Counted from the stretch's first letter, positions 1 through 64,000 are shown. The stretch is DNA of 64,000 nt from a virus (IMGVR_UViG_3300044634_000910:1-64000), one strand, 5' to 3'. Notes: generated by a model not told the origin, from the sequence alone. Made by a program: numbers and translations.

Positions 1-1
1 C

Positions 2-289
2 GTACTTGATTTAGAAACTCAGATTGCTTATCACTTACAAGGTAATCACTATCCACCCGTACCACTAAGCATGGTTCAGCCTTGCATTGATGCTATCGAT
101 GCATACTATGATAATGATGCTATGCGATTTATTGCTATGCCAGAAGGAGTATTCTATAAGGGCATGAGCCATGCACCAGCATGGGCAGTAATTGAGCAAC
201 ACCATTTAGATTTTTGGTTGCCACAAGATGAAGATGATTTTTATGGCGCAGAAGATAACGGATACGAATTAGGATTGGGTTTAGAATAA
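2..289 (+). CDS. hypothetical protein, 5' end outside window
   Basis: The reading frame is open from the first bases of the window to a TAA at 287-289, so the true start lies upstream; the ATG at 71 is internal. About 95 residues are visible. The protein is acidic and rich in aromatic residues near its C-terminus. No family recognised. The stop overlaps the next start (TAATG), which suggests translational coupling in one operon. Confidence 0.7.
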   Translation, partial: VLDLETQIAYHLQGNHYPPVPLSMVQPCIDAIDAYYDNDAMRFIAMPEGVFYKGMSHAPAWAVIEQHHLDFWLPQDEDDFYGAEDNGYELGLGLE

Positions 290-528
290 TGTCTGATACA
301 ATGGTAAGCATGGAATTGATACACGCTGATAATCTAACGGCAGATCAAGTCATGATTGGTGATTTAATCAAGATTGATAATGACATTGTTGAAGTTATTT
401 TTATTGAGAGTGACTCAACAGGTGATAACTATGACATACAAACGCAAAATGAGTTTGGTGAAAAAGAAGTTACACAGTATGCATACAATGATGTAATTGC
501 GTTGTATGTTTTTACTGAAGAAGAATAG
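289..528 (+). CDS. hypothetical acidic protein (79 aa)
   Basis: ATG overlaps the previous stop. The product is acidic with alternating beta-prone segments around residues 20-60, reminiscent of a small beta-barrel, but no family is recognised. It ends the first small operon; the following gap carries a CCTAGG element and a promoter. Confidence 0.7.
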   Translation: MSDTMVSMELIHADNLTADQVMIGDLIKIDNDIVEVIFIESDSTGDNYDIQTQNEFGEKEVTQYAYNDVIALYVFTEEE

Positions 529-619
529 TAAAAGTATTTTTATGCACTTCCCCGCATAAAAATGCCTAGGCAATTTACCTAGCGTGTCTCTGTGTGAGAT
601 TGATCACTTTACGTAGCAT

Positions 620-648
620 TTGACATTTTTCCCCAAGTCTGCTAAGAT
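620..648 (+). promoter_or_regulatory. sigma70-type promoter for a leaderless gene
   Basis: TTGACA at 620-625 and TAAGAT at 643-648 with a 17-base spacer. The next ATG (655) is 6 bases after the -10 box, where transcription should begin, so the mRNA is probably leaderless. The spacer (ATTTTTCCCCAA) is nearly identical to that of the promoter at 4547. Confidence 0.75.
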
Positions 649-654
649 TAATTT

Positions 655-804
655 ATGAAAAAGAATAAAGAGGAATTACGCAGGCTTATGGAACTACGCC
701 GTAGCAATGCAGCCTCTGCCGTACCTAATAAAAAGAAATACAATAGAAAAAAATGTCAGTCCCTTATGTTAGAATTAAAGAAAGAAAGAGGCCCTCATGA
801 GTAA
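655..804 (+). CDS. small basic protein (49 aa)
   Basis: A 49-codon ORF starts at the predicted transcription start and overlaps the next gene by 8 bases. The product is Lys/Arg rich (about one third basic) with a central Ala/Ser stretch; nucleic-acid binding is conceivable but unproven. No family recognised. The perfect promoter and the tight overlap with the next gene are the main evidence that it is real. Confidence 0.6.
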   Translation: MKKNKEELRRLMELRRSNAASAVPNKKKYNRKKCQSLMLELKKERGPHE

Positions 805-1519
805 ATTACTAAGATCTAAAGATAGAAAGGTGGCTAACCTTGTCACACCCAACGGAAAGCAAGCAAGCATTGCCAATACATTCGGATTACCCGCAGGAAA
901 GGCTTATTCATGTCCTGGCGCAACGACTGTCTGCGAGAGTGTTTGCTACGCAGGCAAATTGGAAAAGGTATTCCCAACAGTAAAGAAAAACCTATTGCAC
1001 AATTGGTCATTGCTTAAGGACGCAGACGGTGAAACCATGGTTCGCCTACTTAATGAAATGATCACAGAATTCAAGGCTGATTGTGTAAAGCGTGAGGCAC
1101 CCATGTTATTCCGCATTCATTGGGACGGCGACTTCTTTAACGATACTTATGCATATGCATGGAAAGTAGTTATTGATAAGCATGAGGATGTTCAATTTTG
1201 GGTATACACTCGTGTGAAGAGCGCTGCACTTATTCTAAAGGACATTGCTAATCTTAGTTTATACTTTTCTGCAGATAGCGAAAATGTTAAAACTGCCGTT
1301 GATCTAAAAATTAATAGCGGTGTTCGCATGGCATACCTTGCTAAGAATTTTGCTATTGGTCAAGCAGATGTAAAAGAAATGATTGGTAAGCCTGCTGCTA
1401 AGTGTCCTGAGAATAATAAACAAATTCCACTTATCTCAACAAATGGAAGCGCTTGCGTTTCTTGCTCACTTTGTGTATACTCTAAGAGTGACATAATTTT
1501 TTCTGCAACTAAGAAATGA
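797..1519 (+). CDS. GP88-like phage protein, cysteine-cluster
   Basis: 240 residues resembling the actinophage 'gene product 88' family, whose function is unknown. Cysteines occur in two clusters: SCPGATTVCESVCYAGK near residues 38-54 and a C-terminal set (CPENN, then CVSCSLC near 220-227). Their spacing suggests binding of an iron-sulfur cluster or zinc. The core has an FRIHWDGDFF segment near residue 105 followed by alternating strands and helices, as in TIM-barrel-like folds. It is translated from the leaderless transcript begun at 655. The family call is from memory of the motif; the metal site is inference. Confidence 0.65.
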   Translation: MSKLLRSKDRKVANLVTPNGKQASIANTFGLPAGKAYSCPGATTVCESVCYAGKLEKVFPTVKKNLLHNWSLLKDADGETMVRLLNEMITEFKADCVKREAPMLFRIHWDGDFFNDTYAYAWKVVIDKHEDVQFWVYTRVKSAALILKDIANLSLYFSADSENVKTAVDLKINSGVRMAYLAKNFAIGQADVKEMIGKPAAKCPENNKQIPLISTNGSACVSCSLCVYSKSDIIFSATKK

Positions 1520-1525
1520 GATGCA

Positions 1526-1594
1526 ATGGGTGAAGTAATTATTTTATTTTTAACTGCAATATTTTTATTTGTTATGTTTTCGGCACCGTTGTGA
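1526..1594 (+). CDS. possible single-span membrane peptide (22 aa)
   Basis: A 22-codon ORF directly after the GP88-like gene encodes one hydrophobic segment (VIILFLTAIFLFVMF). No clear ribosome site. Supported only by its hydrophobicity and position; it could be chance. Confidence 0.25.
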   Translation: MGEVIILFLTAIFLFVMFSAPL

Positions 1595-1687
1595 AATGGA
1601 GCGCCTAGGGCCAAAACTTTTGATTTGTCAAGTTTAGACACGCCTTTAAGATGTGATTAAGGTCACACCCAAAAACCCTTGCAGGAT

Positions 1688-1716
1688 TTGAGATTTATGA
1701 GATTTTTTGCTATACT
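1688..1716 (+). promoter_or_regulatory. putative promoter
   Basis: TTGAGA (1688-1693), 17-base spacer, TATACT (1711-1716). It lies in the 233-base gap before the gene at 1828, about 80 bases upstream of a second promoter. Confidence 0.5.
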
Positions 1717-1768
1717 TATTACATAACAGAATAACAATTCCACATAGTGAGATTATTCAGGTATCAAC

Positions 1769-1798
1769 TTGATAAATGTCAGTAGGAAATGTTATACT
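1769..1798 (+). promoter_or_regulatory. putative promoter with TGTCAG spacer motif
   Basis: TTGATA (1769-1774), 18-base spacer, TATACT (1793-1798). A TGTCAG lies at 1777-1782. The same hexamer occurs at the same distance from the -10 box in the promoters at 2602 and 3249. Confidence 0.6.
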
Positions 1799-1827
1799 TA
1801 ATACATACAACAACAAAGGAGAAATAA

Positions 1828-1992
1828 ATGTCAGTAGCAACAGCAACATACAAGGTAGGCGACCTCTACACAACTCAGAAGTCAAAGGTCACAGGCACAA
1901 TCGTAGCAATCGAACCACAGGCTAACGGAAATGTTCGTGTTAAGTTAGATGTAAATGGCTCACACCGATACACAACTTGGACGGCTAAGTAA
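1828..1992 (+). CDS. small beta-rich hypothetical protein (54 aa)
   Basis: ATG preceded by a strong ribosome site (AAAGGAG, 7 bases upstream). The 54-residue product alternates hydrophobic and polar residues and looks like a small beta-barrel (YKVGDLYTT, GTIVAIE, VRVKLDV). No family recognised. It is followed by the first TGAGCA/TGCTCA hairpin. Confidence 0.7.
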   Translation: MSVATATYKVGDLYTTQKSKVTGTIVAIEPQANGNVRVKLDVNGSHRYTTWTAK

Positions 1993-2008
1993 TCTAATTA
2001 CTAATTCC

Positions 2009-2031
2009 TGAGCATGAATACAAACTGCTCA
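2009..2031 (+). repeat. TGAGCA/TGCTCA hairpin, copy 1
   Basis: Six-base arms (2009-2014 and 2026-2031) around an 11-base loop ending in AAAC, preceded by CC. It sits 17 bases after the stop of the 1828 gene. It is the first of five copies. Confidence 0.75.
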
Positions 2032-2065
2032 ACCCAACCCCCTAACAGTAAAGGAACAGACCCAC

Positions 2066-2488
2066 ATGGCAAGAGGAAAAGCAATCTCAGTAAAAATCGC
2101 AACACCTAAAATCATCAAAGCACTTGAGGCTAAGTTAGTAGAACTTAACACTAACTATGCTAATCAAGAAGCAAACGAAGCAAAATACACAAAGTCAAGA
2201 GAAAAGTGGCAGAAGGAACTTACTGCCTATGCCGTTTCTAACATCAAGAAGGCAGAGAACTTTCGTACCAACTATCGTTCTTGGAACAACACTCTCAACA
2301 TTGACTTTGACCTAACAGTTTCACCAACAGACCTCCCAACAGAGCCTGAGCGTGACTTTGAGCAAATGGGTTCTCATACATACAAGGAAATGAAGCAAGA
2401 AATTGAGAACGCAATTCGTATCCTCAAGATGACAGATGAGGAAACAGTTTCCACATCAACTTATCAAGCGGTATCTCGTTATCTCTAA
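2066..2488 (+). CDS. hypothetical coiled-coil protein (140 aa)
   Basis: Start preceded by AAAGGAAC. The first 60 residues are basic and helical with heptad-like spacing (IIKALEAKLVELN, EAKYTKSREKWQKEL), followed by a Pro-rich hinge and a second helix. No family recognised. No own promoter is obvious, so it is probably read through from 1828. A copy of the hairpin follows its stop. Confidence 0.7.
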   Translation: MARGKAISVKIATPKIIKALEAKLVELNTNYANQEANEAKYTKSREKWQKELTAYAVSNIKKAENFRTNYRSWNNTLNIDFDLTVSPTDLPTEPERDFEQMGSHTYKEMKQEIENAIRILKMTDEETVSTSTYQAVSRYL

Positions 2489-2502
2489 TTAGATAAACGA
2501 CC

Positions 2503-2525
2503 TGAGTATGTCGCTAAACTGCTCA
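2503..2525 (+). repeat. TGAGTA/TGCTCA hairpin, copy 2
   Basis: Arms 2503-2508 and 2520-2525, loop 11 bases ending in AAAC. The C-to-T change in the left arm keeps pairing as a G-U wobble. Confidence 0.75.
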
Positions 2526-2530
2526 CGCCT

Positions 2531-2596
2531 CTCCCCCTGGTTCAATCCAAGATCATGGATCTAATCCATAAATTTGGCTAAAGTCCCCTGGGGGAG
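2531..2596 (+). other. nested stem structure in 3' region
   Basis: Three concentric inverted repeats: CTCCCCC (2531-2537) with GGGGGAG (2590-2596), CCAA (2547-2550) with TTGG (2574-2577), and ATGGAT (2555-2560) with ATCCAT (2564-2569) around a 3-base loop. It lies between a hairpin copy and the next promoter and holds no ORF. It could be a terminator-like structure or a small RNA; there is no U-tract. Confidence 0.5.
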
Positions 2597-2601
2597 TGGC
2601 A

Positions 2602-2630
2602 CCTAATTTGTCAGCGGTACCCAGTATAAT
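2602..2630 (+). promoter_or_regulatory. putative promoter with TGTCAG motif
   Basis: TATAAT at 2625-2630 with a weak -35 (CCTAAT, 2602-2607). TGTCAG at 2609-2614 stands at the same distance from the -10 box as in the 1769 and 3249 promoters, hinting at an activator or operator site. Confidence 0.55.
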
Positions 2631-2662
2631 TAAATTAACCAACAAACAGAAAGAGGGCCCCC

Positions 2663-3079
2663 ATGGACCAACCAGTAATAGACAATCACTACATGACACG
2701 AGAGTTTTTAGAAACTACTCTTGTTCAAAACAAAGCACGGATTGATGAATTAGAAAAGCACATTCAAACAGTAACTCAGCGCTCATACGGCGAGGCTGCA
2801 GAGCGCAACCGTATGCGTAACGAAATGCAAGAGTGGACCTTAGAAGCAATGGAGCACGGTACCATTGATGAAAGCACTGCAGAAGAGATTGCAAGCATTT
2901 GCGGCTTTGAGTTAACAAAAGAATTTGAATTAGAAGTTACAGTTCAATATTCAATTACAGTCAATGCACGTGATGAAGAGAGTGCACAGAATGCAATTCA
3001 CGATATCGATTTTGATTCTGTATCATATGGTGAAGAGGTAACTTATTTGTCATCCAGCGTTGACAGAATAGATATTTAG
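2663..3079 (+). CDS. hypothetical protein (138 aa)
   Basis: Ribosome site AGAGGG precedes the ATG. The N-terminal half is helical and charged; the C-terminal half (FELEVTVQYSITVNARDEESAQNAI) resembles the beta-alpha-beta pattern of small domains often seen in phage early proteins. Function unknown. It has its own promoter and a hairpin copy downstream, like its neighbours. Confidence 0.7.
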   Translation: MDQPVIDNHYMTREFLETTLVQNKARIDELEKHIQTVTQRSYGEAAERNRMRNEMQEWTLEAMEHGTIDESTAEEIASICGFELTKEFELEVTVQYSITVNARDEESAQNAIHDIDFDSVSYGEEVTYLSSSVDRIDI

Positions 3080-3099
3080 TAGGGGGCTACTAATAAACC

Positions 3100-3122
3100 T
3101 GAGCATGTTTTTAAACTGCTCA
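3100..3122 (+). repeat. TGAGCA/TGCTCA hairpin, copy 3
   Basis: Arms 3100-3105 and 3117-3122 with an 11-base loop ending in AAAC, again preceded by CC and following a gene. Confidence 0.75.
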
Positions 3123-3157
3123 CCCACTTCCCTCAAAAATTTCCTAGGGGGCAAAAG

Positions 3158-3177
3158 TTATCCACAGGTTATCCACA
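3158..3177 (+). other. two tandem DnaA boxes
   Basis: Two perfect TTATCCACA sequences at 3158-3166 and 3169-3177, two bases apart. They match the consensus binding site of bacterial DnaA. They lie in a 230-base gene-free gap with a promoter just downstream, so they may serve in origin function or in DnaA-linked transcription control. Confidence 0.6.
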
Positions 3178-3248
3178 TGACCAACATCACATGTGTTTAC
3201 GATCACATTAAAAAAATGTCCGATTTGCCCTTGTTTAACTATCCCGAT

Positions 3249-3277
3249 TTGCATTTGTCAGCCCGTCCTGTTATACT
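3249..3277 (+). promoter_or_regulatory. putative promoter of DUF932 gene
   Basis: TTGCAT (3249-3254), 17-base spacer, TATACT (3272-3277); TGTCAG at 3256-3261 is placed as in two other promoters nearby. Confidence 0.6.
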
Positions 3278-3309
3278 TAAATAATCAACAACAAAAAAGG
3301 AGAAAACTC

Positions 3310-4326
3310 ATGGCACATGAAATCGAAACACAAAATGGTAAGGCTTCATTCGCATCATTTCGTGAACCCGCTTGGCATGGATTGGGTACCGTATTTACAG
3401 AAGAAAAAACAACAAGCGAAATGCTTGCTGCTGCCAATCTAAATAATTGGAATGTTCGTCTGGAAGATTTGGAAACCCCTACACATCTTACAAGCGACAA
3501 GGCGTACCAGTATGTCTTGCGTACTAACCCTACTGATAACTCTCAGACCGACATTCTTGGTGTCGTTGGTGAGCGTTACCATGTAATGCAGAATGAAGAT
3601 TTATTTTCATTCGGTGATAACATTCTCGACGGTGGAGGTCGTTGGGAAACCGCTGGCTCAATCAAGGGTGGTCGTGTAGTATTTGGCGCACTTGCATTAG
3701 AGCGTGAGACAGTTCTTGACCCTAACGGTGTTGCAGATAAGGTAAAGACTTATTTACTTATCAACACATCACATGACGGCTCAATCGCTATTCAAGCAAG
3801 CATTACACCTGTTCGTGTTGTGTGCGCTAATACTCTTAACCTTGCACTAAACACAACTAAGAAAAAGAATGGTGTCAAGCAATCTTTCAAGATTCGCCAC
3901 ACTCAGACCGCTTCTGGTAAGGTTGCCGTTGCTCGTGAGACTCTTGGCATGGCTCATAAGTACATGGATTCTTTTGACCTCATGGCTAAGGCTATGATTG
4001 AAACAGAAATCAATGCTAAGCAATTTAACGACATCATTCTTGCTGCATACCCTAAGCCTGAAAAAGATTCTAAGGGTGCTTTCAAGAAATGGGAAAACAA
4101 GGTTGATGTTATCAATGACATCTACACAGGCGAGTTTAACGGCATGATTGCTGGTAATGCTTGGGGTGCTTTCAATGCACTAACTGAACGCCTTGATTGG
4201 TACCGTTCTGCTCGTGGTGGTTCTAACGAATCTATCCTTGCATCTGCATCTGGTTTTGACCCTGCTATCAATGCAGAAAAAAATCGTTTGCTAAAAATTG
4301 TGCAAAGCACTTTGCAAATTGCATAA
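3310..4326 (+). CDS. DUF932 / phage-plasmid-like protein (TIGR03299 type)
   Basis: 338 residues. The start at 3310 is chosen because AAAAGGAG lies 6-10 bases upstream; the open frame extends further 5' but across the promoter. Family features seen are the N-terminal AWHGLGTVF, a VVGERYHVMQNEDLFSF segment, RVVFGALALE, and the VVCANTLNLAL motif near residue 175. The family is widespread in phages and plasmids and has no established function. A hairpin copy and a tRNA gene follow. Confidence 0.85.
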   Translation: MAHEIETQNGKASFASFREPAWHGLGTVFTEEKTTSEMLAAANLNNWNVRLEDLETPTHLTSDKAYQYVLRTNPTDNSQTDILGVVGERYHVMQNEDLFSFGDNILDGGGRWETAGSIKGGRVVFGALALERETVLDPNGVADKVKTYLLINTSHDGSIAIQASITPVRVVCANTLNLALNTTKKKNGVKQSFKIRHTQTASGKVAVARETLGMAHKYMDSFDLMAKAMIETEINAKQFNDIILAAYPKPEKDSKGAFKKWENKVDVINDIYTGEFNGMIAGNAWGAFNALTERLDWYRSARGGSNESILASASGFDPAINAEKNRLLKIVQSTLQIA

Positions 4327-4339
4327 CTAAAAAAATTCC

Positions 4340-4362
4340 TGAGTAAGAATTAAAACTGCTCA
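4340..4362 (+). repeat. TGAGTA/TGCTCA hairpin, copy 4
   Basis: Arms 4340-4345 and 4357-4362, 11-base loop ending in AAAC, with the same wobble variant as copy 2. It lies between the DUF932 stop and tRNA-Asp, 3 bases before the tRNA. Confidence 0.75.
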
Positions 4363-4365
4363 CAC

Positions 4366-4439
4366 GGTCCGTTAGAATAGTTGGTTAGTTCGCCACCCTG
4401 TCACGGTGGAGGTCACGGGTTCAAGTCCCGTACGGATCG
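4366..4439 (+). tRNA. tRNA-Asp (GTC)
   Basis: Full cloverleaf: acceptor GGTCCGT/ACGGATC, anticodon stem CCACC/GGTGG with loop CTGTCAC (anticodon 4400-4402), T arm ACGGG-TTCAAGT-CCCGT. CCA is not encoded, so it depends on CCA addition. Confidence 0.93.
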
Positions 4440-4447
4440 CAAAATCG

Positions 4448-4462
4448 CCTAGGTGATCTAGG
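4448..4462 (+). repeat. CCTAG/CTAGG inverted repeat
   Basis: CCTAG-GTGAT-CTAGG just after tRNA-Asp. The first 14 bases recur at 7520-7533 after another gene end. Role unknown; an operator or processing signal is possible. Confidence 0.5.
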
Positions 4463-4546
4463 TGTCCGATATGTCCGAATTGGCATTTTTAATAATATCT
4501 ATTAAGATGATCAAATAATATTTCCCAGATTTTCCGATTACGATAG

Positions 4547-4575
4547 TTGACATTTGTTCCCCAAACCCCTATAAT
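4547..4575 (+). promoter_or_regulatory. consensus promoter, leaderless gene
   Basis: TTGACA (4547-4552), 17-base spacer, TATAAT (4570-4575); the ATG at 4582 is 6 bases downstream. The spacer begins TTTGTTCCCCAA, close to that of the 620 promoter. Confidence 0.85.
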
Positions 4576-4581
4576 TAGTAT

Positions 4582-4746
4582 ATGACCCAAACAAAACCTT
4601 ACACAATAGATGAACTAATGCAAAAAATATATGATGAGAACTTTTCTCATTTTGATTTCATGGATAACATGAATGGTGGAGAGTGTGATTGCAATCTCCA
4701 TGTGGCTATGGATTTAATGTATGAATATGGTGGTGGACTATGTTAG
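4582..4746 (+). CDS. small acidic hypothetical protein (54 aa)
   Basis: Starts at the predicted transcription start of a consensus promoter. Contains a CDC and a terminal C; unrecognised. Its stop overlaps the next ATG by 7 bases, heading a run of overlapping small genes to 6841. Confidence 0.7.
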   Translation: MTQTKPYTIDELMQKIYDENFSHFDFMDNMNGGECDCNLHVAMDLMYEYGGGLC

Positions 4747-4898
4747 GCTATGAGAGAGATGATTTAGATAACATGGTTCTTGCTATTGATTCTGCTTTAA
4801 CTACCGTGAATCCTGACGATGACCCCTGGTTACACAGAAACCTAACACAAGCCTCAGACTTCTTGTCAGGGCTATGGGCAGAAGGGTACTTTGACTAA
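4740..4898 (+). CDS. hypothetical protein (52 aa)
   Basis: Overlaps both neighbours (the downstream junction is TAATG). Acidic, with a conserved-looking C-terminal helix (ASDFLSGLWAEGYFD). Function unknown. Confidence 0.65.
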   Translation: MLGYERDDLDNMVLAIDSALTTVNPDDDPWLHRNLTQASDFLSGLWAEGYFD

Positions 4899-5113
4899 TG
4901 TGGACTAAGTATGATTATCTATGTACTGATTGTGATGCTCTTATAGAGATTACTGCTTGTGCTGAGAAGGTTCTTGATCCCGCCTGCATTTGCGGGGGAT
5001 TAGGAATAGTTATCCTATTATCACAGGGAGATGGAGCAGGACCTCTCCTGGAGCCTGTGACGAAGGTCACACCCCCTAAACTTGTAAAAATCAACACGAA
5101 CCCGTATAATTAA
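4898..5113 (+). CDS. zinc-ribbon-like small protein (71 aa)
   Basis: CxxC (CTDC) near residue 9 and a second pair (CIC) near residue 31 suggest a small zinc ribbon. The C-terminal 30 residues are Pro/Lys rich. Start overlaps the previous stop. The promoter of the next gene lies inside its 3' end. Confidence 0.65.
   Translation: MWTKYDYLCTDCDALIEITACAEKVLDPACICGGLGIVILLSQGDGAGPLLEPVTKVTPPKLVKINTNPYN
5082..5110 (+). promoter_or_regulatory. internal promoter, leaderless gene
   Basis: TTGTAA (5082-5087), 17-base spacer, TATAAT (5105-5110), ATG at 5118. It is embedded in the end of the preceding gene. Confidence 0.65.
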
Positions 5114-5117
5114 TACT

Positions 5118-5330
5118 ATGGACCTAAAAACATTCGAAGAATATGTAAGACTACACCTGCTGTCCTTGGAGCAAGACTCTGAGGAACTACAGAAGCAAAT
5201 GGGCTTCTATGATGACTATGATTGCGATGAGTATAAGGATTTGGAGATAGAAGATATTTCTACCAATGGACAGATTCTTGCCTGCTACCACTTCTTATCA
5301 GTATTAGAGGCTACAATAGATGAGCGATAA
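5118..5330 (+). CDS. acidic helical hypothetical protein (70 aa)
   Basis: Probably leaderless from the promoter at 5082. Strongly acidic (DDYDCDEYKDLEIED) between two helices. No family recognised. Overlaps the next gene by 11 bases. Confidence 0.7.
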   Translation: MDLKTFEEYVRLHLLSLEQDSEELQKQMGFYDDYDCDEYKDLEIEDISTNGQILACYHFLSVLEATIDER

Positions 5331-5580
5331 TACTACCCTTGACCCATATCTACGCAAGCAAGTTGATTTAGGTATGGACGGGGCAGACATAATGCACGGC
5401 CACCTAAAGACTATGATGTATGAGGCTGAAAAGCAATTGGCTGAGTATGCTGACAACGATGATGAACAGTATGACCAAACAGTTAATCGTTTACACCTTG
5501 AAGGATATCTTGAAGGTTTGTCAGAACTATATAGTTTGACATATGCTATTGCTTTTGCCAAAGGAGAAGTTAATGGATAA
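5320..5580 (+). CDS. hypothetical protein (86 aa)
   Basis: Helical acidic protein; residues 40-80 look like a helical hairpin (HLEGYLEGLSELYSLTYAIAFAKGE). Encodes the ribosome site AAGGAG of the next gene in its last codons. No function recognised. Confidence 0.7.
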   Translation: MSDNTTLDPYLRKQVDLGMDGADIMHGHLKTMMYEAEKQLAEYADNDDEQYDQTVNRLHLEGYLEGLSELYSLTYAIAFAKGEVNG

Positions 5581-5959
5581 CTTCATTGAGATGACAATGG
5601 ATGAGTGGGAAGCCACTTACAAACCTATCTATAATCATATAGACAAAAATGCTTCCTTTCAGGATGAATCAGGTAATGGCATTATGTTTGAGACCTACGG
5701 CGATGAGGTAGAGTTTGTTAAGTCTCAATCCCCTGCCAATATCTGGATGTATGGTTCTGGCGATGACGGTGGCACCTACATCTGGAATGGCTGGGGATTT
5801 GTAAATAGATTAGGATACTTTATCACTGAAGTACCCTGCCCGACTGGTCTGACCATTCAGGTACAGGTAGGAGAGCCTGACTTGACATGCGACTACTGCG
5901 GTGATATACTTGATGAAGAACTAACCCACGACCCACTATGCGAAGGAATACAAGAATGA
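5573..5959 (+). CDS. hypothetical protein with CxxC (128 aa)
   Basis: The start at 5573 is chosen for the AAGGAG site upstream; an in-frame ATG at 5543 lacks one. Aromatic/Gly-rich middle (WMYGSGDDGGTYIWNGWGF) and a C-terminal CDYCGD, which may form half a zinc site with a later Cys (DPLCEG). Unknown function. Confidence 0.7.
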   Translation: MDNFIEMTMDEWEATYKPIYNHIDKNASFQDESGNGIMFETYGDEVEFVKSQSPANIWMYGSGDDGGTYIWNGWGFVNRLGYFITEVPCPTGLTIQVQVGEPDLTCDYCGDILDEELTHDPLCEGIQE

Positions 5960-6333
5960 CAGAAACAGACAACCTAACACTTATCGGACAATTTTTTGTA
6001 GATAGCGGTCAAGCAATGATTGGCGACCCGTGCTATTTAGATGAATGGAAGCATTGGGATAGCGGTTCAGATATCCCATTTGAGGAGCACAAAAATCGTA
6101 ATGGCGAGTATGGTTACCTTGGTGCCGCTAATGCTACTCTAAGCAAAAATGGCTATGGAGTCTTAGGCACTGAAGTTATTGAAGGTACTGGAATAACAGG
6201 AACCAATGCTGGTTCGGCAGTTGTTTTTTCTACAGGGTATGGAGACGGAGTCTATCCTGTATACGCAGACATTGACGAAGATGGTCGTGTTGCTCGTATT
6301 GTTATTGAATTTATTACAGATGAGGATAACTAA
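5956..6333 (+). CDS. conserved phage-type protein with DPCYL motif (125 aa)
   Basis: ATGA overlap with the previous gene. Its core (VDSGQAMIGDPCYLDEW) followed by a Gly-rich segment and VVFSTGYGDGVYPVYADID matches a pattern I associate with small proteins in many phages and bacteria. No biochemical role is known to me. Length and start are consistent with the family. Confidence 0.7.
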   Translation: MTETDNLTLIGQFFVDSGQAMIGDPCYLDEWKHWDSGSDIPFEEHKNRNGEYGYLGAANATLSKNGYGVLGTEVIEGTGITGTNAGSAVVFSTGYGDGVYPVYADIDEDGRVARIVIEFITDEDN

Positions 6334-6479
6334 TGTCAGAATTTAAAGTAGAGATTATCTTTGAGCCAACAGGCGACTACATGACATTTAGATACGATGC
6401 TGAATCAGATAATGAAGCAGACCTTATCAATGAAATACTAAACCAACTATCAATCGTATCTTTTAAGGAGCAAGACTAA
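6333..6479 (+). CDS. hypothetical protein (48 aa)
   Basis: TAATG overlaps at both ends. Short alpha/beta acidic product; carries AAGGAG for the next gene at its 3' end. Unrecognised. Confidence 0.65.
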   Translation: MSEFKVEIIFEPTGDYMTFRYDAESDNEADLINEILNQLSIVSFKEQD

Positions 6480-6841
6480 TGGGAGCCCGTATCAACTTTG
6501 TATTTAAAGACGTTGAGGATGAAGCACACGTAGTCCTATATAGCCACTGGGGTGAGACTGAATGGCAGCGGGACTTGGCAATGGCACTGGAGCACTCTAA
6601 GCCACGCTGGAAAGACTATGCTTACTTCACCCGCATGATGATTAGTTATTTTATTCAAGACTCCGTGCTTGAAGAAACAGGGTTTGGAATTTATTCTATC
6701 AAGGGTACCAACTTTGAATTAGGCGAGACCACTATCGTTATCGATATCGCTAAAGAAACCGTCTATGAGGCAGGCAAGGACCTGCAGGTCGACTGGCAGT
6801 TATTTATTAATGCCTATATACCAAAAACCGTTAGCGCTTAG
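6479..6841 (+). CDS. hypothetical protein (120 aa)
   Basis: Start overlaps the previous stop. Features: RINFVFKD strand, SHWGE, an amphipathic helix with RMMISYFIQDSV and a C-terminal LQVDWQLFI. It resembles small uncharacterised phage proteins with the pattern 'VVLYSHWGE'. Last gene of the 4582-6841 operon. Confidence 0.7.
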   Translation: MGARINFVFKDVEDEAHVVLYSHWGETEWQRDLAMALEHSKPRWKDYAYFTRMMISYFIQDSVLEETGFGIYSIKGTNFELGETTIVIDIAKETVYEAGKDLQVDWQLFINAYIPKTVSA

Positions 6842-6850
6842 CGCAGCATA

Positions 6851-6881
6851 TGATCAGTGCGGATGGGTCCCTCACTGATTA
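6851..6881 (+). terminator. hairpin after small-gene operon
   Basis: ATCAGTG (6853-6859) pairs with CACTGAT (6873-6879), extendable by two base pairs. No U-tract follows, so this may be a factor-assisted terminator or an mRNA 3' stabiliser. The rest of the gap to 6963 holds only a promoter. Confidence 0.45.
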
Positions 6882-6917
6882 ACTAAATAAGGATAGGGAC
6901 GGCGTAGCCTGTAGGGG

Positions 6918-6946
6918 TTGCGCCTCCCTTCCCCTTCCTGTATAAT
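6918..6946 (+). promoter_or_regulatory. promoter for 6964 operon
   Basis: TTGCGC (6918-6923), 17-base spacer, TATAAT (6941-6946), followed by an ordinary ribosome site (GAGGAG) and ATG at 6964; this transcript has a short leader. Confidence 0.6.
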
Positions 6947-6963
6947 AGATAAAGAGGAGAGAC

Positions 6964-7206
6964 ATGGCGTACAGCGTTCGTAGGAAACCCGAAAGCACTA
7001 AAGAAATACAGTACTCTAATCGCATGGCTAAGTTATTAACTGAGGACATGGGACTTAACTTGGAAGCACTCGGCTTTCATTTAGTACATAACCACCCTGT
7101 CATTGTATCTCGCAGACTCGAAGTCGTTGCATTGACAGCGGGGGAAGAGTATGATAAAATGATGTCAGGGTACTTAGGAAAGGATTACACAGAACTATGG
7201 AAGTAA
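6964..7206 (+). CDS. hypothetical protein (80 aa)
   Basis: Good ribosome site (GAGGAG) and own promoter. Basic N-terminus, then HLVHNHPVIVSRR, a strand-rich His segment, and a helical C-terminus. Overlaps the next gene by 10 bases. Unrecognised. Confidence 0.7.
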   Translation: MAYSVRRKPESTKEIQYSNRMAKLLTEDMGLNLEALGFHLVHNHPVIVSRRLEVVALTAGEEYDKMMSGYLGKDYTELWK

Positions 7207-7493
7207 ACTTTACAGATAGATGTGGCATTTTAGGACAGTTTTGGTATGAGTTCAGAGATGATGAGGATCTAAAGCCTTTCATCTCATACAACGATGTTGG
7301 CTTGCCACTTGCTTGGTTTATTGCAACGGGAGTAGTAACACCACTACCAATGGCTGAGGAGTATGTCAACGAAACATTCGCTATGTTCCTTGATGCAATG
7401 GAAGTAACAGAGGACGATGTCCTTGATGTTGATAATCTTGATGACCTGTTAGCAGTAGTTGAGTTAAAGAAAAGCGAAAGAGAAGCGGAGTAG
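7197..7493 (+). CDS. hypothetical acidic protein (98 aa)
   Basis: Resembles small uncharacterised actinophage proteins: CGILGQFWYEFRDDEDLKPF near the N-terminus, then YNDVGLPLAWFIATG and an acidic helical tail. Function unknown. Followed by a GC hairpin. Confidence 0.7.
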   Translation: MEVNFTDRCGILGQFWYEFRDDEDLKPFISYNDVGLPLAWFIATGVVTPLPMAEEYVNETFAMFLDAMEVTEDDVLDVDNLDDLLAVVELKKSEREAE

Positions 7494-7501
7494 CCAAGGC
7501 T

Positions 7502-7517
7502 GCACCCTTCGGGGTGC
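7502..7517 (+). terminator. UUCG-loop hairpin
   Basis: GCACCC-TTCG-GGGTGC: a 6-bp stem capped by the very stable UUCG tetraloop, 8 bases after the stop of the 7197 gene. No U-run. Confidence 0.6.
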
Positions 7518-7662
7518 GCCCTAGGTGATCTAGAAAATATACCACACATATCAAACCTTGTCAAATCAAATAGGGGTATTACGAACCTTATCAAAAATTT
7601 CCCAGAATCTTATTACGATGGTTTGAAAAAAATTCCCAGAAGTTTACCATATCAAACCTTAT

Positions 7663-7692
7663 TTGTCAAACCTTTATATCCAGGTGTATAAT
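7663..7692 (+). promoter_or_regulatory. promoter, leaderless gene
   Basis: TTGTCA (7663-7668), 18-base spacer, TATAAT (7687-7692); ATG at 7699, 6 bases downstream. Confidence 0.7.
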
Positions 7693-7698
7693 AAAGAT

Positions 7699-7929
7699 AT
7701 GTCCCCACACCACTTTGCAGCAATGTATAGAAACCCATCACATAGACATGATGCAGATCATGACTCTATAGGGTTTGATAAAGCCATTGGTGCATTAACT
7801 GGTATGTTGTATTCTATTGTTACTCTTAAGGCTTTCTTTCCTTCATCCCCCGCCCCAGAAATGAATCATAATCCTGTTAAGGATGCCGCAGGCGGGGATT
7901 CAAAGTACACACAACTCACTCTATTCTAA
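7699..7929 (+). CDS. hypothetical protein (76 aa)
   Basis: The start is set by the promoter geometry; the frame is open further upstream but that would include the promoter itself. His-rich N-terminus (SPHHF, SHRHDADHD), one weakly hydrophobic segment (ALTGMLYSIVTL), and a C-terminal TQLTLF. It lies inside the repeat region. Unknown. Confidence 0.55.
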   Translation: MSPHHFAAMYRNPSHRHDADHDSIGFDKAIGALTGMLYSIVTLKAFFPSSPAPEMNHNPVKDAAGGDSKYTQLTLF

Positions 7930-8081
7930 TAACAAACCTCTATAAAGGTATTACGAACGACTCTAAATTTTTCCCTGAGTTTTCAAACCTTTATAGAATT
8001 TTTTTTGATTTTATAAAAAGATTATGATCGTTTCGTAAAAAATCGCTGACTTTTTAAGGGCATATTCATGCATAAAAGGAC

Positions 8082-8110
8082 TTGACAAACCATGGTTTTG
8101 CATGTATAAT
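8082..8110 (+). promoter_or_regulatory. consensus promoter without a clear gene
   Basis: TTGACA (8082-8087), 17-base spacer, TATAAT (8105-8110). No credible ORF begins at its start site. Confidence 0.75.
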
Positions 8111-8131
8111 GCCCAAACCTTATATACTGGT

Positions 8132-8160
8132 TTGACAAATATGGACATATGTGGTATACA
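8132..8160 (+). promoter_or_regulatory. second orphan promoter
   Basis: TTGACA (8132-8137), 17-base spacer, TATACA (8155-8160), 50 bases after the first. The predicted transcript begins in the AAGGTTTG repeats. Confidence 0.65.
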
Positions 8161-8304
8161 AGGTTTGGCGATACAAAGGTTTGGGGATATGAGGTTTGGA
8201 AAGGCCGCATTACGAACGCCCTCTATAAAAACGCACCAGTCACCACTATCCTCCACTTCACTCCACTTTAACCCTATCTAATAATCTAATCAGTAACATT
8301 TATC

Positions 8305-8358
8305 TGTGGATAACATGTGGATAACTATGACATTTTTAGCCTATTGACATGTGGATAA
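8305..8358 (-). other. three DnaA boxes
   Basis: TGTGGATAA, the complement of TTATCCACA, at 8305-8313, 8316-8324 and 8350-8358. All three match the consensus and share orientation. Together with the adjacent repeats this is the best origin candidate in the window. Confidence 0.65.
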
Positions 8359-8372
8359 CTATCTGATATCAT
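8344..8372 (+). promoter_or_regulatory. promoter overlapping a DnaA box
   Basis: TTGACA (8344-8349), 17-base spacer, TATCAT (8367-8372). The third DnaA box fills half of the spacer, so DnaA binding would be expected to compete with polymerase. Confidence 0.65.
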
Positions 8373-8378
8373 AGATAT

Positions 8379-8465
8379 ATGAAACCTTTTCTAATCATAA
8401 TGTTAGGCCTATTCTTATTTCTTAACTACATGGCTTATCTTCAACAAATCCGTATGGGTGGATAA
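8379..8465 (+). CDS. small membrane protein (28 aa)
   Basis: The ATG is 6 bases after the -10 box (leaderless). The product is one hydrophobic span (FLIIMLGLFLFLNYMAYL) with a short basic tail. Too short for the usual gene callers; the promoter geometry is the main support. Confidence 0.5.
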   Translation: MKPFLIIMLGLFLFLNYMAYLQQIRMGG

Positions 8466-8485
8466 AAAACCACGGTATATAAAGA

Positions 8486-8806
8486 TTACGAACACTCCTT
8501 TATAGCCCTATTGACCATACGGATCAACGCCCTACGGGTTATCTTTGAAGCATCAAAGGTCTCTGTGTATCCATTTTGAGGCATATCCGCCTTATCCAGG
8601 AAATGTCCATGTCTTTCCCTTAGTGTTTTTAGTACTATAGATTCGACCTTTCTTGCCTTATCCCGTTCGAAAAAATGCCAATACTTGATCAATATCCAGC
8701 CCTTGGTCCTATGGCTTGCAAACCTTCTACCTGATATGTCTGATATACCTATCTTGACAGCCTTATGTAGTGGGCTGTATAGTATATATAAGACTGTTGA
8801 TTCCAT
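8486..8806 (-). CDS. GIY-YIG-like nuclease (T5orf172/MUG113 type)
   Basis: 106 residues from the ATG at 8806, which lies 6 bases after a TATAAT on the minus strand; longer readings would run through the promoter. N-terminal VLYILYSPLHKAVKIGIS corresponds to the two strands of a GIY-YIG fold (YIL...KIGIS), followed by RRFASHRTKGW with the family's Arg and His. Such proteins are small endonucleases or free-standing homing-type enzymes. It is transcribed divergently from the gene at 8871 and is the only leftward gene before 9263. Confidence 0.7.
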   Translation of the reverse strand: MESTVLYILYSPLHKAVKIGISDISGRRFASHRTKGWILIKYWHFFERDKARKVESIVLKTLRERHGHFLDKADMPQNGYTETFDASKITRRALIRMVNRAIKECS

Positions 8807-8870
8807 GGGTTTATTATACTTGACATACCGTGGCAAATATGGGATACTTAAAATATGAAAGAAGATAATA

Positions 8871-9212
8871 ATGCCTAACAAGAAAAATAAAAAGATAGAC
8901 TGGTCAAATCCAGATAGAAAGATAGATTGGACAAACGCTATAGCCAAGGCTGAGCGTCAATTGGGTAGGAATAAGGCTGCTATTGAGTCATCTGTCATGG
9001 GTACCCCATCAAACTGGTCAAGACCTAACTATAACAAACCTATGGTTGCTCCAGATCAATCCCCTCCAGATGAGAAGGTTAAGAAACCTAAGAAACTAAG
9101 TAAAAAACAACGCAGAGCACACAATAAGGTCTTTGTCCCTCAACAAAAGCAAAAGGCTAAGAGGTCTACGGAAAACCAGGGTTTGCCAATAGTGAAGAAA
9201 GTTAACCAGTAG
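8871..9212 (+). CDS. basic low-complexity protein (113 aa)
   Basis: Very Lys/Pro/Gln-rich. The N-terminus has two similar units (KKIDWSNPDR and RKIDWTNAIAK), followed by a long KKPKKLSKKQRRAHNK stretch that could bind nucleic acid. Probably disordered. No family recognised. A short TGCCC/GGGCA hairpin at 9213-9227 follows the stop. Confidence 0.6.
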   Translation: MPNKKNKKIDWSNPDRKIDWTNAIAKAERQLGRNKAAIESSVMGTPSNWSRPNYNKPMVAPDQSPPDEKVKKPKKLSKKQRRAHNKVFVPQQKQKAKRSTENQGLPIVKKVNQ

Positions 9213-9262
9213 TGCCCGTTTAGGGCATAGGATGGTTTATAACTTCTATTTTGCGCCGAACT

Positions 9263-9595
9263 TTAAACCTCTTTATTTTTTTTATTTTTATGGTATTCCA
9301 TCGCTTCACCGCCGACAAATCGTGGATTGTCTGGATCCCATGACTCAGATGCCAGGTGTGAAACAAACTTACCGCAAGGACACAGCCCTGGAGCGCACTG
9401 ACATGTCTTGCTTGGGTCATTAAGATCTATTTCTTTTGCACCTGCTGGGCGTAGTGGATGAGGCAGTTTGTCTTTGTTTGCCTCTGTTAGCAGCACAAGG
9501 ATTGTATCTTCATTGCAGTAGTTACAAAAAGGCATTTCTCCTGCCAACGGTGTTATTGTATTACCACATATCATACACCTATAGGACATTTCCAT
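9263..9595 (-). CDS. zinc-binding protein with two Cys clusters (110 aa)
   Basis: N-terminal CMICGN...CNYCN (residues 7-25) is a four-Cys ribbon; a second cluster, CQCAPGLCPCGK, follows near residue 65. AGGAAGG upstream supports the 9595 start. It lies leftward between rightward genes. Role unknown; rubredoxin-like or regulatory zinc proteins share such spacing. Confidence 0.65.
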   Translation of the reverse strand: MEMSYRCMICGNTITPLAGEMPFCNYCNEDTILVLLTEANKDKLPHPLRPAGAKEIDLNDPSKTCQCAPGLCPCGKFVSHLASESWDPDNPRFVGGEAMEYHKNKKNKEV

Positions 9596-9653
9596 ATAGT
9601 GACTACCTTCCTAAACAATATTAACTTATTGTATCATATGATATAATCTATAT

Positions 9654-9779
9654 ATGAATAAAACTAAGTGTTTCTTTTGTAAAGAGGATGCAACACATTA
9701 TGATATCGTGGTAGATCACGCTGATTATATTGTTGCAGATGTTTGCTTAGTTCATCTGTCTATGGGCCTTGTATCTTAA
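9654..9779 (+). CDS. small Cys/His protein (41 aa)
   Basis: ATG lies 6 bases after TATAAT (9642-9647). C-x2-C near residue 6 (CFFC) and C-x3-H near residue 31 (CLVHL) form a plausible treble-clef or ribbon zinc site. TAATG overlap with the next gene. Confidence 0.6.
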   Translation: MNKTKCFFCKEDATHYDIVVDHADYIVADVCLVHLSMGLVS

Positions 9780-10018
9780 TGAATAGAAGAATACTTAAAG
9801 ATGGTTCTGAGGTTGACTCTTTTGACAAGCCAGTTGATTTAGTTATTCACACTAAGGCCCCTGGAAAATGGAAACTAATTGATTTAGAAACAGGAGAAGA
9901 GTATCTTGGCTCTGAGATAAGCACTGATTTTGCAGAAGTGCTAAGAGAAAAAGTTAACATTAATAAAATAGGCACTTGGGTAAAAACCAAGTGGAAACAA
10001 AAGCCAGTAGTTGACTAA
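9779..10018 (+). CDS. hypothetical protein (79 aa)
   Basis: Start chosen at the TAATG junction; an upstream in-frame GTG is less likely. Beta-rich (WKLIDLETGEEYLGSEI) with a basic C-terminus (WVKTKWKQK). Unknown function. Confidence 0.65.
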   Translation: MNRRILKDGSEVDSFDKPVDLVIHTKAPGKWKLIDLETGEEYLGSEISTDFAEVLREKVNINKIGTWVKTKWKQKPVVD

Positions 10019-10045
10019 ACCCTTACTTTAAGGTATACTGAATAC

Positions 10046-10330
10046 ATGGAACAATGGATGAACGACTATGCCTCATATATACTTGTACTAAGTGGCGCTG
10101 CCGCTATGTTTACTATTGGCCGTAAGAAGCGATGGGGTTGGCTTTGGTTTATATTTAATGAGTTTATGTGGACAGCATACGCATTGATTACAAAACAATA
10201 TGGATTCATACTTGGTGCCATACTGTATGGTGTGGTTGGAGTTAAATCATATATAAGATGGAAAGAATTGTCGTTAGACAAGCATTCATGGAACAAATTC
10301 TTAAGATTGGTATGGTCACGCAATGATTAA
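10046..10330 (+). CDS. membrane protein, PnuC-like half (94 aa)
   Basis: Leaderless start 6 bases after TATACT (10034-10039). Three hydrophobic segments (about residues 8-23, 30-48 and 53-66) with RKKRWGWLWFIFNEFMWTAYALITKQYG, which resembles the W/N/Y/TKQYG signature region of PnuC-type nicotinamide riboside transporters, but at half the usual length. A transport role is inference; it may be only a membrane protein of similar origin. Confidence 0.55.
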   Translation: MEQWMNDYASYILVLSGAAAMFTIGRKKRWGWLWFIFNEFMWTAYALITKQYGFILGAILYGVVGVKSYIRWKELSLDKHSWNKFLRLVWSRND

Positions 10331-10529
10331 CATGGAGATTCCTGATCCATTTCAAACCTTTGTAGCCAAGAAATATGCTAACGCTAAGGGTTATGTTCAT
10401 GACTTCTTTACTGGGGAATGGTCTTACAAGTGTTTATCATGTAAGGAAGATCTTTCTGCTCCATCCCGCAAAATTATGACAAAGATTAGATTGTTTCACA
10501 CACGCAACGAATGCCTTGGAGGTTACTGA
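10323..10529 (+). CDS. small zinc-finger-like protein (68 aa)
   Basis: Overlaps the previous gene by 8 bases. WSYKCLSCKED and a C-terminal FHTRNECLGGY give a CxxC...H...C set, consistent with one zinc site. An alternative start is the ATG at 10332. Confidence 0.6.
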   Translation: MINMEIPDPFQTFVAKKYANAKGYVHDFFTGEWSYKCLSCKEDLSAPSRKIMTKIRLFHTRNECLGGY

Positions 10530-10675
10530 TGAGAATTAAAGTTAATCGTGGTACACAGACTGCTGGCTACTCTATTGGGTTTTATTTATACAATTGGGGA
10601 TATCCTATTGCCAATGAGTGGGAGTTGGGTATATACTTTTTAAAGTGGTACATAGGAGTGGAGTTGTTTAGATGA
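10529..10675 (+). CDS. hypothetical protein (48 aa)
   Basis: TGATG junction with the previous gene and ATGA with the next. Aromatic-rich short protein (GFYLYNWGYPIANEWELGIYFLKWYIG), possibly membrane-associated. Found only by reading the overlaps. Confidence 0.5.
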   Translation: MRIKVNRGTQTAGYSIGFYLYNWGYPIANEWELGIYFLKWYIGVELFR

Positions 10676-10767
10676 ACGAAGAAGAGTTTGACTTAGAGTT
10701 TACTGTTGAAGAAATGATTAATCTTTATGGTATTAATAGCCTTGAAGATTTAGATAGGATTGACTAA
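10672..10767 (+). CDS. acidic micro-protein (31 aa), paralogue of next
   Basis: Begins MNEEEFDLEFTVEEM; very acidic. The next ORF begins in a similar way (MDTEEEFNLEDIT), so the two look like a tandem duplication. Overlaps both neighbours. Confidence 0.45.
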   Translation: MNEEEFDLEFTVEEMINLYGINSLEDLDRID

Positions 10768-10877
10768 TGGATACTGAAGAAGAGTTTAATTTAGAAGACA
10801 TTACGAACGCCATAGTTAATCAGGCTAAGGCTGATGTTAAGTCTAAGTTTGGTAATAAGAAACGGCATAGACAATGA
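10767..10877 (+). CDS. micro-protein (36 aa), acidic start and basic end
   Basis: TAATG overlap. Acidic N-terminus similar to the previous ORF, but a basic tail (KFGNKKRHRQ). Contains an in-frame ATTACGAAC motif like those of the repeat region. Confidence 0.45.
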   Translation: MDTEEEFNLEDITNAIVNQAKADVKSKFGNKKRHRQ

Positions 10878-10975
10878 TCTGCCCTAACTGTAAAATGGAC
10901 AAAGAAAACATTGAGTACTGGGATACTCATCAAACTATGAGTGATTACAAGGTGTGGTGTGCCAAAAGAGCCTAA
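10874..10975 (+). CDS. micro-protein with CxxC (33 aa)
   Basis: ATGA overlap with the previous ORF. MICPNCKM at the N-terminus and a later Cys (VWCAK) suggest a metal-binding knuckle. Confidence 0.45.
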   Translation: MICPNCKMDKENIEYWDTHQTMSDYKVWCAKRA

Positions 10976-11075
10976 GATTACGAAGATGGACTGGAGAGCC
11001 TTGGGATATTGGCCAGTATATAAGGATGGAAAGAAAGTATGGGAAAAAGATGATAACAAAACATCAGAAGACTAA
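10959..11075 (+). CDS. small hypothetical protein (38 aa)
   Basis: GTG start overlapping the previous ORF; an ATG at 10986 would give 29 residues. The WRALGYWPVYKDGKKVWEKDD segment is aromatic and charged. Overlaps the next ORF by 26 bases. Confidence 0.4.
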   Translation: MPKEPKITKMDWRALGYWPVYKDGKKVWEKDDNKTSED

Positions 11076-11259
11076 AATAGTTCCACTTAGACTCATTGGA
11101 AACATTTGTGGTGGCTTTGCTGGTAACCATTTATTTAAGGCTATGTGTCTTGATGAAGATGGAGACCATGGTTGGCGTTATAAATACCACGGAAAAATGT
11201 GGGTTATTCTAAACAAACCATACACTTGGTGGGGAACGTACTATATTTTAGAAAGATAG
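11050..11259 (+). CDS. hypothetical protein (69 aa)
   Basis: The start at 11050 is preferred over a GTG at 10954 that would bury two other small ORFs. Composition is mixed, with GGFAGNHLFKAMCLDEDGDHGWRY; the C-terminus is rich in Trp/Tyr. Ends 6 bases before tRNA-Glu. Confidence 0.55.
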   Translation: MITKHQKTKIVPLRLIGNICGGFAGNHLFKAMCLDEDGDHGWRYKYHGKMWVILNKPYTWWGTYYILER

Positions 11260-11265
11260 TTCGTT

Positions 11266-11337
11266 GGCTCCATCGTCTATCGGTTAGGACAACGCCCTTT
11301 CACGGCGTAAAGACGGGTTCGATTCCCGTTGGGGCTA
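11266..11337 (+). tRNA. tRNA-Glu (TTC)
   Basis: Acceptor GGCTCCA/TGGGGCT, anticodon stem ACGCC/GGCGT with loop CTTTCAC (anticodon 11299-11301), T arm ACGGG-TTCGATT-CCCGT. No encoded CCA. Confidence 0.93.
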
Positions 11338-11360
11338 CAAAGTTATGGTATTATGTATAC

Positions 11361-12044
11361 ATGGAAAAAATATACTTAGACGAAAACAAAAAGGTCTGGA
11401 TCATAGAAGACTTTCTAACAAAAGAAGAATTAGACTGGTTTAAAACTAATACAGAAGATGTAAATGCTTGGTATCCAACCATGAGATCACCATACAGAAA
11501 CATACTTAATAAGTTTTTAAATATTGTACCAAAGTATAATGCTGATGGAAACATAGAATTTCCAAATGAAAACTCAGAGGTTTTAGAACTTACAGTATTT
11601 TCAAAGCCTGGAGGAATATGGGATAGGCTGGAATCAGTTCTTCCACCAGGATACAAAAGACACGCAACACTTCAAACATTTAAGTACATGACAGATGAAG
11701 AAATTATTAATAATGCAAATGAAGATCTAATGAAAGAGTATGGCGTAGACAGAAACGAAATTGACTTTGCAATGTATTGGCATCAAGATCCAGGCGTAGA
11801 GCACAACATCTTGGCATCTTTCAGTCTTTATTTAAACGATGATTTTGAGGGTGGTGAACTTGAGTTCATGCACCTTCCAATTAAAATTAAGCCAAAGGCT
11901 GGCATGCTTGCTGTAATTCCTGGTGGTAATGAGTATACACACAGGGTAAATAAGGTTCTTGGGCCAAACTCAAGGCATACTCTTTATGGCAATTCTTTTG
12001 TAGACCTTGCATCTGCGCCTGTAAGCACAGCAGATGACTGCTAA
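11361..12044 (+). CDS. 2-oxoglutarate/Fe(II) oxygenase, prolyl-4-hydroxylase-like
   Basis: 227 residues. The start at 11361 follows TATTAT by 6 bases; the longer frame would overlap tRNA-Glu. The double-stranded beta-helix signature is visible: WHQDPG gives the iron ligands H141 and D143, YTHRV gives the distal H194, and RHTLYG (R205) would bind 2-oxoglutarate. DDFEGGELEF is the family's central strand-turn. Such enzymes hydroxylate proteins, peptides or small molecules. It opens a cassette with two GPx genes and a paralogous oxygenase at 13326. The substrate cannot be told from sequence. Confidence 0.88.
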   Translation: MEKIYLDENKKVWIIEDFLTKEELDWFKTNTEDVNAWYPTMRSPYRNILNKFLNIVPKYNADGNIEFPNENSEVLELTVFSKPGGIWDRLESVLPPGYKRHATLQTFKYMTDEEIINNANEDLMKEYGVDRNEIDFAMYWHQDPGVEHNILASFSLYLNDDFEGGELEFMHLPIKIKPKAGMLAVIPGGNEYTHRVNKVLGPNSRHTLYGNSFVDLASAPVSTADDC

Positions 12045-12076
12045 TCTTAAAATAAAAAAGGTGCTATAATAACAAT

Positions 12077-12865
12077 ATGAAATCTATTTACGACATCCAG
12101 TTGGACTCTGCCGAAGGCACTCCAAATTTTCTTGAACAATTTAAAGGCAAAGTAGTTTTGCTAATCAATACCACTGTAGGTTGTGGTAACGCTGGTCAAA
12201 TGGAGTCCATCGAATGGATTCAGGAAGATATGGCAGGAGAAGATTTTACTGTTGTAGCAATTCCTACTAATGATTTCTGTGGTCCAAGCATAACAAAGGG
12301 TAAGTGGTCACAAGGTATTACATGTGGTCTGGACTCTAAGTTATACGGAGAAGATGTTTATGGTGTTACATTCCCATTCTCAGAAATGATCACATCTAAT
12401 CCCGCAGATATTCCATTAGAAGCACCATGGCTTGGCAAGGGTCCAGGACTTAACGGAAACGGTCAGCCTTTTGGAGAAAGACATGAACTTTATTTAGAAA
12501 TCTCTGAGCAGATTAAGGCATTACAGGAAGACAAAAGAGAAAAAGGATTAGTTGAAAAGACAGACTATGAATCAAGATACCTAAATGAGCATAACGGTGG
12601 TGTCATGATGAACGCAAACTTTGAGAAATATTTGATTGATAAGGATGGCTATGTAGTTAAGCACTATCCTGCTACAACATTGAACTGGGATGTAGAGCGT
12701 ACATTAAAGGAAGATCTTGCAGCACAAGGAATTCATGCTTCTATGGGTCCTGACAGATCAGAGTACATCTTCAACGAAGAAAATGCTGTTATCCGTGATC
12801 ACATCGAAAGACTTATGGCTGGCGAACGATCACGCATTAATCCTAACCTTGTTCTATCTAACTAA
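12077..12865 (+). CDS. divergent glutathione peroxidase-family protein
   Basis: 262 residues, longer than a typical GPx (about 160). TATAAT at 12065 lies 6 bases before the ATG. The thioredoxin-like core is clear: FKGKVVLLINTTVGCGNAGQ (Cys36 at the peroxidatic position) and NFEKYLIDKDGYVVKHYPATT. The usual catalytic Gln segment (PCNQF) is replaced by PTNDF and the Trp of WNF is missing, so normal peroxidase chemistry is doubtful. An insertion of about 70 residues (110-175) and a C-terminal extension of about 40 are added. It may be a thiol oxidoreductase or binding protein working with the canonical GPx downstream. Confidence 0.75.
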   Translation: MKSIYDIQLDSAEGTPNFLEQFKGKVVLLINTTVGCGNAGQMESIEWIQEDMAGEDFTVVAIPTNDFCGPSITKGKWSQGITCGLDSKLYGEDVYGVTFPFSEMITSNPADIPLEAPWLGKGPGLNGNGQPFGERHELYLEISEQIKALQEDKREKGLVEKTDYESRYLNEHNGGVMMNANFEKYLIDKDGYVVKHYPATTLNWDVERTLKEDLAAQGIHASMGPDRSEYIFNEENAVIRDHIERLMAGERSRINPNLVLSN

Positions 12866-12883
12866 CAGAAAGCAGAAATTCGC

Positions 12884-13318
12884 ATGAGTATATATGACTT
12901 GTCATTTATTGACAACAATGGTAATGAAATAAAACTGGAAAGTTTTAAAGGAAAAAATGTTTTAATAGTAAATACAGCAAGTCAGTGTGGATACACAAAA
13001 CAGTATGCTGATTTACAAAAAATTCAAAGTGACTCATTAGTTGTAATTGGATTTCCATGCAATCAGTTTGGCAATCAGGAGCCAGGAACAGATCAAGAAA
13101 TTAAAAACTTCTGCACAAGCGTATATGGAATAACATTTCCCATATCTCAAAAGGTAGAAGTAAACGGACCAAACGCTCATCCAATATATAAGTATTGCAA
13201 GGATGTTGCTACTCCAGGTAGAGAAATCGGTTGGAACTTTGAAAAATTCTTAATATCTGTTGATGGTTTGGTCACTCACTACCCCAACTCGTATCCAGTT
13301 TTAGAAATTAAGGTATAA
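12884..13318 (+). CDS. glutathione peroxidase
   Basis: 144 residues with all GPx landmarks: NTASQCGYT (peroxidatic Cys35), FPCNQFGNQEPG (Gln61) and WNFEKFL (Trp117, Asn118), giving the full catalytic tetrad. Cys77 is placed as the resolving Cys of thioredoxin-dependent GPx enzymes. It would reduce hydroperoxides in the cytoplasm; actinobacteria often lack glutathione, so thioredoxin is the likelier donor (inference). Located 18 bases after the divergent GPx. A TATAAT at its very end serves the next gene. Confidence 0.93.
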   Translation: MSIYDLSFIDNNGNEIKLESFKGKNVLIVNTASQCGYTKQYADLQKIQSDSLVVIGFPCNQFGNQEPGTDQEIKNFCTSVYGITFPISQKVEVNGPNAHPIYKYCKDVATPGREIGWNFEKFLISVDGLVTHYPNSYPVLEIKV

Positions 13319-13325
13319 TGATTTT

Positions 13326-14033
13326 ATGGAAAAAACATATTTAGATGGACAAGTTTGGTACATTGAGAACTTTTTAACTGATGAAGAACTATTAATTTTA
13401 AAGAAGTATTGGGATGCTCCTGGTGCTTGGTATGCAACTATGAGATCGCCATATAAAAACATATTAAACAGATGGCCAATGCATGTTCCAGAGCACGAAG
13501 AAGATGGAACTCTTTCAATTCCTACCAAGGACAGTGTAATGGTTCAAGAAGTCCTTGATCTTTTTTCTAATGAAAATGGTATCTGGAAGAGATTAGAATC
13601 TGTTCTGCCAGAAGGATATGCACCCAACAGCGGAATTCAAACATTTAAATATTGTACAGATGAAGAAATAGAAAGAGATAGGGATGAAAGCATGTCTCTT
13701 GGTGATGCAGAAATGCATGCTATTAGATCTAACCCAGAAGATGCTAAGGACATTGACTATGCAATGGACTGGCATTGGGAGGACACTGGTAAATATGGAA
13801 ACAGAGTTGCATCACACTCTATTTATCTTAATGATGATTTTGAGGGTGGAGAAATAGAATTTAGAAGTGGTCACTCAATTCATCCAAAGGCTGGAATGCT
13901 AATTAATATTCCAGTAGGAAAAGAATTTGAGCACAGAGTTAAAAAAGTTCTTGGACCTAACAATAGACATACTCTTTATGGTCAGTGCTGGTCTACTTCA
14001 GAAGTTCCGCTAAGCACTAAAGATGATTGCTGA
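13326..14033 (+). CDS. 2-oxoglutarate/Fe(II) oxygenase, paralogue of 11361 gene
   Basis: 235 residues, clearly paralogous to the 11361 product over its whole length (shared YATMRSPYKNILNRW, SVLPEGY, YLNDDFEGGEIEF, HRVKKVLGPNNRHTLYG and a C-terminal DDC). Iron ligands: H150 and E152 in WHWED (a Glu, or alternatively D153, in place of Asp), distal H203; R214 for 2-oxoglutarate. The HxE variant is unusual. Leaderless start 6 bases after TATAAT (13314-13319), whose last base touches the previous stop. Confidence 0.88.
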   Translation: MEKTYLDGQVWYIENFLTDEELLILKKYWDAPGAWYATMRSPYKNILNRWPMHVPEHEEDGTLSIPTKDSVMVQEVLDLFSNENGIWKRLESVLPEGYAPNSGIQTFKYCTDEEIERDRDESMSLGDAEMHAIRSNPEDAKDIDYAMDWHWEDTGKYGNRVASHSIYLNDDFEGGEIEFRSGHSIHPKAGMLINIPVGKEFEHRVKKVLGPNNRHTLYGQCWSTSEVPLSTKDDC

Positions 14034-14051
14034 TATAAACAAACAACCTTC

Positions 14052-14080
14052 TTGACATTGCTTGTGCATCAGTGTATAAT
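14052..14080 (+). promoter_or_regulatory. consensus promoter, leaderless gene
   Basis: TTGACA (14052-14057), exactly 17 bases, TATAAT (14075-14080), ATG at 14087. Confidence 0.88.
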
Positions 14081-14086
14081 TAATAT

Positions 14087-14254
14087 ATGAGCATAGATGA
14101 TATGATATTAAGAGAAGAAATTGCACGGGAGATAGAAAATATCTCACTTGGTGAAGAAAACGCACAACTAAATGCATTAGGAATGCGTATGCTTGCTGCA
14201 AAGGTAGCAAGAGGAGACAACAATATGTTTGAGAGACAGGTGGATTTTGAATGA
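14087..14254 (+). CDS. small helical protein (55 aa)
   Basis: Leaderless from the 14052 promoter. Acidic amphipathic helices (ILREEIAREIENI, ALGMRMLAAKVARG). Unrecognised. Its stop overlaps the next ATG. Confidence 0.65.
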   Translation: MSIDDMILREEIAREIENISLGEENAQLNALGMRMLAAKVARGDNNMFERQVDFE

Positions 14255-14352
14255 TTAACATATTTTTTTTAATTCCTACAATTATTGTAGGGTTTGCTTT
14301 AGGGTTTGTAGCATGTTATTTTAGAATGACTTATAATGTTGATCAAGGTTGA
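14251..14352 (+). CDS. single-span membrane protein (33 aa)
   Basis: ATGA overlap. Residues 2-24 form one transmembrane segment (FFLIPTIIVGFALGFVACYF). The downstream gene starts inside its end. Confidence 0.5.
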   Translation: MINIFFLIPTIIVGFALGFVACYFRMTYNVDQG

Positions 14353-14803
14353 TATAAGGCCTACTGCTTACATATTTGACGTTGATGGCACATTGGCTAA
14401 TGTAGATCCCTACCTACACCTTGTTCGTGGCTCTAATAGGGACTACAATGCCTTTCATGAGGCTTCTATAGATGCCCTGCCAAACCTGGATGTAGTTGAA
14501 ATGTTAAATAATGCAGTTGCTGACCGACATTCTATCCTTGTTGTAACATCCCGCAAGGAAAAATATCGTGGACTAACATCTATGTGGCTTGCTAAAAATA
14601 ATATTAGATCTCATGGTTTATTTATGAGGTCAGACGACGATAACAGACCAGACTATGAAGCAAAGAAAGATATGCTTGATAAGATAAGTATCCTTTGGAA
14701 TGTTGTTCATGCTGTTGATGATAACCCAAATGTAATAAAGTTGTGGCAAGATCATGACATTCCTACAACAAAGATTGGCACTTGGGATGGGAACAAGGAT
14801 TGA
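14336..14803 (+). CDS. HAD-superfamily phosphatase, PNK 3'-phosphatase-like
   Basis: 155 residues with the HAD motifs: IFDVDGTLA (nucleophile D15, acid D17), VVTSRKEKYRG near residue 70 (motif II with S/T) and VDDNPN near residue 128 (motif IV). The SRKEKYR segment resembles the phosphatase half of phage polynucleotide kinases, which repair 3'-phosphate ends; no kinase P-loop is present. Overlaps the preceding ORF by 17 bases. Confidence 0.8.
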   Translation: MLIKVDIRPTAYIFDVDGTLANVDPYLHLVRGSNRDYNAFHEASIDALPNLDVVEMLNNAVADRHSILVVTSRKEKYRGLTSMWLAKNNIRSHGLFMRSDDDNRPDYEAKKDMLDKISILWNVVHAVDDNPNVIKLWQDHDIPTTKIGTWDGNKD

Positions 14804-14834
14804 ACTTGTCTATGGATTATGGTATGATTAGTTT

Positions 14835-14972
14835 ATGAGCAAACGAGTTAAGAAAATATACAAGTGCAATGAGTGTGAAACTATGATTACTATTATAACA
14901 AAGGTTCACGAACTTCCAGAATCAATTATCTGTCCTTGTGACAGCGTAGCAGAAAATCAAGGTGCAAAGTGA
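14835..14972 (+). CDS. small zinc-ribbon protein (45 aa)
   Basis: ATG 6 bases after TATGAT (14823-14828). YKCNECETM and ICPCDS make a classic two-knuckle zinc ribbon. Overlaps the next start. Confidence 0.6.
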   Translation: MSKRVKKIYKCNECETMITIITKVHELPESIICPCDSVAENQGAK

Positions 14973-15130
14973 AAAAGTCAAACGACAAGGTATCTCAGCA
15001 TAAGATTAAGAGAGCAAACAAAAATAAAAAAAGGATACAGGCTAAGCCACATCTTTCAAAGTTTGAACGCACACAGAAAAAAATTAGAGAAGAACTTCTT
15101 CTTGGTGTGTTACGCCCAACATCTAAATAA
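14969..15130 (+). CDS. basic small protein (53 aa)
   Basis: GTG start overlapping the zinc-ribbon gene by 4 bases. Lys/Arg-rich, Gln/His-containing helix; possible nucleic-acid binding. Unrecognised. Confidence 0.5.
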   Translation: MKKSNDKVSQHKIKRANKNKKRIQAKPHLSKFERTQKKIREELLLGVLRPTSK

Positions 15131-15144
15131 GATCGGAGTTAGTC

Positions 15145-15288
15145 GTGGTAGATTACGATAAATTAAAAAAAATTCCAGACGAATTAAAGCATGTAATTAT
15201 TAAAGAACATATGAAAACTTACTATCATTGGACAGTTGGCATTCTTTGTTTCTTAATTGGAACATTCTTTGGCTTATTAATCAAGTAA
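15145..15288 (+). CDS. single-span membrane protein (47 aa)
   Basis: GTG start with CGGAG 7 bases upstream. Charged N-terminal helix, then one membrane segment (WTVGILCFLIGTFFGLLI) ending in Lys. Ends 6 bases before a tRNA. Confidence 0.55.
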   Translation: MVDYDKLKKIPDELKHVIIKEHMKTYYHWTVGILCFLIGTFFGLLIK

Positions 15289-15294
15289 GGTTTA

Positions 15295-15369
15295 GCACCA
15301 GTAGCCAAGTTGGTTAAGGCACCGAACTCATAATTCGGCTATTCGTAGGTTCAAGTCCTACCTGGTGTA
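15295..15369 (+). tRNA. tRNA with CAT anticodon (Met or Ile2)
   Basis: Acceptor GCACCAG/CTGGTGT, anticodon stem CCGAA/TTCGG with loop CTCATAA, T arm GTAGG-TTCAAGT-CCTAC. The CAT anticodon fits elongator Met, or Ile if position 34 is modified to lysidine; sequence alone does not decide. No initiator-type features and no CCA. Confidence 0.9.
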
Positions 15370-15400
15370 CAAAACGAGTGTTAAAGATAGGAGCAAGTTA

Positions 15401-16168
15401 ATGGAAAAGAACGTCATAAAGTTTCATTCTGTTCATCCAGCAAATAATAATAGTGATATGTACAGACCAGAACCCGTTAAAAATCATAAACCACAGTGGT
15501 TTTTAGATAAGGATAAATACTCTAAAGATTCAAATGGAAAATATCGTACAGATCTTTTTAGAAACAGAGAAACCAGGGCATTAGAAATTCACAAGATACC
15601 TTCTTGGAAGTCCTGCCCTGCAATGTTAGATGTTTTTAGTTCTGGATATTATTTATTTACCCCTACAGATATTACATTTAAAGAAAATTTAGAAATAGAA
15701 CATGATGATCAATGGGGAAATGGTGGTGGTGGATGGAAGTTCTGTAGTCCAAGAGGAGTAGAAGATGGAATGCCTCATCCAGAAGGGTATTCTTCTAATA
15801 CCTTCGCTTGGGTTCCTAACTGGAAAATGGAGGTTGATAAAGACTATACAGTTTTGCTTACTCATCCAATTAATATAAATGACCTTCCGTTTAAAACAAT
15901 TTCAGGATTTATTGATGCTTCTAATATTTTAATGGGTACTGGAAATATATCATTTTATATAAAAGAAAATTGGACTGGTACTATCCCAGCGGGTACCCCA
16001 TATGCTCAAGTCATACCTTTTAAAAATGAGTCTTGGTCTTCTGAAATAGTTAACTATACAAATGAACAGATTCAAGAAAATGCACAAAATACATTTGATA
16101 AATATCTTATTGGGCCAGGATTAACAAGATATAAGCAGACTGATTGGTTAAAGAAACATTACGAATAA
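15401..16168 (+). CDS. conserved phage protein, DUF6065-like (255 aa)
   Basis: The start at 15401 has AGGAG upstream; the longer frame starts inside the tRNA. Features: PSWKSCPAMLDVFSSGYYLFTPTDI, VPNWKMEVDKDYTVLLTHPININDLPF and GTIPAGTPYAQVIPF. This pattern matches a phage/bacterial family I recall as DUF6065; function unknown. It lies between two tRNA genes at the end of the rightward block. Confidence 0.7.
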   Translation: MEKNVIKFHSVHPANNNSDMYRPEPVKNHKPQWFLDKDKYSKDSNGKYRTDLFRNRETRALEIHKIPSWKSCPAMLDVFSSGYYLFTPTDITFKENLEIEHDDQWGNGGGGWKFCSPRGVEDGMPHPEGYSSNTFAWVPNWKMEVDKDYTVLLTHPININDLPFKTISGFIDASNILMGTGNISFYIKENWTGTIPAGTPYAQVIPFKNESWSSEIVNYTNEQIQENAQNTFDKYLIGPGLTRYKQTDWLKKHYE

Positions 16169-16177
16169 TTATTTAAT

Positions 16178-16249
16178 ACCTCTGTAACTCAGCGGAAGAG
16201 TAGCGGACTTCTAATCCGTTTGTCGCAGGTTCGATTCCTGCCAGGGGTG
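16178..16249 (+). tRNA. tRNA-Arg (TCT)
   Basis: Acceptor ACCTCTG/CAGGGGT, anticodon stem GCGGA/TCCGT with loop CTTCTAA (anticodon 16210-16212), T arm GCAGG-TTCGATT-CCTGC. It reads AGA, a codon used often in these A+T-rich genes. Confidence 0.92.
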
Positions 16250-16263
16250 CTATAATAGTAATA

Positions 16264-16326
16264 AGGGTGTGGTTAGCCTGTATGTGTCGGGAAACACTTA
16301 TGGCCTATGTTGCAACACCACACCCT
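16264..16326 (+). ncRNA. strong structured element between convergent units
   Basis: AGGGTGTGGT (16264-16273) pairs perfectly with ACCACACCCT (16317-16326). Inside are TAGCC with GG(C)CTA and a GTGT-CGGGAA-ACAC tip. TATAAT stands at 16251-16256. No U-tract follows on either strand. It may be a small RNA, a processing signal or a bidirectional terminator between tRNA-Arg and the leftward sulfotransferase gene. Confidence 0.5.
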
Positions 16327-16327
16327 C

Positions 16328-17071
16328 CTAAAAATTTTTATTCCAAAACAATAGATCGTTATCGTATACTTCTTTATCAGTAAAAAAGTTTTGATATATT
16401 TTTGCAATATCTTTACTGTTTAGTTTATTAAAAAGAAATTCTGAATTATTGTTTTTATAACGCTCTCTGTCGATTAAAGAACTATCAAAGTTTATCTTAA
16501 CACCCAAATCATTTGATATCTTATCTACCAAAATAGAATAGTCCATAGACTTTAGATCTGCATGCCTTATCATTAAATTAGTTCTGTCAAGTCTTTCATA
16601 AAGTAACTCTTTGTCTATAAATGTTCCAAATTTGTTATACATTCTTCTTGAATGCGTAACAAGATTAATATCTTCTGGTGTCAAAATAAAGTTTTGAGAT
16701 TGAAAATCTTTTAAATATTTAAGTTGTTCCATCATGCTAAACAAATATTCTTTATCTATATCTAAAATTGTTGATTTATTATTTATTACTTGATCATTTT
16801 CATGATCTATTAAACCCTTTTCATCTGAAACCATGTGTGCAATTAAACTTGCCATAAACTCTGCAGGGTCTCTAAATATAGAAACAATATATGTGCTATC
16901 ATCAATATCTTTATGCCAGCCACCATGCTTGTCAACATTTTGTGGTAGTTGAAGTATCTTTATGCCATTTTCTTCTAAAGTTCTTTCTATTGGCCTAATT
17001 ATATACTCTGTAAAAAATCTTCCACCCGTTTTTGGAATGTGTAAAAAATAAAACTTATTATATTTTTTCAT
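16328..17071 (-). CDS. sulfotransferase-family protein 1
   Basis: 247 residues from 17071 (in-frame ATGs at 17098 and, weakly, 17107 are alternatives). FYFLHIPKTGGRFF near the N-terminus is the 5'-phosphosulfate-binding loop of PAPS-dependent sulfotransferases, and VSIFRDPAEFMASL is the 3'-phosphate-binding segment with its Arg and Ser. The rest is divergent and Asn/Asp/Lys-rich. It would move sulfate from PAPS to a hydroxyl or amine of an unknown acceptor. A second sulfotransferase (27307) and an APS kinase (25989) lie on the same strand. Confidence 0.82.
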   Translation of the reverse strand: MKKYNKFYFLHIPKTGGRFFTEYIIRPIERTLEENGIKILQLPQNVDKHGGWHKDIDDSTYIVSIFRDPAEFMASLIAHMVSDEKGLIDHENDQVINNKSTILDIDKEYLFSMMEQLKYLKDFQSQNFILTPEDINLVTHSRRMYNKFGTFIDKELLYERLDRTNLMIRHADLKSMDYSILVDKISNDLGVKINFDSSLIDRERYKNNNSEFLFNKLNSKDIAKIYQNFFTDKEVYDNDLLFWNKNF

Positions 17072-17201
17072 TATTTTTTTTAGGGTGCTTTGGTTCATAC
17101 GGAGCAACTGCTGACTTTATACGACCATCTTTGTATAATCTAACAATCCATCCATCTTTAATCTGAATAGGGTTAAACGCTGATGCTTTTTTCTTTGGCA
17201 T
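17058..17201 (-). CDS. small basic protein (47 aa)
   Basis: AAGGAA precedes the ATG. DGWIVRLYKDGRIKSAVAPYEP looks like a small beta-hairpin repeat unit; Lys-rich tail. The stop overlaps the sulfotransferase start, supporting that start choice. Confidence 0.6.
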   Translation of the reverse strand: MPKKKASAFNPIQIKDGWIVRLYKDGRIKSAVAPYEPKHPKKNNEKI

Positions 17202-17203
17202 AA

Positions 17204-17527
17204 TTATTCCTTAAATAGGCTAGTAACTCTTGTTTGCTTTGAGTAATCTTTTGCTGAAAAAAATATTGATTCATTCTTGGCTACTGGGACACAGTTAGGA
17301 ACTGGATTGCCGTCTGCTCCTGGCTTCATTCCTCTTTGAACGTAGCCTTCCCAACATGGATCAGCCTTCCCTATTGATGAGTCATACATAGCCATAGCAA
17401 CCTCTGAGTCTGTATCTTCTTCTTTAGAACATACTGGATAGTCTGGACAATCTACATTTAGTTGTTTGCAGGTTTCGCAGTCGTATCCTTGATAGGTGCT
17501 TGTTGGCATCATTGAATCATCACTCAT
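17204..17527 (-). CDS. Cys-rich protein with DPCWEGYVQRGMK motif (107 aa)
   Basis: N-terminal DCETCKQLNVDCPDYPVC is a compact four-Cys cluster; then DPCWEGYVQRGMKPGADGNPVPNCVP, a motif I have seen near the ends of many unrelated phage proteins. Function unknown; metal binding is likely. Confidence 0.65.
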   Translation of the reverse strand: MSDDSMMPTSTYQGYDCETCKQLNVDCPDYPVCSKEEDTDSEVAMAMYDSSIGKADPCWEGYVQRGMKPGADGNPVPNCVPVAKNESIFFSAKDYSKQTRVTSLFKE

Positions 17528-17545
17528 ACTATCAGTATATCATAC

Positions 17546-17812
17546 TTAGCCAGCAAGGCGATTGTGTGTTCTTATCCTGTGACAGTTAGCACAAACTACC
17601 TCACACTTTTCTATCTCTTTCTTTATAGCCTTCCATGAAAACCCATCATGGATCATCCTTGACACATTATACTTCTTGTCTCTTATGTGGTCAAAATCTA
17701 AGATAATATGATTACTGATACCACAATCTACACAGCCAGAATCCTCTTTTATCTTAGCAAGCATCTTCTTATACTGCTGCTTATTATAATGGTCTAACTC
17801 TTTGTCAGTCAT
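17546..17812 (-). CDS. HNH endonuclease
   Basis: 88 residues from the ATG at 17812, which is 7 bases after a minus-strand TATAAT (17825-17820). CVDC (27-30), LDFDH (His42) and CANCH (74-78) give the zinc-stabilised HNH fold with a complete set of residues. Could be a free-standing homing endonuclease or a packaging or recombination nuclease; it is far from the terminase. The 250 bases upstream are unusually structured. Confidence 0.85.
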   Translation of the reverse strand: MTDKELDHYNKQQYKKMLAKIKEDSGCVDCGISNHIILDFDHIRDKKYNVSRMIHDGFSWKAIKKEIEKCEVVCANCHRIRTHNRLAG

Positions 17813-18066
17813 TGATATTATTATACCGCCAAATGTTAGGTCCCACACAAGCAATTCACCTGACTTGCGCCACGGTCTCTATCCAATGGGTAACTAATCC
17901 ATCACTAAGGTCCTGTGTGGGACAATTATATTGTAGCATAGGAAATGAGCAGTTTATAGACGACTGCTCAGGTCTATTAGCCACGAAGATTCGACTCCTG
18001 CTAACTCTCCACTCATAGGAGCATCCGTTGTAAAACCTTTTAAAGTCTTATATCGGAATGTTATCT
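17813..18066 (-). ncRNA. gene-free structured region upstream of HNH gene
   Basis: The gap between Hsp20 and HNH holds at least four inverted repeats: GTCCCACAC/GTGTGGGAC (17840-17848 with 17915-17923), the fifth TGAGCA/TGCTCA hairpin, TTAGC/GCTAA around 17977-18004, and CTCC/GGAG around 18006-18020. TATAAT boxes on the minus strand lie at 18072-18067 and 17930-17925. No convincing ORF. A structured leader or small RNA is possible. Confidence 0.45.
17946..17970 (-). repeat. TGAGCA/TGCTCA hairpin, copy 5
   Basis: Same element as the four rightward copies but on the minus strand and with a 13-base loop; it keeps the leading CC and the AAAC before the right arm. It is about 100 bases after the Hsp20 stop. 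Confidence 0.7.
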
Positions 18067-18072
18067 ATTATA

Positions 18073-18489
18073 CTACTTAATTTTAATAGATTTAGGCTTC
18101 TTTTCTTCAGGAACAATACGAACCACATTAACATGCAGCATACCATCCTTAAGTTCTGCAGATGTTACTTCCATGTACTCTCCCAGTGCAAAAGATCTTA
18201 CGAACTTTCTTCCTGCGATTCCCTTGTGAACTACCTCTGCATCTGTCACTTCAACAATCTCACCCTTGATAATTAATGTTCCATTATCTACTGAAACATC
18301 AATATCATCCTTTGAAAACCCAGCGACAGCAAGTGAAATCTTGTATGTGTCTTCATCCAGTTTAATAAGATCATACGGAGGGTACGAATGTGAGTTTGTT
18401 TTATGTGCTGTATTTAGGCGACTCAACTCTCTGTTGAAGCCAATAAAAAAAGGATCATTGAATAGATCCATAGCGTATTTTGTTACCAT
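18073..18489 (-). CDS. small heat-shock protein (Hsp20/alpha-crystallin)
   Basis: 138 residues. The alpha-crystallin domain spans about 38-125: PPYDLIKLDEDTYKISLAVAGFSKDDIDVSVDNGTLIIKGE, then FVRSFALGEYMEV and LKDGMLHVNV. The C-terminal IxI-type motif appears as SIKIK. An ATP-independent chaperone that prevents aggregation; phage versions are known and may aid virion assembly or stress survival. A good ribosome site (AAGGGGA) and a consensus promoter lie upstream. A CCCA/TGGG hairpin in the leader could respond to temperature (inference). Confidence 0.93.
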   Translation of the reverse strand: MVTKYAMDLFNDPFFIGFNRELSRLNTAHKTNSHSYPPYDLIKLDEDTYKISLAVAGFSKDDIDVSVDNGTLIIKGEIVEVTDAEVVHKGIAGRKFVRSFALGEYMEVTSAELKDGMLHVNVVRIVPEEKKPKSIKIK

Positions 18490-18544
18490 GTTATTCCCCT
18501 TTCAAGCGAATAAGTTAATTCCCCCCATTTGGGCAGGTAACAAT

Positions 18545-18573
18545 ATTATAACATAGAAAAGCAGGCCTGTCAA
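18545..18573 (-). promoter_or_regulatory. Hsp20 promoter inside terminator loop
   Basis: On the minus strand TTGACA (18573-18568), 17-base spacer, TATAAT (18550-18545). The -35 box lies in the loop of the terminator of the upstream gene. Confidence 0.8.
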
Positions 18574-18586
18574 ATAACAAGCCTGC
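18557..18586 (-). terminator. rho-independent terminator
   Basis: Minus strand GCAGGC (18586-18581), 14-base loop, GCCTGC (18566-18561), then TTTT. It ends the operon that finishes with the 18602 gene. Confidence 0.75.
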
Positions 18587-18601
18587 CAGTCTATATCAAG
18601 A

Positions 18602-18901
18602 TTACTTTACTTGATTAGTTGTCTTTCCTCCGCCAGATGACTTCTTTGCAGGAGCCTTCTTTGCGGTCTTCTTAACAACCTTTGCAGACTTAACTGCCTT
18701 ATCGACCTCTTCAACTGAAGGCATTCTTCCGAATGCTGTATCTGAAGGGTTTGCTGCTCTCAATACAACAGGCACAAGTGCACCAAGTAGTGAGTATGCT
18801 AGTGTCTGTGGATCTGTTACTCCAGATGCATACAACGCTGTTGCTGCACCAAGAACTGATCTTCCGTATGACGCTAGTACTGCTTTGATTTGTTCGTTCA
18901 T
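18602..18901 (-). CDS. membrane protein with basic tail, holin-like (99 aa)
   Basis: Residues 12-28 and 32-50 are moderately hydrophobic (SVLGAATALYASGV, AYSLLGALVPVVLRA), followed by a Lys/Ala-rich cytoplasmic-type tail ending KKSSGGGK. The endolysin at 28645 ends in a similar KKSSGGGGK tail. A holin or lysis accessory role is possible but not shown. Confidence 0.55.
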   Translation of the reverse strand: MNEQIKAVLASYGRSVLGAATALYASGVTDPQTLAYSLLGALVPVVLRAANPSDTAFGRMPSVEEVDKAVKSAKVVKKTAKKAPAKKSSGGGKTTNQVK

Positions 18902-18926
18902 TTTTTCCTCCTATAGGATATTTTAT

Positions 18927-19805
18927 TTATTTACCAGCCTGTTGGCCAGCAAAATCTTTTCTTGATTCTACATAATGTTTTACAAATGAAACAATCTTTG
19001 TAGACTCTGATCTTGGGACTGCATTTATTAACAAGTGATTAATATTATCTTCTTCAAGCATTTGAATAAATTCATGAAAACTGTCATGTGTAAAATATTC
19101 TACATCTTCTACAACTTTTGTAACGTCTCCTTTTTTCCATACGGGCTTCATGGCATGATGTGCTAAAGTTTCAAGTTCCTCTTTTGTTTCTCTAATGACT
19201 GGAGTCATTGCTAACATTATTTCAATGTCACCTCTTTCAAACTCAATCTTTAATGAAGGATCTTTGAGCCAGTCAGACCAAAATCCACGCTTATATATGC
19301 TGTATGGAAGGATAATTTTATTTTTATATTTTTTAACTGCATCAAAAACATAGTTGTTAGTCGTTGATATATAAACATCGAGTTGCTCTTCTTTCTTTTT
19401 GTTTTTTGATATCTCATCTAAACTTTCAATAAACTTAATAGTATAGTTTGATCTTTCAACTGAAGAAGATGAGTCGCTAACATCACCAACAATTCCACCA
19501 ACATTGCTTTCATGGTCTTTGATGTATCCTGCAATTATATTTATTTGTAGTCTATCTTTTTGAATCTCGCTTATTGATTGATTGATAGCATATAGGTACT
19601 GTGGAGATATTGTATAAGGTCTAATTGCAATAAGGTATTTAATTTTTTCGTTTAACTTGATATCTCTGGCAACTCTAACGAACATATCTCCTTGTGTAGC
19701 ATCATAGGTAAACATAACTCCATCAAAGTGATGACTATTTAGGGTAGATGTGTCTTCAAGTGTATCGTTTTCATTAAATGTCCCGCCAAAGTAATAAAAT
19801 TTCAT
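18927..19805 (-). CDS. luciferase-like monooxygenase-family protein A
   Basis: 292 residues. The TIM-barrel pattern of flavin- or F420-dependent luciferase-like enzymes is visible: KFYYFGG strand 1, HHFDGVMFTYDATQGDMFV, YLIAIRPYTISPQYLY (the family's RP..SP turn), DRLQINIIAGY (R.....G flavin loop) and DVYISTTN. The C-terminal half is divergent. It starts where its paralogue (19805-20659) ends. The substrate is unknown; actinobacterial hosts commonly use F420. Confidence 0.65.
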   Translation of the reverse strand: MKFYYFGGTFNENDTLEDTSTLNSHHFDGVMFTYDATQGDMFVRVARDIKLNEKIKYLIAIRPYTISPQYLYAINQSISEIQKDRLQINIIAGYIKDHESNVGGIVGDVSDSSSSVERSNYTIKFIESLDEISKNKKKEEQLDVYISTTNNYVFDAVKKYKNKIILPYSIYKRGFWSDWLKDPSLKIEFERGDIEIMLAMTPVIRETKEELETLAHHAMKPVWKKGDVTKVVEDVEYFTHDSFHEFIQMLEEDNINHLLINAVPRSESTKIVSFVKHYVESRKDFAGQQAGK

Positions 19806-20659
19806 TATTTGTTTATTTCCCTATACTCTTCTGACTGAACATAGTCCCTAATAAAAGGTATTATTACATTATTTTCTTCTTGAGGAACAGCATTAATTAA
19901 TAAATAGTTTATGTTATCTTTCTTCAACTGTTTAATAAATTCATGAAAACTTTTATGAGTAAAGTATCCCACATCATTAACTACTTTTGGTATTTCTCCT
20001 TTTTGCCATACAGGTCTTAATGCATAATTGTTTAAAGATTCTAGTTCTTCCTGAGTCTCTCTAATAATTGGTGTAATTGCTAACATTATTTGTTTGCTTG
20101 AAACATCTAAAGATTTATTATATTTTTTAAACCAAAGATTATCTTTGTATAAACTGTATGGAAGAATTATTTTATTGTTATATTTATTTACTGTGTCAAG
20201 AACTCTTGGATTTGTTGTTGTTACAAAAAAATCTAAAGGGGACCTAAGATTTTTTCCTGACTGCATTTCATTTAGTGTATTTAGAAACTCTGTCATGTAT
20301 TTTCTTTTAGCAACTTTGTCTGATTGATCGTTTACCTCTCCAACAATTCCATTAAAACTATTCTCATGATCTTTTGTATATCCTGTAATTAAGTTTAGTT
20401 GAATCCTATTTTTATCTATCTTATTTAAAGAATCATTAATCATATAAAGGTATTGAGGAGATATTGTGTATGGTCTTATGGCAATTAAATATTTAATGTT
20501 TTTAGTTTCTTTTATATCTAATGCTGCCTTTACAAATATATCTCCTTGAGGGATATCATGTGTGAACATAACTCCAGAAAAATGGTGCTTTTCTAAATAT
20601 GCTGGGGACTTAACAGATCCTTCTTCTCCAATTACTCCACCAAAATAATAAAATTTCAT
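19805..20659 (-). CDS. luciferase-like monooxygenase-family protein B
   Basis: 284 residues, a full-length paralogue of protein A with the same landmarks (HHFSGVMFTHDIPQGD, YLIAIRPYTISPQYLY, RIQLNLITGYTKDHE, FFVTTTN). The two genes overlap by one base, suggesting a heterodimer as in LuxAB-type enzymes (inference). The start overlaps the upstream small gene (ATGA). Confidence 0.65.
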   Translation of the reverse strand: MKFYYFGGVIGEEGSVKSPAYLEKHHFSGVMFTHDIPQGDIFVKAALDIKETKNIKYLIAIRPYTISPQYLYMINDSLNKIDKNRIQLNLITGYTKDHENSFNGIVGEVNDQSDKVAKRKYMTEFLNTLNEMQSGKNLRSPLDFFVTTTNPRVLDTVNKYNNKIILPYSLYKDNLWFKKYNKSLDVSSKQIMLAITPIIRETQEELESLNNYALRPVWQKGEIPKVVNDVGYFTHKSFHEFIKQLKKDNINYLLINAVPQEENNVIIPFIRDYVQSEEYREINK

Positions 20660-20802
20660 TTTGTCGCCTGACTATAGTGTAGATCACACAGTTCTACAAT
20701 TCTGCTTTCAGAACTTGCCCAAATCTGTGTTCCCTCATCCTGGCACAACTCCTCTTCGCATATGAACATGCTAAGATTTTTAGTTGATTTAAGGACTATC
20801 AT
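20656..20802 (-). CDS. small acidic Cys-containing protein (48 aa)
   Basis: Joined by ATGA and TAATG overlaps to the luciferase-like gene and to the upstream gene. FICEEELCQDE and VELCDLHYSQ give three Cys and one His, a possible metal site. Co-translation with the monooxygenases may mean a partner protein. Confidence 0.55.
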   Translation of the reverse strand: MIVLKSTKNLSMFICEEELCQDEGTQIWASSESRIVELCDLHYSQATK

Positions 20803-21227
20803 TACTCTATTTTATCATAGTCTTCTGGTAGTAGTTTCTTTAGTTCTTTGTATGCCACCGAAATTTTCTTCATTGAGTGGTAATGAGGATAAGCAGATCC
20901 AACCTCTCCATACTCATCAAAATATGCTATCTCTGGTTCTATATCAGTAATAAACTTATTTAGTGATGACTGGAAACCTTCTATATACTGATAAGCCCAA
21001 TCTCTAGAATCTGAAACAAATTTTAAAAAAGCATCTGAGTCATTTTCTTTTTTTAACAAATTTCGTGCTGATGCTTCAAATAGTTTTTCAGCCAAGATTG
21101 TTTTATCTATGTGTGCTTGAATCAACTGTTTAGATATAGCAGAAATCTTAAAATTAAACCTAATATTGTTTACTATCAAAGCAAAAAATAAGATTATAAA
21201 AAATGCAAAAGAAATAAATTCAATCAT
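20802..21227 (-). CDS. membrane-anchored hypothetical protein (141 aa)
   Basis: Residues 3-21 form an N-terminal membrane segment; the rest is soluble, helical and charged, with DSRDWAYQYIEGFQ and YFDEYGEVGSAYPHYHSMKKI. This resembles small uncharacterised phage membrane proteins. Overlaps the next gene upstream by 4 bases. Confidence 0.65.
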   Translation of the reverse strand: MIEFISFAFFIILFFALIVNNIRFNFKISAISKQLIQAHIDKTILAEKLFEASARNLLKKENDSDAFLKFVSDSRDWAYQYIEGFQSSLNKFITDIEPEIAYFDEYGEVGSAYPHYHSMKKISVAYKELKKLLPEDYDKIE

Positions 21228-21460
21228 AGATCTTTACCGCCCTCTCTAACTAACAAAACAATTGCTCCATTTTCTTCAAGTGCTTTTTTTGTACGAATCA
21301 TATACTCTACAGCCTCTTTTCTTTCTTCTCCCGAAAGACTCATAAACTGTTTTTCACTTGCTTTAACTGTTAAAAAATTGTCATGATCTACTATCTGAAG
21401 TTCAAAACCCTTTGGACCTTTGATAGAACGAAAAGCCATTCTCATTGAATCTGTATACAT
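21224..21460 (-). CDS. hypothetical protein (78 aa)
   Basis: Alpha/beta pattern: FELQIVDHDNFLTVKAS, then two helices and IVLLVREGG. Unrecognised. Stop overlaps the next start (ATGA). Confidence 0.65.
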   Translation of the reverse strand: MYTDSMRMAFRSIKGPKGFELQIVDHDNFLTVKASEKQFMSLSGEERKEAVEYMIRTKKALEENGAIVLLVREGGKDL

Positions 21461-21461
21461 T

Positions 21462-21746
21462 TTATTGCTCCGTTGTTAGTCTTTGCCATGTGTTTGCCCA
21501 GTCTGATTTAGACTTATGCTTAGAAAACTCTTTAGAAATTTGCCCACCTTCAAGGTAAACTCCTCCCCAAACTCCCCATTCTTTTTGTGAAACTCCAACG
21601 GCAAAACACATCTTTGATACTGGACACATAGAGCATAGTTTATCTATTGCTGGTCTAAGCAACTCATCATCTTCATACTTTTCAAAGAATAAATTTGTAT
21701 CGTAATCTAAACATAAAGCATTGTCTTTCCATTCATGTTTAGGCAT
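21462..21746 (-). CDS. whiB: WhiB-family transcriptional regulator
   Basis: 94 residues. The four cluster-binding cysteines are present with family spacing: C12, then C38-x2-C41-x5-C47 (LCSMCPVSKMCFAVG), followed by WGVWGGVY (G58-G62), the signature turn that contacts the sigma factor. WhiB proteins hold a [4Fe-4S] cluster, bind region 4 of the primary sigma factor and change promoter choice; they are confined to Actinobacteria and their phages. The C-terminal basic region (KHKSKSD) could bind DNA. A phage copy could redirect host transcription. Confidence 0.93.
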   Translation of the reverse strand: MPKHEWKDNALCLDYDTNLFFEKYEDDELLRPAIDKLCSMCPVSKMCFAVGVSQKEWGVWGGVYLEGGQISKEFSKHKSKSDWANTWQRLTTEQ

Positions 21747-21747
21747 G

Positions 21748-21957
21748 CTAACCTACAAACTTGTCTGGTATGTCCCATCCATTCTTAGAAGGTACAAAAC
21801 GACGCTGTAGGTGCCACTTGCCATCTACGAATGCACCCTGTGGTGCTGTTCTACCCTTCTCAGAAGGATAAGTATTTACCACTGTCCATCCATCCCACAC
21901 CAAAGATTTGTTTGCATTAACAATCTTTTCCATTTGCTCTAATGATTTAATTTGCAT
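21748..21957 (-). CDS. hypothetical protein (69 aa)
   Basis: Start set at 21957 by AAAGGAATAAAG upstream; the frame is open further. WDGWTVVNTYPSEKGRTAPQGAFVDGKWHLQRRF is beta-rich and conserved-looking. Function unknown. Confidence 0.7.
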   Translation of the reverse strand: MQIKSLEQMEKIVNANKSLVWDGWTVVNTYPSEKGRTAPQGAFVDGKWHLQRRFVPSKNGWDIPDKFVG

Positions 21958-21970
21958 CTTTATTCCTTTG

Positions 21971-22321
21971 TTAGTATCTGAAAATGCCATATTCGACATT
22001 ATTATTTTTTGCTTCATCAACAAGTTTTGAGACCTGTTCTCTTTCTTTACTTAAGAAAGCAAAGTAGTTTATATCTGAAATATTTTCTGCAACCCATGAA
22101 GGGGCAACAGCCTTATACTTAATACTTTTGCCACGAGCCTTTAGTCCTCGCTCTGAAAGGTTTGCAAACTCCATAGCCATAGAATTAATGTTTGCAGGTC
22201 CTGCAGAGTAAATATAAAAATATGGATCTTCTTCTTTTAAAGAAGACATTGTAACTGCCATGGCTCTAAGAAAAACCTGGTAGTCATCAAAACTACTGGT
22301 TCCTTGAATCCCCACTATCAT
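21971..22321 (-). CDS. SLOG/DUF2493-like protein (116 aa)
   Basis: Start chosen at 22321 because GGGAAGAAAA lies just upstream. MIVGIQGTSSFDDYQVFLRAM followed by YFYIYSAGPANINSMAMEF and KYKAVAPSW resembles the Rossmann-like SLOG fold (nucleotide-derivative sensing or processing). The match is by pattern only. Confidence 0.5.
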   Translation of the reverse strand: MIVGIQGTSSFDDYQVFLRAMAVTMSSLKEEDPYFYIYSAGPANINSMAMEFANLSERGLKARGKSIKYKAVAPSWVAENISDINYFAFLSKEREQVSKLVDEAKNNNVEYGIFRY

Positions 22322-22715
22322 TTTTCTTCCCATCTCTAAGTTGATCCATTATAAATAGCATCTTATCTAATTGTACCTTATCCATACCCATCGTGTCAAC
22401 TACGGTTGCACTCTGTTTGTCTATAGAATCTCCATCCACATCAGCACAATAAAAGCCTCCATCCTTAACAAAATAAGCCTTGTTATCAAGGATTACAACC
22501 CTTATGTTTACCTTTTCATCATGCTTGCTTGACTGGGTAGGCATCCTTTTTCTATAAGTTTTAAGATCTGGAAGCAGTGGCATAACCAATGTGTGTATAT
22601 GGCTTTGGCTATATCTAATATTATTTACTTTGGTTTTTAGGGTGCGTGGAAGTATTAGCCTTGTTGTTATAAACATGGCTAAAATGGTTAGCGCAGATCC
22701 TAAAAAGTATTCCAT
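22293..22715 (-). CDS. membrane-anchored hypothetical protein (140 aa)
   Basis: Residues 1-22 form an N-terminal membrane segment, followed by a basic stretch and a domain with VRVVILDNKAYFVKDGGFYCADVDG (beta-rich) and an acidic tail. Unrecognised. Overlaps the next gene's start. Confidence 0.65.
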   Translation of the reverse strand: MEYFLGSALTILAMFITTRLILPRTLKTKVNNIRYSQSHIHTLVMPLLPDLKTYRKRMPTQSSKHDEKVNIRVVILDNKAYFVKDGGFYCADVDGDSIDKQSATVVDTMGMDKVQLDKMLFIMDQLRDGKKNDSGDSRNQ

Positions 22716-22736
22716 AGTGTCTCCAAAACAATTATA

Positions 22737-23090
22737 CTACTTATCTAAAAGAATAACTCTGATTATCTCTTTCAATGTAGCCTGAGACTCTTTACTTAGT
22801 TTAGAAACCGCTTCCTGATCCAGCGCTTTAGGAGTCAATGTAACTATTGGATTTTTTTCAGTAACATCCATATCTAAAAATCCATGGCTCCACAAAGACA
22901 TAGTCTCACGAGAAAAATATAGAGATACTTCCCTATGTAGTTCTGGGCTTATATCTATCAACTTTTCTGTAAAATTGTATATAGGCTCACCAGTATCCAT
23001 ATCTATTCCAGAAACTTCAAGGGCACCAGCCAAGATTAATTGGTCTATTGCATCATCTTCATCTTTAAAGTTCATTGACGAATTCTCCAT
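22737..23090 (-). CDS. hypothetical protein, paralogue of 23072 gene (117 aa)
   Basis: The N-terminal 60 residues match the neighbouring 74-residue protein (LILAGALEVSGIDMDTGEPIYNFTEK). The helix-strand layout looks like a winged helix. Overlaps its paralogue by 19 bases. Confidence 0.65.
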   Translation of the reverse strand: MENSSMNFKDEDDAIDQLILAGALEVSGIDMDTGEPIYNFTEKLIDISPELHREVSLYFSRETMSLWSHGFLDMDVTEKNPIVTLTPKALDQEAVSKLSKESQATLKEIIRVILLDK

Positions 23091-23296
23091 GTCATTCTTG
23101 TAGGACCCTGCTCAATTAGTTGAAACATGTGGTGCTCATACTGATCTTTTAGTTCTTCGTATATATCTGGACTGACTTCTTTCATCTTATCAGTAATTGT
23201 ATACATCATCTCACCAGTTGCTTCATCTATACCCTGAAATTCAACAGCACCCTGAAGCATTAAGTGTTCAAGCATGGCTTGTTCTTTAAGCCCCAT
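23072..23296 (-). CDS. hypothetical protein, paralogue of 22737 gene (74 aa)
   Basis: LMLQGAVEFQGIDEATGEMMYTITDKMKEVSP matches the neighbour. A winged-helix-like small domain; possible DNA binding. No family named. Confidence 0.65.
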   Translation of the reverse strand: MGLKEQAMLEHLMLQGAVEFQGIDEATGEMMYTITDKMKEVSPDIYEELKDQYEHHMFQLIEQGPTRMTWRIRQ

Positions 23297-23297
23297 A

Positions 23298-23705
23298 TTA
23301 CTTACCTGACTTTGCTCTTGCCTTCTTCAAAGCGTCAAAATCTTTGACCTTTGTCTCTCCCATATAGCCCCAGGCATGGCCATCATTGATCATCTTGTCA
23401 TTAATTGAGACGGTATCTCCATCAAGGTAGACCCAACCAAGGATGCGACCATACTTTTCTGATGAGTCCATCTTCTCTGTCTTGATCACTACAGACTTAG
23501 CACTGTCAATAGCAGCCTTCAAATAAGCCTTTGCTTCCAGTCCTAAAGCCTTTTCAGCCTTGTCTGTAGTACGAGACTCAGGTGTATCAATACCAGCCAG
23601 TCTTACCCTTGAACTAAAAGAAATATCAAACCCTAAATCAATATCGACATCAATGGTATCTCCATCAACGACTTTTGTTACTTTCTTTACATAATATTCA
23701 AACAT
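23298..23705 (-). CDS. thermonuclease-family protein (SNase-like)
   Basis: 135 residues. KVVDGDTIDVDIDLGF and RVRLAGIDTPE followed by EKYGRILGWVYLDG reproduce staphylococcal nuclease; the catalytic R35, E43 and R87 fall at the same numbers as in the model enzyme. Calcium-dependent cleavage of DNA or RNA is expected. There is no signal peptide, so it should act in the cell, perhaps on host DNA. Confidence 0.92.
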   Translation of the reverse strand: MFEYYVKKVTKVVDGDTIDVDIDLGFDISFSSRVRLAGIDTPESRTTDKAEKALGLEAKAYLKAAIDSAKSVVIKTEKMDSSEKYGRILGWVYLDGDTVSINDKMINDGHAWGYMGETKVKDFDALKKARAKSGK

Positions 23706-23715
23706 TTGTGCCCCC

Positions 23716-24000
23716 TTAGACCCAATACTTAATTATAGCAGTTGCTGCAAGAATTGACCAGATTATATTAAACCAAATAATTGTTGGTAATGTTTTTACT
23801 GTTGATGACCAAATTAAAGATAAACTGGTTATTAATGCAAAGATGTATAGCCACCAAAACTGTACACCAAAAATAAGACCTGGAATAATAATTGCTGCCT
23901 TGGTCATAAAGGCAAAGAACTCTACCGTATTTGGTAGGTTCCAATAAGACTTATGCTTCATTGTCTTTAGAGCATTAATCCACTCTGTTCTAAATTTCAT
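23716..24000 (-). CDS. membrane protein (94 aa)
   Basis: Three or four hydrophobic segments after a basic, soluble N-terminus (residues about 27-45, 48-63, 71-92). Start overlaps the halogenase stop (ATGA-type, 4 bases), so it is co-translated with it; a transport or anchoring role is possible. Confidence 0.65.
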   Translation of the reverse strand: MKFRTEWINALKTMKHKSYWNLPNTVEFFAFMTKAAIIIPGLIFGVQFWWLYIFALITSLSLIWSSTVKTLPTIIWFNIIWSILAATAIIKYWV

Positions 24001-25520
24001 TTTAGTCCCTCCAAAAATTGCCTATGATTTGTACATTCTGAAACTTTGTACTGTCTGTACTTGCTGTGATATTCATAGTTTTCTACTGCTTTTTTATACT
24101 CATCAGAAAGTTCTACATATTCTTTTGCAAGATTTTTATTAATTTTTTCTTGTGCTGAACCAATCAAAAACCAACTCTTAGAGTGCCAATGGTTTCCGTT
24201 ATCTCGTGAACTTGGCATTCTTTTTTGCCAAGCGTCTAACTTTTTCTTTATTTTTTCTGGTGCATTTTCATATGAAAATTTGTTCCAGAATTTTGTATCT
24301 TTGCGTAGGGCCATGTAATGAAAATATATAAGGTCTAGAACATCATCATTCATATTTACAATAATCTTATTAAACTCTGCTCTTATTTCAGGAGAATTAT
24401 TGGTTAGAAAGTCTGGACTACCAAATATCTCAGTCAATTCAACCATACTTACCCACAAAGAAGTCGCCTCAAGTGGCTCTACAAAGTTTGCTGCCAAGCC
24501 AACTGCTACACAGTTGTTTTGCCATGGCTCCTCAAATGCTCCTGGGCTAAATTTAAAACCACCCTTATCTTTTCTTGGATAGTGAGGAACAAAGCCTAAG
24601 AAATCTTCAATCTCTTTAATTGCTTCTTCTTCTGATATCAGAGACGAGTCATAGACATAGCCACAACCAAACCTTGTCTGTAGAGGAATCTTCCACATCC
24701 ATCCATATTTCATTGCAATTGCTTCTGTATATGGTGGAATTTCTTCTGTCATATCCAAGAAAAATGGAATTGCAGAATCTGTTGGCAAAAATTCTTTATA
24801 ACTTTTCCATTTAGAGTTAAAGGTTTTTCCAATAATTAGCCTATGAAATCCACTACAATCAAACACAAAGTCGCACAGAATATTTGATCCACCATCTAAG
24901 TCCAAACTGATTACATTATTGTCTTTATCTAAATGAACATTAGTTATTGTGTCCTCAAATACTTCAATACCTCTTTCAAGACCTATCTCTTTAAATCTTG
25001 CTGCAAGTTTTGTAGCATTAAAATGAAAAGATGTATAGCCTATCTTTTTATAATCTGAAAGAGTATTCCCATCTTTATTTTTTTCAAGAACAAAAGGAAC
25101 TTTATTTTTTTCTGAAACTATTTCTGTAAAGTCTATATCCCTTACATTATTATTTAATACAATGCTTGAGACCATCATTGGGCTTGCAGACAAGAACCGA
25201 GAAGAAAGTGCCTCTGTTCCAAGAGCATTGTCCGTAAATGCAAAACCATGATAATAAAAGTCATTTTCGTTATTCCAATTTGTAAATTTAATTCCATTTT
25301 TTATTGTTGCATCACAATTTTTTACTAAGTCTTCAAAAGTTATATCTAAGGTTTCTAAAAATGCAGGTAAGTATGGTGTGGAGCCTTCTCCTGCACCCAA
25401 GATACCAATATCTTTTGACTCTATTACAATAACATTTAGTTTTGGATACTTCTTTTTTGCGGTCAACGCCGTAAGCCATCCAGCACTTCCTCCACCAACA
25501 ACAACTATATTCTTTGTCAT
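23997..25520 (-). CDS. flavin-dependent halogenase (tryptophan-halogenase family)
   Basis: 507 residues from the TAATG junction at 25520. Both family signatures are present: GGGSAGW (9-15) for FAD and WMWKIP (274-279, the WxWxIP motif). ATIKNGIKFTNW puts the catalytic lysine at K74, matching K79 of PrnA/RebH, and FVEPLEATS (346-354) holds the active-site glutamate region. These enzymes need a flavin reductase to make FADH2 and chlorinate or brominate an aromatic or other acceptor. A cyanophage halogenase is known, so a viral enzyme is plausible. No flavin reductase was found nearby. Confidence 0.9.
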   Translation of the reverse strand: MTKNIVVVGGGSAGWLTALTAKKKYPKLNVIVIESKDIGILGAGEGSTPYLPAFLETLDITFEDLVKNCDATIKNGIKFTNWNNENDFYYHGFAFTDNALGTEALSSRFLSASPMMVSSIVLNNNVRDIDFTEIVSEKNKVPFVLEKNKDGNTLSDYKKIGYTSFHFNATKLAARFKEIGLERGIEVFEDTITNVHLDKDNNVISLDLDGGSNILCDFVFDCSGFHRLIIGKTFNSKWKSYKEFLPTDSAIPFFLDMTEEIPPYTEAIAMKYGWMWKIPLQTRFGCGYVYDSSLISEEEAIKEIEDFLGFVPHYPRKDKGGFKFSPGAFEEPWQNNCVAVGLAANFVEPLEATSLWVSMVELTEIFGSPDFLTNNSPEIRAEFNKIIVNMNDDVLDLIYFHYMALRKDTKFWNKFSYENAPEKIKKKLDAWQKRMPSSRDNGNHWHSKSWFLIGSAQEKINKNLAKEYVELSDEYKKAVENYEYHSKYRQYKVSECTNHRQFLEGLK

Positions 25521-25723
25521 TACTTTCTTCCCCATTGTATATAGTTCCATCCACGCTCATGTGCGTAGTAGATAAATACTTTAACTACCGTTTCCCAAAA
25601 TGCAATCGTCACAGAGAGAGAAGCGTTTTTTGTAATGACATAGGCAACAGCAACAGAGGAAAGCGTTCCCCATATGCGATAACTAAGTGCCTTAACAAAT
25701 GACCTTGCCTTGGTTACTGTCAT
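25520..25723 (-). CDS. DUF2061 membrane protein 1 (67 aa)
   Basis: RSFVKALSYRIWGTLSSVAVAYVITKN and VFIYYAHERGWNYIQWG match the DUF2061 pattern (R-S-x-K...WR, two membrane spans, Y-x-HERxW). ATGA overlap with the second copy; its stop overlaps the halogenase start. Confidence 0.85.
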   Translation of the reverse strand: MTVTKARSFVKALSYRIWGTLSSVAVAYVITKNASLSVTIAFWETVVKVFIYYAHERGWNYIQWGRK

Positions 25724-25923
25724 TCCTTGCCCCACCTAACAGCATTCCAAATTCTTTCATGATAATAGTATGCCACAAAGTTAACCCCATTGGTTATTAG
25801 TGTAGCAATAGTAGCCAGACTAATATCTTCGCTCAAAGCATAAAGAGTCACAAACCCTGAAACCATTGCGACAACTCTCCATGTTAAAGACTTAACAAGT
25901 GATCTACTTTTCTTTACGCTCAT
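25720..25923 (-). CDS. DUF2061 membrane protein 2 (67 aa)
   Basis: SRSLVKSLTWRVVAMVSGFVTL and VAYYYHERIWNAVRWG. Tandem paralogue of the previous entry; GGAG upstream of the ATG at 25923. Function of the family unknown. Confidence 0.85.
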   Translation of the reverse strand: MSVKKSRSLVKSLTWRVVAMVSGFVTLYALSEDISLATIATLITNGVNFVAYYYHERIWNAVRWGKE

Positions 25924-26032
25924 CTTTGTCTCCAAACATTATTCGCTCTTCTGCTTCGTTCATTAAGCGACCAGACTCTTCTAAATAATTAAAGACCCAA
26001 CTGCTTGCGTTTTTCAGTAGCCGATATAGCAT
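25904..26032 (-). CDS. possible overlapping small protein (42 aa)
   Basis: An ORF in a different frame begins inside the end of the APS-kinase gene and runs into the DUF2061 start. The product is amphipathic then acidic (SSWVFNYLEESGRLMNEAEERIMFGDKDE). A shorter start at the last ATG cluster is possible. It fills an otherwise empty gap of 65 bases. Confidence 0.4.
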   Translation of the reverse strand: MLYRLLKNASSWVFNYLEESGRLMNEAEERIMFGDKDERKEK

Positions 26033-26750
26033 GAATGTCTGCCCCCAAATCCACTTGCTCAATCTTGTATCCTACATCACGACCATATACAATGTTGGTA
26101 ATGTTTGGTAGTCTTAATACCAATGCACCATCCATAAAGTCGTCCTTGGCAATATATTCCTTTACCTGATCAAACTTAAGAGGATCCTTATCGCTTGTAT
26201 TGTAGGTATTACGGACTCCAAGCAGTACTTGGTCTGTTCTCTTCCCTGCCTCTTTATAAAGGGCGTGGTGGCCCTCGTGCCAGGGCTGGTACCTACCCAG
26301 CATAAGTGTTGTAGGTGCAGACCAATCATGAAGACTAAACTTATCGATGATGTGAGATGCCTTTGCTTCTGCATCTAAGTTGTGACTAATAAAAGATACA
26401 TCTGCATTGGTTGGTCGTTCAAACATTTTGTTTGTGTCTTCGAATCTACCCTCAGCAATAGTGTCCATGAATACTAAAATGTCTGGCTTGCCAAATGCTG
26501 CACGAGTTAGATCTGTTGGGCATACAAAGTCAACAATTACTGAAGCAACGCCTTGCTTAGCAATAAGCCTTGCCATCTCTCCCATACGACGAGCCTGCTC
26601 AAGTCTGTCCTCTGGTGCAAACCCCAAGTCTGAGTTGACTGTTGCACGAACCTCATCTGCATTAAGATGAATAGCATTAATGCGTTCTTTAAGTGCCTTT
26701 GCTAATTCTGTTTTACCAGAACCTGGTAGTCCAATAATTTGAATAATCAT
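25989..26750 (-). CDS. APS kinase fused to nucleotidyltransferase
   Basis: 253 residues, two domains. 1-140: GLPGSGKTE (P-loop, 7-15) and LNADEVRATVNSDLGFAPEDRLEQARR, the CysC signature for binding adenylylsulfate; this would make PAPS. 145-253: GRYQPWHEGHHAL (HxGH at 158-161) and ISATEKR (242-248), the two motifs of the cytidylyltransferase/NadM-type superfamily, which includes ATP sulfurylase. A fused enzyme might make APS and then PAPS, but the second domain looks closer to NMN- or glycerol-type transferases, so its substrate is open. The next two genes upstream are an oxygenase and a sulfotransferase. Confidence 0.82.
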   Translation of the reverse strand: MIIQIIGLPGSGKTELAKALKERINAIHLNADEVRATVNSDLGFAPEDRLEQARRMGEMARLIAKQGVASVIVDFVCPTDLTRAAFGKPDILVFMDTIAEGRFEDTNKMFERPTNADVSFISHNLDAEAKASHIIDKFSLHDWSAPTTLMLGRYQPWHEGHHALYKEAGKRTDQVLLGVRNTYNTSDKDPLKFDQVKEYIAKDDFMDGALVLRLPNITNIVYGRDVGYKIEQVDLGADIHAISATEKRKQLGL

Positions 26751-27310
26751 TTTTTCCCTATTTCTATGTTTGGCATAATATCAATCAATAAATGCACTCT
26801 ATCTATTTTACTACCATTCTTTACAAAATGAGTTCTTGAGTTATTGATTTCCCAGCATTCCCCAGTACCCATCTTAACTTGTTCATCACCTACGCCAAAA
26901 AATACATCATCAGAAGTCACAATTGGTATGTGATTTCTTTTTGAAAGCATAAGATAATCTCCTGAGTCATGGTGTGGTGCTATGTCCTGACCTGCCTTTA
27001 ACTTAATCAAAAGTACCATACCTCTAACTCCGTCTTGTGTTTTTTCAAGGTCTGACACTATTGGCTCAAGCAGTTCAAGCAAATTCTTGTCGTTGGATGT
27101 AGTCTCAGTGGCAAACTCACTACCCTCTTTCCAACGAAGGTCTGCAGTATAAACAAAATATGAGTTTGTATCTTTATGAACATAGTGCTTATCTTGCCTT
27201 GATGTGTTAAGAAACCATTCTTTAGAAAAACTATCTATGTAATTTTTGATTGGCTCAACATCATATTTTCCATGATGCTTAAAATTAAAGTCTTCCAATG
27301 TTTTTCTCAT
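26747..27310 (-). CDS. Asp/Asn beta-hydroxylase-like 2OG oxygenase
   Basis: 187 residues. IAPHHDSGDYLMLSKRNHIPIVT carries the HxD-type iron ligands and the R/H pair that binds 2-oxoglutarate; GECWEINNSRTHFVKNGSKIDRVHLLIDIMP has the distal His and Arg. This is the aspartyl/asparaginyl hydroxylase cupin pattern. Overlaps its neighbours by 4 bases on both sides, so APS kinase, hydroxylase and sulfotransferase 2 form one translational unit. Confidence 0.85.
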   Translation of the reverse strand: MRKTLEDFNFKHHGKYDVEPIKNYIDSFSKEWFLNTSRQDKHYVHKDTNSYFVYTADLRWKEGSEFATETTSNDKNLLELLEPIVSDLEKTQDGVRGMVLLIKLKAGQDIAPHHDSGDYLMLSKRNHIPIVTSDDVFFGVGDEQVKMGTGECWEINNSRTHFVKNGSKIDRVHLLIDIMPNIEIGKK

Positions 27311-27891
27311 TTTTTCTCCAGGGTTTTACTAAAATCTTTAGAATATTCAAAGTTTATGAAATCAGAACTGTATAGTTCCTGAGTCATATCTATTGCTTTT
27401 TCTGTGTAGTCTTCCATATATGATTCTACCACATAGTTTCCTAAATTATAAAACCCAAGTGTCCACCCAAGTTCATTCTCTAACTCTTTTAAGTTTTCAA
27501 ACCTATATAATCTATTAACCTGTAGGCTGCCATTATCAATAATATAAAATGATTGTGGAAGATGCAATAGTGGGCTTATCGGAGATATATTGTTTTGCCT
27601 AATATTGTCTAAATATTTTACAAAAGATATATCTGTCTTGTTAACCTTATTAAATTGCTTATAACAACTATAAGTCCTTGTGTATGGATTTCTTACAACA
27701 GAAAAAGAAAAAACACTCTCATCAATTTTGTTTGCTTCCTTTAGATAGGAATAAGGGTCATGGTGTCTTGGCCATGCCCTATTCCAGTTATCTAAATTAT
27801 TATCGTTCAGCACCTTAGAGATGGACGAGCCAGCAGTCTTTGGGATGTGAACAAACAAAACGTGAGAATATTGCTTTTCTTTTATAAGCAT
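27307..27891 (-). CDS. sulfotransferase-family protein 2
   Basis: 194 residues. VLFVHIPKTAGSSISKVL is the classic PAPS 5'-phosphosulfate loop and FSVVRNPYTRTYSCYKQF the 3'-phosphate motif (RNP...S) of sulfotransferase family 2. Distinct from the protein at 16328 beyond these motifs. Co-translated with a hydroxylase and an APS kinase. Confidence 0.9.
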   Translation of the reverse strand: MLIKEKQYSHVLFVHIPKTAGSSISKVLNDNNLDNWNRAWPRHHDPYSYLKEANKIDESVFSFSVVRNPYTRTYSCYKQFNKVNKTDISFVKYLDNIRQNNISPISPLLHLPQSFYIIDNGSLQVNRLYRFENLKELENELGWTLGFYNLGNYVVESYMEDYTEKAIDMTQELYSSDFINFEYSKDFSKTLEKK

Positions 27892-27897
27892 ACTAGT

Positions 27898-28125
27898 TTA
27901 ACTAACTAGTTTTTGTCGCTCATCAAGTACCGTCAAAGCAAAGGACATCATCTTCTTGTACCCATCTTTGTTGTTCATGATGTTGTTGTAATGGTGACCA
28001 CAAAATAGCAGGTATCCGCTAATACCAGAGACCTTTACCAAAGCCTCAGCGTTGCACCTATCGCATCGATCTGCTGGAGATAGTTGCCACTCTTGCCTTA
28101 CTTCATCTTTAACCATTGTAAACAT
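27898..28125 (-). CDS. DUF7455-like zinc protein (75 aa)
   Basis: WQLSPADRCDRCNAEALVKV and GYLLFCGHHYN match a small actinobacterial family with a C-x2-C...C-x-H-H zinc site. Start at 28125, 4 bases after the upstream stop. Confidence 0.8.
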   Translation of the reverse strand: MFTMVKDEVRQEWQLSPADRCDRCNAEALVKVSGISGYLLFCGHHYNNIMNNKDGYKKMMSFALTVLDERQKLVS

Positions 28126-28129
28126 TATA

Positions 28130-28315
28130 CTACCGCTTTCTGTTATCAGTGGAATAAAATCCACTACCGTTGAATACTGCTCCTATATTAGAGTATACAC
28201 GAACCAGAGGCAGATTGCAAGTTTCGCAATCGTACCCTGGATCGTCTTCTTTAATTGATCTTTCTTTTGTATACCTTTGACCGCAAGGCATACAATCGTA
28301 TTCGTATAATGCCAT
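28130..28315 (-). CDS. FmdB-type zinc-ribbon protein (61 aa)
   Basis: Begins MALYEYDCMPCGQRYTKERS, continues CETCNLPLVRVYS and ends FNGSGFYSTDNRKR, the hallmarks of the FmdB putative regulatory family. Two CxxC pairs bind zinc. Confidence 0.85.
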   Translation of the reverse strand: MALYEYDCMPCGQRYTKERSIKEDDPGYDCETCNLPLVRVYSNIGAVFNGSGFYSTDNRKR

Positions 28316-28319
28316 TATG

Positions 28320-28427
28320 TTATTTCTTTTTCTTTTCTTTTATATACCAAACAGGCAGTTTTAGTTCATCTCCAGACCATTCATAGCCTAAAGCCTTTAC
28401 AACAAACTTAATAATTTTAATACGCAT
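28320..28427 (-). CDS. small basic protein (35 aa)
   Basis: TAATG overlap with the DUF2061 gene upstream. FVVKALGYEWSGDELKLPVWYIKEKKK; basic tail. Too short for most gene callers but precisely fits the gap. Confidence 0.5.
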   Translation of the reverse strand: MRIKIIKFVVKALGYEWSGDELKLPVWYIKEKKKK

Positions 28428-28645
28428 TATTTTACCTTGTGTCCAAACTTTGCCCAGACTCTCTCATGTAGGTAATAGAATGTCATTTCTAATGCCATGT
28501 ATGAAAGTGCATATAGTCCAACATACTCCCATTCAGCCTCACCATAAATTATATGGCTTGCTGCAAATAAAATTCCAGCAACAAAAGTAAAATGTACAAA
28601 TGGCCAACTGATTGTTTTTAGTAGTGATTTCTTTTTAGATTCCAT
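28427..28645 (-). CDS. DUF2061-like membrane protein 3 (72 aa)
   Basis: KKSLLKTISWPFVHFTFVAGILF and FYYLHERVWAKFG follow the DUF2061 pattern, less closely than the tandem pair at 25.5 kb. Its start overlaps the endolysin stop. Confidence 0.75.
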   Translation of the reverse strand: MESKKKSLLKTISWPFVHFTFVAGILFAASHIIYGEAEWEYVGLYALSYMALEMTFYYLHERVWAKFGHKVK

Positions 28646-29292
28646 TATAGAGCCACTGGACCCTTTCCTCCGCCACCAGATGACTTCTTTGCAGTAGGCT
28701 TAATTTCCTTTGGTTCTGCCTTCTTAACTGGTGCTGCAGAGGTTGCAGATGTAACAATCTTATTTAATAGTGGAGCATTCTCTTCACCAGTGTAAACTGG
28801 ACGGCCCCAACCAACAACAGCGTTAACCAACTTCTTCTTGTTGTTCTTTACATATGCACGAGTCTTCTCTACGCACATTCCGCCGTTGCGCTGATCTCCC
28901 TTTGCAGTTCCTGAAGTGTTTCCTTCAATAACTTGAATAGTTCCATCACCATTATTCTTAATGCAAAGACCAACATGTGAAATGCGATTTACACCATCTT
29001 CTGGGAAATCAAAATAGATCCAGTCTCCTGGAGTTGGATCATCATTACGAGCATCTGACCAACGCTCAGCCTTCTTAAACCAGTCTGCTGCTGCTACTGT
29101 TGATGCAGACTTAGGGAATGACTTTACCCCCGCAGTAAATGCTGACCAAGAAACAAACGATTGGCACCATGGTTGGAAGTTTACCTTAATCCATGCACCG
29201 TACTTTGTTTCGTTATCCTTTGGGCCTTCAATTGTGCCCACTTCTTTCTTTGCAACCTCAATGATTGCTTCTACTGATCCTTTTGCTGCCAT
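28645..29292 (-). CDS. endolysin with CHAP domain
   Basis: 215 residues. The CHAP catalytic residues are visible: WCQSFVSWSAFTAG (C43), ISHVGLC (H106) and VIEGNTSG (E123/N125). It is followed by a linker and a low-complexity tail ending in KKSSGGGGK, with no recognisable wall-binding domain. It would cut peptidoglycan peptide or amide bonds at lysis. No signal peptide, so a holin is needed. Strong ribosome site (AAGGAGG). Confidence 0.9.
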   Translation of the reverse strand: MAAKGSVEAIIEVAKKEVGTIEGPKDNETKYGAWIKVNFQPWCQSFVSWSAFTAGVKSFPKSASTVAAADWFKKAERWSDARNDDPTPGDWIYFDFPEDGVNRISHVGLCIKNNGDGTIQVIEGNTSGTAKGDQRNGGMCVEKTRAYVKNNKKKLVNAVVGWGRPVYTGEENAPLLNKIVTSATSAAPVKKAEPKEIKPTAKKSSGGGGKGPVAL

Positions 29293-29348
29293 TTTATTCC
29301 TCCTTGTAGGTATGACAATATAATTATATCATGACAGGGTATGCCCAT

Positions 29349-29936
29349 TTATAGGGATTGCCATCTCAAATATTTTCTGTATCCTTCTAAATCTACTACA
29401 TTTGGATCTACCCACCAATCCTCATGGTACTCTCTAACAACCAGTGAGTAGCCAAGTGAATCTAAAATCTCTCGTTGGGCATCTCTTATTGCAACATTTC
29501 TCCAATACATATTTGCATCATGCTCAAATGAAATAACTGTAAATCTATACTTATTTAATGGGACAGCAATAAGTCCGTGCAAAGATTGATGGGCATTCCC
29601 ATCAGGTCTTCCATTGAGTTTGTATCCAGAGTCAATGTCTACCTGCAAATAATCAATCTGCTTTGGAAATCTATTTTCTTCAAAGTATCTCACATAATCA
29701 AATTTTGTTGCATCGCCAAGAATACATGGGTTCTTTCTATTTTCTGAAACTTCTTTATGCAATTCTGGAACAATTTCAAAAGACACACCCTTCCAGTCAA
29801 ACTCTGTTTCTAGTCTATATGTGTTACTTCCTTTTACAGAATGATATGCTCCAAGTTCTACATAGTACCCGCCAGTTTTTTTGTCTAATAAGTCTATTAC
29901 AAATTCTTCTTGTCTGCTTGTTGGTGCAACCTGCAT
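29349..29936 (-). CDS. FkbM-like SAM methyltransferase
   Basis: 195 residues; the start at 29936 is chosen for the AAAGGG site. GGYYVELGAYHSVKGSNTYRLETEFDWKGVSFEI corresponds to the SAM-binding motif and acidic loop of FkbM-type enzymes, and GDATKFDYV to motif II. These methylate sugars or hydroxyls of small molecules. Downstream of a tRNA and next to the accessory metabolic genes. Confidence 0.75.
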   Translation of the reverse strand: MQVAPTSRQEEFVIDLLDKKTGGYYVELGAYHSVKGSNTYRLETEFDWKGVSFEIVPELHKEVSENRKNPCILGDATKFDYVRYFEENRFPKQIDYLQVDIDSGYKLNGRPDGNAHQSLHGLIAVPLNKYRFTVISFEHDANMYWRNVAIRDAQREILDSLGYSLVVREYHEDWWVDPNVVDLEGYRKYLRWQSL

Positions 29937-29961
29937 TGTTATCCCTTTCATTGGTTTTGCG

Positions 29962-30034
29962 CTGCCCCACCTGGCCTCGATCCAGGGACATCCGAATTAA
30001 CAGTTCGGCACTCTACCAACTGAGTTATAGGGCA
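29962..30034 (-). tRNA. tRNA-Asn (GTT)
   Basis: Minus strand: acceptor TGCCCTA/TGGGGCA, anticodon stem CCGAA/TTCGG with loop CTGTTAA (anticodon complement at 29999-30001), T arm CCTGG-ATCGAGG-CCAGG. No CCA encoded. Its T loop starts with A instead of T. Confidence 0.9.
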
Positions 30035-30069
30035 TTGAGGCAGTTTTAAGTCATACCAAGGACTTTTAA

Positions 30070-30963
30070 TTAGTTACGAGTATAAGATGTAGTGCCAATT
30101 AAAATCTTTGGAAGAGACAAGAGGTACTCTCCAAAAGTCTTATGTGTATTTCTATTTACATATGATGCTGCTGATACTGCAGTTGCTACAGAACTTCCAG
30201 CAGTTTCAATTGGTGAACCATTATACTTAGTAATGCTTACTTTCCCAGGTGCAACCATATCAAGACCAGGACCTGTGTTGGTTAGTCCCTCAAGTTGAGT
30301 TGCGTTTCCAAGTGCTCCTACTCCAATAACACCGTTAACGCATGATGGAAAACCAACCACATCTTTTCGTCTATCATTTCCTGTTGCAGCGAACACTGGA
30401 ATATTGTTTGCATTTAGAGATGCAACTGAATCAATTACGACTGTACTTTTTGAGCATAGTGCAAGGTTGTTAGCACTTACTGAAGACTGACTAATTGATA
30501 AAGCATCGATGCTGTACTTTGATGCATTCTTTGATACCCAGTCAATTGCTGAGGTTAGTGCTCTTACATCTCCTCGTGAGTTTCCAAGACTTGTAACATC
30601 ACTAAATCTAATAAAAACAATCTTTAGATTTGGATTAACTGTTAGTGCAGCCTTTACCATTTGGTCTCCGTGAAAAGTTGAATTGTTAAGATCAAAGTTG
30701 GTGCTGTTCTTTTGCAAAGGCCATGGTGCGGATGCTGCTCCTGGACCTTCCATAAATAGTTCTCCGTTAGGACATGACATGTTCTGAGTAACAATCTTAG
30801 ACTTTACAGTAGTAAAGCAAACCTCATGAATAATTGATGGAAAATTCTTTGCATTAATTGCTGTGTCAATAATTGCCAAGACTCTTTCATCTTGTGCTTG
30901 TGCTGGTGCAATTGCTGTAAATGCAAGTGCGATTGTTAGTAGTGATAGTAGTACTTTCTTCAT
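30070..30963 (-). CDS. secreted subtilisin-family serine protease (S8)
   Basis: 297 residues from 30963, with AAGGAG upstream. Residues 1-24 are a signal peptide (basic start, hydrophobic core, AQAQ cut site). Catalytic triad: IIDTAI (D33), FHGDQM (H98) and GSSVATAV (S258); ATGND (N196) forms the oxyanion hole. There is no long propeptide. A secreted protease in a phage is unusual; it may trim host surface proteins, act in superinfection exclusion or process the neighbouring secreted proteins. Confidence 0.9.
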   Translation of the reverse strand: MKKVLLSLLTIALAFTAIAPAQAQDERVLAIIDTAINAKNFPSIIHEVCFTTVKSKIVTQNMSCPNGELFMEGPGAASAPWPLQKNSTNFDLNNSTFHGDQMVKAALTVNPNLKIVFIRFSDVTSLGNSRGDVRALTSAIDWVSKNASKYSIDALSISQSSVSANNLALCSKSTVVIDSVASLNANNIPVFAATGNDRRKDVVGFPSCVNGVIGVGALGNATQLEGLTNTGPGLDMVAPGKVSITKYNGSPIETAGSSVATAVSAASYVNRNTHKTFGEYLLSLPKILIGTTSYTRN

Positions 30964-30980
30964 TGTTTTCTCCTTGTTTA

Positions 30981-31199
30981 TTATTGTTTGATTTTTAAAA
31001 CTACTTGGCAAGGGTCTCCGCCCTCTTCCCATTCTTGCTGTTCTTCATCTGTCATATAGGGATCTCCCTCATGAGTGTTGCAGAACGGCTCTGTTACCCA
31101 TCCCCGCTCAATTCCATTTTCAAGCCAGATCTCAAACTCATCAAAGTCTGACTCTATGTTCTGAATGTCCTTTAGGATCTCTTCAAATTCTTCGCTCAT
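30981..31199 (-). CDS. small acidic conserved actinophage-type protein (72 aa)
   Basis: Acidic helix, then GIERGWVTEPFCNTHEGDPYMTDEEQQEWEEGGDPCQVV. The C-T-H...D-P-C layout recurs in small actinophage proteins of unknown role. Confidence 0.7.
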   Translation of the reverse strand: MSEEFEEILKDIQNIESDFDEFEIWLENGIERGWVTEPFCNTHEGDPYMTDEEQQEWEEGGDPCQVVLKIKQ

Positions 31200-31214
31200 A
31201 TTATAAGTATACTC

Positions 31215-31739
31215 CTAAGCGCTTATGATGTCAACTGGTCCCATGCAGGATGGGTTAAATTTAATTGCTGCAGATACTGCCTGTTGTACTCTATTCCTTG
31301 CATTTTTTTGTTTGTCTGTTGCATACATTACTCCATATGCATACTCTGAACCAGAGCCAATAGAAATATATGGCAATGAGTATTTAGACAAAGACATATC
31401 TCCAGAACTATGCTCGTATATTTCTCCACGAATACCAATAATCAAACTAAGTTCTCCATCTTTAGATGTATCAATCCAAAACTCGTTATAGAATTCACGA
31501 AGTTCTTTAATGAACTTAGTATGCATATACTTATCTGTGTCTTTAATGTTAGGTGCTGATGGTCTAAAGTTGTGTCTAATTCTGTCACCATCCATTGATC
31601 CAGCGTATCCGATTAAATAAGGTCCAACTTTCCAAACCTTTGGTGATTCAAGTGCAAGGATTACTCCGTCATCTGATGCTCCACGATCTCCAGCCATATA
31701 AATCTTTTCTTCATGGCGTAAAGCAACAATACAGGTCAT
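31215..31739 (-). CDS. HslV/proteasome-like Ntn-hydrolase
   Basis: 174 residues starting MTCIVALRHEEKIYMAGDRGASDDG. After Met removal the N-terminal Thr, D17 (GDRG) and K33 (SPKVWKV) fall at the exact positions of HslV's Thr1, Asp17 and Lys33. GYAGSMDGDR near residue 45 is also typical. HslV needs the HslU ATPase; none is here. It may be a peptidase working with a host unfoldase, or a maturation protease. Own promoter at 31771. Confidence 0.85.
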   Translation of the reverse strand: MTCIVALRHEEKIYMAGDRGASDDGVILALESPKVWKVGPYLIGYAGSMDGDRIRHNFRPSAPNIKDTDKYMHTKFIKELREFYNEFWIDTSKDGELSLIIGIRGEIYEHSSGDMSLSKYSLPYISIGSGSEYAYGVMYATDKQKNARNRVQQAVSAAIKFNPSCMGPVDIISA

Positions 31740-31770
31740 GACAAAGCCCTCTCCAGATAGGTGATACTCA

Positions 31771-31800
31771 AGTATACCATTGCCCAGAGAGGGCTGTCAA
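31771..31800 (-). promoter_or_regulatory. promoter of HslV-like gene
   Basis: Minus strand TTGACA (31800-31795), 18-base spacer, TATACT (31776-31771). The AGCCCTCTC/GAGAGGGCT inverted repeat around it (arms near 31786-31794 and 31745-31753) encloses the start site and the ribosome site, so the repeat could gate translation. Confidence 0.6.
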
Positions 31801-31816
31801 CTAAGGTCAATAATGA

Positions 31817-32101
31817 CTAATTAGCCTTTTTGTCTACCGTCTTAAACGCATCATTGATTTCTGCCAATGTGAGTTTTCCATCGTCCAAAAAAGCCCTTGC
31901 CAGTCTTTCAATGACAGTTGCTACGCCTAATAGTCCTGCTAAGAATACTGCCTGTATTGTGTCAATTCCTACAACTGCTCCAGCACCAAGTACTGATAGA
32001 CCAGAAGCAGCGAAAACTGCTACGATTCTCATCAAGATATTAGTGATTGCCTTTTGTGGGTGCTCCTTCTTGGGAGGCTCTACTACCTTTTTAGTTGCCA
32101 T
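31817..32101 (-). CDS. membrane protein, holin-module type (94 aa)
   Basis: Start at 32101 with AGGAGG upstream. Two hydrophobic segments (IVAVFAASGLSVLGAGAVVG, TIQAVFLAGLLGVATVI) followed by RAFLDDGKLTLAEINDAFK, a tail that I associate with actinophage holin-cassette proteins. Pairs with the 68-aa gene upstream. Confidence 0.65.
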   Translation of the reverse strand: MATKKVVEPPKKEHPQKAITNILMRIVAVFAASGLSVLGAGAVVGIDTIQAVFLAGLLGVATVIERLARAFLDDGKLTLAEINDAFKTVDKKAN

Positions 32102-32103
32102 AT

Positions 32104-32310
32104 TTAGTCCTCCTTTCTTAGTGGGATTGTTATTAGCCAGATTACTGTGGTTGCAAGTACTGCAATACCAACAATGTCTCTTGCTGATCCCGTCAAAGTT
32201 AACCATGCTATGAAGAAGCCAAGGAGGGTAAAGGCTTGTGCGATTATTTCCACCCCTGCATCTTTTATCCATGTGAAGAATCCCTTCACAACCTTTTTGA
32301 TTATTTTCAT
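32104..32310 (-). CDS. small membrane protein, holin candidate (68 aa)
   Basis: Basic amphipathic start (MKIIKKVVKGFFTWIKDAG) and two spans (IIAQAFTLLGFFIAWLTL, IVGIAVLATTVIWLITI) ending in RKED. The topology fits small class II holins. Adjacent to the other holin-like gene; the endolysin is 3 kb downstream. Confidence 0.6.
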   Translation of the reverse strand: MKIIKKVVKGFFTWIKDAGVEIIAQAFTLLGFFIAWLTLTGSARDIVGIAVLATTVIWLITIPLRKED

Positions 32311-32311
32311 A

Positions 32312-34453
32312 TTACCTCCTCATCCCAATCATTACGTTTGCAATCTGTGAAACAATGATTACTGGGATAATGACTTCCTGGGCTTTTTCTCTCTGATCAT
32401 CTGTCATGTCCATACCTAATTCAGAGAAATTAGATAGGAGTTCTGCTACATCCACTTCAAATACTGCACCAAGTGGATCCTCAAGAAATGCCTCTGTTTG
32501 TACTTCTGTTACTGCATCTGCTAATGTAAATGGCATTGGTGTATCCCCTGCTGATTCTGCTCTATCTGTAAACTCAACGAATGCTTCTGCCAGTGCTGGG
32601 TTAGACTTCATCTGCTCAGCAATCTGTGCAACTTCTGACGGCTTAATACCAAGGTCTTCTGCAACTTCTACTTTTGCTTCTTGCGTCAATGCTTTGAGTG
32701 TTTGGCTAACTGCTGTAACTTGTTCAGGGGAAAGAGTAACTAACTTATTATCCTTGCTTGTAAGGTTAGCAATAACTCCAGATAAATCTTCTGATGTACC
32801 AGTTCCCTTTTCAGGAATGAGGGCTGCTAATACTTCATCTTTGATTTCTGCATCTGGTTCAGTCCAAGGATTATCTTCTGGCTCTGGATCTGGTCCAGGT
32901 TCTGGGGAAGGCTCTGGGGTAGGTTCTTCAGTAGGATCTACAACTGGCTCCTCAGTTGGTTCTGGATCTGGTGTAACCTCTGGGGTAGGTTCAGGTGTAG
33001 GCTCGTCTGTAGGGTCTACTGTAGGCTCTGGAGAAGGCTCTGGTGTAGGTTCTTCAGTTGGTTCATCTGTTGGGTCTGGGGATGGCTCTGGTGTAGGTTC
33101 TTCAGTTGGCTCTTCAGTCGGTTCTGGAGAAGGTTCTGGTGTGGGTTCTGGGGTAGGCTGATTGGCTGCAGCATTTGCTGCTGCTTGAGCAATAGCAGCA
33201 TTAAGTTCTCTTTCTGCCTGATAATAATAATATTCCCAAGCATCACTAATAGCATTATTTAAGTCAAGGATTGACTGATTGTATATTTCTATTCTGCTAT
33301 TCTTCAACTCTAAAGCATCTTCTGTATCTGCAACTGCATCAAGATGTTCTTGTGTCTTTGTTTGCAATACCTGGTTCATTGATGACAGTGTTGAATTTTC
33401 AGAGTTGTATACGCTTAGTTTGTCATTGTATACTGCCAATTTATTGTTATAGTTTGTTTGTGCTATAGCCTGTGCTGCAACAGCATCATTGTAAGCATTT
33501 AACTGTGATTGAGTTGGTCCTGATCCAGAGGAAAATGTATTAAGATTACAACTAAAATTTTGTCCCCATACTCTTGGGTTTCCAGCATAATCACATCCTG
33601 CACCAGTCCACCCTCCAGGGATTCCCCAGCCAAGAAGGTAGGAACCTGGTCCTCCACCGTTATACCACCATATTTCTACATCTAAAGTTTTGTCTTCACT
33701 AACATCATATACGGGAGAGTAATCGCTCCAAGTTGTCCCTTGCTCTACCCAGTTATCAACAGCAAGTTGTCCGTCAACATACATCCTAAAACCATCATCC
33801 GTATATCCTGCAAAGTAGGTTTGTGTAAACCATGAAGGGACTGTTATCTGTCCAGTAAATTTAACTATAAGGTTTTCATATCTATTTCCGCACACTGGAA
33901 GTTGCATGCTGCTTGAGTTCCAGGTGCCAGAACAAAGAACAGATCCTGGGGTAGCAACATTACCCTGTCTAACAAGAGTGTAAACAGTGTATGCCAAACC
34001 TGTTCCTCCAGCACTCTGCATATTTGATTGAGTGGTTTGAACATTAATGTTGGCTATGCTTAGTGCATCTTGAGCATCATTCTTTTCTTCAAGAGCGTTC
34101 TCTTTATGTTCAAGGGCCAAGGCTACTGTGGCTGTCTGACCATCCACATTTGACTGGGCAAGGTTCTTTGCTTCTAAGGCTGTGGCTTCTGCTTCTACTG
34201 CATCTTCGTGGGCATCATAGGCATCATCTTTAAGTTCCTTCGCATTTGTGGCTGAGGCAAACTTATTTTCTGCTATCTCTATAAGATCTATAAAATCATC
34301 TTGGTAGCCAAGATCGTCTACGCTATCGTTAAGTTCCTGTATTTCTTGGGCTGCAACTGTGAGTGGATCGTCAGAGTGGGCACCTTCTGGGGAGATAATG
34401 AGCCAGCCGAATGCTAAAAGTGTGGCTGCTAGTATGCGTATTAGTCTTTTAAT
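32312..34453 (-). CDS. secreted PA14-domain protein with Pro/Glu repeat stalk, ATT start
   Basis: The frame contains no ATG, GTG or TTG before 34147, yet upstream codons encode a good signal peptide (KRLIRILAATLLAFGWLIIS). The strong GGGGGAAAGG site lies 3 bases before an ATT at 34453, so an ATT start is proposed (713 aa). Order: signal; acidic Ala-rich coiled coil (30-130); PA14-type beta-sandwich with FAGYTDDGFRMYVDGQLAVD (about 145-300); second coiled coil; Pro-Thr-Glu repeats of about 100 residues; a helical acidic domain; C-terminal hydrophobic segment plus MRR. It is likely exported and anchored, possibly binding glycans. Confidence 0.75.
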   Translation of the reverse strand: MKRLIRILAATLLAFGWLIISPEGAHSDDPLTVAAQEIQELNDSVDDLGYQDDFIDLIEIAENKFASATNAKELKDDAYDAHEDAVEAEATALEAKNLAQSNVDGQTATVALALEHKENALEEKNDAQDALSIANINVQTTQSNMQSAGGTGLAYTVYTLVRQGNVATPGSVLCSGTWNSSSMQLPVCGNRYENLIVKFTGQITVPSWFTQTYFAGYTDDGFRMYVDGQLAVDNWVEQGTTWSDYSPVYDVSEDKTLDVEIWWYNGGGPGSYLLGWGIPGGWTGAGCDYAGNPRVWGQNFSCNLNTFSSGSGPTQSQLNAYNDAVAAQAIAQTNYNNKLAVYNDKLSVYNSENSTLSSMNQVLQTKTQEHLDAVADTEDALELKNSRIEIYNQSILDLNNAISDAWEYYYYQAERELNAAIAQAAANAAANQPTPEPTPEPSPEPTEEPTEEPTPEPSPDPTDEPTEEPTPEPSPEPTVDPTDEPTPEPTPEVTPDPEPTEEPVVDPTEEPTPEPSPEPGPDPEPEDNPWTEPDAEIKDEVLAALIPEKGTGTSEDLSGVIANLTSKDNKLVTLSPEQVTAVSQTLKALTQEAKVEVAEDLGIKPSEVAQIAEQMKSNPALAEAFVEFTDRAESAGDTPMPFTLADAVTEVQTEAFLEDPLGAVFEVDVAELLSNFSELGMDMTDDQREKAQEVIIPVIIVSQIANVMIGMRR
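32875..33165 (-). repeat. Pro-Thr-Glu coding repeats
   Basis: Imperfect 6- to 12-base units coding PTPEPSPEPTEE-like blocks; a wall-spanning stalk is the usual role of such repeats. They create long false ORFs on the opposite strand. Confidence 0.8.
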
Positions 34454-34512
34454 TTACCTTTCCCCCTTGCAGACCTGATGTCTGATAGGATGATTATACC
34501 ATTTTATTGCAC

Positions 34513-34545
34513 AAAAAAGGGGCTACCATAATTGGCAACCCCTTT
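34513..34545 (-). terminator. rho-independent terminator
   Basis: Minus strand AAAGGGGTTGCC, 6-base loop, GGTAGCCCCTTT followed by more T. It ends the 34560 gene. Confidence 0.88.
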
Positions 34546-34559
34546 AGTGTTGGACTAAA

Positions 34560-35699
34560 TTACTTAACTAGAGTAACCTTTGCCTTTGGATTCTTCTTGT
34601 TCCAATTGTTTGCTAGTGTGTTGAATGCCTTCTTCAAAGAAGCAAGTGCTGCTGCATTATCTGCAGTCAACTTGGCAATCTGTGCATCCTTAGCAGCAAG
34701 TGCTGCATCAGAAGCGACCTTTGCATCAGCAAGAGCCTTTGCAGAAGCAGCCTTCTCAGCAGCAAGAGCAGCAGCAGATGCTGCCTTCTCTGTTGCTAGT
34801 GCAGCAGCAGCATCAGCGTTAGCCTTTACAACTGCAGCATCTGAAATAGCCTTAGCAGCAAGTGCTGCATCCTTTGCAGCCTTCTCAGCAGCAAGTTCTG
34901 ATACTAGATCACGAACTGCAATCTCTGCGAATGGTGCAAGTGTTGGAGCAGTCAAACCAACTACTGCTGCTGAAACTGCATCTGATGATGTTGTTGGTGC
35001 AAAAGTAATTAGTGAGCGTGTTCCTGTTGTTGGAAGAGTAGCCTTAAAGGTTGCTGTTCCAAAGTCTGTTAGAGTAGCACCAGTTGTTACTGTTGCTGTA
35101 TCCATAACTGCTGTTGAAGCAAATACGGTTGCTGTAATTGACTTGCCAGATACCTTGTTGCCAAATGCATCTGTTGCAGTTACAACGATATCCTGCTTAG
35201 TTCCTGCTGCACCTGCTGAAGGTGCTGAAACTGTTAGGTTGTTGATCTTACCAGCAGTACCCTGTACATAGTATGTAAGAGTTGTTCCACCATTGTTAAT
35301 TACAACGGTTCCAATTGCTGTTGTCTTTGTGTAGACAAAAAATGTTGCAGTTGTTCCAGTGCCTGTTGCGATTGTCAAAGATGATGATCCTGACGATGCT
35401 CCGACTGGTGCTGCTGATGTGTGTAGTGCTGATACGATTGTTGCGTTAGTTGCTACTGCAGAAACTGATGTTCCTGCTGCTACTGTTGCCACAAAGCGTA
35501 ATGCATCTGCTGCATCGATTGTGTTATCTGCTGGTACTGGCAATGTGGCAGGGGTAGCAATTACACCATTAGTTGTATTTGCTGTTCCATCTAGCGTTAC
35601 CGCTACTGTCATTACTGTAGCATTTGCAGGTGCTACGGCGACCATGCCCAAAGTCATGGCTGCAACCACGGCTAGTGCGATTTTCTTGAATGAATTCAT
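34560..35699 (-). CDS. secreted Ig-like/coiled-coil surface protein
   Basis: 379 residues. Signal peptide 1-27 (KKIALAVVAAMTLGMVAVAPANA), a Thr/Val/Ala-rich beta region, an Ig-like segment (KQDIVVTATDAFGNKVSGKSITATV, invasin/Big-type) and a long Ala/Lys coiled coil (about 265-350) ending NNWNKKNPKAKVTLVK. It looks like the abundant surface or S-layer-type proteins of actinobacteria rather than a virion protein. Its codons are visibly more G+C-rich than its neighbours', which hints at recent host origin. Confidence 0.75.
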   Translation of the reverse strand: MNSFKKIALAVVAAMTLGMVAVAPANATVMTVAVTLDGTANTTNGVIATPATLPVPADNTIDAADALRFVATVAAGTSVSAVATNATIVSALHTSAAPVGASSGSSSLTIATGTGTTATFFVYTKTTAIGTVVINNGGTTLTYYVQGTAGKINNLTVSAPSAGAAGTKQDIVVTATDAFGNKVSGKSITATVFASTAVMDTATVTTGATLTDFGTATFKATLPTTGTRSLITFAPTTSSDAVSAAVVGLTAPTLAPFAEIAVRDLVSELAAEKAAKDAALAAKAISDAAVVKANADAAAALATEKAASAAALAAEKAASAKALADAKVASDAALAAKDAQIAKLTADNAAALASLKKAFNTLANNWNKKNPKAKVTLVK

Positions 35700-35716
35700 T
35701 CGGTATTTCTCCTTAT

Positions 35717-37489
35717 TTATAGTAGATTTAATCTATCCAAATAGTCTTTTACGTCATCTGGCATAGGTTTATATTGTATCACGTTCTCAGGTAGTTCGTC
35801 AACTCGCTTAGATCTGTCTCTAAAAGTATGAACCTCTACTTCACTGTCTGTATTTTTAGGGGTATGAGATATAGCCCCAAAAATAGCACCACACACAGCA
35901 TCGGCCAAGTCTTTTGACTTTTTGCGTGGGTGGTCAACTCTATCATTTTTCATAATCTTTAACTGTGTTAGTTCATCAAATAATAAATCAATTGCTGGCA
36001 TGGCAAGTCTTTCCTCATACACGAGCATAGCCATATCCTCATAATGTTTCTTGGCAACAGAAACAGTATCAGTTCTCATTCCAACCTGCTTCAATTCATT
36101 TTGTATATCAAATGATTGCCAACGGTCAAAAGAAACCATTCCAATATCAAATCCAAGCCTTCTAAGATTTTGAATCCATTGTTTAACTTCTGATAGATTT
36201 ACTGGGCCTTCTACCTTTGGTTCCCACCATGCTACTGCATCTACTACTACGATTGGTGCTACCTGTTCATAGTTATTAATTACTTGTATGTTTACCCATT
36301 TTTCCACATGTGCAATAGCCACAGCACACTTATCGTGTTTCTGTGCAAGGTCAGCGTGTACATAATACTTCTTTGTTGGGTCTGGCTTAAATGATTCATC
36401 AAATCTTTTAAAAGTGTCTACTGGGTTTCTTAGTGTCATGCATGCTCTTACCTTGTCTGCCTGTTTAAAGAATGCATCAGAAGCAAAAGTTGGTACACAT
36501 GCAAAGCGCATCATAGCATCTCCAAGGTCTGTTAAAAATGCAATCATAAAGTCATCAATTTTACGTGTAGGGTTTACTTCCCATGTAGGTCTCTTTAATG
36601 CAAATACTCCTGGATATTTGTATGATGTGATTTGATCTTCGTCCCAAGAAATTTCAAAAGAATTGTCTGCACTGTCTTCTGGAAGCAATGGATTGATAGT
36701 AAACTTATGTGTTCGTTCTATAGTTTCTTTTTCAGCAATAACATCTTCGTATCTTTCTGAAATAAAGTCTCCTGGATATCTTGGGAAAGACAAAAGAACA
36801 ACCTTACCAAGGTCAGGGAAGCGAGAGTCTACTGATCCACGAAAAGCCTTATAGATGTTGTCAGCAGTCTTGCCTTGTTCGTTACCTGTTCCAACCTCAG
36901 ATGCAAAACCAGAAATCTCATCAAGCACTGCAAGAAGAAGGTTTAGTCCCTCATGTGACTCACGCTCTGAGTGACCAGAATAAACAGTAATTGATTTATC
37001 AAACTCAACTGAATCTGCTTTAGCATAATACTTTCCTACAAACCATGGTGATCTTTCAATCTTTGATTTAAAACCTTTAAAGAAAACATTCTTTGCTTGT
37101 TGAGCGTTAATAGCCACATTGATTAGGTCGATAGCATCTCCAGATGGCTTACCAAAATACTTTGCTGGGTCTTTAAGACATAGAAGTTTATATACGATGT
37201 ATGAGCATGCTACGGTTGATGTGAAGTCTTTTCCAGATCCCTTGCCAAGTTGCAGAATGATTTCGTTCTTTGTGTACTTGTCGTAGTATCTTGTTCCTTC
37301 TTCTTCTCCCATAATATTAATGAGATCTTCTTTGCGATAGATCTGGCTCATGGCCTCTACGATGTCATACTGAATGTCAGACAGTGGTGGCTGTCCAAGG
37401 TATGCTTCACCTTCAACAAATGTTCTTGCGTCTACTGGTATCTCATTAAAATGATCGTCCTGTAGTGCTTCAAGAAACTCATTGAACAT
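35717..37489 (-). CDS. terL: terminase large subunit
   Basis: 590 residues. ATPase: LGKGSGKDF (Walker A, about residue 83) and LLLAVLDEIS (Walker B). Nuclease: HADLAQKHD, SFDRWQSFD and KDLADAVCGAIFG give the RNase-H-like acidic residues. The motor that cuts and packages DNA. Start at 37489 overlaps the small-subunit stop by 11 bases; a TTG 9 bases earlier is possible. Confidence 0.93.
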   Translation of the reverse strand: MFNEFLEALQDDHFNEIPVDARTFVEGEAYLGQPPLSDIQYDIVEAMSQIYRKEDLINIMGEEEGTRYYDKYTKNEIILQLGKGSGKDFTSTVACSYIVYKLLCLKDPAKYFGKPSGDAIDLINVAINAQQAKNVFFKGFKSKIERSPWFVGKYYAKADSVEFDKSITVYSGHSERESHEGLNLLLAVLDEISGFASEVGTGNEQGKTADNIYKAFRGSVDSRFPDLGKVVLLSFPRYPGDFISERYEDVIAEKETIERTHKFTINPLLPEDSADNSFEISWDEDQITSYKYPGVFALKRPTWEVNPTRKIDDFMIAFLTDLGDAMMRFACVPTFASDAFFKQADKVRACMTLRNPVDTFKRFDESFKPDPTKKYYVHADLAQKHDKCAVAIAHVEKWVNIQVINNYEQVAPIVVVDAVAWWEPKVEGPVNLSEVKQWIQNLRRLGFDIGMVSFDRWQSFDIQNELKQVGMRTDTVSVAKKHYEDMAMLVYEERLAMPAIDLLFDELTQLKIMKNDRVDHPRKKSKDLADAVCGAIFGAISHTPKNTDSEVEVHTFRDRSKRVDELPENVIQYKPMPDDVKDYLDRLNLL

Positions 37490-38015
37490 CGTGGACAACT
37501 GTAATCACCTCATTGTCTTTTGCAAATGCAGAAAGTCTACGCATAATTTCATCACGAACCTGTGGATACTCTGAGGCAATATCTTTTAGAATAAGAACAA
37601 GAATCTCTTGACGCTTTTCAATTTCCATCATCTCTTCAGCAAGTTCTTTATTCTCAAGAAGTCCAGCCTTTTGTAGCATATCAATACGCTTAGACTCAAT
37701 GTCCATTACAAGTTTAATTGCTGCAGTCTTTGCACTAAGATTATTTGTCATTGATGCCTCATCAATAACTTCGTACGTGCGAGAGACTAACTTGCTGTAG
37801 TGTGTGTCTGCTGCTGCTAATGCCTCTTTAGCACGAGCACGGATAGCATCGTTAGCAGATGCCATGACTTTCCACTCATTAATAAGTGTAACCACTCTTT
37901 GTCTTGGTATATCAAGTTGCTTTGAAATTGCTGTTGGATCGTTGCCCTTTAGGTATTCTTCTACTACCTGATTAACCTGGTCAAGGTGCTTAACTAAATC
38001 ATCTTCAGTTGACAT
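37479..38015 (-). CDS. terminase small subunit-like, HTH protein
   Basis: 178 residues. YLKGNDPTAISKQLDIPRQRVVTLINEW is a helix-turn-helix; then a helical oligomerisation region (AAKTAAIKLVMDIESKRIDMLQKAG, as in phage TerS-like proteins). It directly precedes and overlaps terL. It would recognise the packaging site. Confidence 0.8.
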   Translation of the reverse strand: MSTEDDLVKHLDQVNQVVEEYLKGNDPTAISKQLDIPRQRVVTLINEWKVMASANDAIRARAKEALAAADTHYSKLVSRTYEVIDEASMTNNLSAKTAAIKLVMDIESKRIDMLQKAGLLENKELAEEMMEIEKRQEILVLILKDIASEYPQVRDEIMRRLSAFAKDNEVITVVHDVQ

Positions 38016-38247
38016 ACTTACCTTCTAATCTATTGATCTCATCTTTAATATAAAAGATTGCTTTCTCAAGATCCTGAATAGTTTTTGATTCATCCTTGAT
38101 ACCCGCTCTCCAAAGATACTTAAAAGCATTGCCAATGTTAAAGTTGCGATGGCGTGTAATCTGAATACATTCCACCCCAGAAGGATCTGTTGTGTAGTGT
38201 GTTGGGTGGTTAACTTGGTCAACCGTTATGTTCAGGTTTTCACTCAT
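38005..38247 (-). CDS. DUF3310 protein (80 aa)
   Basis: VNHPTHYTTDPSGVECIQITRHRNFNIGNAFKYLWRAG, then DLEKAIFYIKDEI, is the full DUF3310 signature (sometimes annotated as nucleotide kinase, without proof). GGAGG lies 8-12 bases before the ATG at 38247. Overlaps both neighbours. Confidence 0.9.
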   Translation of the reverse strand: MSENLNITVDQVNHPTHYTTDPSGVECIQITRHRNFNIGNAFKYLWRAGIKDESKTIQDLEKAIFYIKDEINRLEGKYVN

Positions 38248-38362
38248 CATCTTCCTCCCAGTCAAACGCTTCTGGCATATTACGCAGTGTTGCAGTGGCA
38301 TAGGAGATACCAACTGCTGCTACTAATGATAATATAAAAAGCATATACTTAATCTTTTTCAT
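38240..38362 (-). CDS. small membrane/exported protein (40 aa)
   Basis: MKKIKYMLFILSLVAAVGISYATATL followed by an acidic tail (DWEEDDE). Signal-anchor type. ATGA overlaps join it to the HTH gene upstream and the DUF3310 gene downstream. Confidence 0.6.
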   Translation of the reverse strand: MKKIKYMLFILSLVAAVGISYATATLRNMPEAFDWEEDDE

Positions 38363-38514
38363 CGCTTTGATTTCCTTAATTTAAATTTTGCAAGGTAGAC
38401 ATAGATGGTCTCAACACTAGCACCACACTCCTTAGCAATTTCTTCTGGAGTCCTTTTATCCACAAGATATCTCTTACGCATATAGACTTCGCTTGTATAT
38501 AGTTTAGCACCCAC
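38359..38514 (-). CDS. small HTH protein (51 aa)
   Basis: GTG start. KRTPEEIAKECGASVETIYVYLAKFKLRKSKR is a clear helix-turn-helix with a basic tail, similar to small phage regulators or resolvase-type HTH modules. Located between replication and packaging genes. Confidence 0.65.
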   Translation of the reverse strand: MGAKLYTSEVYMRKRYLVDKRTPEEIAKECGASVETIYVYLAKFKLRKSKR

Positions 38515-38518
38515 GGTA

Positions 38519-39163
38519 TTAATTGTCAACCCCTTTCTCTTCTATATCATAATTAAATCTATTAGAGTTTTCCATAATCCATTTATCCTGATTTTCAACA
38601 TCATATTTTCTCTCATTAATTATTCTATCAATCAGGTATTCTTTTTCAAGTGTAAATGATGGCTCATAAATACGAACTCTGTTGTTAGGCTGAATGGCAA
38701 AATTCCCATCATCTCTTTGTATAACATGCCCACATTTATGGTCTGCAGGGCTTTCGGAGTAGCCGTCATCTAAAACATTTGTATCTGGATTGTGCCAGTC
38801 TAATGTGAATAGATAGGTTCCTTTATGCATTGTTTTTGTTCTATCAATGTAAGACATTCTAAGGTTAGTTAAATTTTCAAACCGAGTTACTGCAATGTGA
38901 TGGCTAAAAGAATTCCACAAAACTAAATTGTGAAGATCTACTTCAGGTACTCCTGGCTCAGTACAAAATGCAGAGATTGGAAGTCTCCACCAAAGTCCAC
39001 CATCTGGCATCATAATGTGGAACAATGGGCTTCTGGACTTCAAACTTGACACACCAAAAACAACACACTCAAAGTATTTATCGTGGCTATCTTGGTGATT
39101 TCTTAAATAGTTTCCACGCACATAGCAATTTATTGGTGGTATGTTTGCATTTAACTCTGGCAT
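38519..39163 (-). CDS. conserved phage protein of unknown function (214 aa)
   Basis: FECVVFGVSSLKSRSPLFHIMMPDGGLWWRLPISAFC, then LVLWNSFSHHIAVTRFENL and GTYLFTLDWHNPD. The pattern occurs in phages of aquatic bacteria as I recall, with no assigned role. Overlaps the RuvC-like gene's end by one base. Confidence 0.65.
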   Translation of the reverse strand: MPELNANIPPINCYVRGNYLRNHQDSHDKYFECVVFGVSSLKSRSPLFHIMMPDGGLWWRLPISAFCTEPGVPEVDLHNLVLWNSFSHHIAVTRFENLTNLRMSYIDRTKTMHKGTYLFTLDWHNPDTNVLDDGYSESPADHKCGHVIQRDDGNFAIQPNNRVRIYEPSFTLEKEYLIDRIINERKYDVENQDKWIMENSNRFNYDIEEKGVDN

Positions 39164-39759
39164 TATTCAGTCCACCCTACTGCTTTATTCCAATTCTTAA
39201 TTGCCCAATGACCAATTCCGCAGGCATCTGCCACATCGTTGTCTGTTATTGTTCTGTCGTATTGCATGTTAATAAAACTAATTGTTCTTTGCTTTCTTAG
39301 TTCTCTCTCATAAGACTTAAGCCATGACTCTGACTTCCCTGGGTTTTGTGACTTAATAAATAGTTTTTCATCTTTAGATATCTTCTTGTTTCCAATAAAG
39401 TTCTGCCAAGTAATTGGCGCTACCTTTCCTATAACCTTCGTACCAGACTGTCCTGCTGCTCCAAGAATAGCGCCTTGTACAAGAGCAAGATCAGCAGCAG
39501 TCTTAGGGCTATTCATAAACACTGTGTGCTCAATGACGATAGCCTCAAACCCTTCGTATATATCAAGAAAGGCCTTTACCTTTTGTCCAGCATCCATAAC
39601 CTTTTCATAAGTGTCCTTGCCTTTAAAGTTAATCTTGCCTACCGACTTTAATGTTTTTTCCTGTGTATCAAAAATAGCAAAGGCAAGACTATTAGTGCTT
39701 GCATCGATAGCACAAATAGTTTTTGGAGGTTTAGTTCCTATTGCCTCTGCTAATTTCAT
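39163..39759 (-). CDS. RuvC-like Holliday-junction resolvase
   Basis: 198 residues. RNase-H-fold acidic residues: CAIDASTNSLAFA (D19), IVIEHTVF (E77) and ITDNDVADACGIGHWAI (D175/D178). It would cut branched DNA before packaging. ATGA overlap with the upstream zinc-finger gene. Confidence 0.85.
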   Translation of the reverse strand: MKLAEAIGTKPPKTICAIDASTNSLAFAIFDTQEKTLKSVGKINFKGKDTYEKVMDAGQKVKAFLDIYEGFEAIVIEHTVFMNSPKTAADLALVQGAILGAAGQSGTKVIGKVAPITWQNFIGNKKISKDEKLFIKSQNPGKSESWLKSYERELRKQRTISFINMQYDRTITDNDVADACGIGHWAIKNWNKAVGWTE

Positions 39760-40031
39760 TTTAAATTATCCTTAATTTTTTTTAACGCTTTTGCTACATC
39801 TGAAGGGTTGACATTGCATTTTACGCAAAGAGTTTCGTCATTATATATTGACAAAGGCTCTTTGCATGACTTACAATTTCTTTCCTTTCCTTTTCTTTTT
39901 TGTCGTCTAGAAACTATATACCTTGCAGCAATTTTTTCTTTTGTTGCCATGTCTCTACACTCTGGTGAGCAATATATTTGATATGCTATATCTGTTTTAA
40001 ATTGTTTATCACACCATTGACAATGCTTCAT
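39756..40031 (-). CDS. zinc-finger protein (91 aa)
   Basis: Two zinc sites: CQWCDKQF...IYCSPECRD at the N-terminus and CKSCKEPL...LCVKCN at residues 53-74, with a basic linker (SRRQKRKGK). Probably nucleic-acid binding. Overlaps the nuclease gene upstream by 23 bases. Confidence 0.75.
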   Translation of the reverse strand: MKHCQWCDKQFKTDIAYQIYCSPECRDMATKEKIAARYIVSRRQKRKGKERNCKSCKEPLSIYNDETLCVKCNVNPSDVAKALKKIKDNLK

Positions 40032-40809
40032 CTATAGGCTCCAAGGACTTTAGTTTAAAGTCTCCCTTGCCAGCATCTGCACAAGCCTTTTTAATAGGAC
40101 ATGATTTGCAAATTTTTGAATTTGAACGATAGTTCTTTTCAGGCAGAGTTCTGTCGACCCAAGCCTTACGAACTGATCTCATCCATTCAAACGTCTGGTC
40201 TACCCACCGACGATAATAATCATTTACTTCTACTGGAAGAATAAGCAACTCGTGATTGTTTTTATTTTCATAAATAAGAACAGCCTTTGCTTTCTTAAGA
40301 ATCTTCATATAAATAAGTAACTGAACAAGGTGTCCAGTCTTAGGTTTCATATGTGCCTTACGGTACTCAAAACCTTCATTCATCATTGTTTTAATTTCGC
40401 CAAGGAGTTCTTCTCCCTGCCAATTAATCATAACATCTCCATAGCCAAAGATTGGCGGATCAGTATAAGTTATTTTAAACTCTTCGTCTACAAGAAAATC
40501 AGGAACATTTCTCATTGCTTCCTGAATTCTTTCGTGTGATTTTGTTCCTGCAGTCATATTGGCTGCGCTATATGGTGTTGCATCATCTTCAAACATCTGA
40601 CCATCAAAAGCAAGGTACCAATATCTTGGGCACTCTCCATGCCCGTAGGCAATTGTAGATGGTGCAAAAGTCTTCTTCTGTGTCTGTTTGTCAATGCGGT
40701 TAACAGTATAACCAGACTGAATTTTTTCAGTCAAGCCAGCAACATCTATTGAGTGTACTGGTGGCTTTTCCTGCTTTACCATAATCTGTTGCAATAAACT
40801 TTTTGTCAT
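40009..40809 (-). CDS. Cas4-like PD-(D/E)XK exonuclease
   Basis: 266 residues. GECPRYWYL (C60) and CKSCPIKKAC (about 236-245) are the four Fe-S cysteines; FGYGDVM (D125) and LGEIKT (E138, K140) the nuclease core, with Q164 in the QxxxY-like helix. Single-strand exonuclease of the RecB/Cas4 group, as found in many phage recombination modules. No CRISPR array is present. Confidence 0.88.
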   Translation of the reverse strand: MTKSLLQQIMVKQEKPPVHSIDVAGLTEKIQSGYTVNRIDKQTQKKTFAPSTIAYGHGECPRYWYLAFDGQMFEDDATPYSAANMTAGTKSHERIQEAMRNVPDFLVDEEFKITYTDPPIFGYGDVMINWQGEELLGEIKTMMNEGFEYRKAHMKPKTGHLVQLLIYMKILKKAKAVLIYENKNNHELLILPVEVNDYYRRWVDQTFEWMRSVRKAWVDRTLPEKNYRSNSKICKSCPIKKACADAGKGDFKLKSLEPIDEALSMV

Positions 40810-40844
40810 TTTTTACTCGTTTCTATTAGTATAAGTATAGCAGA

Positions 40845-41150
40845 TTAGCGTGTAATATATTTGAGTGCAGACACTAAATTATTAAGCGACTCTGCTGCCG
40901 TATAATAAAGATTCTTTTTTCCACGATCTGACTTGTCAACATTTGCCATCCATGTAGCCTTAAAAGCCATTTTTGCAGCAATTGCCTGAAGTCGCACTAT
41001 CTCTACGTGAGCAACATTAATTGGGATGTCTGGCTTTATAATTAGTTTAGCAATCATTGTTAGTGCAACTGTTAGTTCTTCGTCTTCCATATAGTCTGCA
41101 ATCTCTGCAAGACCGTTTACCATATCTATTGTTGTTCCCTGCTGTTCCAT
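40845..41150 (-). CDS. helical hypothetical protein (101 aa)
   Basis: Almost all helix (NGLAEIADYMEDEELTVALTMIAKLI...YTAAESLNNLVSALKYI). Sits between recombination genes; a structural partner is possible. Overlaps its upstream neighbour by one base. Confidence 0.65.
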   Translation of the reverse strand: MEQQGTTIDMVNGLAEIADYMEDEELTVALTMIAKLIIKPDIPINVAHVEIVRLQAIAAKMAFKATWMANVDKSDRGKKNLYYTAAESLNNLVSALKYITR

Positions 41151-41431
41151 TATTCCTCCACCATGTTTTCTAAAATACTCATCTCAATTATAGCAAGTCT
41201 TACCTTTGCATTACCCTCGCCCATTACCACAACGATGGCTGGGTCCTTGCCATTCTTCATGGCATCTGTTGTTGCCTTAGCCCAAACCTCTTTATTCAAA
41301 GTAAAAGATTTTCCAACCTCTTTAAAATCTACAACAAAGTTTTTCCAGGAAGCATCTCCCTTTTGAGTATTGCGACCAGAGTTCTTGTGCTGCTTAGCAC
41401 CTATTCTCTTAGACTCACTCTTCTCTGTCAT
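41150..41431 (-). CDS. PD-(D/E)XK resolvase-like protein (93 aa)
   Basis: NSGRNTQKGDASWKNFVVDFKEVGKSFTL: an Arg-Asn-x-Gln-Lys-Gly-Asp strand followed by VDFKE (D-x-K) is the Hjc/PD-(D/E)XK pattern seen in small phage nucleases. Start at 41431 with GGAAGGG upstream. Activity is inference. Confidence 0.6.
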   Translation of the reverse strand: MTEKSESKRIGAKQHKNSGRNTQKGDASWKNFVVDFKEVGKSFTLNKEVWAKATTDAMKNGKDPAIVVVMGEGNAKVRLAIIEMSILENMVEE

Positions 41432-41591
41432 TACCCTTCCATTTCTGCTTTCCAAACTTAACAGTACTTAGGTGTTTACTTGGACACATCCATGTTGCAG
41501 TTTTTGTATCTGCATAAAGCCTTAAAGATTTAACCTCTGCTTTGCATTCATGGCAAACAAACTTTCCATTATAAACTGTATAACTAGCCAT
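41415..41591 (-). CDS. small zinc-finger protein (58 aa)
   Basis: FVCHECKAEV and WMCPSKHLST supply a C-x2-C...C-x3-H site; basic C-terminus. Overlaps RecA's stop and the next gene's start. Missed easily because it is short. Confidence 0.65.
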   Translation of the reverse strand: MASYTVYNGKFVCHECKAEVKSLRLYADTKTATWMCPSKHLSTVKFGKQKWKGNDREE

Positions 41592-42594
41592 TTAGTTTAG
41601 CCTTGATTGATTCTTGCAAGTCAAGATCCTCTCTTACACGATTAACAAACGCTTCCTTGCCCTGCACTTTTGTTCCATCAGGAAGTATGTACCAGGCACC
41701 TGTACGCTCTACAATGCCGTTTAATTCTGCGGTAGTAACCAAATCACCAATGGTATCAAGACCAATATCGTCACCTCTAAAATAAAAATCGTACTCACCA
41801 GACTGGAACCCTGGAGAGGTTTTGGAGAACTGAAGTTCCCACTTAATAGTTCTACCAATCTTTTCTTCAATTAATTTATCTCCTACCTTGATCTTTCCCT
41901 TAATCGCTTGATTGTCTGACTCTGAAGAAAAGAGTTTAATAATACATGAGGAATAAAACTTAGTAGCCTGACCACCAGAAGGCTGCTGGCTAGTATACAT
42001 AGCATTAATATTATTACGAGACTGAGAAATGAGAACAAGCAAAGTTGGCTTAACTTTATTGTTTGCATAGTTAAGCATTTTCCATGCGTTACTAAAGTCA
42101 CGGGATTCTGCTCCAATCTGCTTTGTGTTTTCCAAAGCCTTCATTTCATCTGTGTCCTTTTCAAAATAAATTGCAGGAAGCATAGATGTAATAGAGTCTA
42201 CCACAATTAAATCAACTCCAGCATTCATCAGCCCTACTCCAACATCTACCATGTCACTGATAGTTCTTGCTTGTGAGTAGATTAGTTTTTCTGGATCTAC
42301 ACCAAGAGTTCTAGCCCATTCTTCTGAGTACGACATCTCTGAGTCAATCCATGCACACAACTTGCCCTCTGCCTGTGCTAAAGCAATCATTTGAAGGCAC
42401 ATAGAGGACTTTGCAGAAGACTTAGAACCCCAGATAAGGACTTGTCTGCCGTAAGGAAGCCCACCACCCAAGGCACGGTTCAAACCAAAACTGGGTGTAG
42501 GCTGGTACTCATAGTTAACTCCTACCCCGCTACCCAATCTCTTTCTTAACTTTGGGTCAAGTTGTGCTAACGCTTCTTCTATACTAACTGACAT
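41584..42594 (-). CDS. recA: RecA-family recombinase
   Basis: 336 residues. Walker A is GSKSSAKSS (degenerate relative to GPESSGKTT), LIVVDSI is Walker B; ALENTKQIGAESRDFSNAWK and TLLVLISQSR mark the RecA core. The C-terminal domain is short. Strand exchange in phage recombination and replication. GGAGG sets the start at 42594; it overlaps the polymerase stop. Confidence 0.92.
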   Translation of the reverse strand: MSVSIEEALAQLDPKLRKRLGSGVGVNYEYQPTPSFGLNRALGGGLPYGRQVLIWGSKSSAKSSMCLQMIALAQAEGKLCAWIDSEMSYSEEWARTLGVDPEKLIYSQARTISDMVDVGVGLMNAGVDLIVVDSITSMLPAIYFEKDTDEMKALENTKQIGAESRDFSNAWKMLNYANNKVKPTLLVLISQSRNNINAMYTSQQPSGGQATKFYSSCIIKLFSSESDNQAIKGKIKVGDKLIEEKIGRTIKWELQFSKTSPGFQSGEYDFYFRGDDIGLDTIGDLVTTAELNGIVERTGAWYILPDGTKVQGKEAFVNRVREDLDLQESIKAKLNG

Positions 42595-45500
42595 GTACAT
42601 CCTCCAATGTTACGGTTCCGTCTTTAGTCTTACCAAAATCAAACTTATAAGATTTTCCTTCTTCAATATGCATGTACGCTTTTGCAAAAGATGTAGGGAA
42701 AACTGTAATAGAATGCAGATCTCTACTTGTATCTGCAAGTGTAAGAGATGCCATCTTCTTGCCAGTCTTTGTAACTCTTGGTTTAAAAGAGACTACAAAC
42801 ATTTCATCATCTTTGTATGGAAGTTGCTTATAACTTAAGAACTTTACAAGAGCATGTGATGATTCTTTTATCTCATCTGAAGGTATGAAAGAAACAATCC
42901 TATTATCATTACACAAGACCAGATAAGAACGACCTGTCTCAATAGTTGTATTTTCATCATCAAATATACCGACACTGCCAGTTTTGTCCAAAATTTCAAC
43001 TCGTGACCATCCTGTTCCTCGTTTAATAGATTTTACCATACCCATAAAAATGTATGATCCTTTTTCTTCAAAGTCTACAATATCCTGAATGAACGCATAA
43101 TAATGAGAAGGTATTGTAATATTAAACTCTGGAAGGTTTAAGTATTCATACAGGTTCTCTTTAATCTCCTGATCATTTCTGGGATTATCATTAAATGTTG
43201 CTGCACCAATTACTTTTAGTGCCTGGAGTGCACGGCTGTTTACTCCGTTTCCTTTTGTAAAGGTAAACTCTTCGAGTTCTTTATATGAACTAAAAGGTCG
43301 TGCTGAGATATATCTCTCACCAATCTTGTCAGATATGAACTTGATAGCACTGAGTCCAAACCTAATGCCCTTACCCTCAATCTTAAAATCAATATCCGAA
43401 TCGTTAATGTGAGGTAACTTAATGCTAATGCCCATTCTTTTTGCTTCAATAAGGTATTCAGTTCTTGCATCTTTGTCCTTTTCATTCTTTAGCACTGAGT
43501 ACATAAACTCAAGTGGGTAATAATACTTTAACCATGCTGTCCAATAGGATAGCGTTGAGTATGCTACTGCGTGAGATTTATTAAATGAATACCCTGCGTG
43601 AGCCTCAAAGTCATGCCATAGATCACGAGCAGCGTTAGGAGCAATAAACTTAGATGCACCCTCTACGAACTTCTCTTTAAACTGATCAAATTCTTTAGCA
43701 TCTTTTTTCTTGCCAATGATTTTTCTAACTTTATCTGCTTCCGACATGGACATACCGCCAAGGTGTACGCATGCTTGCATAACCTGTTCCTGGTAAAGAA
43801 TACAGCCATATGTGTCCTCCGTAAATTGTTTTAGTACTTGGTGAGTATAGGAAATGTTTTGACGACCATGCTTACGATCAACATAGTCCTTACCAATAGT
43901 ATTCATTGCACCTGGACGAACAAGAGCATTTGATGCTGCAAGTTCATTTAGATTCTTGACACCCATCTTAACAAGAAGGTTTGTGTATGGTGCTGCTTCA
44001 CACTGAAACACTCCCTTTGTATATCCGTCAGATAGCATCTGATAAACATTTGCATCATCCATCTTGATCTTAAGAAGGTCGATCTTCTTTCCATCTCGCT
44101 CTTTAATAATATCAATTGTATTCTTAAGAACAGACAATGTCTTAAGACCAAGCGCATCAATCTTAATTAAACCAATTCTTTCAGCCTCTTCCATGTCAAC
44201 ACCAACTACTGGAATTCTTTCGTCAGACCCAGTAGATGATCTTGTTTCAAGTGGTGCATACCTAAAGATTGGTTCTTTTGCAGTTACAACACCAGCAGCG
44301 TGAATACCTGTGCCACGAATTCGACCACGAAGTTGTTCTCCGTAAACCTCTACCTCTGGATACTTCTCACGAAACTCGTATGTTGATTTTGATGTACAGA
44401 AATCATCCCATGTATCTACAGTCTTTAAAACCTTATTAACATCTGATAGAGGAATGTTTAATACTCGTGCAACATCTCTAACAATTCCCTTACCTGTAAA
44501 CTCAAGGAAGGTGGCAATAGATGCAACATGTCGATACTGTCTAACAAGATAATCTTTAACTTCTTCACGACGAGTATCTTGAATATCTGTATCGATATCT
44601 GGGAAGTCGTTACGCTCTGGATTAATAAAGCGGAAGAACAAAAGATTGTGCTCAATAGGATCAATGTCTGTAATCTTTAATGCATAACAAACCAGAGAAC
44701 CAGCAGATGAGCCACGACCTGGGCCTACCATAATCTCTTCCTTCTTGGCCCAGTTGATCATGTTACTTACAACAAGGAAGTAGGGCGCAAACTTCTTATC
44801 CTTAATAATCTGCAACTCTTCTTCAAGTCTATCAAGGTACTCTTGGTTTTCTGACAAACCTCGCTCTACCAAACCTTCCAATGCAGCCTTTGCAAGTTCC
44901 TTGTCAGGACTCTTATACTGTACTGGTAAAAGGTTTAGTCCTTCTTGAATGCCATAGTCTCCTACTGTCTCTGCTAATAGGAGTGTGTTTGAGTAGATGT
45001 CTGGTCTATCAATACCCTGCGCTTCCATGGCTGCTTTGATCTCTTCATAAGATAGAAGGTGGATGTCAAACTTATTAAATGACATCTGACGGTCTTCGCC
45101 ATAGAGATAATCAAGGCGCTGCATCATGTTGCCTTTTTTCTTTGATTTTTCATATGTTGTATCTTTTACAAACTTACCATGTGTGTTCATAAGCAACTTA
45201 AACTCTTGAACTTCTTTTTGTGATGGGTCAACATGGTGGCAGTCTGGTGTAACAATAACTTTGATATCAAACTCATCCGCAAGTTCTATTAAATACTTAT
45301 TTATGTGTGCTTCATTGTGAGGCATAACCTCAATGTAGTAGTCATCAGCAAAGCGCTCTTTAAACCAAGAGATGTATTTCTTTGCAAGAGCAAACTCTTC
45401 TTCCTCAAGTGCTTTAACTAAAACGCTACTTGGGCAAGCAGAAGAAACAATAATTCCTTCTTTATATTTTTCTAATATAGTAAAATCAAATCTTGGCTTC

Positions 45501-45859
45501 TTAAAGAAACCATCTGTCCAAGATAGTTCACTAATCTTATTAAGGTTTTCCAAACCAATTTGATTCTTGGCTAGAAGGATAATGTGGTTGTAGACAAGGT
45601 CTTGTTGACCTTCTCTTTCAGACTTATCTCGTGTATCAGATATGTCTGCACACATGTATCCTTCTAGACCTAGAATTGGCTTAATGCCCTTTGCTTTTGC
45701 AATACGGTGCAGTTCCCTATGCCCAGATAAAGTACCGTGGTCAGTGATGGCAATTGCTGGCATCCCTAACTCAACTGCACGGTTCACGTATTCTTCTGGA
45801 GTAGCAATCCCATCAAATAAACTAAAATGGGTATGGACATGTAAGCCGACGTAGTTCAT
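42584..45859 (-). CDS. dnaE: DNA polymerase III alpha subunit (C-family)
   Basis: 1091 residues from 45859. N-terminal PHP domain: GLHVHTHFSLFDG (H7, H9, H11) and ITDHGTLSGH, with metal ligands complete, so a proofreading-type activity is possible. Polymerase: GPGRGSSAGSL and FPDIDTDIQD (catalytic Asp pair) about one third in, fingers and beta-clamp region, then a C-terminal OB fold (GMVKSIKRGTGWSRVEILD). Near the length of bacterial DnaE. A replicative polymerase of bacterial type rather than family A or B is the less common phage choice. Confidence 0.95.
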   Translation of the reverse strand: MNYVGLHVHTHFSLFDGIATPEEYVNRAVELGMPAIAITDHGTLSGHRELHRIAKAKGIKPILGLEGYMCADISDTRDKSEREGQQDLVYNHIILLAKNQIGLENLNKISELSWTDGFFKKPRFDFTILEKYKEGIIVSSACPSSVLVKALEEEEFALAKKYISWFKERFADDYYIEVMPHNEAHINKYLIELADEFDIKVIVTPDCHHVDPSQKEVQEFKLLMNTHGKFVKDTTYEKSKKKGNMMQRLDYLYGEDRQMSFNKFDIHLLSYEEIKAAMEAQGIDRPDIYSNTLLLAETVGDYGIQEGLNLLPVQYKSPDKELAKAALEGLVERGLSENQEYLDRLEEELQIIKDKKFAPYFLVVSNMINWAKKEEIMVGPGRGSSAGSLVCYALKITDIDPIEHNLLFFRFINPERNDFPDIDTDIQDTRREEVKDYLVRQYRHVASIATFLEFTGKGIVRDVARVLNIPLSDVNKVLKTVDTWDDFCTSKSTYEFREKYPEVEVYGEQLRGRIRGTGIHAAGVVTAKEPIFRYAPLETRSSTGSDERIPVVGVDMEEAERIGLIKIDALGLKTLSVLKNTIDIIKERDGKKIDLLKIKMDDANVYQMLSDGYTKGVFQCEAAPYTNLLVKMGVKNLNELAASNALVRPGAMNTIGKDYVDRKHGRQNISYTHQVLKQFTEDTYGCILYQEQVMQACVHLGGMSMSEADKVRKIIGKKKDAKEFDQFKEKFVEGASKFIAPNAARDLWHDFEAHAGYSFNKSHAVAYSTLSYWTAWLKYYYPLEFMYSVLKNEKDKDARTEYLIEAKRMGISIKLPHINDSDIDFKIEGKGIRFGLSAIKFISDKIGERYISARPFSSYKELEEFTFTKGNGVNSRALQALKVIGAATFNDNPRNDQEIKENLYEYLNLPEFNITIPSHYYAFIQDIVDFEEKGSYIFMGMVKSIKRGTGWSRVEILDKTGSVGIFDDENTTIETGRSYLVLCNDNRIVSFIPSDEIKESSHALVKFLSYKQLPYKDDEMFVVSFKPRVTKTGKKMASLTLADTSRDLHSITVFPTSFAKAYMHIEEGKSYKFDFGKTKDGTVTLEDVHVS

Positions 45860-45860
45860 A

Positions 45861-46514
45861 TTACCAATCAGCGTTTGTTGCTGAAGTGGCAGATGGGCCA
45901 TCAAAGCCCAAATAGAACGCTTCTTGTTCTGCGTAAGGAACCTTGCGTAGTGCAGATTCTAGTGGGTAAGGCTTAATGTCTCCCCAGTTAAATGGTTCCT
46001 TGTCTGGTGCAGATGGAATTAGTGTGTAGTTAGTTTCAGTTCCCTGACCATTACGCTTTAACTTCCACTGTACATTTGAGATGCTTCCTGTTTCAAGTGC
46101 ATACTCACGAATTGTGTTGAATGATGATTGCTTGCTGATACCCATTGACCAGATTGCAACATATGGTGCTTCAATGCCATCGTCTACAAGAACGTTGCAA
46201 TAGAAACGAAGACGTGCTCTCCAGCCAGCCTTTGGATCCTTGCGGTGCATTTCTTCAGCCCAGTCACGACCTTCTGTATCCATTGTGTCTACAGCCTTGC
46301 GCTTGTAGTCCTTTGGGTTTGTGTGTTCTGATACAACGATTGCTAGACCACGCTCTGCATTGTAGTTTGCTGAGTCTTCGTCAAGTTCTTCTAAAAATCT
46401 AATCTTTACAGACTGACCGTCTGCAAGTTTTAGCCACTTAACCTTTGGGCCGTCGCCACCCTTTGGGCCATCTAGTACTGGGCCCATCTCTTTGATTCCT
46501 CTTAGTATTGCCAT
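45861..46514 (-). CDS. single-stranded DNA-binding protein-like
   Basis: 217 residues. KWLKLADGQSVKIRFLEEL near residue 25 and RARLRFYCNVLVDDG are the pattern of phage ssDNA-binding proteins of the T4 gp32-like/OB type; the tail (SATSATNADW) is acidic and aromatic at its end, as in SSB. Ends immediately before dnaE. Annotation by position and pattern. Confidence 0.7.
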   Translation of the reverse strand: MAILRGIKEMGPVLDGPKGGDGPKVKWLKLADGQSVKIRFLEELDEDSANYNAERGLAIVVSEHTNPKDYKRKAVDTMDTEGRDWAEEMHRKDPKAGWRARLRFYCNVLVDDGIEAPYVAIWSMGISKQSSFNTIREYALETGSISNVQWKLKRNGQGTETNYTLIPSAPDKEPFNWGDIKPYPLESALRKVPYAEQEAFYLGFDGPSATSATNADW

Positions 46515-46538
46515 GTGTTTCTCCTTTGTGTCGTTATG

Positions 46539-47483
46539 TTAGTTTAGCATAGACTGTATTGATTTGTCAAACTGGAAGTCCAGTTCTTTAATTGACTTAT
46601 CGTCCATGTCGCCTATATCTTTATATTCTTTATTTAGTTGTATTACGGATACACGAGAACCAAGTTTTTCAACTATCTTGGTTTTCATATTTCCACCTGC
46701 TTCATCATTATCCGCAATAACAATTATATCATTGAAGTACTTTTGAAGCAACTCTATCTGTATATTAGAAACATTTGATCCAAGTGTAGCGACAGCAGGA
46801 AGTCCTACCTGATCAAGCCTGATGGCATCAAATGATGACTCAACAACGTAAACTGTTCCAGAACTTTTTACCCTATGCAAATTAAATAATGTCTTAGACT
46901 TTGGAAGTCCTGGAGTATTTTTAAACTCCTTACCTTCAATCGATCTGCCAACAAACCCAATTGGTAAGCCATCTGGACTGTGAACTGGAACAGTAACCAT
47001 ATCTTGTTTATCTGAATACCCTAAAGAAAATTTAGAAGCAGAATCTTTTGTTATTTTCCTATAAGTAAAATAATCTTTTGCTCTATCAGATGATAAAAGG
47101 TTATTATGTAGACGCTTAAGAACTAACTCGTCAAACATTGTAAACTCTGGCTTTTTATATAGTGCCCTGTCAATGTCTGTTTCAATACTTGTATCTGTCT
47201 CTTTGCTCTTTATAAATCTTGCAGCCTCAAAGTATGTCCTGTTTGACATGTGCATAACAAATTCGATAAATCCAGTTACGTGGTGGCATGCAAAGCAAAA
47301 GAAGGTTCCGTTGTTTTTATCTATTTCTCCCGCTGGGGTCCTGTTGTTGTTGTGATATGGACAAAAAATAATATAGTCTGAGTCAACCTCAGACTCAATC
47401 GTTACACCTGTTCCTGTGAGAACTCTTTTGATTTGTTCTTTTGTGTATAGATTGCTGTGCTTCCGTCTATTCCTGCTATCCAT
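46539..47483 (-). CDS. DnaG-type primase
   Basis: 314 residues. CHC2-type zinc finger: IIFCPYHNNN and FFCFACH (about 41-70). TOPRIM: TVYVVESSFDAIRL and IIVIADNDEAGG, with the metal-binding Glu and Asp-x-Asp. No helicase domain, so it works with the separate DnaB. The start overlaps the upstream gene by 82 bases. Confidence 0.9.
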   Translation of the reverse strand: MDSRNRRKHSNLYTKEQIKRVLTGTGVTIESEVDSDYIIFCPYHNNNRTPAGEIDKNNGTFFCFACHHVTGFIEFVMHMSNRTYFEAARFIKSKETDTSIETDIDRALYKKPEFTMFDELVLKRLHNNLLSSDRAKDYFTYRKITKDSASKFSLGYSDKQDMVTVPVHSPDGLPIGFVGRSIEGKEFKNTPGLPKSKTLFNLHRVKSSGTVYVVESSFDAIRLDQVGLPAVATLGSNVSNIQIELLQKYFNDIIVIADNDEAGGNMKTKIVEKLGSRVSVIQLNKEYKDIGDMDDKSIKELDFQFDKSIQSMLN

Positions 47484-47755
47484 TCGCTTTGTTTTCTCCC
47501 CGTATATGTTCCGTGTACTGTTAACTGAAATTCAAAATATTTTTTATTGTGGTTATAGTCTAATGTAAAGTCTGGTAATATATCGATTCTTGGAACATAC
47601 CCCGAAAGTCGCATCTCTGACTCAAGGAGTCTAACATACTCTTCCTTAAGTCTGCCAAGTGCTGACTCATCATGTATAACCCCATCAAGGTAAAACTTTT
47701 TGATAGGCTTATGATGATAGAAGGTAGGCGGAATATTTTCCTTACTTTTCGACAT
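47402..47755 (-). CDS. hypothetical protein (117 aa)
   Basis: Lies between helicase and primase and overlaps the primase start by 82 bases. YVPRIDILPDFTLDYNHNKKYFEFQLTVHGTYTG is beta-rich. Possible replication accessory; unrecognised. Confidence 0.65.
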   Translation of the reverse strand: MSKSKENIPPTFYHHKPIKKFYLDGVIHDESALGRLKEEYVRLLESEMRLSGYVPRIDILPDFTLDYNHNKKYFEFQLTVHGTYTGRKQSEWIAGIDGSTAIYTQKNKSKEFSQEQV

Positions 47756-47767
47756 ACCATATTATAA

Positions 47768-48988
47768 CTACTTATCTTCATAATCTTTGTACCTGTAGTA
47801 TCCCTTGTCAAAATCAACCTGGACTAAAAAATCTCCCATGAATCCATTACGATTCTTTCTAAAAGCACACTCAATAATGTCGCTATTGGATGCACGGCCC
47901 AAGGCAATAACCCAGTCTGCATCGTAGGCAATCTGTCTCGACCATGCTGTCTGTCCAAGAGTTGGCACACCGCTAAGATCATTGACATCGTCTGGTGTAG
48001 CAGATGAGATAGCAATGATAGGAACTTCTTCACCAATAGCCATCAGTTTAAGTTCTCGTGAAAGGTTCTTCATTCGTACAGTTTCATTATCTGACTTCTG
48101 GTTTGGAGCCATCAACTGAAGGTAGTCAACGATTACAAAGTCTGGCTTGTACTGGTCAATCTTTCCACGAAGAACTGATGGGTTGATTTCTCCACCTTGG
48201 TCATTTGAAATAATATGAAACTCTGGCTTACCCTTTAAGTGTCTTTCGTGCCAAGCCTTAAGAGTGTCTAACTCAACATCTCCGTTAGATAGTTTTCTAT
48301 GTGACCAAAGTCCTTCTCCCATAATTGTAAAGACACGGTTACGAACTTCTGTCTCAGACATCTCAAGAGAGATTACAAGTGGTGTCTTACCCTGCTTCCA
48401 GGCCTGTACAGCAAAGTAAAGAGCCATCCAGGACTTTCCTATACCTGGGTATGCTAAGAAGACTCCTAACTGCCCTGGCATAATTCCAGAAGGAAGATAG
48501 TTGTCGAATCCTGGAAGATTTGTTTTAATTCCAACATGACCTGCTGCCTGTTGAATCTTTAGGTTTTCAAAGTATGCAATTGCAGACTCTAAGTCTGTTA
48601 CATCAATGTCACGAATTGCTGAAGTATTTTTCTTTAACTCTGATGTCTGTGTAATTAAATCATTTAGTGCAACATTGCCTTGGTTATTCTGAACATTAGT
48701 TGCAGCAGACCTTAATATATCTTTTAGGCTGTCATTTAAGTATTCGCCCTGCAACTCTTCTAAATGGTGCTTAGTTGCACCAACATTGTCTATTGGTGAG
48801 AAGTCTCTAAACTTTTCTGTTACAAGTTCTGCAGGAGGAAGAGACTTGTTATTCTCAAAGTATAGCCTGATAAAGTTCCAGATATCTCCATGAGTTCTGA
48901 GCAAGTTGTCTACGTTTGCCTGTAAAAGAACGTGAATCTGCTTGTCTTGAAGAACTGCAGTAATTAGTTTGGACTCTGTATTATTCAC
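47768..48988 (-). CDS. dnaB: DnaB-type replicative helicase
   Basis: 406 residues. N-terminal helical domain, then RecA-like ATPase: LAYPGIGKSWMAL (Walker A), PLVISLEMSETEV, FVIVDYLQLM (Walker B) and an arginine-finger region near WSRQIAYDADWVIAL. Unwinds DNA at the fork with the primase. Confidence 0.92.
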   Translation of the reverse strand: MNNTESKLITAVLQDKQIHVLLQANVDNLLRTHGDIWNFIRLYFENNKSLPPAELVTEKFRDFSPIDNVGATKHHLEELQGEYLNDSLKDILRSAATNVQNNQGNVALNDLITQTSELKKNTSAIRDIDVTDLESAIAYFENLKIQQAAGHVGIKTNLPGFDNYLPSGIMPGQLGVFLAYPGIGKSWMALYFAVQAWKQGKTPLVISLEMSETEVRNRVFTIMGEGLWSHRKLSNGDVELDTLKAWHERHLKGKPEFHIISNDQGGEINPSVLRGKIDQYKPDFVIVDYLQLMAPNQKSDNETVRMKNLSRELKLMAIGEEVPIIAISSATPDDVNDLSGVPTLGQTAWSRQIAYDADWVIALGRASNSDIIECAFRKNRNGFMGDFLVQVDFDKGYYRYKDYEDK

Positions 48989-49289
48989 TTAGCCACTCCT
49001 TTGCCATTCTTCTACGCTCTGCTCTCTCTTCATCGTCTCTTTTTTTATCTTTTTGTGCCTGTAAAATTTTTTCTGCGTTATAAGCAAAGTAGTTCCACGA
49101 CGGATTCTCTGCAACTGAAAAGTAATACTCAAGTATATCGTAACACCCAGAAAGTCCGTATGACTCTACAAGGCCATCAGAGGCCCACTGCTCTACGTTT
49201 AGATTAAGTGATGGCTTTGACTCGTACCTTGCGGTATGATACTTGCTGTATCTTGAAAGCAAAGCCATACGGTCTTTGCGTTCAGCCAT
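48981..49289 (-). CDS. hypothetical protein upstream of helicase (102 aa)
   Basis: Basic helical ends and a central conserved-looking LSGCYDILEYYFSVAENPSWNYFAYNAEKIL. Overlaps dnaB by 8 bases. The position and size are those of a helicase-loader or accessory protein, but there is no motif to show it. Confidence 0.65.
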   Translation of the reverse strand: MAERKDRMALLSRYSKYHTARYESKPSLNLNVEQWASDGLVESYGLSGCYDILEYYFSVAENPSWNYFAYNAEKILQAQKDKKRDDEERAERRRMAKEWLSE

Positions 49290-49516
49290 TACTCGTTTAT
49301 TTCAGACTTTGCTTCGTTAATCTTTTCAGTTAACTTATCTTCTACAAACTTATACACACGCTCAAATGCCTGGTTAACATTTTCTTCACTTTTACGTGAA
49401 TCTACAACGCCAAGATCAAGTCTTAGTGATTGAAAATTTCCTAGATTTAATGTGTATCCAAGCGTTACAGATACCTTTGTTGGTTCATTCGTTACTACAT
49501 AATTGCTGTCTGACAT
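49289..49516 (-). CDS. hypothetical protein (75 aa)
   Basis: Start at 49516 chosen for GAAGGG 6 bases upstream; longer readings overlap the upstream gene. VSVTLGYTLNLGNFQSLRLDLGVVDSRKSEENVNQAFERVYKFVEDKL is a strand pair followed by a helix, like a small nucleic-acid-binding fold (pattern similar to phage 'LGYTLNLGNFES' proteins). Confidence 0.65.
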   Translation of the reverse strand: MSDSNYVVTNEPTKVSVTLGYTLNLGNFQSLRLDLGVVDSRKSEENVNQAFERVYKFVEDKLTEKINEAKSEINE

Positions 49517-49529
49517 TTCATACCCTTCG

Positions 49530-50072
49530 TTAAATAGATTCAGACCAGATAGGAATGAATCGTCCATCTTCAGTTCTCGTATATGTAAGTATACCATCGC
49601 CCATTCTTCGTGTCAACTCTTGTTTGCTTGGGGTGATATCGTTTGTTATTAAATTATCTTTTCTTGGTCTACCAATATGGTATGTAGCAAGTATATCACG
49701 AATCTCTCTTACCTGTGATTCTGAGTAATATGATCTTACTTGAAATCCTCTTGCGCCTCCCTTTTGAGATCCCGTTGGAAATGGAATGATTCCTCGTCTC
49801 ATTAATGATGGCATGTATTTTTTATGACGATTAACTAAATCAGCAGTCTCTCTAACAGTGTATGCTCGTTCACGCTTCTTTTTAAAATCAGAAATTAAAC
49901 AACTTTCAATTTGATCTTTTGTTATATTGTAAACAGACATAATACCATTAGACTTATTGAGATGATGGACTCTTACTAAGTCTCCGTTTAAGAACCAAAC
50001 TTTTTTATTCCCTGGAATTACAGGGAGGACATTGTAGCCTTCGCTCTCGATACTTCCCTTTTTAATAGCCAT
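49530..50072 (-). CDS. MerR-like DNA-binding protein (180 aa)
   Basis: AYTVRETADLVNRHKKYMPSLMRRGIIPFPTGSQKGGARGFQVRSYYSESQVREIRDIL is a winged helix-turn-helix of MerR/excisionase type at residues 70-128. The first 65 residues form a separate beta-rich region. It sits at the border of tail and replication genes, a good place for a regulator. Confidence 0.75.
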   Translation of the reverse strand: MAIKKGSIESEGYNVLPVIPGNKKVWFLNGDLVRVHHLNKSNGIMSVYNITKDQIESCLISDFKKKRERAYTVRETADLVNRHKKYMPSLMRRGIIPFPTGSQKGGARGFQVRSYYSESQVREIRDILATYHIGRPRKDNLITNDITPSKQELTRRMGDGILTYTRTEDGRFIPIWSESI

Positions 50073-50209
50073 AAACCCTCCGCAGAACTTGTTGGTGGAT
50101 TAAAAAAATTTCTGTTGCCACAAGACATACAATATGTTTCAAGGTGGCCGATTGTGCTGTACTGTCTATCAAGAAACATTCTTCCTTTGCACTTTGTACA
50201 TTTCAGCAT
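50018..50209 (-). CDS. zinc-ribbon protein (63 aa)
   Basis: CTKCKGRMFLDRQYST and ETYCMSCGNRNFF form a zinc ribbon like those of transcription factors or polymerase subunits. The C-terminal third lies inside the MerR-like gene in another frame. Starts one base from the end of the tail gene upstream. Confidence 0.65.
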   Translation of the reverse strand: MLKCTKCKGRMFLDRQYSTIGHLETYCMSCGNRNFFNPPTSSAEGLWLLKREVSRAKATMSSL

Positions 50210-50652
50210 TAGTTTGGTACGCCAATGATAATAAGGTTTACATCTACAGAAACATCTCCAGAAGTGTTAAATCTAACTACTCCTTCAAGGCCTGAAGTTG
50301 TGACGCTCTTAAGGACAACTGTTACATTTTTGCCAGCAACAGTATTGCCAGTATTGATTGGTGTGGCTGTTGCAATTGGGGAGTACTTAAACTCTCCTGG
50401 AAAAGAATATGTAAAAGATTTTTCTTCACCTGCGGTTATGGTACCGCTATTAACAACACGAACATATCCACCAATTACTCTTGCCTCTGTTGCTTTAATG
50501 TTTTGCTTACCAGCGTTAGGTGTATCAATTGAGGTGTACTTGTATGTTGATGGTGATATTGCTGTTGACAGTTCATTGACTGCCTGGGCCAACTGAGAGA
50601 TGTATGTAACATCTAAAGGTTGTCCTCTTTCTGGTAAAGGTATTTTTGCCAT
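50209..50652 (-). CDS. tail-associated protein (147 aa)
   Basis: Helical N-terminus (LPERGQPLDVTYISQLAQAVNELSTA) followed by a beta-sandwich-like domain (FKYSPIATATPINTG...VVRFNTSGDVSVDVNLIIIGV). Pattern of distal tail or fibre proteins; last gene of the tail block. Confidence 0.65.
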   Translation of the reverse strand: MAKIPLPERGQPLDVTYISQLAQAVNELSTAISPSTYKYTSIDTPNAGKQNIKATEARVIGGYVRVVNSGTITAGEEKSFTYSFPGEFKYSPIATATPINTGNTVAGKNVTVVLKSVTTSGLEGVVRFNTSGDVSVDVNLIIIGVPN

Positions 50653-50670
50653 GGTTATATAATTATACCA

Positions 50671-51102
50671 CTAAACCGCTATTGGCGATGAGGTAAATAA
50701 TGCAGCCCCAGAAAAATATTGCTTAGGATATGTTGGAAGTTGTACAGCAACACGCAGAGTTGAGACTGAATCTGCAATCAGTGTTGAAAACTGGGTTGAC
50801 GATGAACTTGATATATATACCCAGTCAGCACTATCTAATTTAAAATAGATATCATATTGCTTAATTGCCGATACAGTAGGCTGCTTCCAAACCATATTTA
50901 CTACATTTGCAGTTACTGTTACAGAGCATTCTAATTGCTCTGGAGATGGATTTGATACAGAATAATACGGTGACCAATGAGAAGATCTGTTCTTGTCTTC
51001 TGAGACTACTCTATATCTTACAGAGTGCTTTTGTGTGGTTCCATTAAATGCTGGAAGATCTTCTTTTTTGATAACTACCTTTTTTATTTGTGAGTCTGAC
51101 AC
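50671..51102 (-). CDS. tail protein with Fn3-like domain (143 aa)
   Basis: VRYRVVSEDKNRSSHWSPYYSVSNP, VNMVWKQPTVSAIKQYDIYFK and TLRVAVQLPTYP follow the strand pattern of a fibronectin type III domain, common at phage tail tips. Confidence 0.65.
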   Translation of the reverse strand: MSDSQIKKVVIKKEDLPAFNGTTQKHSVRYRVVSEDKNRSSHWSPYYSVSNPSPEQLECSVTVTANVVNMVWKQPTVSAIKQYDIYFKLDSADWVYISSSSSTQFSTLIADSVSTLRVAVQLPTYPKQYFSGAALFTSSPIAV

Positions 51103-52220
51103 TATAGAACATCCATCCCAAACCTAAACTCAATATGATTAGTTGTATTAGCAGTCTTAGTAATCGTCTCTGCATTTTTATTTTTAATGACTGAGTATCC
51201 TGTTAGACCATAGACTGGGTTTGAAGATGTAGTATTTTCTAATCGCAATGCATCTAAGCATACATAGTAATCATCTGATACTGCGCCATTTTTAATTACT
51301 GCAACATAAAACTTTACAACATCAACTACGCTCCAAGTAAAACCGTTGCTCTTGTACAAATCTTGGAATGATTTCTGTGAAACAAAATATCTATTAGTTG
51401 CAAAATCTACACCAGGATCAGACTCTTTAACTACTGTCTCAAACCTTGCCCACTCTCCAGTTCCATGAACATCAGACTCTGCAAACTCTATCATTATTCT
51501 AACCTCATCTGGCTGAACATTTGATTCTCCGTCTTTATTGACTACAGAAAATGCAAGTCTAAGATCGTCTGTTGGTGCATTCTTATTAAAGTCAAGTGCT
51601 GCGCCAGTAAGGTGTATATGCTTTGAGGCAGGTGGAACAACCAAATGGCCACCAGATACAGAAAGGTTTGTCATGTCTCCTCTTATAACCATAATGTTAT
51701 TTAAGAATCTGCATCTTTCATACCTGTTCACACGTTCCTGGTTTGTAAAAATCTTGTTGTCTGCATTTGTTTGAAACACTTGGTCCGTAATATTTATAAT
51801 GTTGTCATCTGAATCTAATGGTGTGTAGTATACAGGAATCGCTGTTGCTGTTGTCGTTCCATGGTATTCCCAGTTTTCATTTGAAGTAAATGAATAAATG
51901 TTCTTGCTATCATATGCTCCTGCTGTTGGATTTGATCCAGCAGACCAAACACCAACCTCTGTAATCTCATATCTTTCTGCTGTAGGAAGTTCTGCAGTAA
52001 AGACTATCTTTGATTGTCCGCCCTCTGTAACATAGCCACGAGATGTAATTGGCACACGAAACATCTCAAAATCTAATGCCTGTTTACCTGAGTAGTCTCC
52101 AAGAGTTGCGTCTGTATTTAGTGGCTTTGCTCCACAGCCTATGGCAATATATGAAGCATATGCAGGTGCTTGACCTACAAGATACTTTGCCAGAATATTC
52201 TTGCCTGTATTAGTTATCAT
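51102..52220 (-). CDS. tail fibre/appendage protein (372 aa)
   Basis: N-terminal LAKYLVGQAPAYASYIAIGCGAKPL is typical of phage tail proteins that attach to the baseplate; TAELPTAERYEITEVGVWSA likewise. The C-terminal part resembles a carbohydrate-binding jelly roll (VSGGHLVVPPASKHIHLTGAAL). Receptor binding possible. Confidence 0.7.
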   Translation of the reverse strand: MITNTGKNILAKYLVGQAPAYASYIAIGCGAKPLNTDATLGDYSGKQALDFEMFRVPITSRGYVTEGGQSKIVFTAELPTAERYEITEVGVWSAGSNPTAGAYDSKNIYSFTSNENWEYHGTTTATAIPVYYTPLDSDDNIINITDQVFQTNADNKIFTNQERVNRYERCRFLNNIMVIRGDMTNLSVSGGHLVVPPASKHIHLTGAALDFNKNAPTDDLRLAFSVVNKDGESNVQPDEVRIMIEFAESDVHGTGEWARFETVVKESDPGVDFATNRYFVSQKSFQDLYKSNGFTWSVVDVVKFYVAVIKNGAVSDDYYVCLDALRLENTTSSNPVYGLTGYSVIKNKNAETITKTANTTNHIEFRFGMDVL

Positions 52221-52223
52221 TTT

Positions 52224-52718
52224 TTATACCGCCCCATATATTGTACCATTAAGTATCTCACCGTTGTTTACTATTTGAACCTCTATTTGCTCATCTGAAT
52301 CAAGGTTAGTTACATTGATTACCAAATCACCTGTTGTTTGATCTATATAGACTATCTGTCCAGCAGGACCTGAGCCTACTGATGGGATTTTGTTCTCAAG
52401 CCTGATTGGAAAGTTCTTAAAATAAGTATCTGCTGTGTTCTCAAGTTTAATTATATTGTTAGGATTGTATTCTAAGTAAAGGCTTTGCAGGTTTTTAATT
52501 GGGCTATACAAAACATCTTGTCCATTAATAATATCGTTTCTTGATATATTGATTAATTCTTGGCCTCCTATATTTTCAAATATAAGATCTGCCATAATAT
52601 CAATTTCAAGTGGTGGATTGCTAAGAGCAATTAAAGAAGGAGTTGCAACCTTAACCGCTGGATTAACTGCTGGCTTTGCTTGGGATGCTGGTTGATTTGC
52701 TACTGAATCAGTTGTCAT
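52224..52718 (-). CDS. tail protein (164 aa)
   Basis: Low-complexity Ala/Pro N-terminus, then a small helical/beta domain (IMADLIFENIGGQELINISRNDIINGQ) common next to large minor tail proteins of actinophages. Overlaps the next gene by 4 bases. Confidence 0.6.
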   Translation of the reverse strand: MTTDSVANQPASQAKPAVNPAVKVATPSLIALSNPPLEIDIMADLIFENIGGQELINISRNDIINGQDVLYSPIKNLQSLYLEYNPNNIIKLENTADTYFKNFPIRLENKIPSVGSGPAGQIVYIDQTTGDLVINVTNLDSDEQIEVQIVNNGEILNGTIYGAV

Positions 52719-55700
52719 TGCACTACCTCACTTAAAAATATTGTCATTTCTGGACCGTATTTTTCTTTAGAATATTCTATATTATATACCACAAACCTTG
52801 AGTCCTTAGATCCGACCTTATCTATTTGATTTTCAGTGTAGTCAACAGATACAATATCTCCAAGTTGAATCATTGGGTTTGCAAAAACCTTAACACCTAT
52901 AGACTTTCTTGGCTTCATTATTTTTTTAATTACCCAAGCCAAAAGGTTTTCTGCGTCATCATGTGACTGAATATATGGAGCCTCTAATGAAAAATCTTTT
53001 TTGCCATAAGTCATGCGACTTAACTTTATGTCCTCATAATCTTTTGCAATTTTATTAGGATATGATACCAACGAATTAGCAACAAACTGTGGGTCTGCTA
53101 AATTACTATTCTTTGAAAAGTATTCATCCACAGTAAGATCGTTGCTTGATTGCTGAGTAAATGTAATGCCTTGAATTCTTAGATAGTTTCCGCTTGTCTC
53201 GTCAAGGCTGAGTGCTGTGTCTGTAGAATTAAATATTAAAAATTCTGCTCCATATGCCCCTGCTCTAAATCCTGAAACAGCATAACCCTTTAATCTATTA
53301 AATGTTGGAGATAACTTTGCATACAAAGCAGGATATGCCTTGTCATATTTAAAATTAAATGATGCTGCTTCTCTCATTATTGTTCCGAACTCTTCAAAGT
53401 ACATGCTAAACTTTGGGGGCTCAGCAGAACTAATCCCAGTAAGATAGGTTGATTGAACTGCACCTGACATGGCGTATTTCATAAATGAATCGTTTGCATT
53501 TATTTCAGAGTCTCCGAATGCTGAACTAATTGGAGCATCAATTTGAAACGCTGTATTTTGTGAATAGTTGTTTGCCAATGCATAGATATTTTCAAACATA
53601 ACTCTTGAAGATCCACGAACAAACAATGACATGTTATTGTATATTGGAAGCGGGTCAGTGTCATCTATTGTAGCAATTAGGTTATTGTTTAGGTATAGAA
53701 AAAACCTTCTGCGTGAGCCTATGTCTTGATACTCAACTGCTAAGTCATATACTGTTGGTTTTTCTTCTGCAGCCATTCTGTACTGTCCCGTAAATTTTCC
53801 ATCGTCTACAATTATGTTTGTAAGTCCTTCATACAGTTTTACTGGCACTGCAGATGTGGTTTCTGTTCCAGCAGTAGCAGCCTTTAGTTTATAAAATATA
53901 ACATTGTGAACATTGTCTTTCTCAGAGTTATTAAGTTTGTTTGCTCCTAACGCAATGATTTCAAAATAATACCCGTTGTTTGTTTCTGGGTTTATCATCA
54001 CACCAAGACCGCCTGACCCACCGACAATACTTATGTTCTTGTCTGGAGTAGTTCCTGGAACAGTGTAGTAAGTAGATCCCCCTACTGGTGTCTGGCCACG
54101 ATTAATATCATTTTCAATTTTACCAATAATTCTCATTCTAGTTCCAAAGTGCTTATACTTGTTTGTTAATGGCTTGTACACATATGATATAAAATCAATT
54201 GGTGACTCTGTTGTTGTAAACCCTGGACCATTCATAACCAAAGCAGAGGACTGGACTGTTCCAGTTTGTGTTGAAAGCATTGCATTAATGCTTGTCTCTG
54301 CAATATACTTTGATGAAAGAAAGTTTTTAATAATGCCATTTCTTGTTGTTTTCTGTGCAAGGGTGTTGCTTAGTCCTGCTGCAAAAACTCTTGTATCTGG
54401 CAATGTTTGATCTGATTTAAATAAATACTTTGAGTCCATTGTACATCCACGAACATTTGCGTTGTCTGACCAGTATGGATTTAAGCCAGCAGTATGTAGT
54501 GTTACTGGCGTTCCAAACTGTCCTCTTCCGTGCTTTGCAACAGGGCCATTCTTTAACTTTACAATTCCAGAAATTTCTTCGTAGTTTGGTTCAGAATATA
54601 TTCTTACTAAGCCAGTTGGATAAATCTTTCCGTTAAAAGGAAGGGATGAAAAGTACTTCTCATACTCTTGCACATTGTTAATCCAAACATCTCCAGTACC
54701 AGAAATATTATATTGAACAGCATCATACTTTATAATCTCTCCGTTAGAATAAAAATATCCATTGTATCTTGTTATCCAGTAAACTCCTTCTCCTAAATCC
54801 ATAACATTATTAACAACTACGTTATTAGAAACATTTGGAACTGTGGCAGAAAGATTAGAGTTTAATGGTATTGCGCTTAACATGTACGTAGACTGGTTTC
54901 CAATCTCTCCATTAGCAGACTTAGTATTTTCTGTACCTGCAACTTCCCACAAAAGTACTGGCTTATATATCCAGGTCTTTTCGGCATCTACAAGGCTTGC
55001 CTGCTTTATGCTTCCAATAGATCTTTGAATATGTCTTGTTGTATAAACAATCTTTCCATCATTGTAAACATCGTTGTCTTCAGATGTTACCTCTACAATG
55101 TTTGCAAGTTTTGTTTTTGTTCTTTCGTTTTTAACCACTCCAGAATCTTGTGAGTCAGAGGACCCGTACAGAACTATGTCTGTTGGTCTTTGCGCTAATG
55201 ATGGCATTATATAGTTTTTACTCATCATTACAAAGTTATTGTATTCGTCAAAGAACATGGCTGTCTGTGTTGAGATTGCTATATCTTCTAATATCTCAGC
55301 AACAGTTTTTTCTGGTGGTATAAAGAAATATGGAATTATGGCTTCTGATTCTCCGTCTACTCTTTTAAATACATAGTTTGAAAAACCTATTGAGTCTAAA
55401 AGAAGTGAAACTGCTGCGCTCACTGATGTATTTGTTGAAAGAATTTCTGGGGCAGTTTGAGATTCAAAGTAGAAGTATAAATCTCTTAGGTCAATAGATA
55501 CCTGCTTTGAATCATTTGATGTTTTTGGAAATCCATCTGAGTACATAGTTTTAATTGGAACGTAGTAGTCCACACCTTCTACATCCATAATTATCTCGTA
55601 AAGTTTTACTTGTATGTTTTTTGACACATACTTTCCAATAACACTATTTGTATTGTTTGCATTAAAGGCATCATCAAAATCAAAAAGTTCAAGTTTACCA

Positions 55701-56998
55701 GTAGATGCAAGTAGTTGCCCAACAGGAAGTCCGCTTGCACCAAGGTCTGATGCGCTTTTATTAACTGAAAAATTTAACACTCTGTCTGAAATGTCTGCCG
55801 ATAGTCTAGAAGACATTTCAATTAAATCAAATGTTGAGTCAAACTTATTCATGCTTTCAACTACGATTCTAATTCCAGAAATATATTCAAACTCTTTATA
55901 TTTTTTAGCAGTACCAGAGTTGTAGTATTTTGGGGATGTTAAATCAGTTACAAAGTTTGTTAGACTGTCTACAGAACTTTCTTCAAGTTTCCAACCATAT
56001 GTTGGAGTAAATGTTTTCCATTCAGAGTCGTACCAAATATGATATGTGCCAAGTTCTCCATCATTTTGTATTACTAAAAACGAATGCCCTTCTTCTGCGG
56101 TATCTGGTCTAAGAGTTGCAGAAGGTAGTTCTCCTTTAAAAATAAATATATCTGAATATAACTTAGGAACTATAAGGCCATAAGAAAGTTCAACGTATCC
56201 ATCAGACTTAATTATATCTGTTCCATCTTTTCTTTTGTCTTTGTCTGTAAACGATACAGCGTCTACCCAGTTGTTATTTTTTAAAACCTGAATCTTCCAT
56301 CTATCTGGAGTTGTTTTATTTGTATCGCCAAAGTATGGATCTAAAAATGTACCTGCTGAGTTTGAAAATGTTCCATAATCCAGTTCTCCAACATTGGTTT
56401 GCATCTTTACAATAACTCTGTTTGCTGGAACTTGCTGCTTGTATACAACGAATGGAGCAGCATCTTCTATTCTGTGTCTTCCATTTATAGTTTTATTTGC
56501 AACACCATACTCAATTTTATTTTCAGTTCTAAAAGATGTCCAGTATTTAAATGGATCATTCTTGTCTGGCATATAGTATCTTGGTCTTTTTGCCATATTA
56601 ATATTTGGGTTGTGTAAGTATCTACCATTTAAATATGTTGCTTTGTTAATTCCAGATCTTGGTCTTTGTGGCTTTAGACAATCTTCTAAAGAGTAAAGCA
56701 TCTTTAACTTTTCTTTGTATGCTGTCAAAGTTGTTGGCTCTCCATTATCATCAAAGCCTCCATCAATTTTTACGTCTGCATCAGTTGCCCCAGTGTAATA
56801 GTTTCCAGCATCGGAAGGATCAAAGGTGTTTGGAAGTGCGCTATAAATAGAGCCACTAGTGTTTGGCCTGTATCGGTAGTTTCCAGCAATAGATATATTT
56901 GAGGGTATGTTCATATTCCACTCAACTACAACTGCAGACTGTGTCTTTACAGAAGAACTTGTCTCTAAATGATTTTGTAATTTTTTACCCTGGAACAT
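52715..56998 (-). CDS. large minor tail protein (1427 aa)
   Basis: Start at the TAATG junction at 56998. Beta-rich, with LamG-like or jelly-roll segments in the middle (GRGQFGTPVTLHTAG; QYRMAAEEKPTVYDLAVEYQDIGSRRRFFLYLNNNLIATIDD, a concanavalin-like pattern) and a C-terminal IQLGDIVSVDYTENQ...FVVYNIEYSKEKYGPEMTIFLSEV region that is tail-hub-like. Probably the tail-tip hub or receptor-recognition protein, following the tape measure and distal-tail genes. Confidence 0.75.
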   Translation of the reverse strand: MFQGKKLQNHLETSSSVKTQSAVVVEWNMNIPSNISIAGNYRYRPNTSGSIYSALPNTFDPSDAGNYYTGATDADVKIDGGFDDNGEPTTLTAYKEKLKMLYSLEDCLKPQRPRSGINKATYLNGRYLHNPNINMAKRPRYYMPDKNDPFKYWTSFRTENKIEYGVANKTINGRHRIEDAAPFVVYKQQVPANRVIVKMQTNVGELDYGTFSNSAGTFLDPYFGDTNKTTPDRWKIQVLKNNNWVDAVSFTDKDKRKDGTDIIKSDGYVELSYGLIVPKLYSDIFIFKGELPSATLRPDTAEEGHSFLVIQNDGELGTYHIWYDSEWKTFTPTYGWKLEESSVDSLTNFVTDLTSPKYYNSGTAKKYKEFEYISGIRIVVESMNKFDSTFDLIEMSSRLSADISDRVLNFSVNKSASDLGASGLPVGQLLASTGKLELFDFDDAFNANNTNSVIGKYVSKNIQVKLYEIIMDVEGVDYYVPIKTMYSDGFPKTSNDSKQVSIDLRDLYFYFESQTAPEILSTNTSVSAAVSLLLDSIGFSNYVFKRVDGESEAIIPYFFIPPEKTVAEILEDIAISTQTAMFFDEYNNFVMMSKNYIMPSLAQRPTDIVLYGSSDSQDSGVVKNERTKTKLANIVEVTSEDNDVYNDGKIVYTTRHIQRSIGSIKQASLVDAEKTWIYKPVLLWEVAGTENTKSANGEIGNQSTYMLSAIPLNSNLSATVPNVSNNVVVNNVMDLGEGVYWITRYNGYFYSNGEIIKYDAVQYNISGTGDVWINNVQEYEKYFSSLPFNGKIYPTGLVRIYSEPNYEEISGIVKLKNGPVAKHGRGQFGTPVTLHTAGLNPYWSDNANVRGCTMDSKYLFKSDQTLPDTRVFAAGLSNTLAQKTTRNGIIKNFLSSKYIAETSINAMLSTQTGTVQSSALVMNGPGFTTTESPIDFISYVYKPLTNKYKHFGTRMRIIGKIENDINRGQTPVGGSTYYTVPGTTPDKNISIVGGSGGLGVMINPETNNGYYFEIIALGANKLNNSEKDNVHNVIFYKLKAATAGTETTSAVPVKLYEGLTNIIVDDGKFTGQYRMAAEEKPTVYDLAVEYQDIGSRRRFFLYLNNNLIATIDDTDPLPIYNNMSLFVRGSSRVMFENIYALANNYSQNTAFQIDAPISSAFGDSEINANDSFMKYAMSGAVQSTYLTGISSAEPPKFSMYFEEFGTIMREAASFNFKYDKAYPALYAKLSPTFNRLKGYAVSGFRAGAYGAEFLIFNSTDTALSLDETSGNYLRIQGITFTQQSSNDLTVDEYFSKNSNLADPQFVANSLVSYPNKIAKDYEDIKLSRMTYGKKDFSLEAPYIQSHDDAENLLAWVIKKIMKPRKSIGVKVFANPMIQLGDIVSVDYTENQIDKVGSKDSRFVVYNIEYSKEKYGPEMTIFLSEVVQ

Positions 56999-57654
56999 TA
57001 CGCCTCTTCCAGTGTTAAGGCAACATTCCAAAAATCAAAGTTCAAACCACTTCTTTTGATAACTGAATAATTAAAGTCTGCAAAAAATACTTCTATTACC
57101 TCATTGTATTTGTTTGTATTTTTAAATCTATCATCTTCTACAGTTAGTGGATCATTGCTAAAATTAGTATACTTATCATAAGCAAGGTAAACCCAAAAAG
57201 ATCCTTTATGGTTTTTATACCAGTCAAGTAGTTCTACACCGCCTGCTCCTCCGTCGCTAGTAAACTCTAGGGGGCTTTGTCTTGTTTCTGTCTTAACCAT
57301 GTTAGGATTTCCATTAGAATCAAATCCAGGATAAGTATCGTATGCTCTTGATGGTAGCATGTCCCAGGATACTGATATTTGAAGTTTATCGGCAATATGA
57401 TAAGATCTCATACGACCATTAATCATTCTCTCCTTTTTTTCTATTCTGGAAGGATTAAAGGTTATGGGTGACCTGTTATCATCAGATAGTATTATAAACT
57501 CGCCAGAAGAGTCTCCAGAGGCTGCTGCTGACCCTATTTCAACTCCCGAAGGAATATGAAATCCATCAACCTTCGTTCCCTGGTTGTCTGCAAATAGCAT
57601 TGCCTGTGGTCTTGAATATTTTTTTCTTCCAGACATATATGTGTTAGTTGCCAT
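56998..57654 (-). CDS. distal tail-type protein (218 aa)
   Basis: IILSDDNRSPITFNPSRIEKKERMINGRMRSYHIADKLQISVSWDMLPSRAY, then GGAGGVELLDWYKNHKGSFWVYLAYD and NFDFWNVALTLEEA. It follows the tape measure gene with a one-base overlap, the normal place of the distal tail protein. Confidence 0.7.
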   Translation of the reverse strand: MATNTYMSGRKKYSRPQAMLFADNQGTKVDGFHIPSGVEIGSAAASGDSSGEFIILSDDNRSPITFNPSRIEKKERMINGRMRSYHIADKLQISVSWDMLPSRAYDTYPGFDSNGNPNMVKTETRQSPLEFTSDGGAGGVELLDWYKNHKGSFWVYLAYDKYTNFSNDPLTVEDDRFKNTNKYNEVIEVFFADFNYSVIKRSGLNFDFWNVALTLEEA

Positions 57655-60600
57655 TATAATCTATTCCCCCTGAGTTTCTGTGAGTCAATACCCTTTATTT
57701 GTGTCATCACAACTCTTGCAATTTCATCTGGGTTTGCATCTGATTTTACATTAACACTAATACTATAATTATACACTGAGTCGCCTACTGATGAGCCATT
57801 ATTTATTGCCCTCATTGTATCTGCTCCATGAGACTGTACAGCATACTTACTCATTACAAATTCTCCAGGGGTAAGCATTGCTGGGATAGTGTCTGTTCCA
57901 GAAGCGTATCCGCCTTTAGCGAAGTAACTTGGAACTAGTCCACCCTTAGAAAGCATCATCATACTTGCCATTCCACCGCCACCGCCACTGCCAAACCCAC
58001 CACTTAAAACTTTATCATCGGAACTTACTTGTGAAGTAGAACCTAAAGAAGGAATGCTTGCAATAGCCTTTGATGCACCGTATAAAGAAAGACCAGTAAT
58101 ACCAGCGACTGTTCCCAGCATAGTTGCAACAGCAGATTTGCTTGTACCAATTTTTGAAGTTTCTTTTAGATTTGGTTCAACGATAGCAGGAATATCTGTT
58201 CTTGGAACCATAACTACTCTACCATCTTTTACTACTGCCTGAAGATCTGGGGCATCCACAACCTTTAGGTTCATTCCAGGAATATTTCCAACACCCCAAT
58301 TTGTGTATGCATCTCCATGTCTATATCCAATATAACCAGCCTTAAGTAGTTCTTGCATAAATGGATCAGTTATGTCAGCATTTATACTGCTCATATCTCT
58401 TGGCTGAATACCAGTTTTTTTAACATATGCTTCTTTAAACTTTTTTAATCCTTCTGGATCTATAAATCCTTTGCTAGATAAAACCTTAGCGATTGCACGT
58501 GGTTCTAAGTCTATTCCATATTGATAAGACCCAAATTGTCCAAAATGCTCTTTAGACATTAGTGGACTAGTTGCACTATACAGTCCTGGACCAAAGGCAT
58601 TAACTGGTGTTGCTGTTGGATCTGTTTTTGATTTTAAATATCTTTCTAAAGGAGACGGAAGGTCATCTATAGGCTTTCCATGTCTATGAACGCCCCGCTT
58701 CATTGTAATCAAAGCACCTAATCCACCTGGAATTGAGTCTATGATTGCCTGAGTCTTGTAGTGTTTTACAAATGCCTCTGCATCATCTCCACCTACCTCC
58801 CTAGTTAAACGTGCAAGACTTATATTTCTTCCAAAGTTTGTGTCTGCAAGTCGTTTTGCTATTGGAGCAACTATTGCTTCTTTTAATTTGCCAAGTGTTA
58901 CCTTAACTGGGTCCATCATATCTTTTCCTATGTTTTTAAACATATTAGAATATGAAGCATTTGAATATTTTTTACTTTCATCAAACATAGACTTTTGAAG
59001 ATATGAAAGGTCTTGAATATCTGTTTCATGAAGTCTTCTAGGATTAATCTTTTTACCTAAATCAGAAACATATGGTACTGCTTTAGATGCTAATGTGCTT
59101 CCAAGTTTAGTACTTAAGAATGATTCGTTTATGTTTGTATCTTTGCCTCCATATTTCCACGCACTTTGTAATGGAATTTGAAGGTTGCTTGCAAACCTTC
59201 CAGGAGCAAGAAAGGCACTTTCTAATGCTCTTCCAATTGGGCCACCATTGCCATATAGAGCACTAGCAATTCTTGACTTAAGAGGAAGAGGACCTGGAAC
59301 CCAATCGTCATACTTGCCCCATTCTGTGCTATCCCATTCTCCCTTTCCAGTAGAGGCTGTAGGAATAGTTAGTTTTTCTTCCACTAAACTTGTAGTTGGC
59401 GCTGGGGCATCATTTGCTTTACTTGCTACTTTACTAAATATATCTATACCGTTTTTACCAAGTGATTCTTTTATTCTTTTAGGAATTACGTTTCCTATCT
59501 TATTTATTATTGGCTTTACTGCTTTAAGACCTGGAAATGGTGCAACCGCTAGAGCAGCATTTAAGTTGTCTTTTATGTCAGACTTCATTGGCTGACCTGC
59601 TAACTTAGCAGCAAACATTTGAGGAATACCGCCATACTTTGCAATATCCAAAGCAGTTTTTGCTATTGATGGAAGCGCAAAGAAGTTAGCAGTTTTTTCC
59701 CATATCTTCTTATCAAATAATGATGTTGCTCTTTTTTCTTCTTCTTTAGCCTTTGGTTTTGCAGATCCCATAGATGACATTCCTAGACCGTGTGGTGCAC
59801 TTACTGTTCCACCAGTTGAAAATCTTTGAACATTTATATCATTTAAGAATCCTTCGCCGTACTGATCAACTGCAGACTTTCTAACTACAAACTCTCCTGG
59901 AGTTAACATTGCAGGTACAGTGTCTGTACCCTTTGGAGTAAATCCTCCATCTGCAAAATACTTAGGAACAACTCCTCCAGAACTTAGTCCTCCCCAATTT
60001 CCAAATGATCCAAGCCAAGCATCTGCTGCTGATTCAGCATCTGCCTTAGCCTCTGCATCCTTAAGTAATTTAAGGGCTCCATCTGCTGCTGCTTTCGCCG
60101 CTTTGTCTGCTGCATCTTTTGCCGCTTTGTCTGCTGCATCTTTTGCCGCTTTGTCTGCTGCATCTTTTGCCGCTTTGTCTGATCCTGTTTTTCCATCATT
60201 TCCACCAGATCCACCAAGATTAACTGTAGTAACATATCTAGTAATATATTCAGTTATGTTTCTAATTTCATTGATTATCTGATCTGTCTCAACGCTCTTA
60301 GGAATTTTATTAATAGTGTCTAAAATTGTAGACCAAGAGGTTGATGTGTTTGCTGCTGATGTTTCTGCTGCTGCTAAAGCAATCGCATATGATTTTGCTA
60401 GTTCATCAACAGCGGTTATCTTGTCGACTGTCTCTTGCCACTTTTCAAGAGTCATTCCAGTTGTCTCATCAATTGCAACTGCTTCATCTGCAATACTTTG
60501 TAGGTATGCTTCTTGAGATGCCAATTCTAAGTCTTGTGCTTCTAATTTCCTTAGTATCTCTGCTTGAGTTTTTTCTTGTTCTAATAGGCTGGCTTCTTGT

Positions 60601-63600
60601 GCTTTTAGATTTGCAACTGCTGCTATGTGTGCTGCTTCTGCTGCCTTAAGTGCTGCTGCTCTAAGAACCTCTTGTGCTTCAATTTTTTCTTGTTCTAAGG
60701 TAATGCTTTCTTGAATTCTCAATATGCTTAGGTTTAAAGCCTCTATTTCTTTTTCTATTGCAAGTCTAGCAGGGTCTGTTTCTAATCTATATATTTCTTG
60801 ACTTATAACAAACTGTCTTTCTGAAATCTCATCTCTAGTCATCTTGCTTTCTGCGCCAGTAAGAGATCCTAGTTCATTAGTTCTGGACAGTTCAAGACCT
60901 TGCATAATCATGTCTGCTTGACTATTTGCTGATGCGGCTCTCATTTCTTGTGCAACTCTTGCTGCTGCTGCAATATCTCCTTGAGAAAGAGCATCAGCCA
61001 AACCTAATTGCTGACCTTGAGAGTCAATTATCTGCTTGTTTAAATCATTTACTTGCTGTAAAGCCTCTACCTGCTTGTCATACTTTTCATTAATATCTTC
61101 TGCAGCCTTGTCCATTATTGCAAGGTCGTTGTTAAGCATTTGGTTTTCTTTGTTAAAGGCTTCTATCTTGTCGATAAACTTTGTTTTTATTTCATCTTCT
61201 TTTGCCTTAATACTTTTTTCTATTGACTTAATGTTATTTTCGTATTTTTTAATTACATCTTCAATTCCCTTTATTGTTTGATCAAACGAATTATTTACAG
61301 CGTCTAGTGCCTTTTCTAAATCATTTTGAGCATTAGCAATTTTATCTTGAATTTCAGACCTGCTTCTTTGAATGCTTTGAAGGTTTGAGGATGCTATATC
61401 TATTGTTTTACCAAGAGATGCTCTTTCTTTTCCAATGCTGTTTAAACTTGCTCCTGCAGGAATTGTTGGTATTGCAACTCCTGCTGCCTTATATCTTGCT
61501 GCTACATTTGCAGTTGCAATTTTTCCAACTTGTTGTGGGGCTTTGTTTGGATCTCTGTATGCAGATGTTGCACTTTCTAGTTGTGATCTGTTCAAATAAG
61601 AATAGACAGTTCTCTTTGAATCCATCACCTTGGTTGCTGCATCTGCTCCATCACGAATCTGATCTGCAACATTTTTTACTGCAAACTCAAGAGCAATTTT
61701 TATATTTGAGTTTGCTTGTATAGCCTTAAGACCAGCCACGATATCTTTAAGTCTGTCTGCTGCTCCCGCTGCTCCCGACTTGTAGTCTTCCATTGCTGCG
61801 ATTGCTTCTGCTAGTGATTCTGGATCACCTATAATATCTTTTAGGGCTTTTGAAGATACTCCCTGACTTCCTAAAAACTTTATGACATCTGGAATTTGTT
61901 TAATATTTTTTTGTTGATTAAGTGCTTCTGATCCCTTAGCAATTAAGTTGTTAATTTTTTGTCTATTTGTTAACTGCTTGCTTAGTTCAACGTTTGTCTT
62001 TAGTTCTTCATCTGTTATCTTTCCAGTAGCAATTGCTGCTGTTGTATACTCATCCTGAAGAATATTTTCTATTGATACAGCATCATATCCAGCAGCAACC
62101 AGTTTGCGTCTTACTGCTTCTTGTTCATTTAGTAATAAGATAGACTTGCTTGCATAGGAATTAAACTCTCCAACTACCGCTGCATCAAAGGCCTTATTGT
62201 ATAGTTCTCCAAGTTCAGAAAGTACAACATCTCCTGACTTTGCTGTCTTTGGCAATAACTTTTTACTATCGTATGGGTTTAATATTCTTCCCTTGTTTTT
62301 CCCAGTCTTAATTTTAGACCCTGCAGTAGTAAAATACTTTTTCTGTTCTGTTGGATCTTGTGACATAGCAAAGTCAATAAACTGTCTATTACGTCCTTGA
62401 GCATTCATCTGTTGCTCTATTCCTCTAAACTTATTCTGGACAGACTTTGAGTTTCCTTCTGCTAGAGCCTTATTTAATTCTTTAATTCCACCTGCTGCAT
62501 TAATAGCAGCATTTCTAACGTTCTTTAATCTTTCTAAAATAAATTGAAATGGATCTGCTTTTTTACTTCCTCCACTATCATCATCTAGCAGATCATTTGC
62601 TGCTTTTGAAGCAATTTCTTGATCAGTCATTTGCATTACTGTGTCTCCAGCAATTTTATCTCTGTATGCCTTGTCGGTTGGACTGTTAGCAATAAGGGAT
62701 GCTGCATGGGAAGGAATGCCTTGGCTTACCGCTTTTGCCATATCTCTTGCACGGGCAGCGGAAATGTCACCATCTGTTATGGTTTTATGTATTGCAATAT
62801 ATTGTGCAATAACTGTTCTTATTACTTCTTGAGGTTGATTTTTCCATCTATCAAAAATAGGTATAAGACCATCCAGGCTTACTCCACCAATTTCTTTTGT
62901 TTCAATTAAAACTTGTTTTGTTATTGGTCCCTTTACATCGTCAATTGCTTTAAGTGATTTGGTTAAGGCTTCAAGTTTTGCCATAGGATCAATAGAATTG
63001 CCATTTTCATCTTTGCTAGAAAAGAATGCATCGATGTTGATTTCTTTCCCCTGTAGTTTTTGAACTAGCCCAATTGCGTCAATTAGGTCTGATCTTTCTG
63101 CTGGATCTTTTTCAATAATCTTAATGAATATTCTCTTTGCATCAGACTCGCTTTCGAGAATACTAAGTGCATTTACTAACTCAATTGTTTCTGCAGAATC
63201 TTGAGTTATTAGCAAGTCCAATGCTGCATCAAGTTGGGCCTCATTTTTTTCACCCTTGCCAAACATTGATATAAGAGATGTTCCAACTTCTGGAGTTGCT
63301 CCTTCATAGGCAACGAAGGTTTTAATTTTTACTTCTAGTTCTTCTGACTTTAAATTATTTTTTGCAGAACCAAGAAAAACATCTGCATATGGATCTCCCT
63401 CAAATTTTGTTCTTACTTGAGTGTCTACGGAATTCATAAACGCTTTAGAATAGTAGTCGTCTCCACTAAGTCCAATATTTTTAACCTTCTTATAGTTGGC
63501 TACTTGATCATTTAAAAGTTTTTTTGATTCATTTCTTAAAGAACTTAAGCCATCCTTTTTCTTACCTTCTAAAGCCGCAATCTCATCATCTATTTTTTTC

Positions 63601-64000
63601 TGTTTTGCTTTATCAGATGTAATCTCTTTTTGTTTTCTTAATACCTCAATTTGTGTATCGTAGTATTTAGACAAAGAGTCTTGCTGTGCCTGTGCTAATT
63701 CTAATGATGAAACTCCTAGTGCTGCAGTAGTTGCTGCTGCTTTTTCTCCTGCTGATTCTGTAAATACTGGAGCAAAAAATTTCGCTGGATTCCACCATTG
63801 GTAATCTTGTCCAATAGCATCCTGCATACCCTTTACAACATCTTCATTAATCTTTCCTTGTTCTCTTACTAGATTAACTCTAACATTTAGTGGGTCAGTC
63901 TTAAGGTCTTGTCCTTCTGGTCCAATTAGTTCTAAAAGGTTTCCACTAATCTGAGATGTCAATGTAGAGTTATTTAATTCTATTCCTATTTGACTTGCTA
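57654..64000 (-). CDS. tape measure protein, 5' end outside window
   Basis: More than 2100 residues; the frame is still open at the right edge, so the TTG at 63962 is not a proven start. Long helical/coiled-coil stretches (around 850-1150 of the visible part), two copies of the tape-measure motif GTDT(V/I)PAMLTPGEFV with a preceding YFA(D/K)GG, Ala/Lys repeats (KAAKDAAD), and a Gly-rich hydrophobic zone. At about one nanometre per 6-7 residues it implies a tail of around 300 nm (inference). The segment at 58210-58740 resembles an enzyme-like domain. Confidence 0.92.
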   Translation of the reverse strand, partial: ASQIGIELNNSTLTSQISGNLLELIGPEGQDLKTDPLNVRVNLVREQGKINEDVVKGMQDAIGQDYQWWNPAKFFAPVFTESAGEKAAATTAALGVSSLELAQAQQDSLSKYYDTQIEVLRKQKEITSDKAKQKKIDDEIAALEGKKKDGLSSLRNESKKLLNDQVANYKKVKNIGLSGDDYYSKAFMNSVDTQVRTKFEGDPYADVFLGSAKNNLKSEELEVKIKTFVAYEGATPEVGTSLISMFGKGEKNEAQLDAALDLLITQDSAETIELVNALSILESESDAKRIFIKIIEKDPAERSDLIDAIGLVQKLQGKEINIDAFFSSKDENGNSIDPMAKLEALTKSLKAIDDVKGPITKQVLIETKEIGGVSLDGLIPIFDRWKNQPQEVIRTVIAQYIAIHKTITDGDISAARARDMAKAVSQGIPSHAASLIANSPTDKAYRDKIAGDTVMQMTDQEIASKAANDLLDDDSGGSKKADPFQFILERLKNVRNAAINAAGGIKELNKALAEGNSKSVQNKFRGIEQQMNAQGRNRQFIDFAMSQDPTEQKKYFTTAGSKIKTGKNKGRILNPYDSKKLLPKTAKSGDVVLSELGELYNKAFDAAVVGEFNSYASKSILLLNEQEAVRRKLVAAGYDAVSIENILQDEYTTAAIATGKITDEELKTNVELSKQLTNRQKINNLIAKGSEALNQQKNIKQIPDVIKFLGSQGVSSKALKDIIGDPESLAEAIAAMEDYKSGAAGAADRLKDIVAGLKAIQANSNIKIALEFAVKNVADQIRDGADAATKVMDSKRTVYSYLNRSQLESATSAYRDPNKAPQQVGKIATANVAARYKAAGVAIPTIPAGASLNSIGKERASLGKTIDIASSNLQSIQRSRSEIQDKIANAQNDLEKALDAVNNSFDQTIKGIEDVIKKYENNIKSIEKSIKAKEDEIKTKFIDKIEAFNKENQMLNNDLAIMDKAAEDINEKYDKQVEALQQVNDLNKQIIDSQGQQLGLADALSQGDIAAAARVAQEMRAASANSQADMIMQGLELSRTNELGSLTGAESKMTRDEISERQFVISQEIYRLETDPARLAIEKEIEALNLSILRIQESITLEQEKIEAQEVLRAAALKAAEAAHIAAVANLKAQEASLLEQEKTQAEILRKLEAQDLELASQEAYLQSIADEAVAIDETTGMTLEKWQETVDKITAVDELAKSYAIALAAAETSAANTSTSWSTILDTINKIPKSVETDQIINEIRNITEYITRYVTTVNLGGSGGNDGKTGSDKAAKDAADKAAKDAADKAAKDAADKAAKAAADGALKLLKDAEAKADAESAADAWLGSFGNWGGLSSGGVVPKYFADGGFTPKGTDTVPAMLTPGEFVVRKSAVDQYGEGFLNDINVQRFSTGGTVSAPHGLGMSSMGSAKPKAKEEEKRATSLFDKKIWEKTANFFALPSIAKTALDIAKYGGIPQMFAAKLAGQPMKSDIKDNLNAALAVAPFPGLKAVKPIINKIGNVIPKRIKESLGKNGIDIFSKVASKANDAPAPTTSLVEEKLTIPTASTGKGEWDSTEWGKYDDWVPGPLPLKSRIASALYGNGGPIGRALESAFLAPGRFASNLQIPLQSAWKYGGKDTNINESFLSTKLGSTLASKAVPYVSDLGKKINPRRLHETDIQDLSYLQKSMFDESKKYSNASYSNMFKNIGKDMMDPVKVTLGKLKEAIVAPIAKRLADTNFGRNISLARLTREVGGDDAEAFVKHYKTQAIIDSIPGGLGALITMKRGVHRHGKPIDDLPSPLERYLKSKTDPTATPVNAFGPGLYSATSPLMSKEHFGQFGSYQYGIDLEPRAIAKVLSSKGFIDPEGLKKFKEAYVKKTGIQPRDMSSINADITDPFMQELLKAGYIGYRHGDAYTNWGVGNIPGMNLKVVDAPDLQAVVKDGRVVMVPRTDIPAIVEPNLKETSKIGTSKSAVATMLGTVAGITGLSLYGASKAIASIPSLGSTSQVSSDDKVLSGGFGSGGGGGMASMMMLSKGGLVPSYFAKGGYASGTDTIPAMLTPGEFVMSKYAVQSHGADTMRAINNGSSVGDSVYNYSISVNVKSDANPDEIARVVMTQIKGIDSQKLRGNRL
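60097..60180 (-). repeat. 24-bp tandem repeat in tape measure gene
   Basis: Three identical 24-base units at 60097-60120, 60121-60144 and 60145-60168 plus half a unit, coding the DKAAKDAA repeat. Perfect copies suggest recent slippage. Confidence 0.85.

What the first reader, a model, noticed from the sequence alone, without database searches (positions are those of the whole stretch)
11361..14033. Oxygenase-GPx-GPx-oxygenase cassette
Two paralogous 2-oxoglutarate oxygenases flank two glutathione peroxidase-family genes, each unit with its own leaderless promoter or tight spacing. The symmetric order suggests a duplicated or jointly acquired module. The peroxidase could protect the cell from oxidants made during infection, while the oxygenases hydroxylate a common target. 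I know no described phage cassette with this order.
Basis: partly seen in the sequence, partly recalled or inferred. Interest (0 to 1): 0.65.

Follow-up and report, generated by a model that had tools for sequence, protein, structure and literature searches.

The report
Phage oxygenase operon with odd GPx
A phage of freshwater actinobacteria carries a conserved mini-operon of iron-dependent oxygenases and two glutathione-peroxidase-fold proteins, one of them from a large, apparently virus-only family with a rebuilt active site whose relatives in other phages sit beside proline-rich tail proteins, which makes the puzzling role of phage 'prolyl hydroxylases' testable.

Summary
The four genes are real, at the stated coordinates, but the symmetric order is not the unit. 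In 53 of 59 viral contigs the conserved core is OxA-GpxL-GpxS. OxB follows GpxS only in 4 close kin; elsewhere it lies after OxA (5), before OxA (5), or was not found. Trees reject a duplicated Ox-GPx unit. Leaderless -10 promoters precede OxA, GpxL and OxB. A whiB gene points to an actinobacterial host.

OxA and OxB are intact 2OG-Fe(II) oxygenases (P4H/PHD2-like fold) in a clade marked by WYxTMRSPY and a C-terminal Cys. GpxS is a textbook 2-Cys peroxidase. GpxL is not: in 91 of 91 sequences the tetrad Gln is Asp and the Trp is Gly, Ala or Cys, while Cys36, Asp66, Cys68 and Asn181 are invariant; none was found in cellular genomes.

GpxL and two further GPx-like subfamilies recur beside 2OG-oxygenase clusters in other phages, many directly downstream of FN3-(FFPP)n tail proteins (oxygenase downstream 30/37, upstream 0/21). 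Best reading: an oxygenase-centred protein-maturation module with a thiol-redox partner. The window's substrate is unknown, and plain ROS defence remains a serious rival.

The parts
11266..11338 (+). tRNA-Glu (TTC) immediately upstream; 27 of 52 OxA relatives also have a tRNA within 120 nt upstream
   Evidence: ARAGORN
11349..11354 (+). -10 box TATTAT (extended, TGG before it), 6 nt before the OxA ATG: leaderless promoter
   Evidence: the TATNAT box is conserved in OxA relatives with upstream sequence
11361..12044 (+). OxA, 2OG-Fe(II) oxygenase, 227 aa, HxD...H + R205, C-terminal ...STADDC
   Evidence: Pfam PF13640 8.5e-8, PHROG 61, alignment A3, model pLDDT 92 with P4H/PHD2-like fold
12065..12070 (+). 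-10 box TATAAT, 6 nt before the GpxL ATG: leaderless promoter
   Evidence: some relatives keep the -10 box but gain an AGGAGGT-bearing leader
12077..12865 (+). GpxL, 262 aa, GPx-fold protein of a phage family with a rebuilt active site (C36, D66, C68, N181)
   Evidence: PF00255 1.3e-9, 91-sequence column counts, Foldseek to GPX8 and other GPx
12884..13318 (+). GpxS, 144 aa, canonical 2-Cys GPx-type (thioredoxin-type) peroxidase: C35, Q61, C77, W117, N118
   Evidence: PF00255 1.2e-38, PDB hits to GPx and HYR1, 39-sequence column counts
13314..13319 (+). -10 box TATAAT overlapping the GpxS stop codon, 6 nt before the OxB ATG: leaderless promoter
13326..14033 (+). OxB, 2OG-Fe(II) oxygenase, 235 aa, HxE...H, C-terminal ...STKDDC; positionally variable member
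   Evidence: PF13640 1.3e-7, alignment A3, gene orders

Best explanation
The locus is an accessory operon of a phage of freshwater actinobacteria, with core OxA-GpxL-GpxS and optional paralogue OxB, transcribed from leaderless promoters. OxA and OxB are active 2OG-Fe(II) oxygenases, most likely protein (prolyl-type) hydroxylases. GpxS is a thioredoxin-type peroxidase that removes peroxide. GpxL belongs to a phage GPx-like family that kept the peroxidatic Cys and the Asn, lost the tetrad Gln and Trp, and gained Asp66 and Cys68; it most likely works as a thiol oxidant or redox partner in maturing the oxygenases or their substrate (disulfide formation or Cys protection), not as a classical glutathione peroxidase. 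Together they form an oxygenase-centred protein-maturation module. SHOWN by sequence: gene content, order, conservation, catalytic residues, promoters, actinobacterial host marker, recurrent association with 2OG oxygenases. INFERRED: hydroxylation of a protein, the chemistry of GpxL, the identity of the substrate.
For: OxA-GpxL-GpxS in 53 of 59 contigs with this GpxL subfamily, with short gaps; purifying selection, median dN/dS 0.09-0.13. HxD/E...H triad and 2OG Arg kept in all 14 aligned oxygenases; P4H/PHD2/ALKBH-like fold. GpxL C36, D66, C68 and N181 in 91 of 91, tetrad Gln and Trp in 0 of 91; GPx fold, top Foldseek hits GPX8/'PDI-peroxidase' (modest model). Independent contexts: GpxL inside clusters of up to seven oxygenases + DUF6065; two other GPx-like subfamilies sharing the C-[GA]-N and D-F-(x)-C signature occur as a tandem pair between FFPP tail proteins and 2OG oxygenases wherever the upstream sequence is held. 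FFPP proteins have oxygenases within 4 kb downstream in 30/37, upstream in 0/21 (Fisher 3.5e-10).
Against: The window record has no FFPP protein and no candidate substrate beside the cassette. 23 of 99 sampled GpxL loci show no oxygenase nearby. GpxL and the OxA clade are not strictly linked genome-wide. No enzymatic data. The GpxL model is of medium confidence (pLDDT 73), with low-confidence loops that include Cys36, so C36-C68 proximity is unproven.
Confidence: 0.45

Rival explanations
1. Plain ROS-defence auxiliary genes: both GPx proteins detoxify peroxide in the infected, peroxide-sensitive actinobacterium; the oxygenases are unrelated accessory genes in the same hot spot.
For: Kavagutti et al. 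2019 (PMC6802176) already list glutathione peroxidases among ROS-defence genes of freshwater phages and use whiB to call actinophages. 'Ca. Planktophila' needed added catalase for axenic culture (PMC7527133, citing Kim et al. 2019). GpxS is a complete 2-Cys peroxidase. Many relatives carry a thioredoxin gene close by. whiB is in the window.
Against: GpxL has lost two of four tetrad residues and conserved an alternative set in 91 of 91. GpxL and other GPx-like subfamilies recur next to 2OG oxygenases in unrelated contexts. In one humic lake acI-B actinobacteria were not sensitive to H2O2 (PMC3965437). No thioredoxin was found in the window's own record.
Confidence: 0.35
2. Small-molecule or glycan tailoring: the oxygenases and GPx-like proteins modify a surface glycan, lipid or metabolite together with nearby sulfotransferase, carbamoyltransferase and SGNH genes.
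For: Sulfotransferase-like gene at 16328-17107 (weak); SGNH and carbamoyltransferase-like genes directly follow GpxS in several relatives (names are my reading of the sequences); 2OG oxygenases often tailor natural products (general knowledge).
Against: These neighbours vary between relatives while OxA-GpxL-GpxS stays. The fold neighbours of OxA are mainly protein prolyl hydroxylases and AlkB-type enzymes.
Confidence: 0.12
3. Chance neighbours: unrelated accessory genes collected behind a tRNA gene in a recombination hot spot.
For: A tRNA lies within 120 nt upstream of OxA in 27 of 52 contigs; OxB moves around; units have their own promoters, so genes can be inserted singly.
Against: The core order is kept across contigs whose OxA proteins are down to 65% identical, and the same theme recurs with other GPx-like subfamilies.
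Confidence: 0.08

Closest known systems
Thioredoxin-type glutathione peroxidases (yeast HYR1, poplar GPX5; PF00255)
   Same: GpxS has the full tetrad C35-Q61-W117-N118 and resolving C77; PDB hit 3cmi HYR1 at 4e-38
   Different: GpxL keeps only the Cys and Asn; Gln is replaced by Asp and Trp by Gly/Ala/Cys; it adds an invariant C68 and an insertion of about 60 residues
Human GPX7/GPX8 (PDI peroxidases)
   Same: GPX8 gives the best Foldseek hits of the GpxL model; as a working analogy, a GPx-fold thiol oxidant beside prolyl hydroxylases
   Different: The resemblance rests on a medium-confidence model; GpxL lacks the Gln and Trp of the tetrad and its second Cys lies elsewhere; no ER or secretion context
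Prolyl 4-hydroxylases (Bacillus anthracis P4H, PHD2; chlorella virus PBCV-1 P4H)
   Same: PF13640 family, HxD/E...H triad, similar fold (TM about 0.5)
   Different: Only 11-16% identity in the structural matches; a clade-specific WYxTMRSPY motif and a C-terminal Cys; substrate unknown
Cyanophage 2OG-Fe(II) oxygenases (Syn9, S-PM2)
   Same: Same PHROG (61) and several copies per phage (PMC3037559, PMC2984593)
   Different: No GPx partner described in the passages read; the hypotheses there are DNA repair or 2OG modulation
Phage-mediated ROS defence (Kavagutti et al. 2019, PMC6802176)
   Same: Freshwater phages, many of them actinophages, with GPx genes
   Different: That paper lists glutathione peroxidases among ROS-defence genes; its text does not mention oxygenases (0 occurrences) and I saw no divergent GPx family in the passages read

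Membership tests
2OG-Fe(II) oxygenase superfamily (PF13640), for OxA and OxB | Fe(II) facial triad HxD/E...H | tested here: met
   H141-x-D/E...H194 in all 14 aligned sequences
2OG-Fe(II) oxygenase superfamily (PF13640), for OxA and OxB | Basic 2OG anchor and double-stranded beta-helix fold | tested here: met
   R205 invariant; model pLDDT 92, Foldseek to P4H/PHD2/ALKBH
Prolyl 4-hydroxylase, for OxA and OxB | Hydroxylation of peptidyl proline | not testable with these tools
   Fold neighbours include P4H, but AlkB and others as well
Trx-type glutathione peroxidase, for GpxS | Catalytic tetrad Cys-Gln-Trp-Asn | tested here: met
   C35, Q61, W117, N118 in 39 of 39
Trx-type glutathione peroxidase, for GpxS | Resolving Cys (2-Cys, thioredoxin-dependent type) | tested here: met
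   C77 in 39 of 39; the electron donor itself was not tested
Canonical glutathione peroxidase, for GpxL | Catalytic tetrad Cys-Gln-Trp-Asn | tested here: not met
   Cys and Asn kept; Gln->Asp in 91 of 91; the residue before the Asn is Gly, Ala or Cys, never Trp
GPx-fold superfamily (PF00255), for GpxL | Pfam GSHPx above the gathering score | tested here: met
   38.1 bits against cut-off 27
FFPP tail protein / 2OG-oxygenase module | FN3-(FFPP)n tail protein in or near the operon | tested here: not met
   No FFPP match in the window's own record; two of nine other long records with this cassette have such an operon elsewhere in the genome
Anti-phage defence systems (PADLOC) | Match to a specific defence model | tested here: not met
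   Only the generic '2OG' CRISPR-associated model matches OxA and OxB; none matches GpxL or GpxS

The most novel reading that the evidence does not exclude
Phages carry an undescribed virion-maturation system: suites of P4H-like 2OG oxygenases and a virus-restricted GPx-like superfamily (Cys-Gly/Ala-Asn ... Asp-Phe-(x)-Cys, no tetrad Gln or Trp) that hydroxylate and oxidatively fold proline-rich FN3-(FFPP)n tail proteins, some with hypervariable Cys-rich tips, a bacterial-virus counterpart of collagen processing. The window's OxA-GpxL-GpxS cassette is a stand-alone offshoot acting on another surface or virion protein.
Probability: 0.33. Interest if true: 0.85.

Novelty: new variant of a known kind. 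Interest (0 to 1): 0.6.

Why it matters
Phage 2OG oxygenases are common auxiliary genes in aquatic viruses, and how viruses use prolyl 4-hydroxylase has been called cryptic (PMC9301287). A conserved partner (GPx-like proteins with a rebuilt active site) and, in sister systems, a directional link to one kind of proline-rich tail protein turn that into a testable question with named enzymes and a candidate substrate. It also warns that some phage 'glutathione peroxidases' counted as ROS defence may not be peroxidases.

Tried and rejected
Duplicated Ox-GPx unit: rejected by trees and orders. Isolated phages: only ordinary GPx at 23-28% identity to GpxL; for GpxS one annotated GPx in Stenotrophomonas phage TS-12 at 45%. 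Defence system: no. Thioredoxin in the window's own record: none. Proline-rich substrate in the window: a PA14 plus PT-repeat protein at 32312-34147 was noted but no link could be shown. Strict linkage of the OxA clade with GpxL: not found. Papers on actinophage peroxidase plus oxygenase: none held.

Full report
WHAT IS THERE. The window lies in an 80,434-base virus record. Four + strand genes occupy 11361-14033: OxA, GpxL, GpxS and OxB. Pfam puts OxA and OxB in PF13640 and GpxL and GpxS in PF00255, all above the curated cut-offs. A tRNA-Glu ends 22 nt before OxA. The record encodes WhiB at about 21.5 kb. WhiB is used as an actinophage marker because it is restricted to Actinobacteria (PMC6802176, PMC10202952, PMC8612146), so the host is very probably an actinobacterium; that it is a freshwater one rests on the relatives and the literature, not on a direct test.

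PROMOTERS. TATTAT or TATAAT stands exactly 6 nt before the ATG of OxA, GpxL and OxB. Window-wide, + strand TATNAT-to-ATG spacing peaks at 6 nt (12 cases; 0-4 at every other spacing from 0 to 20). In relatives the OxA box (mostly TGGTATNAT) and the GpxL box (mostly TGNTATAAT) are conserved, and in some relatives GpxL keeps the box but gains a leader with AGGAGGT. The OxB box overlaps the GpxS stop codon. GpxS has no such box.

THE CONSERVED UNIT. Three scans of viral contigs brought in relatives. Among 59 contigs with this GpxL subfamily the orders are: 39 OxA-GpxL-GpxS, 5 OxA-OxB-GpxL-GpxS, 5 OxB-OxA-GpxL-GpxS, 4 OxA-GpxL-GpxS-OxB (the window type, close kin), 4 partial and 2 with GpxL but no GpxS. 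The core is thus OxA-GpxL-GpxS, and OxB is an optional, mobile paralogue. Among 24 non-redundant contigs mean identity is 77% (OxA), 87% (GpxL) and 76% (GpxS), with median dN/dS 0.11, 0.09 and 0.13: all three are under purifying selection. A tree separates GpxL from GpxS and bacterial GPx on a long, supported branch (long branches, quick method). OxB forms a clade next to OxA. The symmetric picture is not a duplication of an Ox-GPx unit.

THE ENZYMES. GpxS keeps C35, Q61, C77, W117 and N118 in 39 of 39 sequences, the pattern of thioredoxin-type 2-Cys GPx. GpxL is different: in 91 of 91 sequences C36, D66, C68, W77, H136 and N181 are invariant, the tetrad Gln is Asp, and the tetrad Trp position is Gly, Ala or Cys. 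Its model has a GPx fold with GPX8/PDI-peroxidase as top hits, but it is only of medium confidence with a weak active-site loop. OxA/OxB keep the HxD/E...H triad and the 2OG Arg in all 14 aligned sequences. The OxA model is good (pLDDT 92), and its nearest solved folds are P4H, PHD2 and ALKBH enzymes. This oxygenase clade is marked by WYxTMRSPY and by a cysteine as the very last residue: 85 of 86 against 3 of 184 other oxygenases of the same loci.

BEYOND THE WINDOW. One large group of GpxL genes lies inside operons of up to seven 2OG oxygenases with phrog_7084/DUF6065 proteins and an SDR. Those operons start behind a roughly 300-residue protein with FN3 domains, (FFPPFFPP)n repeats and a C-terminal tip that is Cys-rich and differs from phage to phage. 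Searching for the FFPP repeat by DNA pattern alone gave loci in which a 2OG oxygenase lies within 4 kb downstream in 30 of 37 and upstream in 0 of 21 (Fisher p = 3.5e-10; the loci are not all independent). Neighbouring genes are tail-fibre and other tail proteins. Two more GPx-like subfamilies appear there, sharing the Cys-Gly/Ala-Asn and Asp-Phe-(x)-Cys signature and the loss of the tetrad Gln and Trp; they occur as a tandem pair in the fixed order FFPP > GPx > GPx > oxygenases (> DUF6065). Two long relatives of the window phage that carry OxA-GpxL-GpxS also have an FFPP/oxygenase/DUF6065 operon next to tail-fibre genes; the window record has no FFPP protein.

MECHANISM. The best-supported reading is an oxygenase-centred protein-maturation module: OxA/OxB hydroxylate a protein, GpxL acts as a thiol oxidant or redox partner, GpxS clears peroxide. 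Shown: genes, order, residues, promoters, recurrent association. Inferred: protein as substrate, the chemistry of GpxL, the identity of the target. The main rival is plain ROS defence, already proposed for freshwater phages with GPx genes (PMC6802176) and attractive because 'Ca. Planktophila' depends on external catalase (PMC7527133), although acI-B was not sensitive to H2O2 in one lake (PMC3965437). GpxS fits that rival well; GpxL does not. Glycan or metabolite tailoring and chance neighbourhood behind a tRNA are less likely.

NOVELTY. Phage GPx genes and phage 2OG oxygenases are each known. What I did not find described are the conserved OxA-GpxL-GpxS order, the GpxL family with a rebuilt active site, the C-terminal-Cys oxygenase clade, and the linkage of GPx-like proteins and 2OG oxygenases to proline-rich tail proteins; the literature search was limited to the open-access library held here. 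I file it as a new variant of known kinds. All counts come from IMG/VR contigs, which are redundant and partial, and no function was measured.

Noticed in passing
L210:761-1696 and L388, L430, L440, L434-L451: FN3-(FFPP)n tail proteins head operons of 2OG oxygenases, DUF6065 proteins and GPx-like proteins; in many the C-terminal tip is Cys-rich and hypervariable between related phages.
   Followed up: partly
L365, L385, L374, L381, L336: Further GPx-like subfamilies (HCGN, GCGNI, ECAN types) share the D-F-(x)-C signature and lack the tetrad Gln and Trp.
   Followed up: partly
window 4570-15000: A leaderless promoter class (TATNAT exactly 6 nt before ATG) recurs on the + strand; 12 sites in the window, most in this early region.
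   Followed up: yes
OxA/OxB C-termini, window 12036-12041 and 14025-14030: This oxygenase clade ends in Cys (85 of 86; ...DDC/EDC), unlike other phage oxygenases (3 of 184); role unknown.
   Followed up: partly
window 32312-34147 (-): Protein with a PA14 domain and long PEPTPEPS (PT) repeats; a relative begins like a signal peptide; possible surface or virion adhesin.
   Followed up: no
window 23997-25550 (-): Flavin-dependent tryptophan halogenase (PF04820, 1e-103).
   Followed up: no
window 15365-16168 (+): phrog_7084 protein; relatives sit inside the 2OG-oxygenase operons of other phages, where a neighbour of the same cluster type matches DUF6065.
   Followed up: partly
window 16328-17107 (-): Weak sulfotransferase-like gene (phrog_3347), conserved near the cassette in several relatives.
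   Followed up: no
L339, L349, L376: Some FFPP proteins end in a ...AG...HNK stretch, reminiscent of Hint/intein C-termini; not tested.
   Followed up: no
relatives of the window: A tRNA gene lies within 120 nt upstream of OxA in 27 of 52 contigs (mostly tRNA-Glu), suggesting an insertion hot spot.
   Followed up: partly
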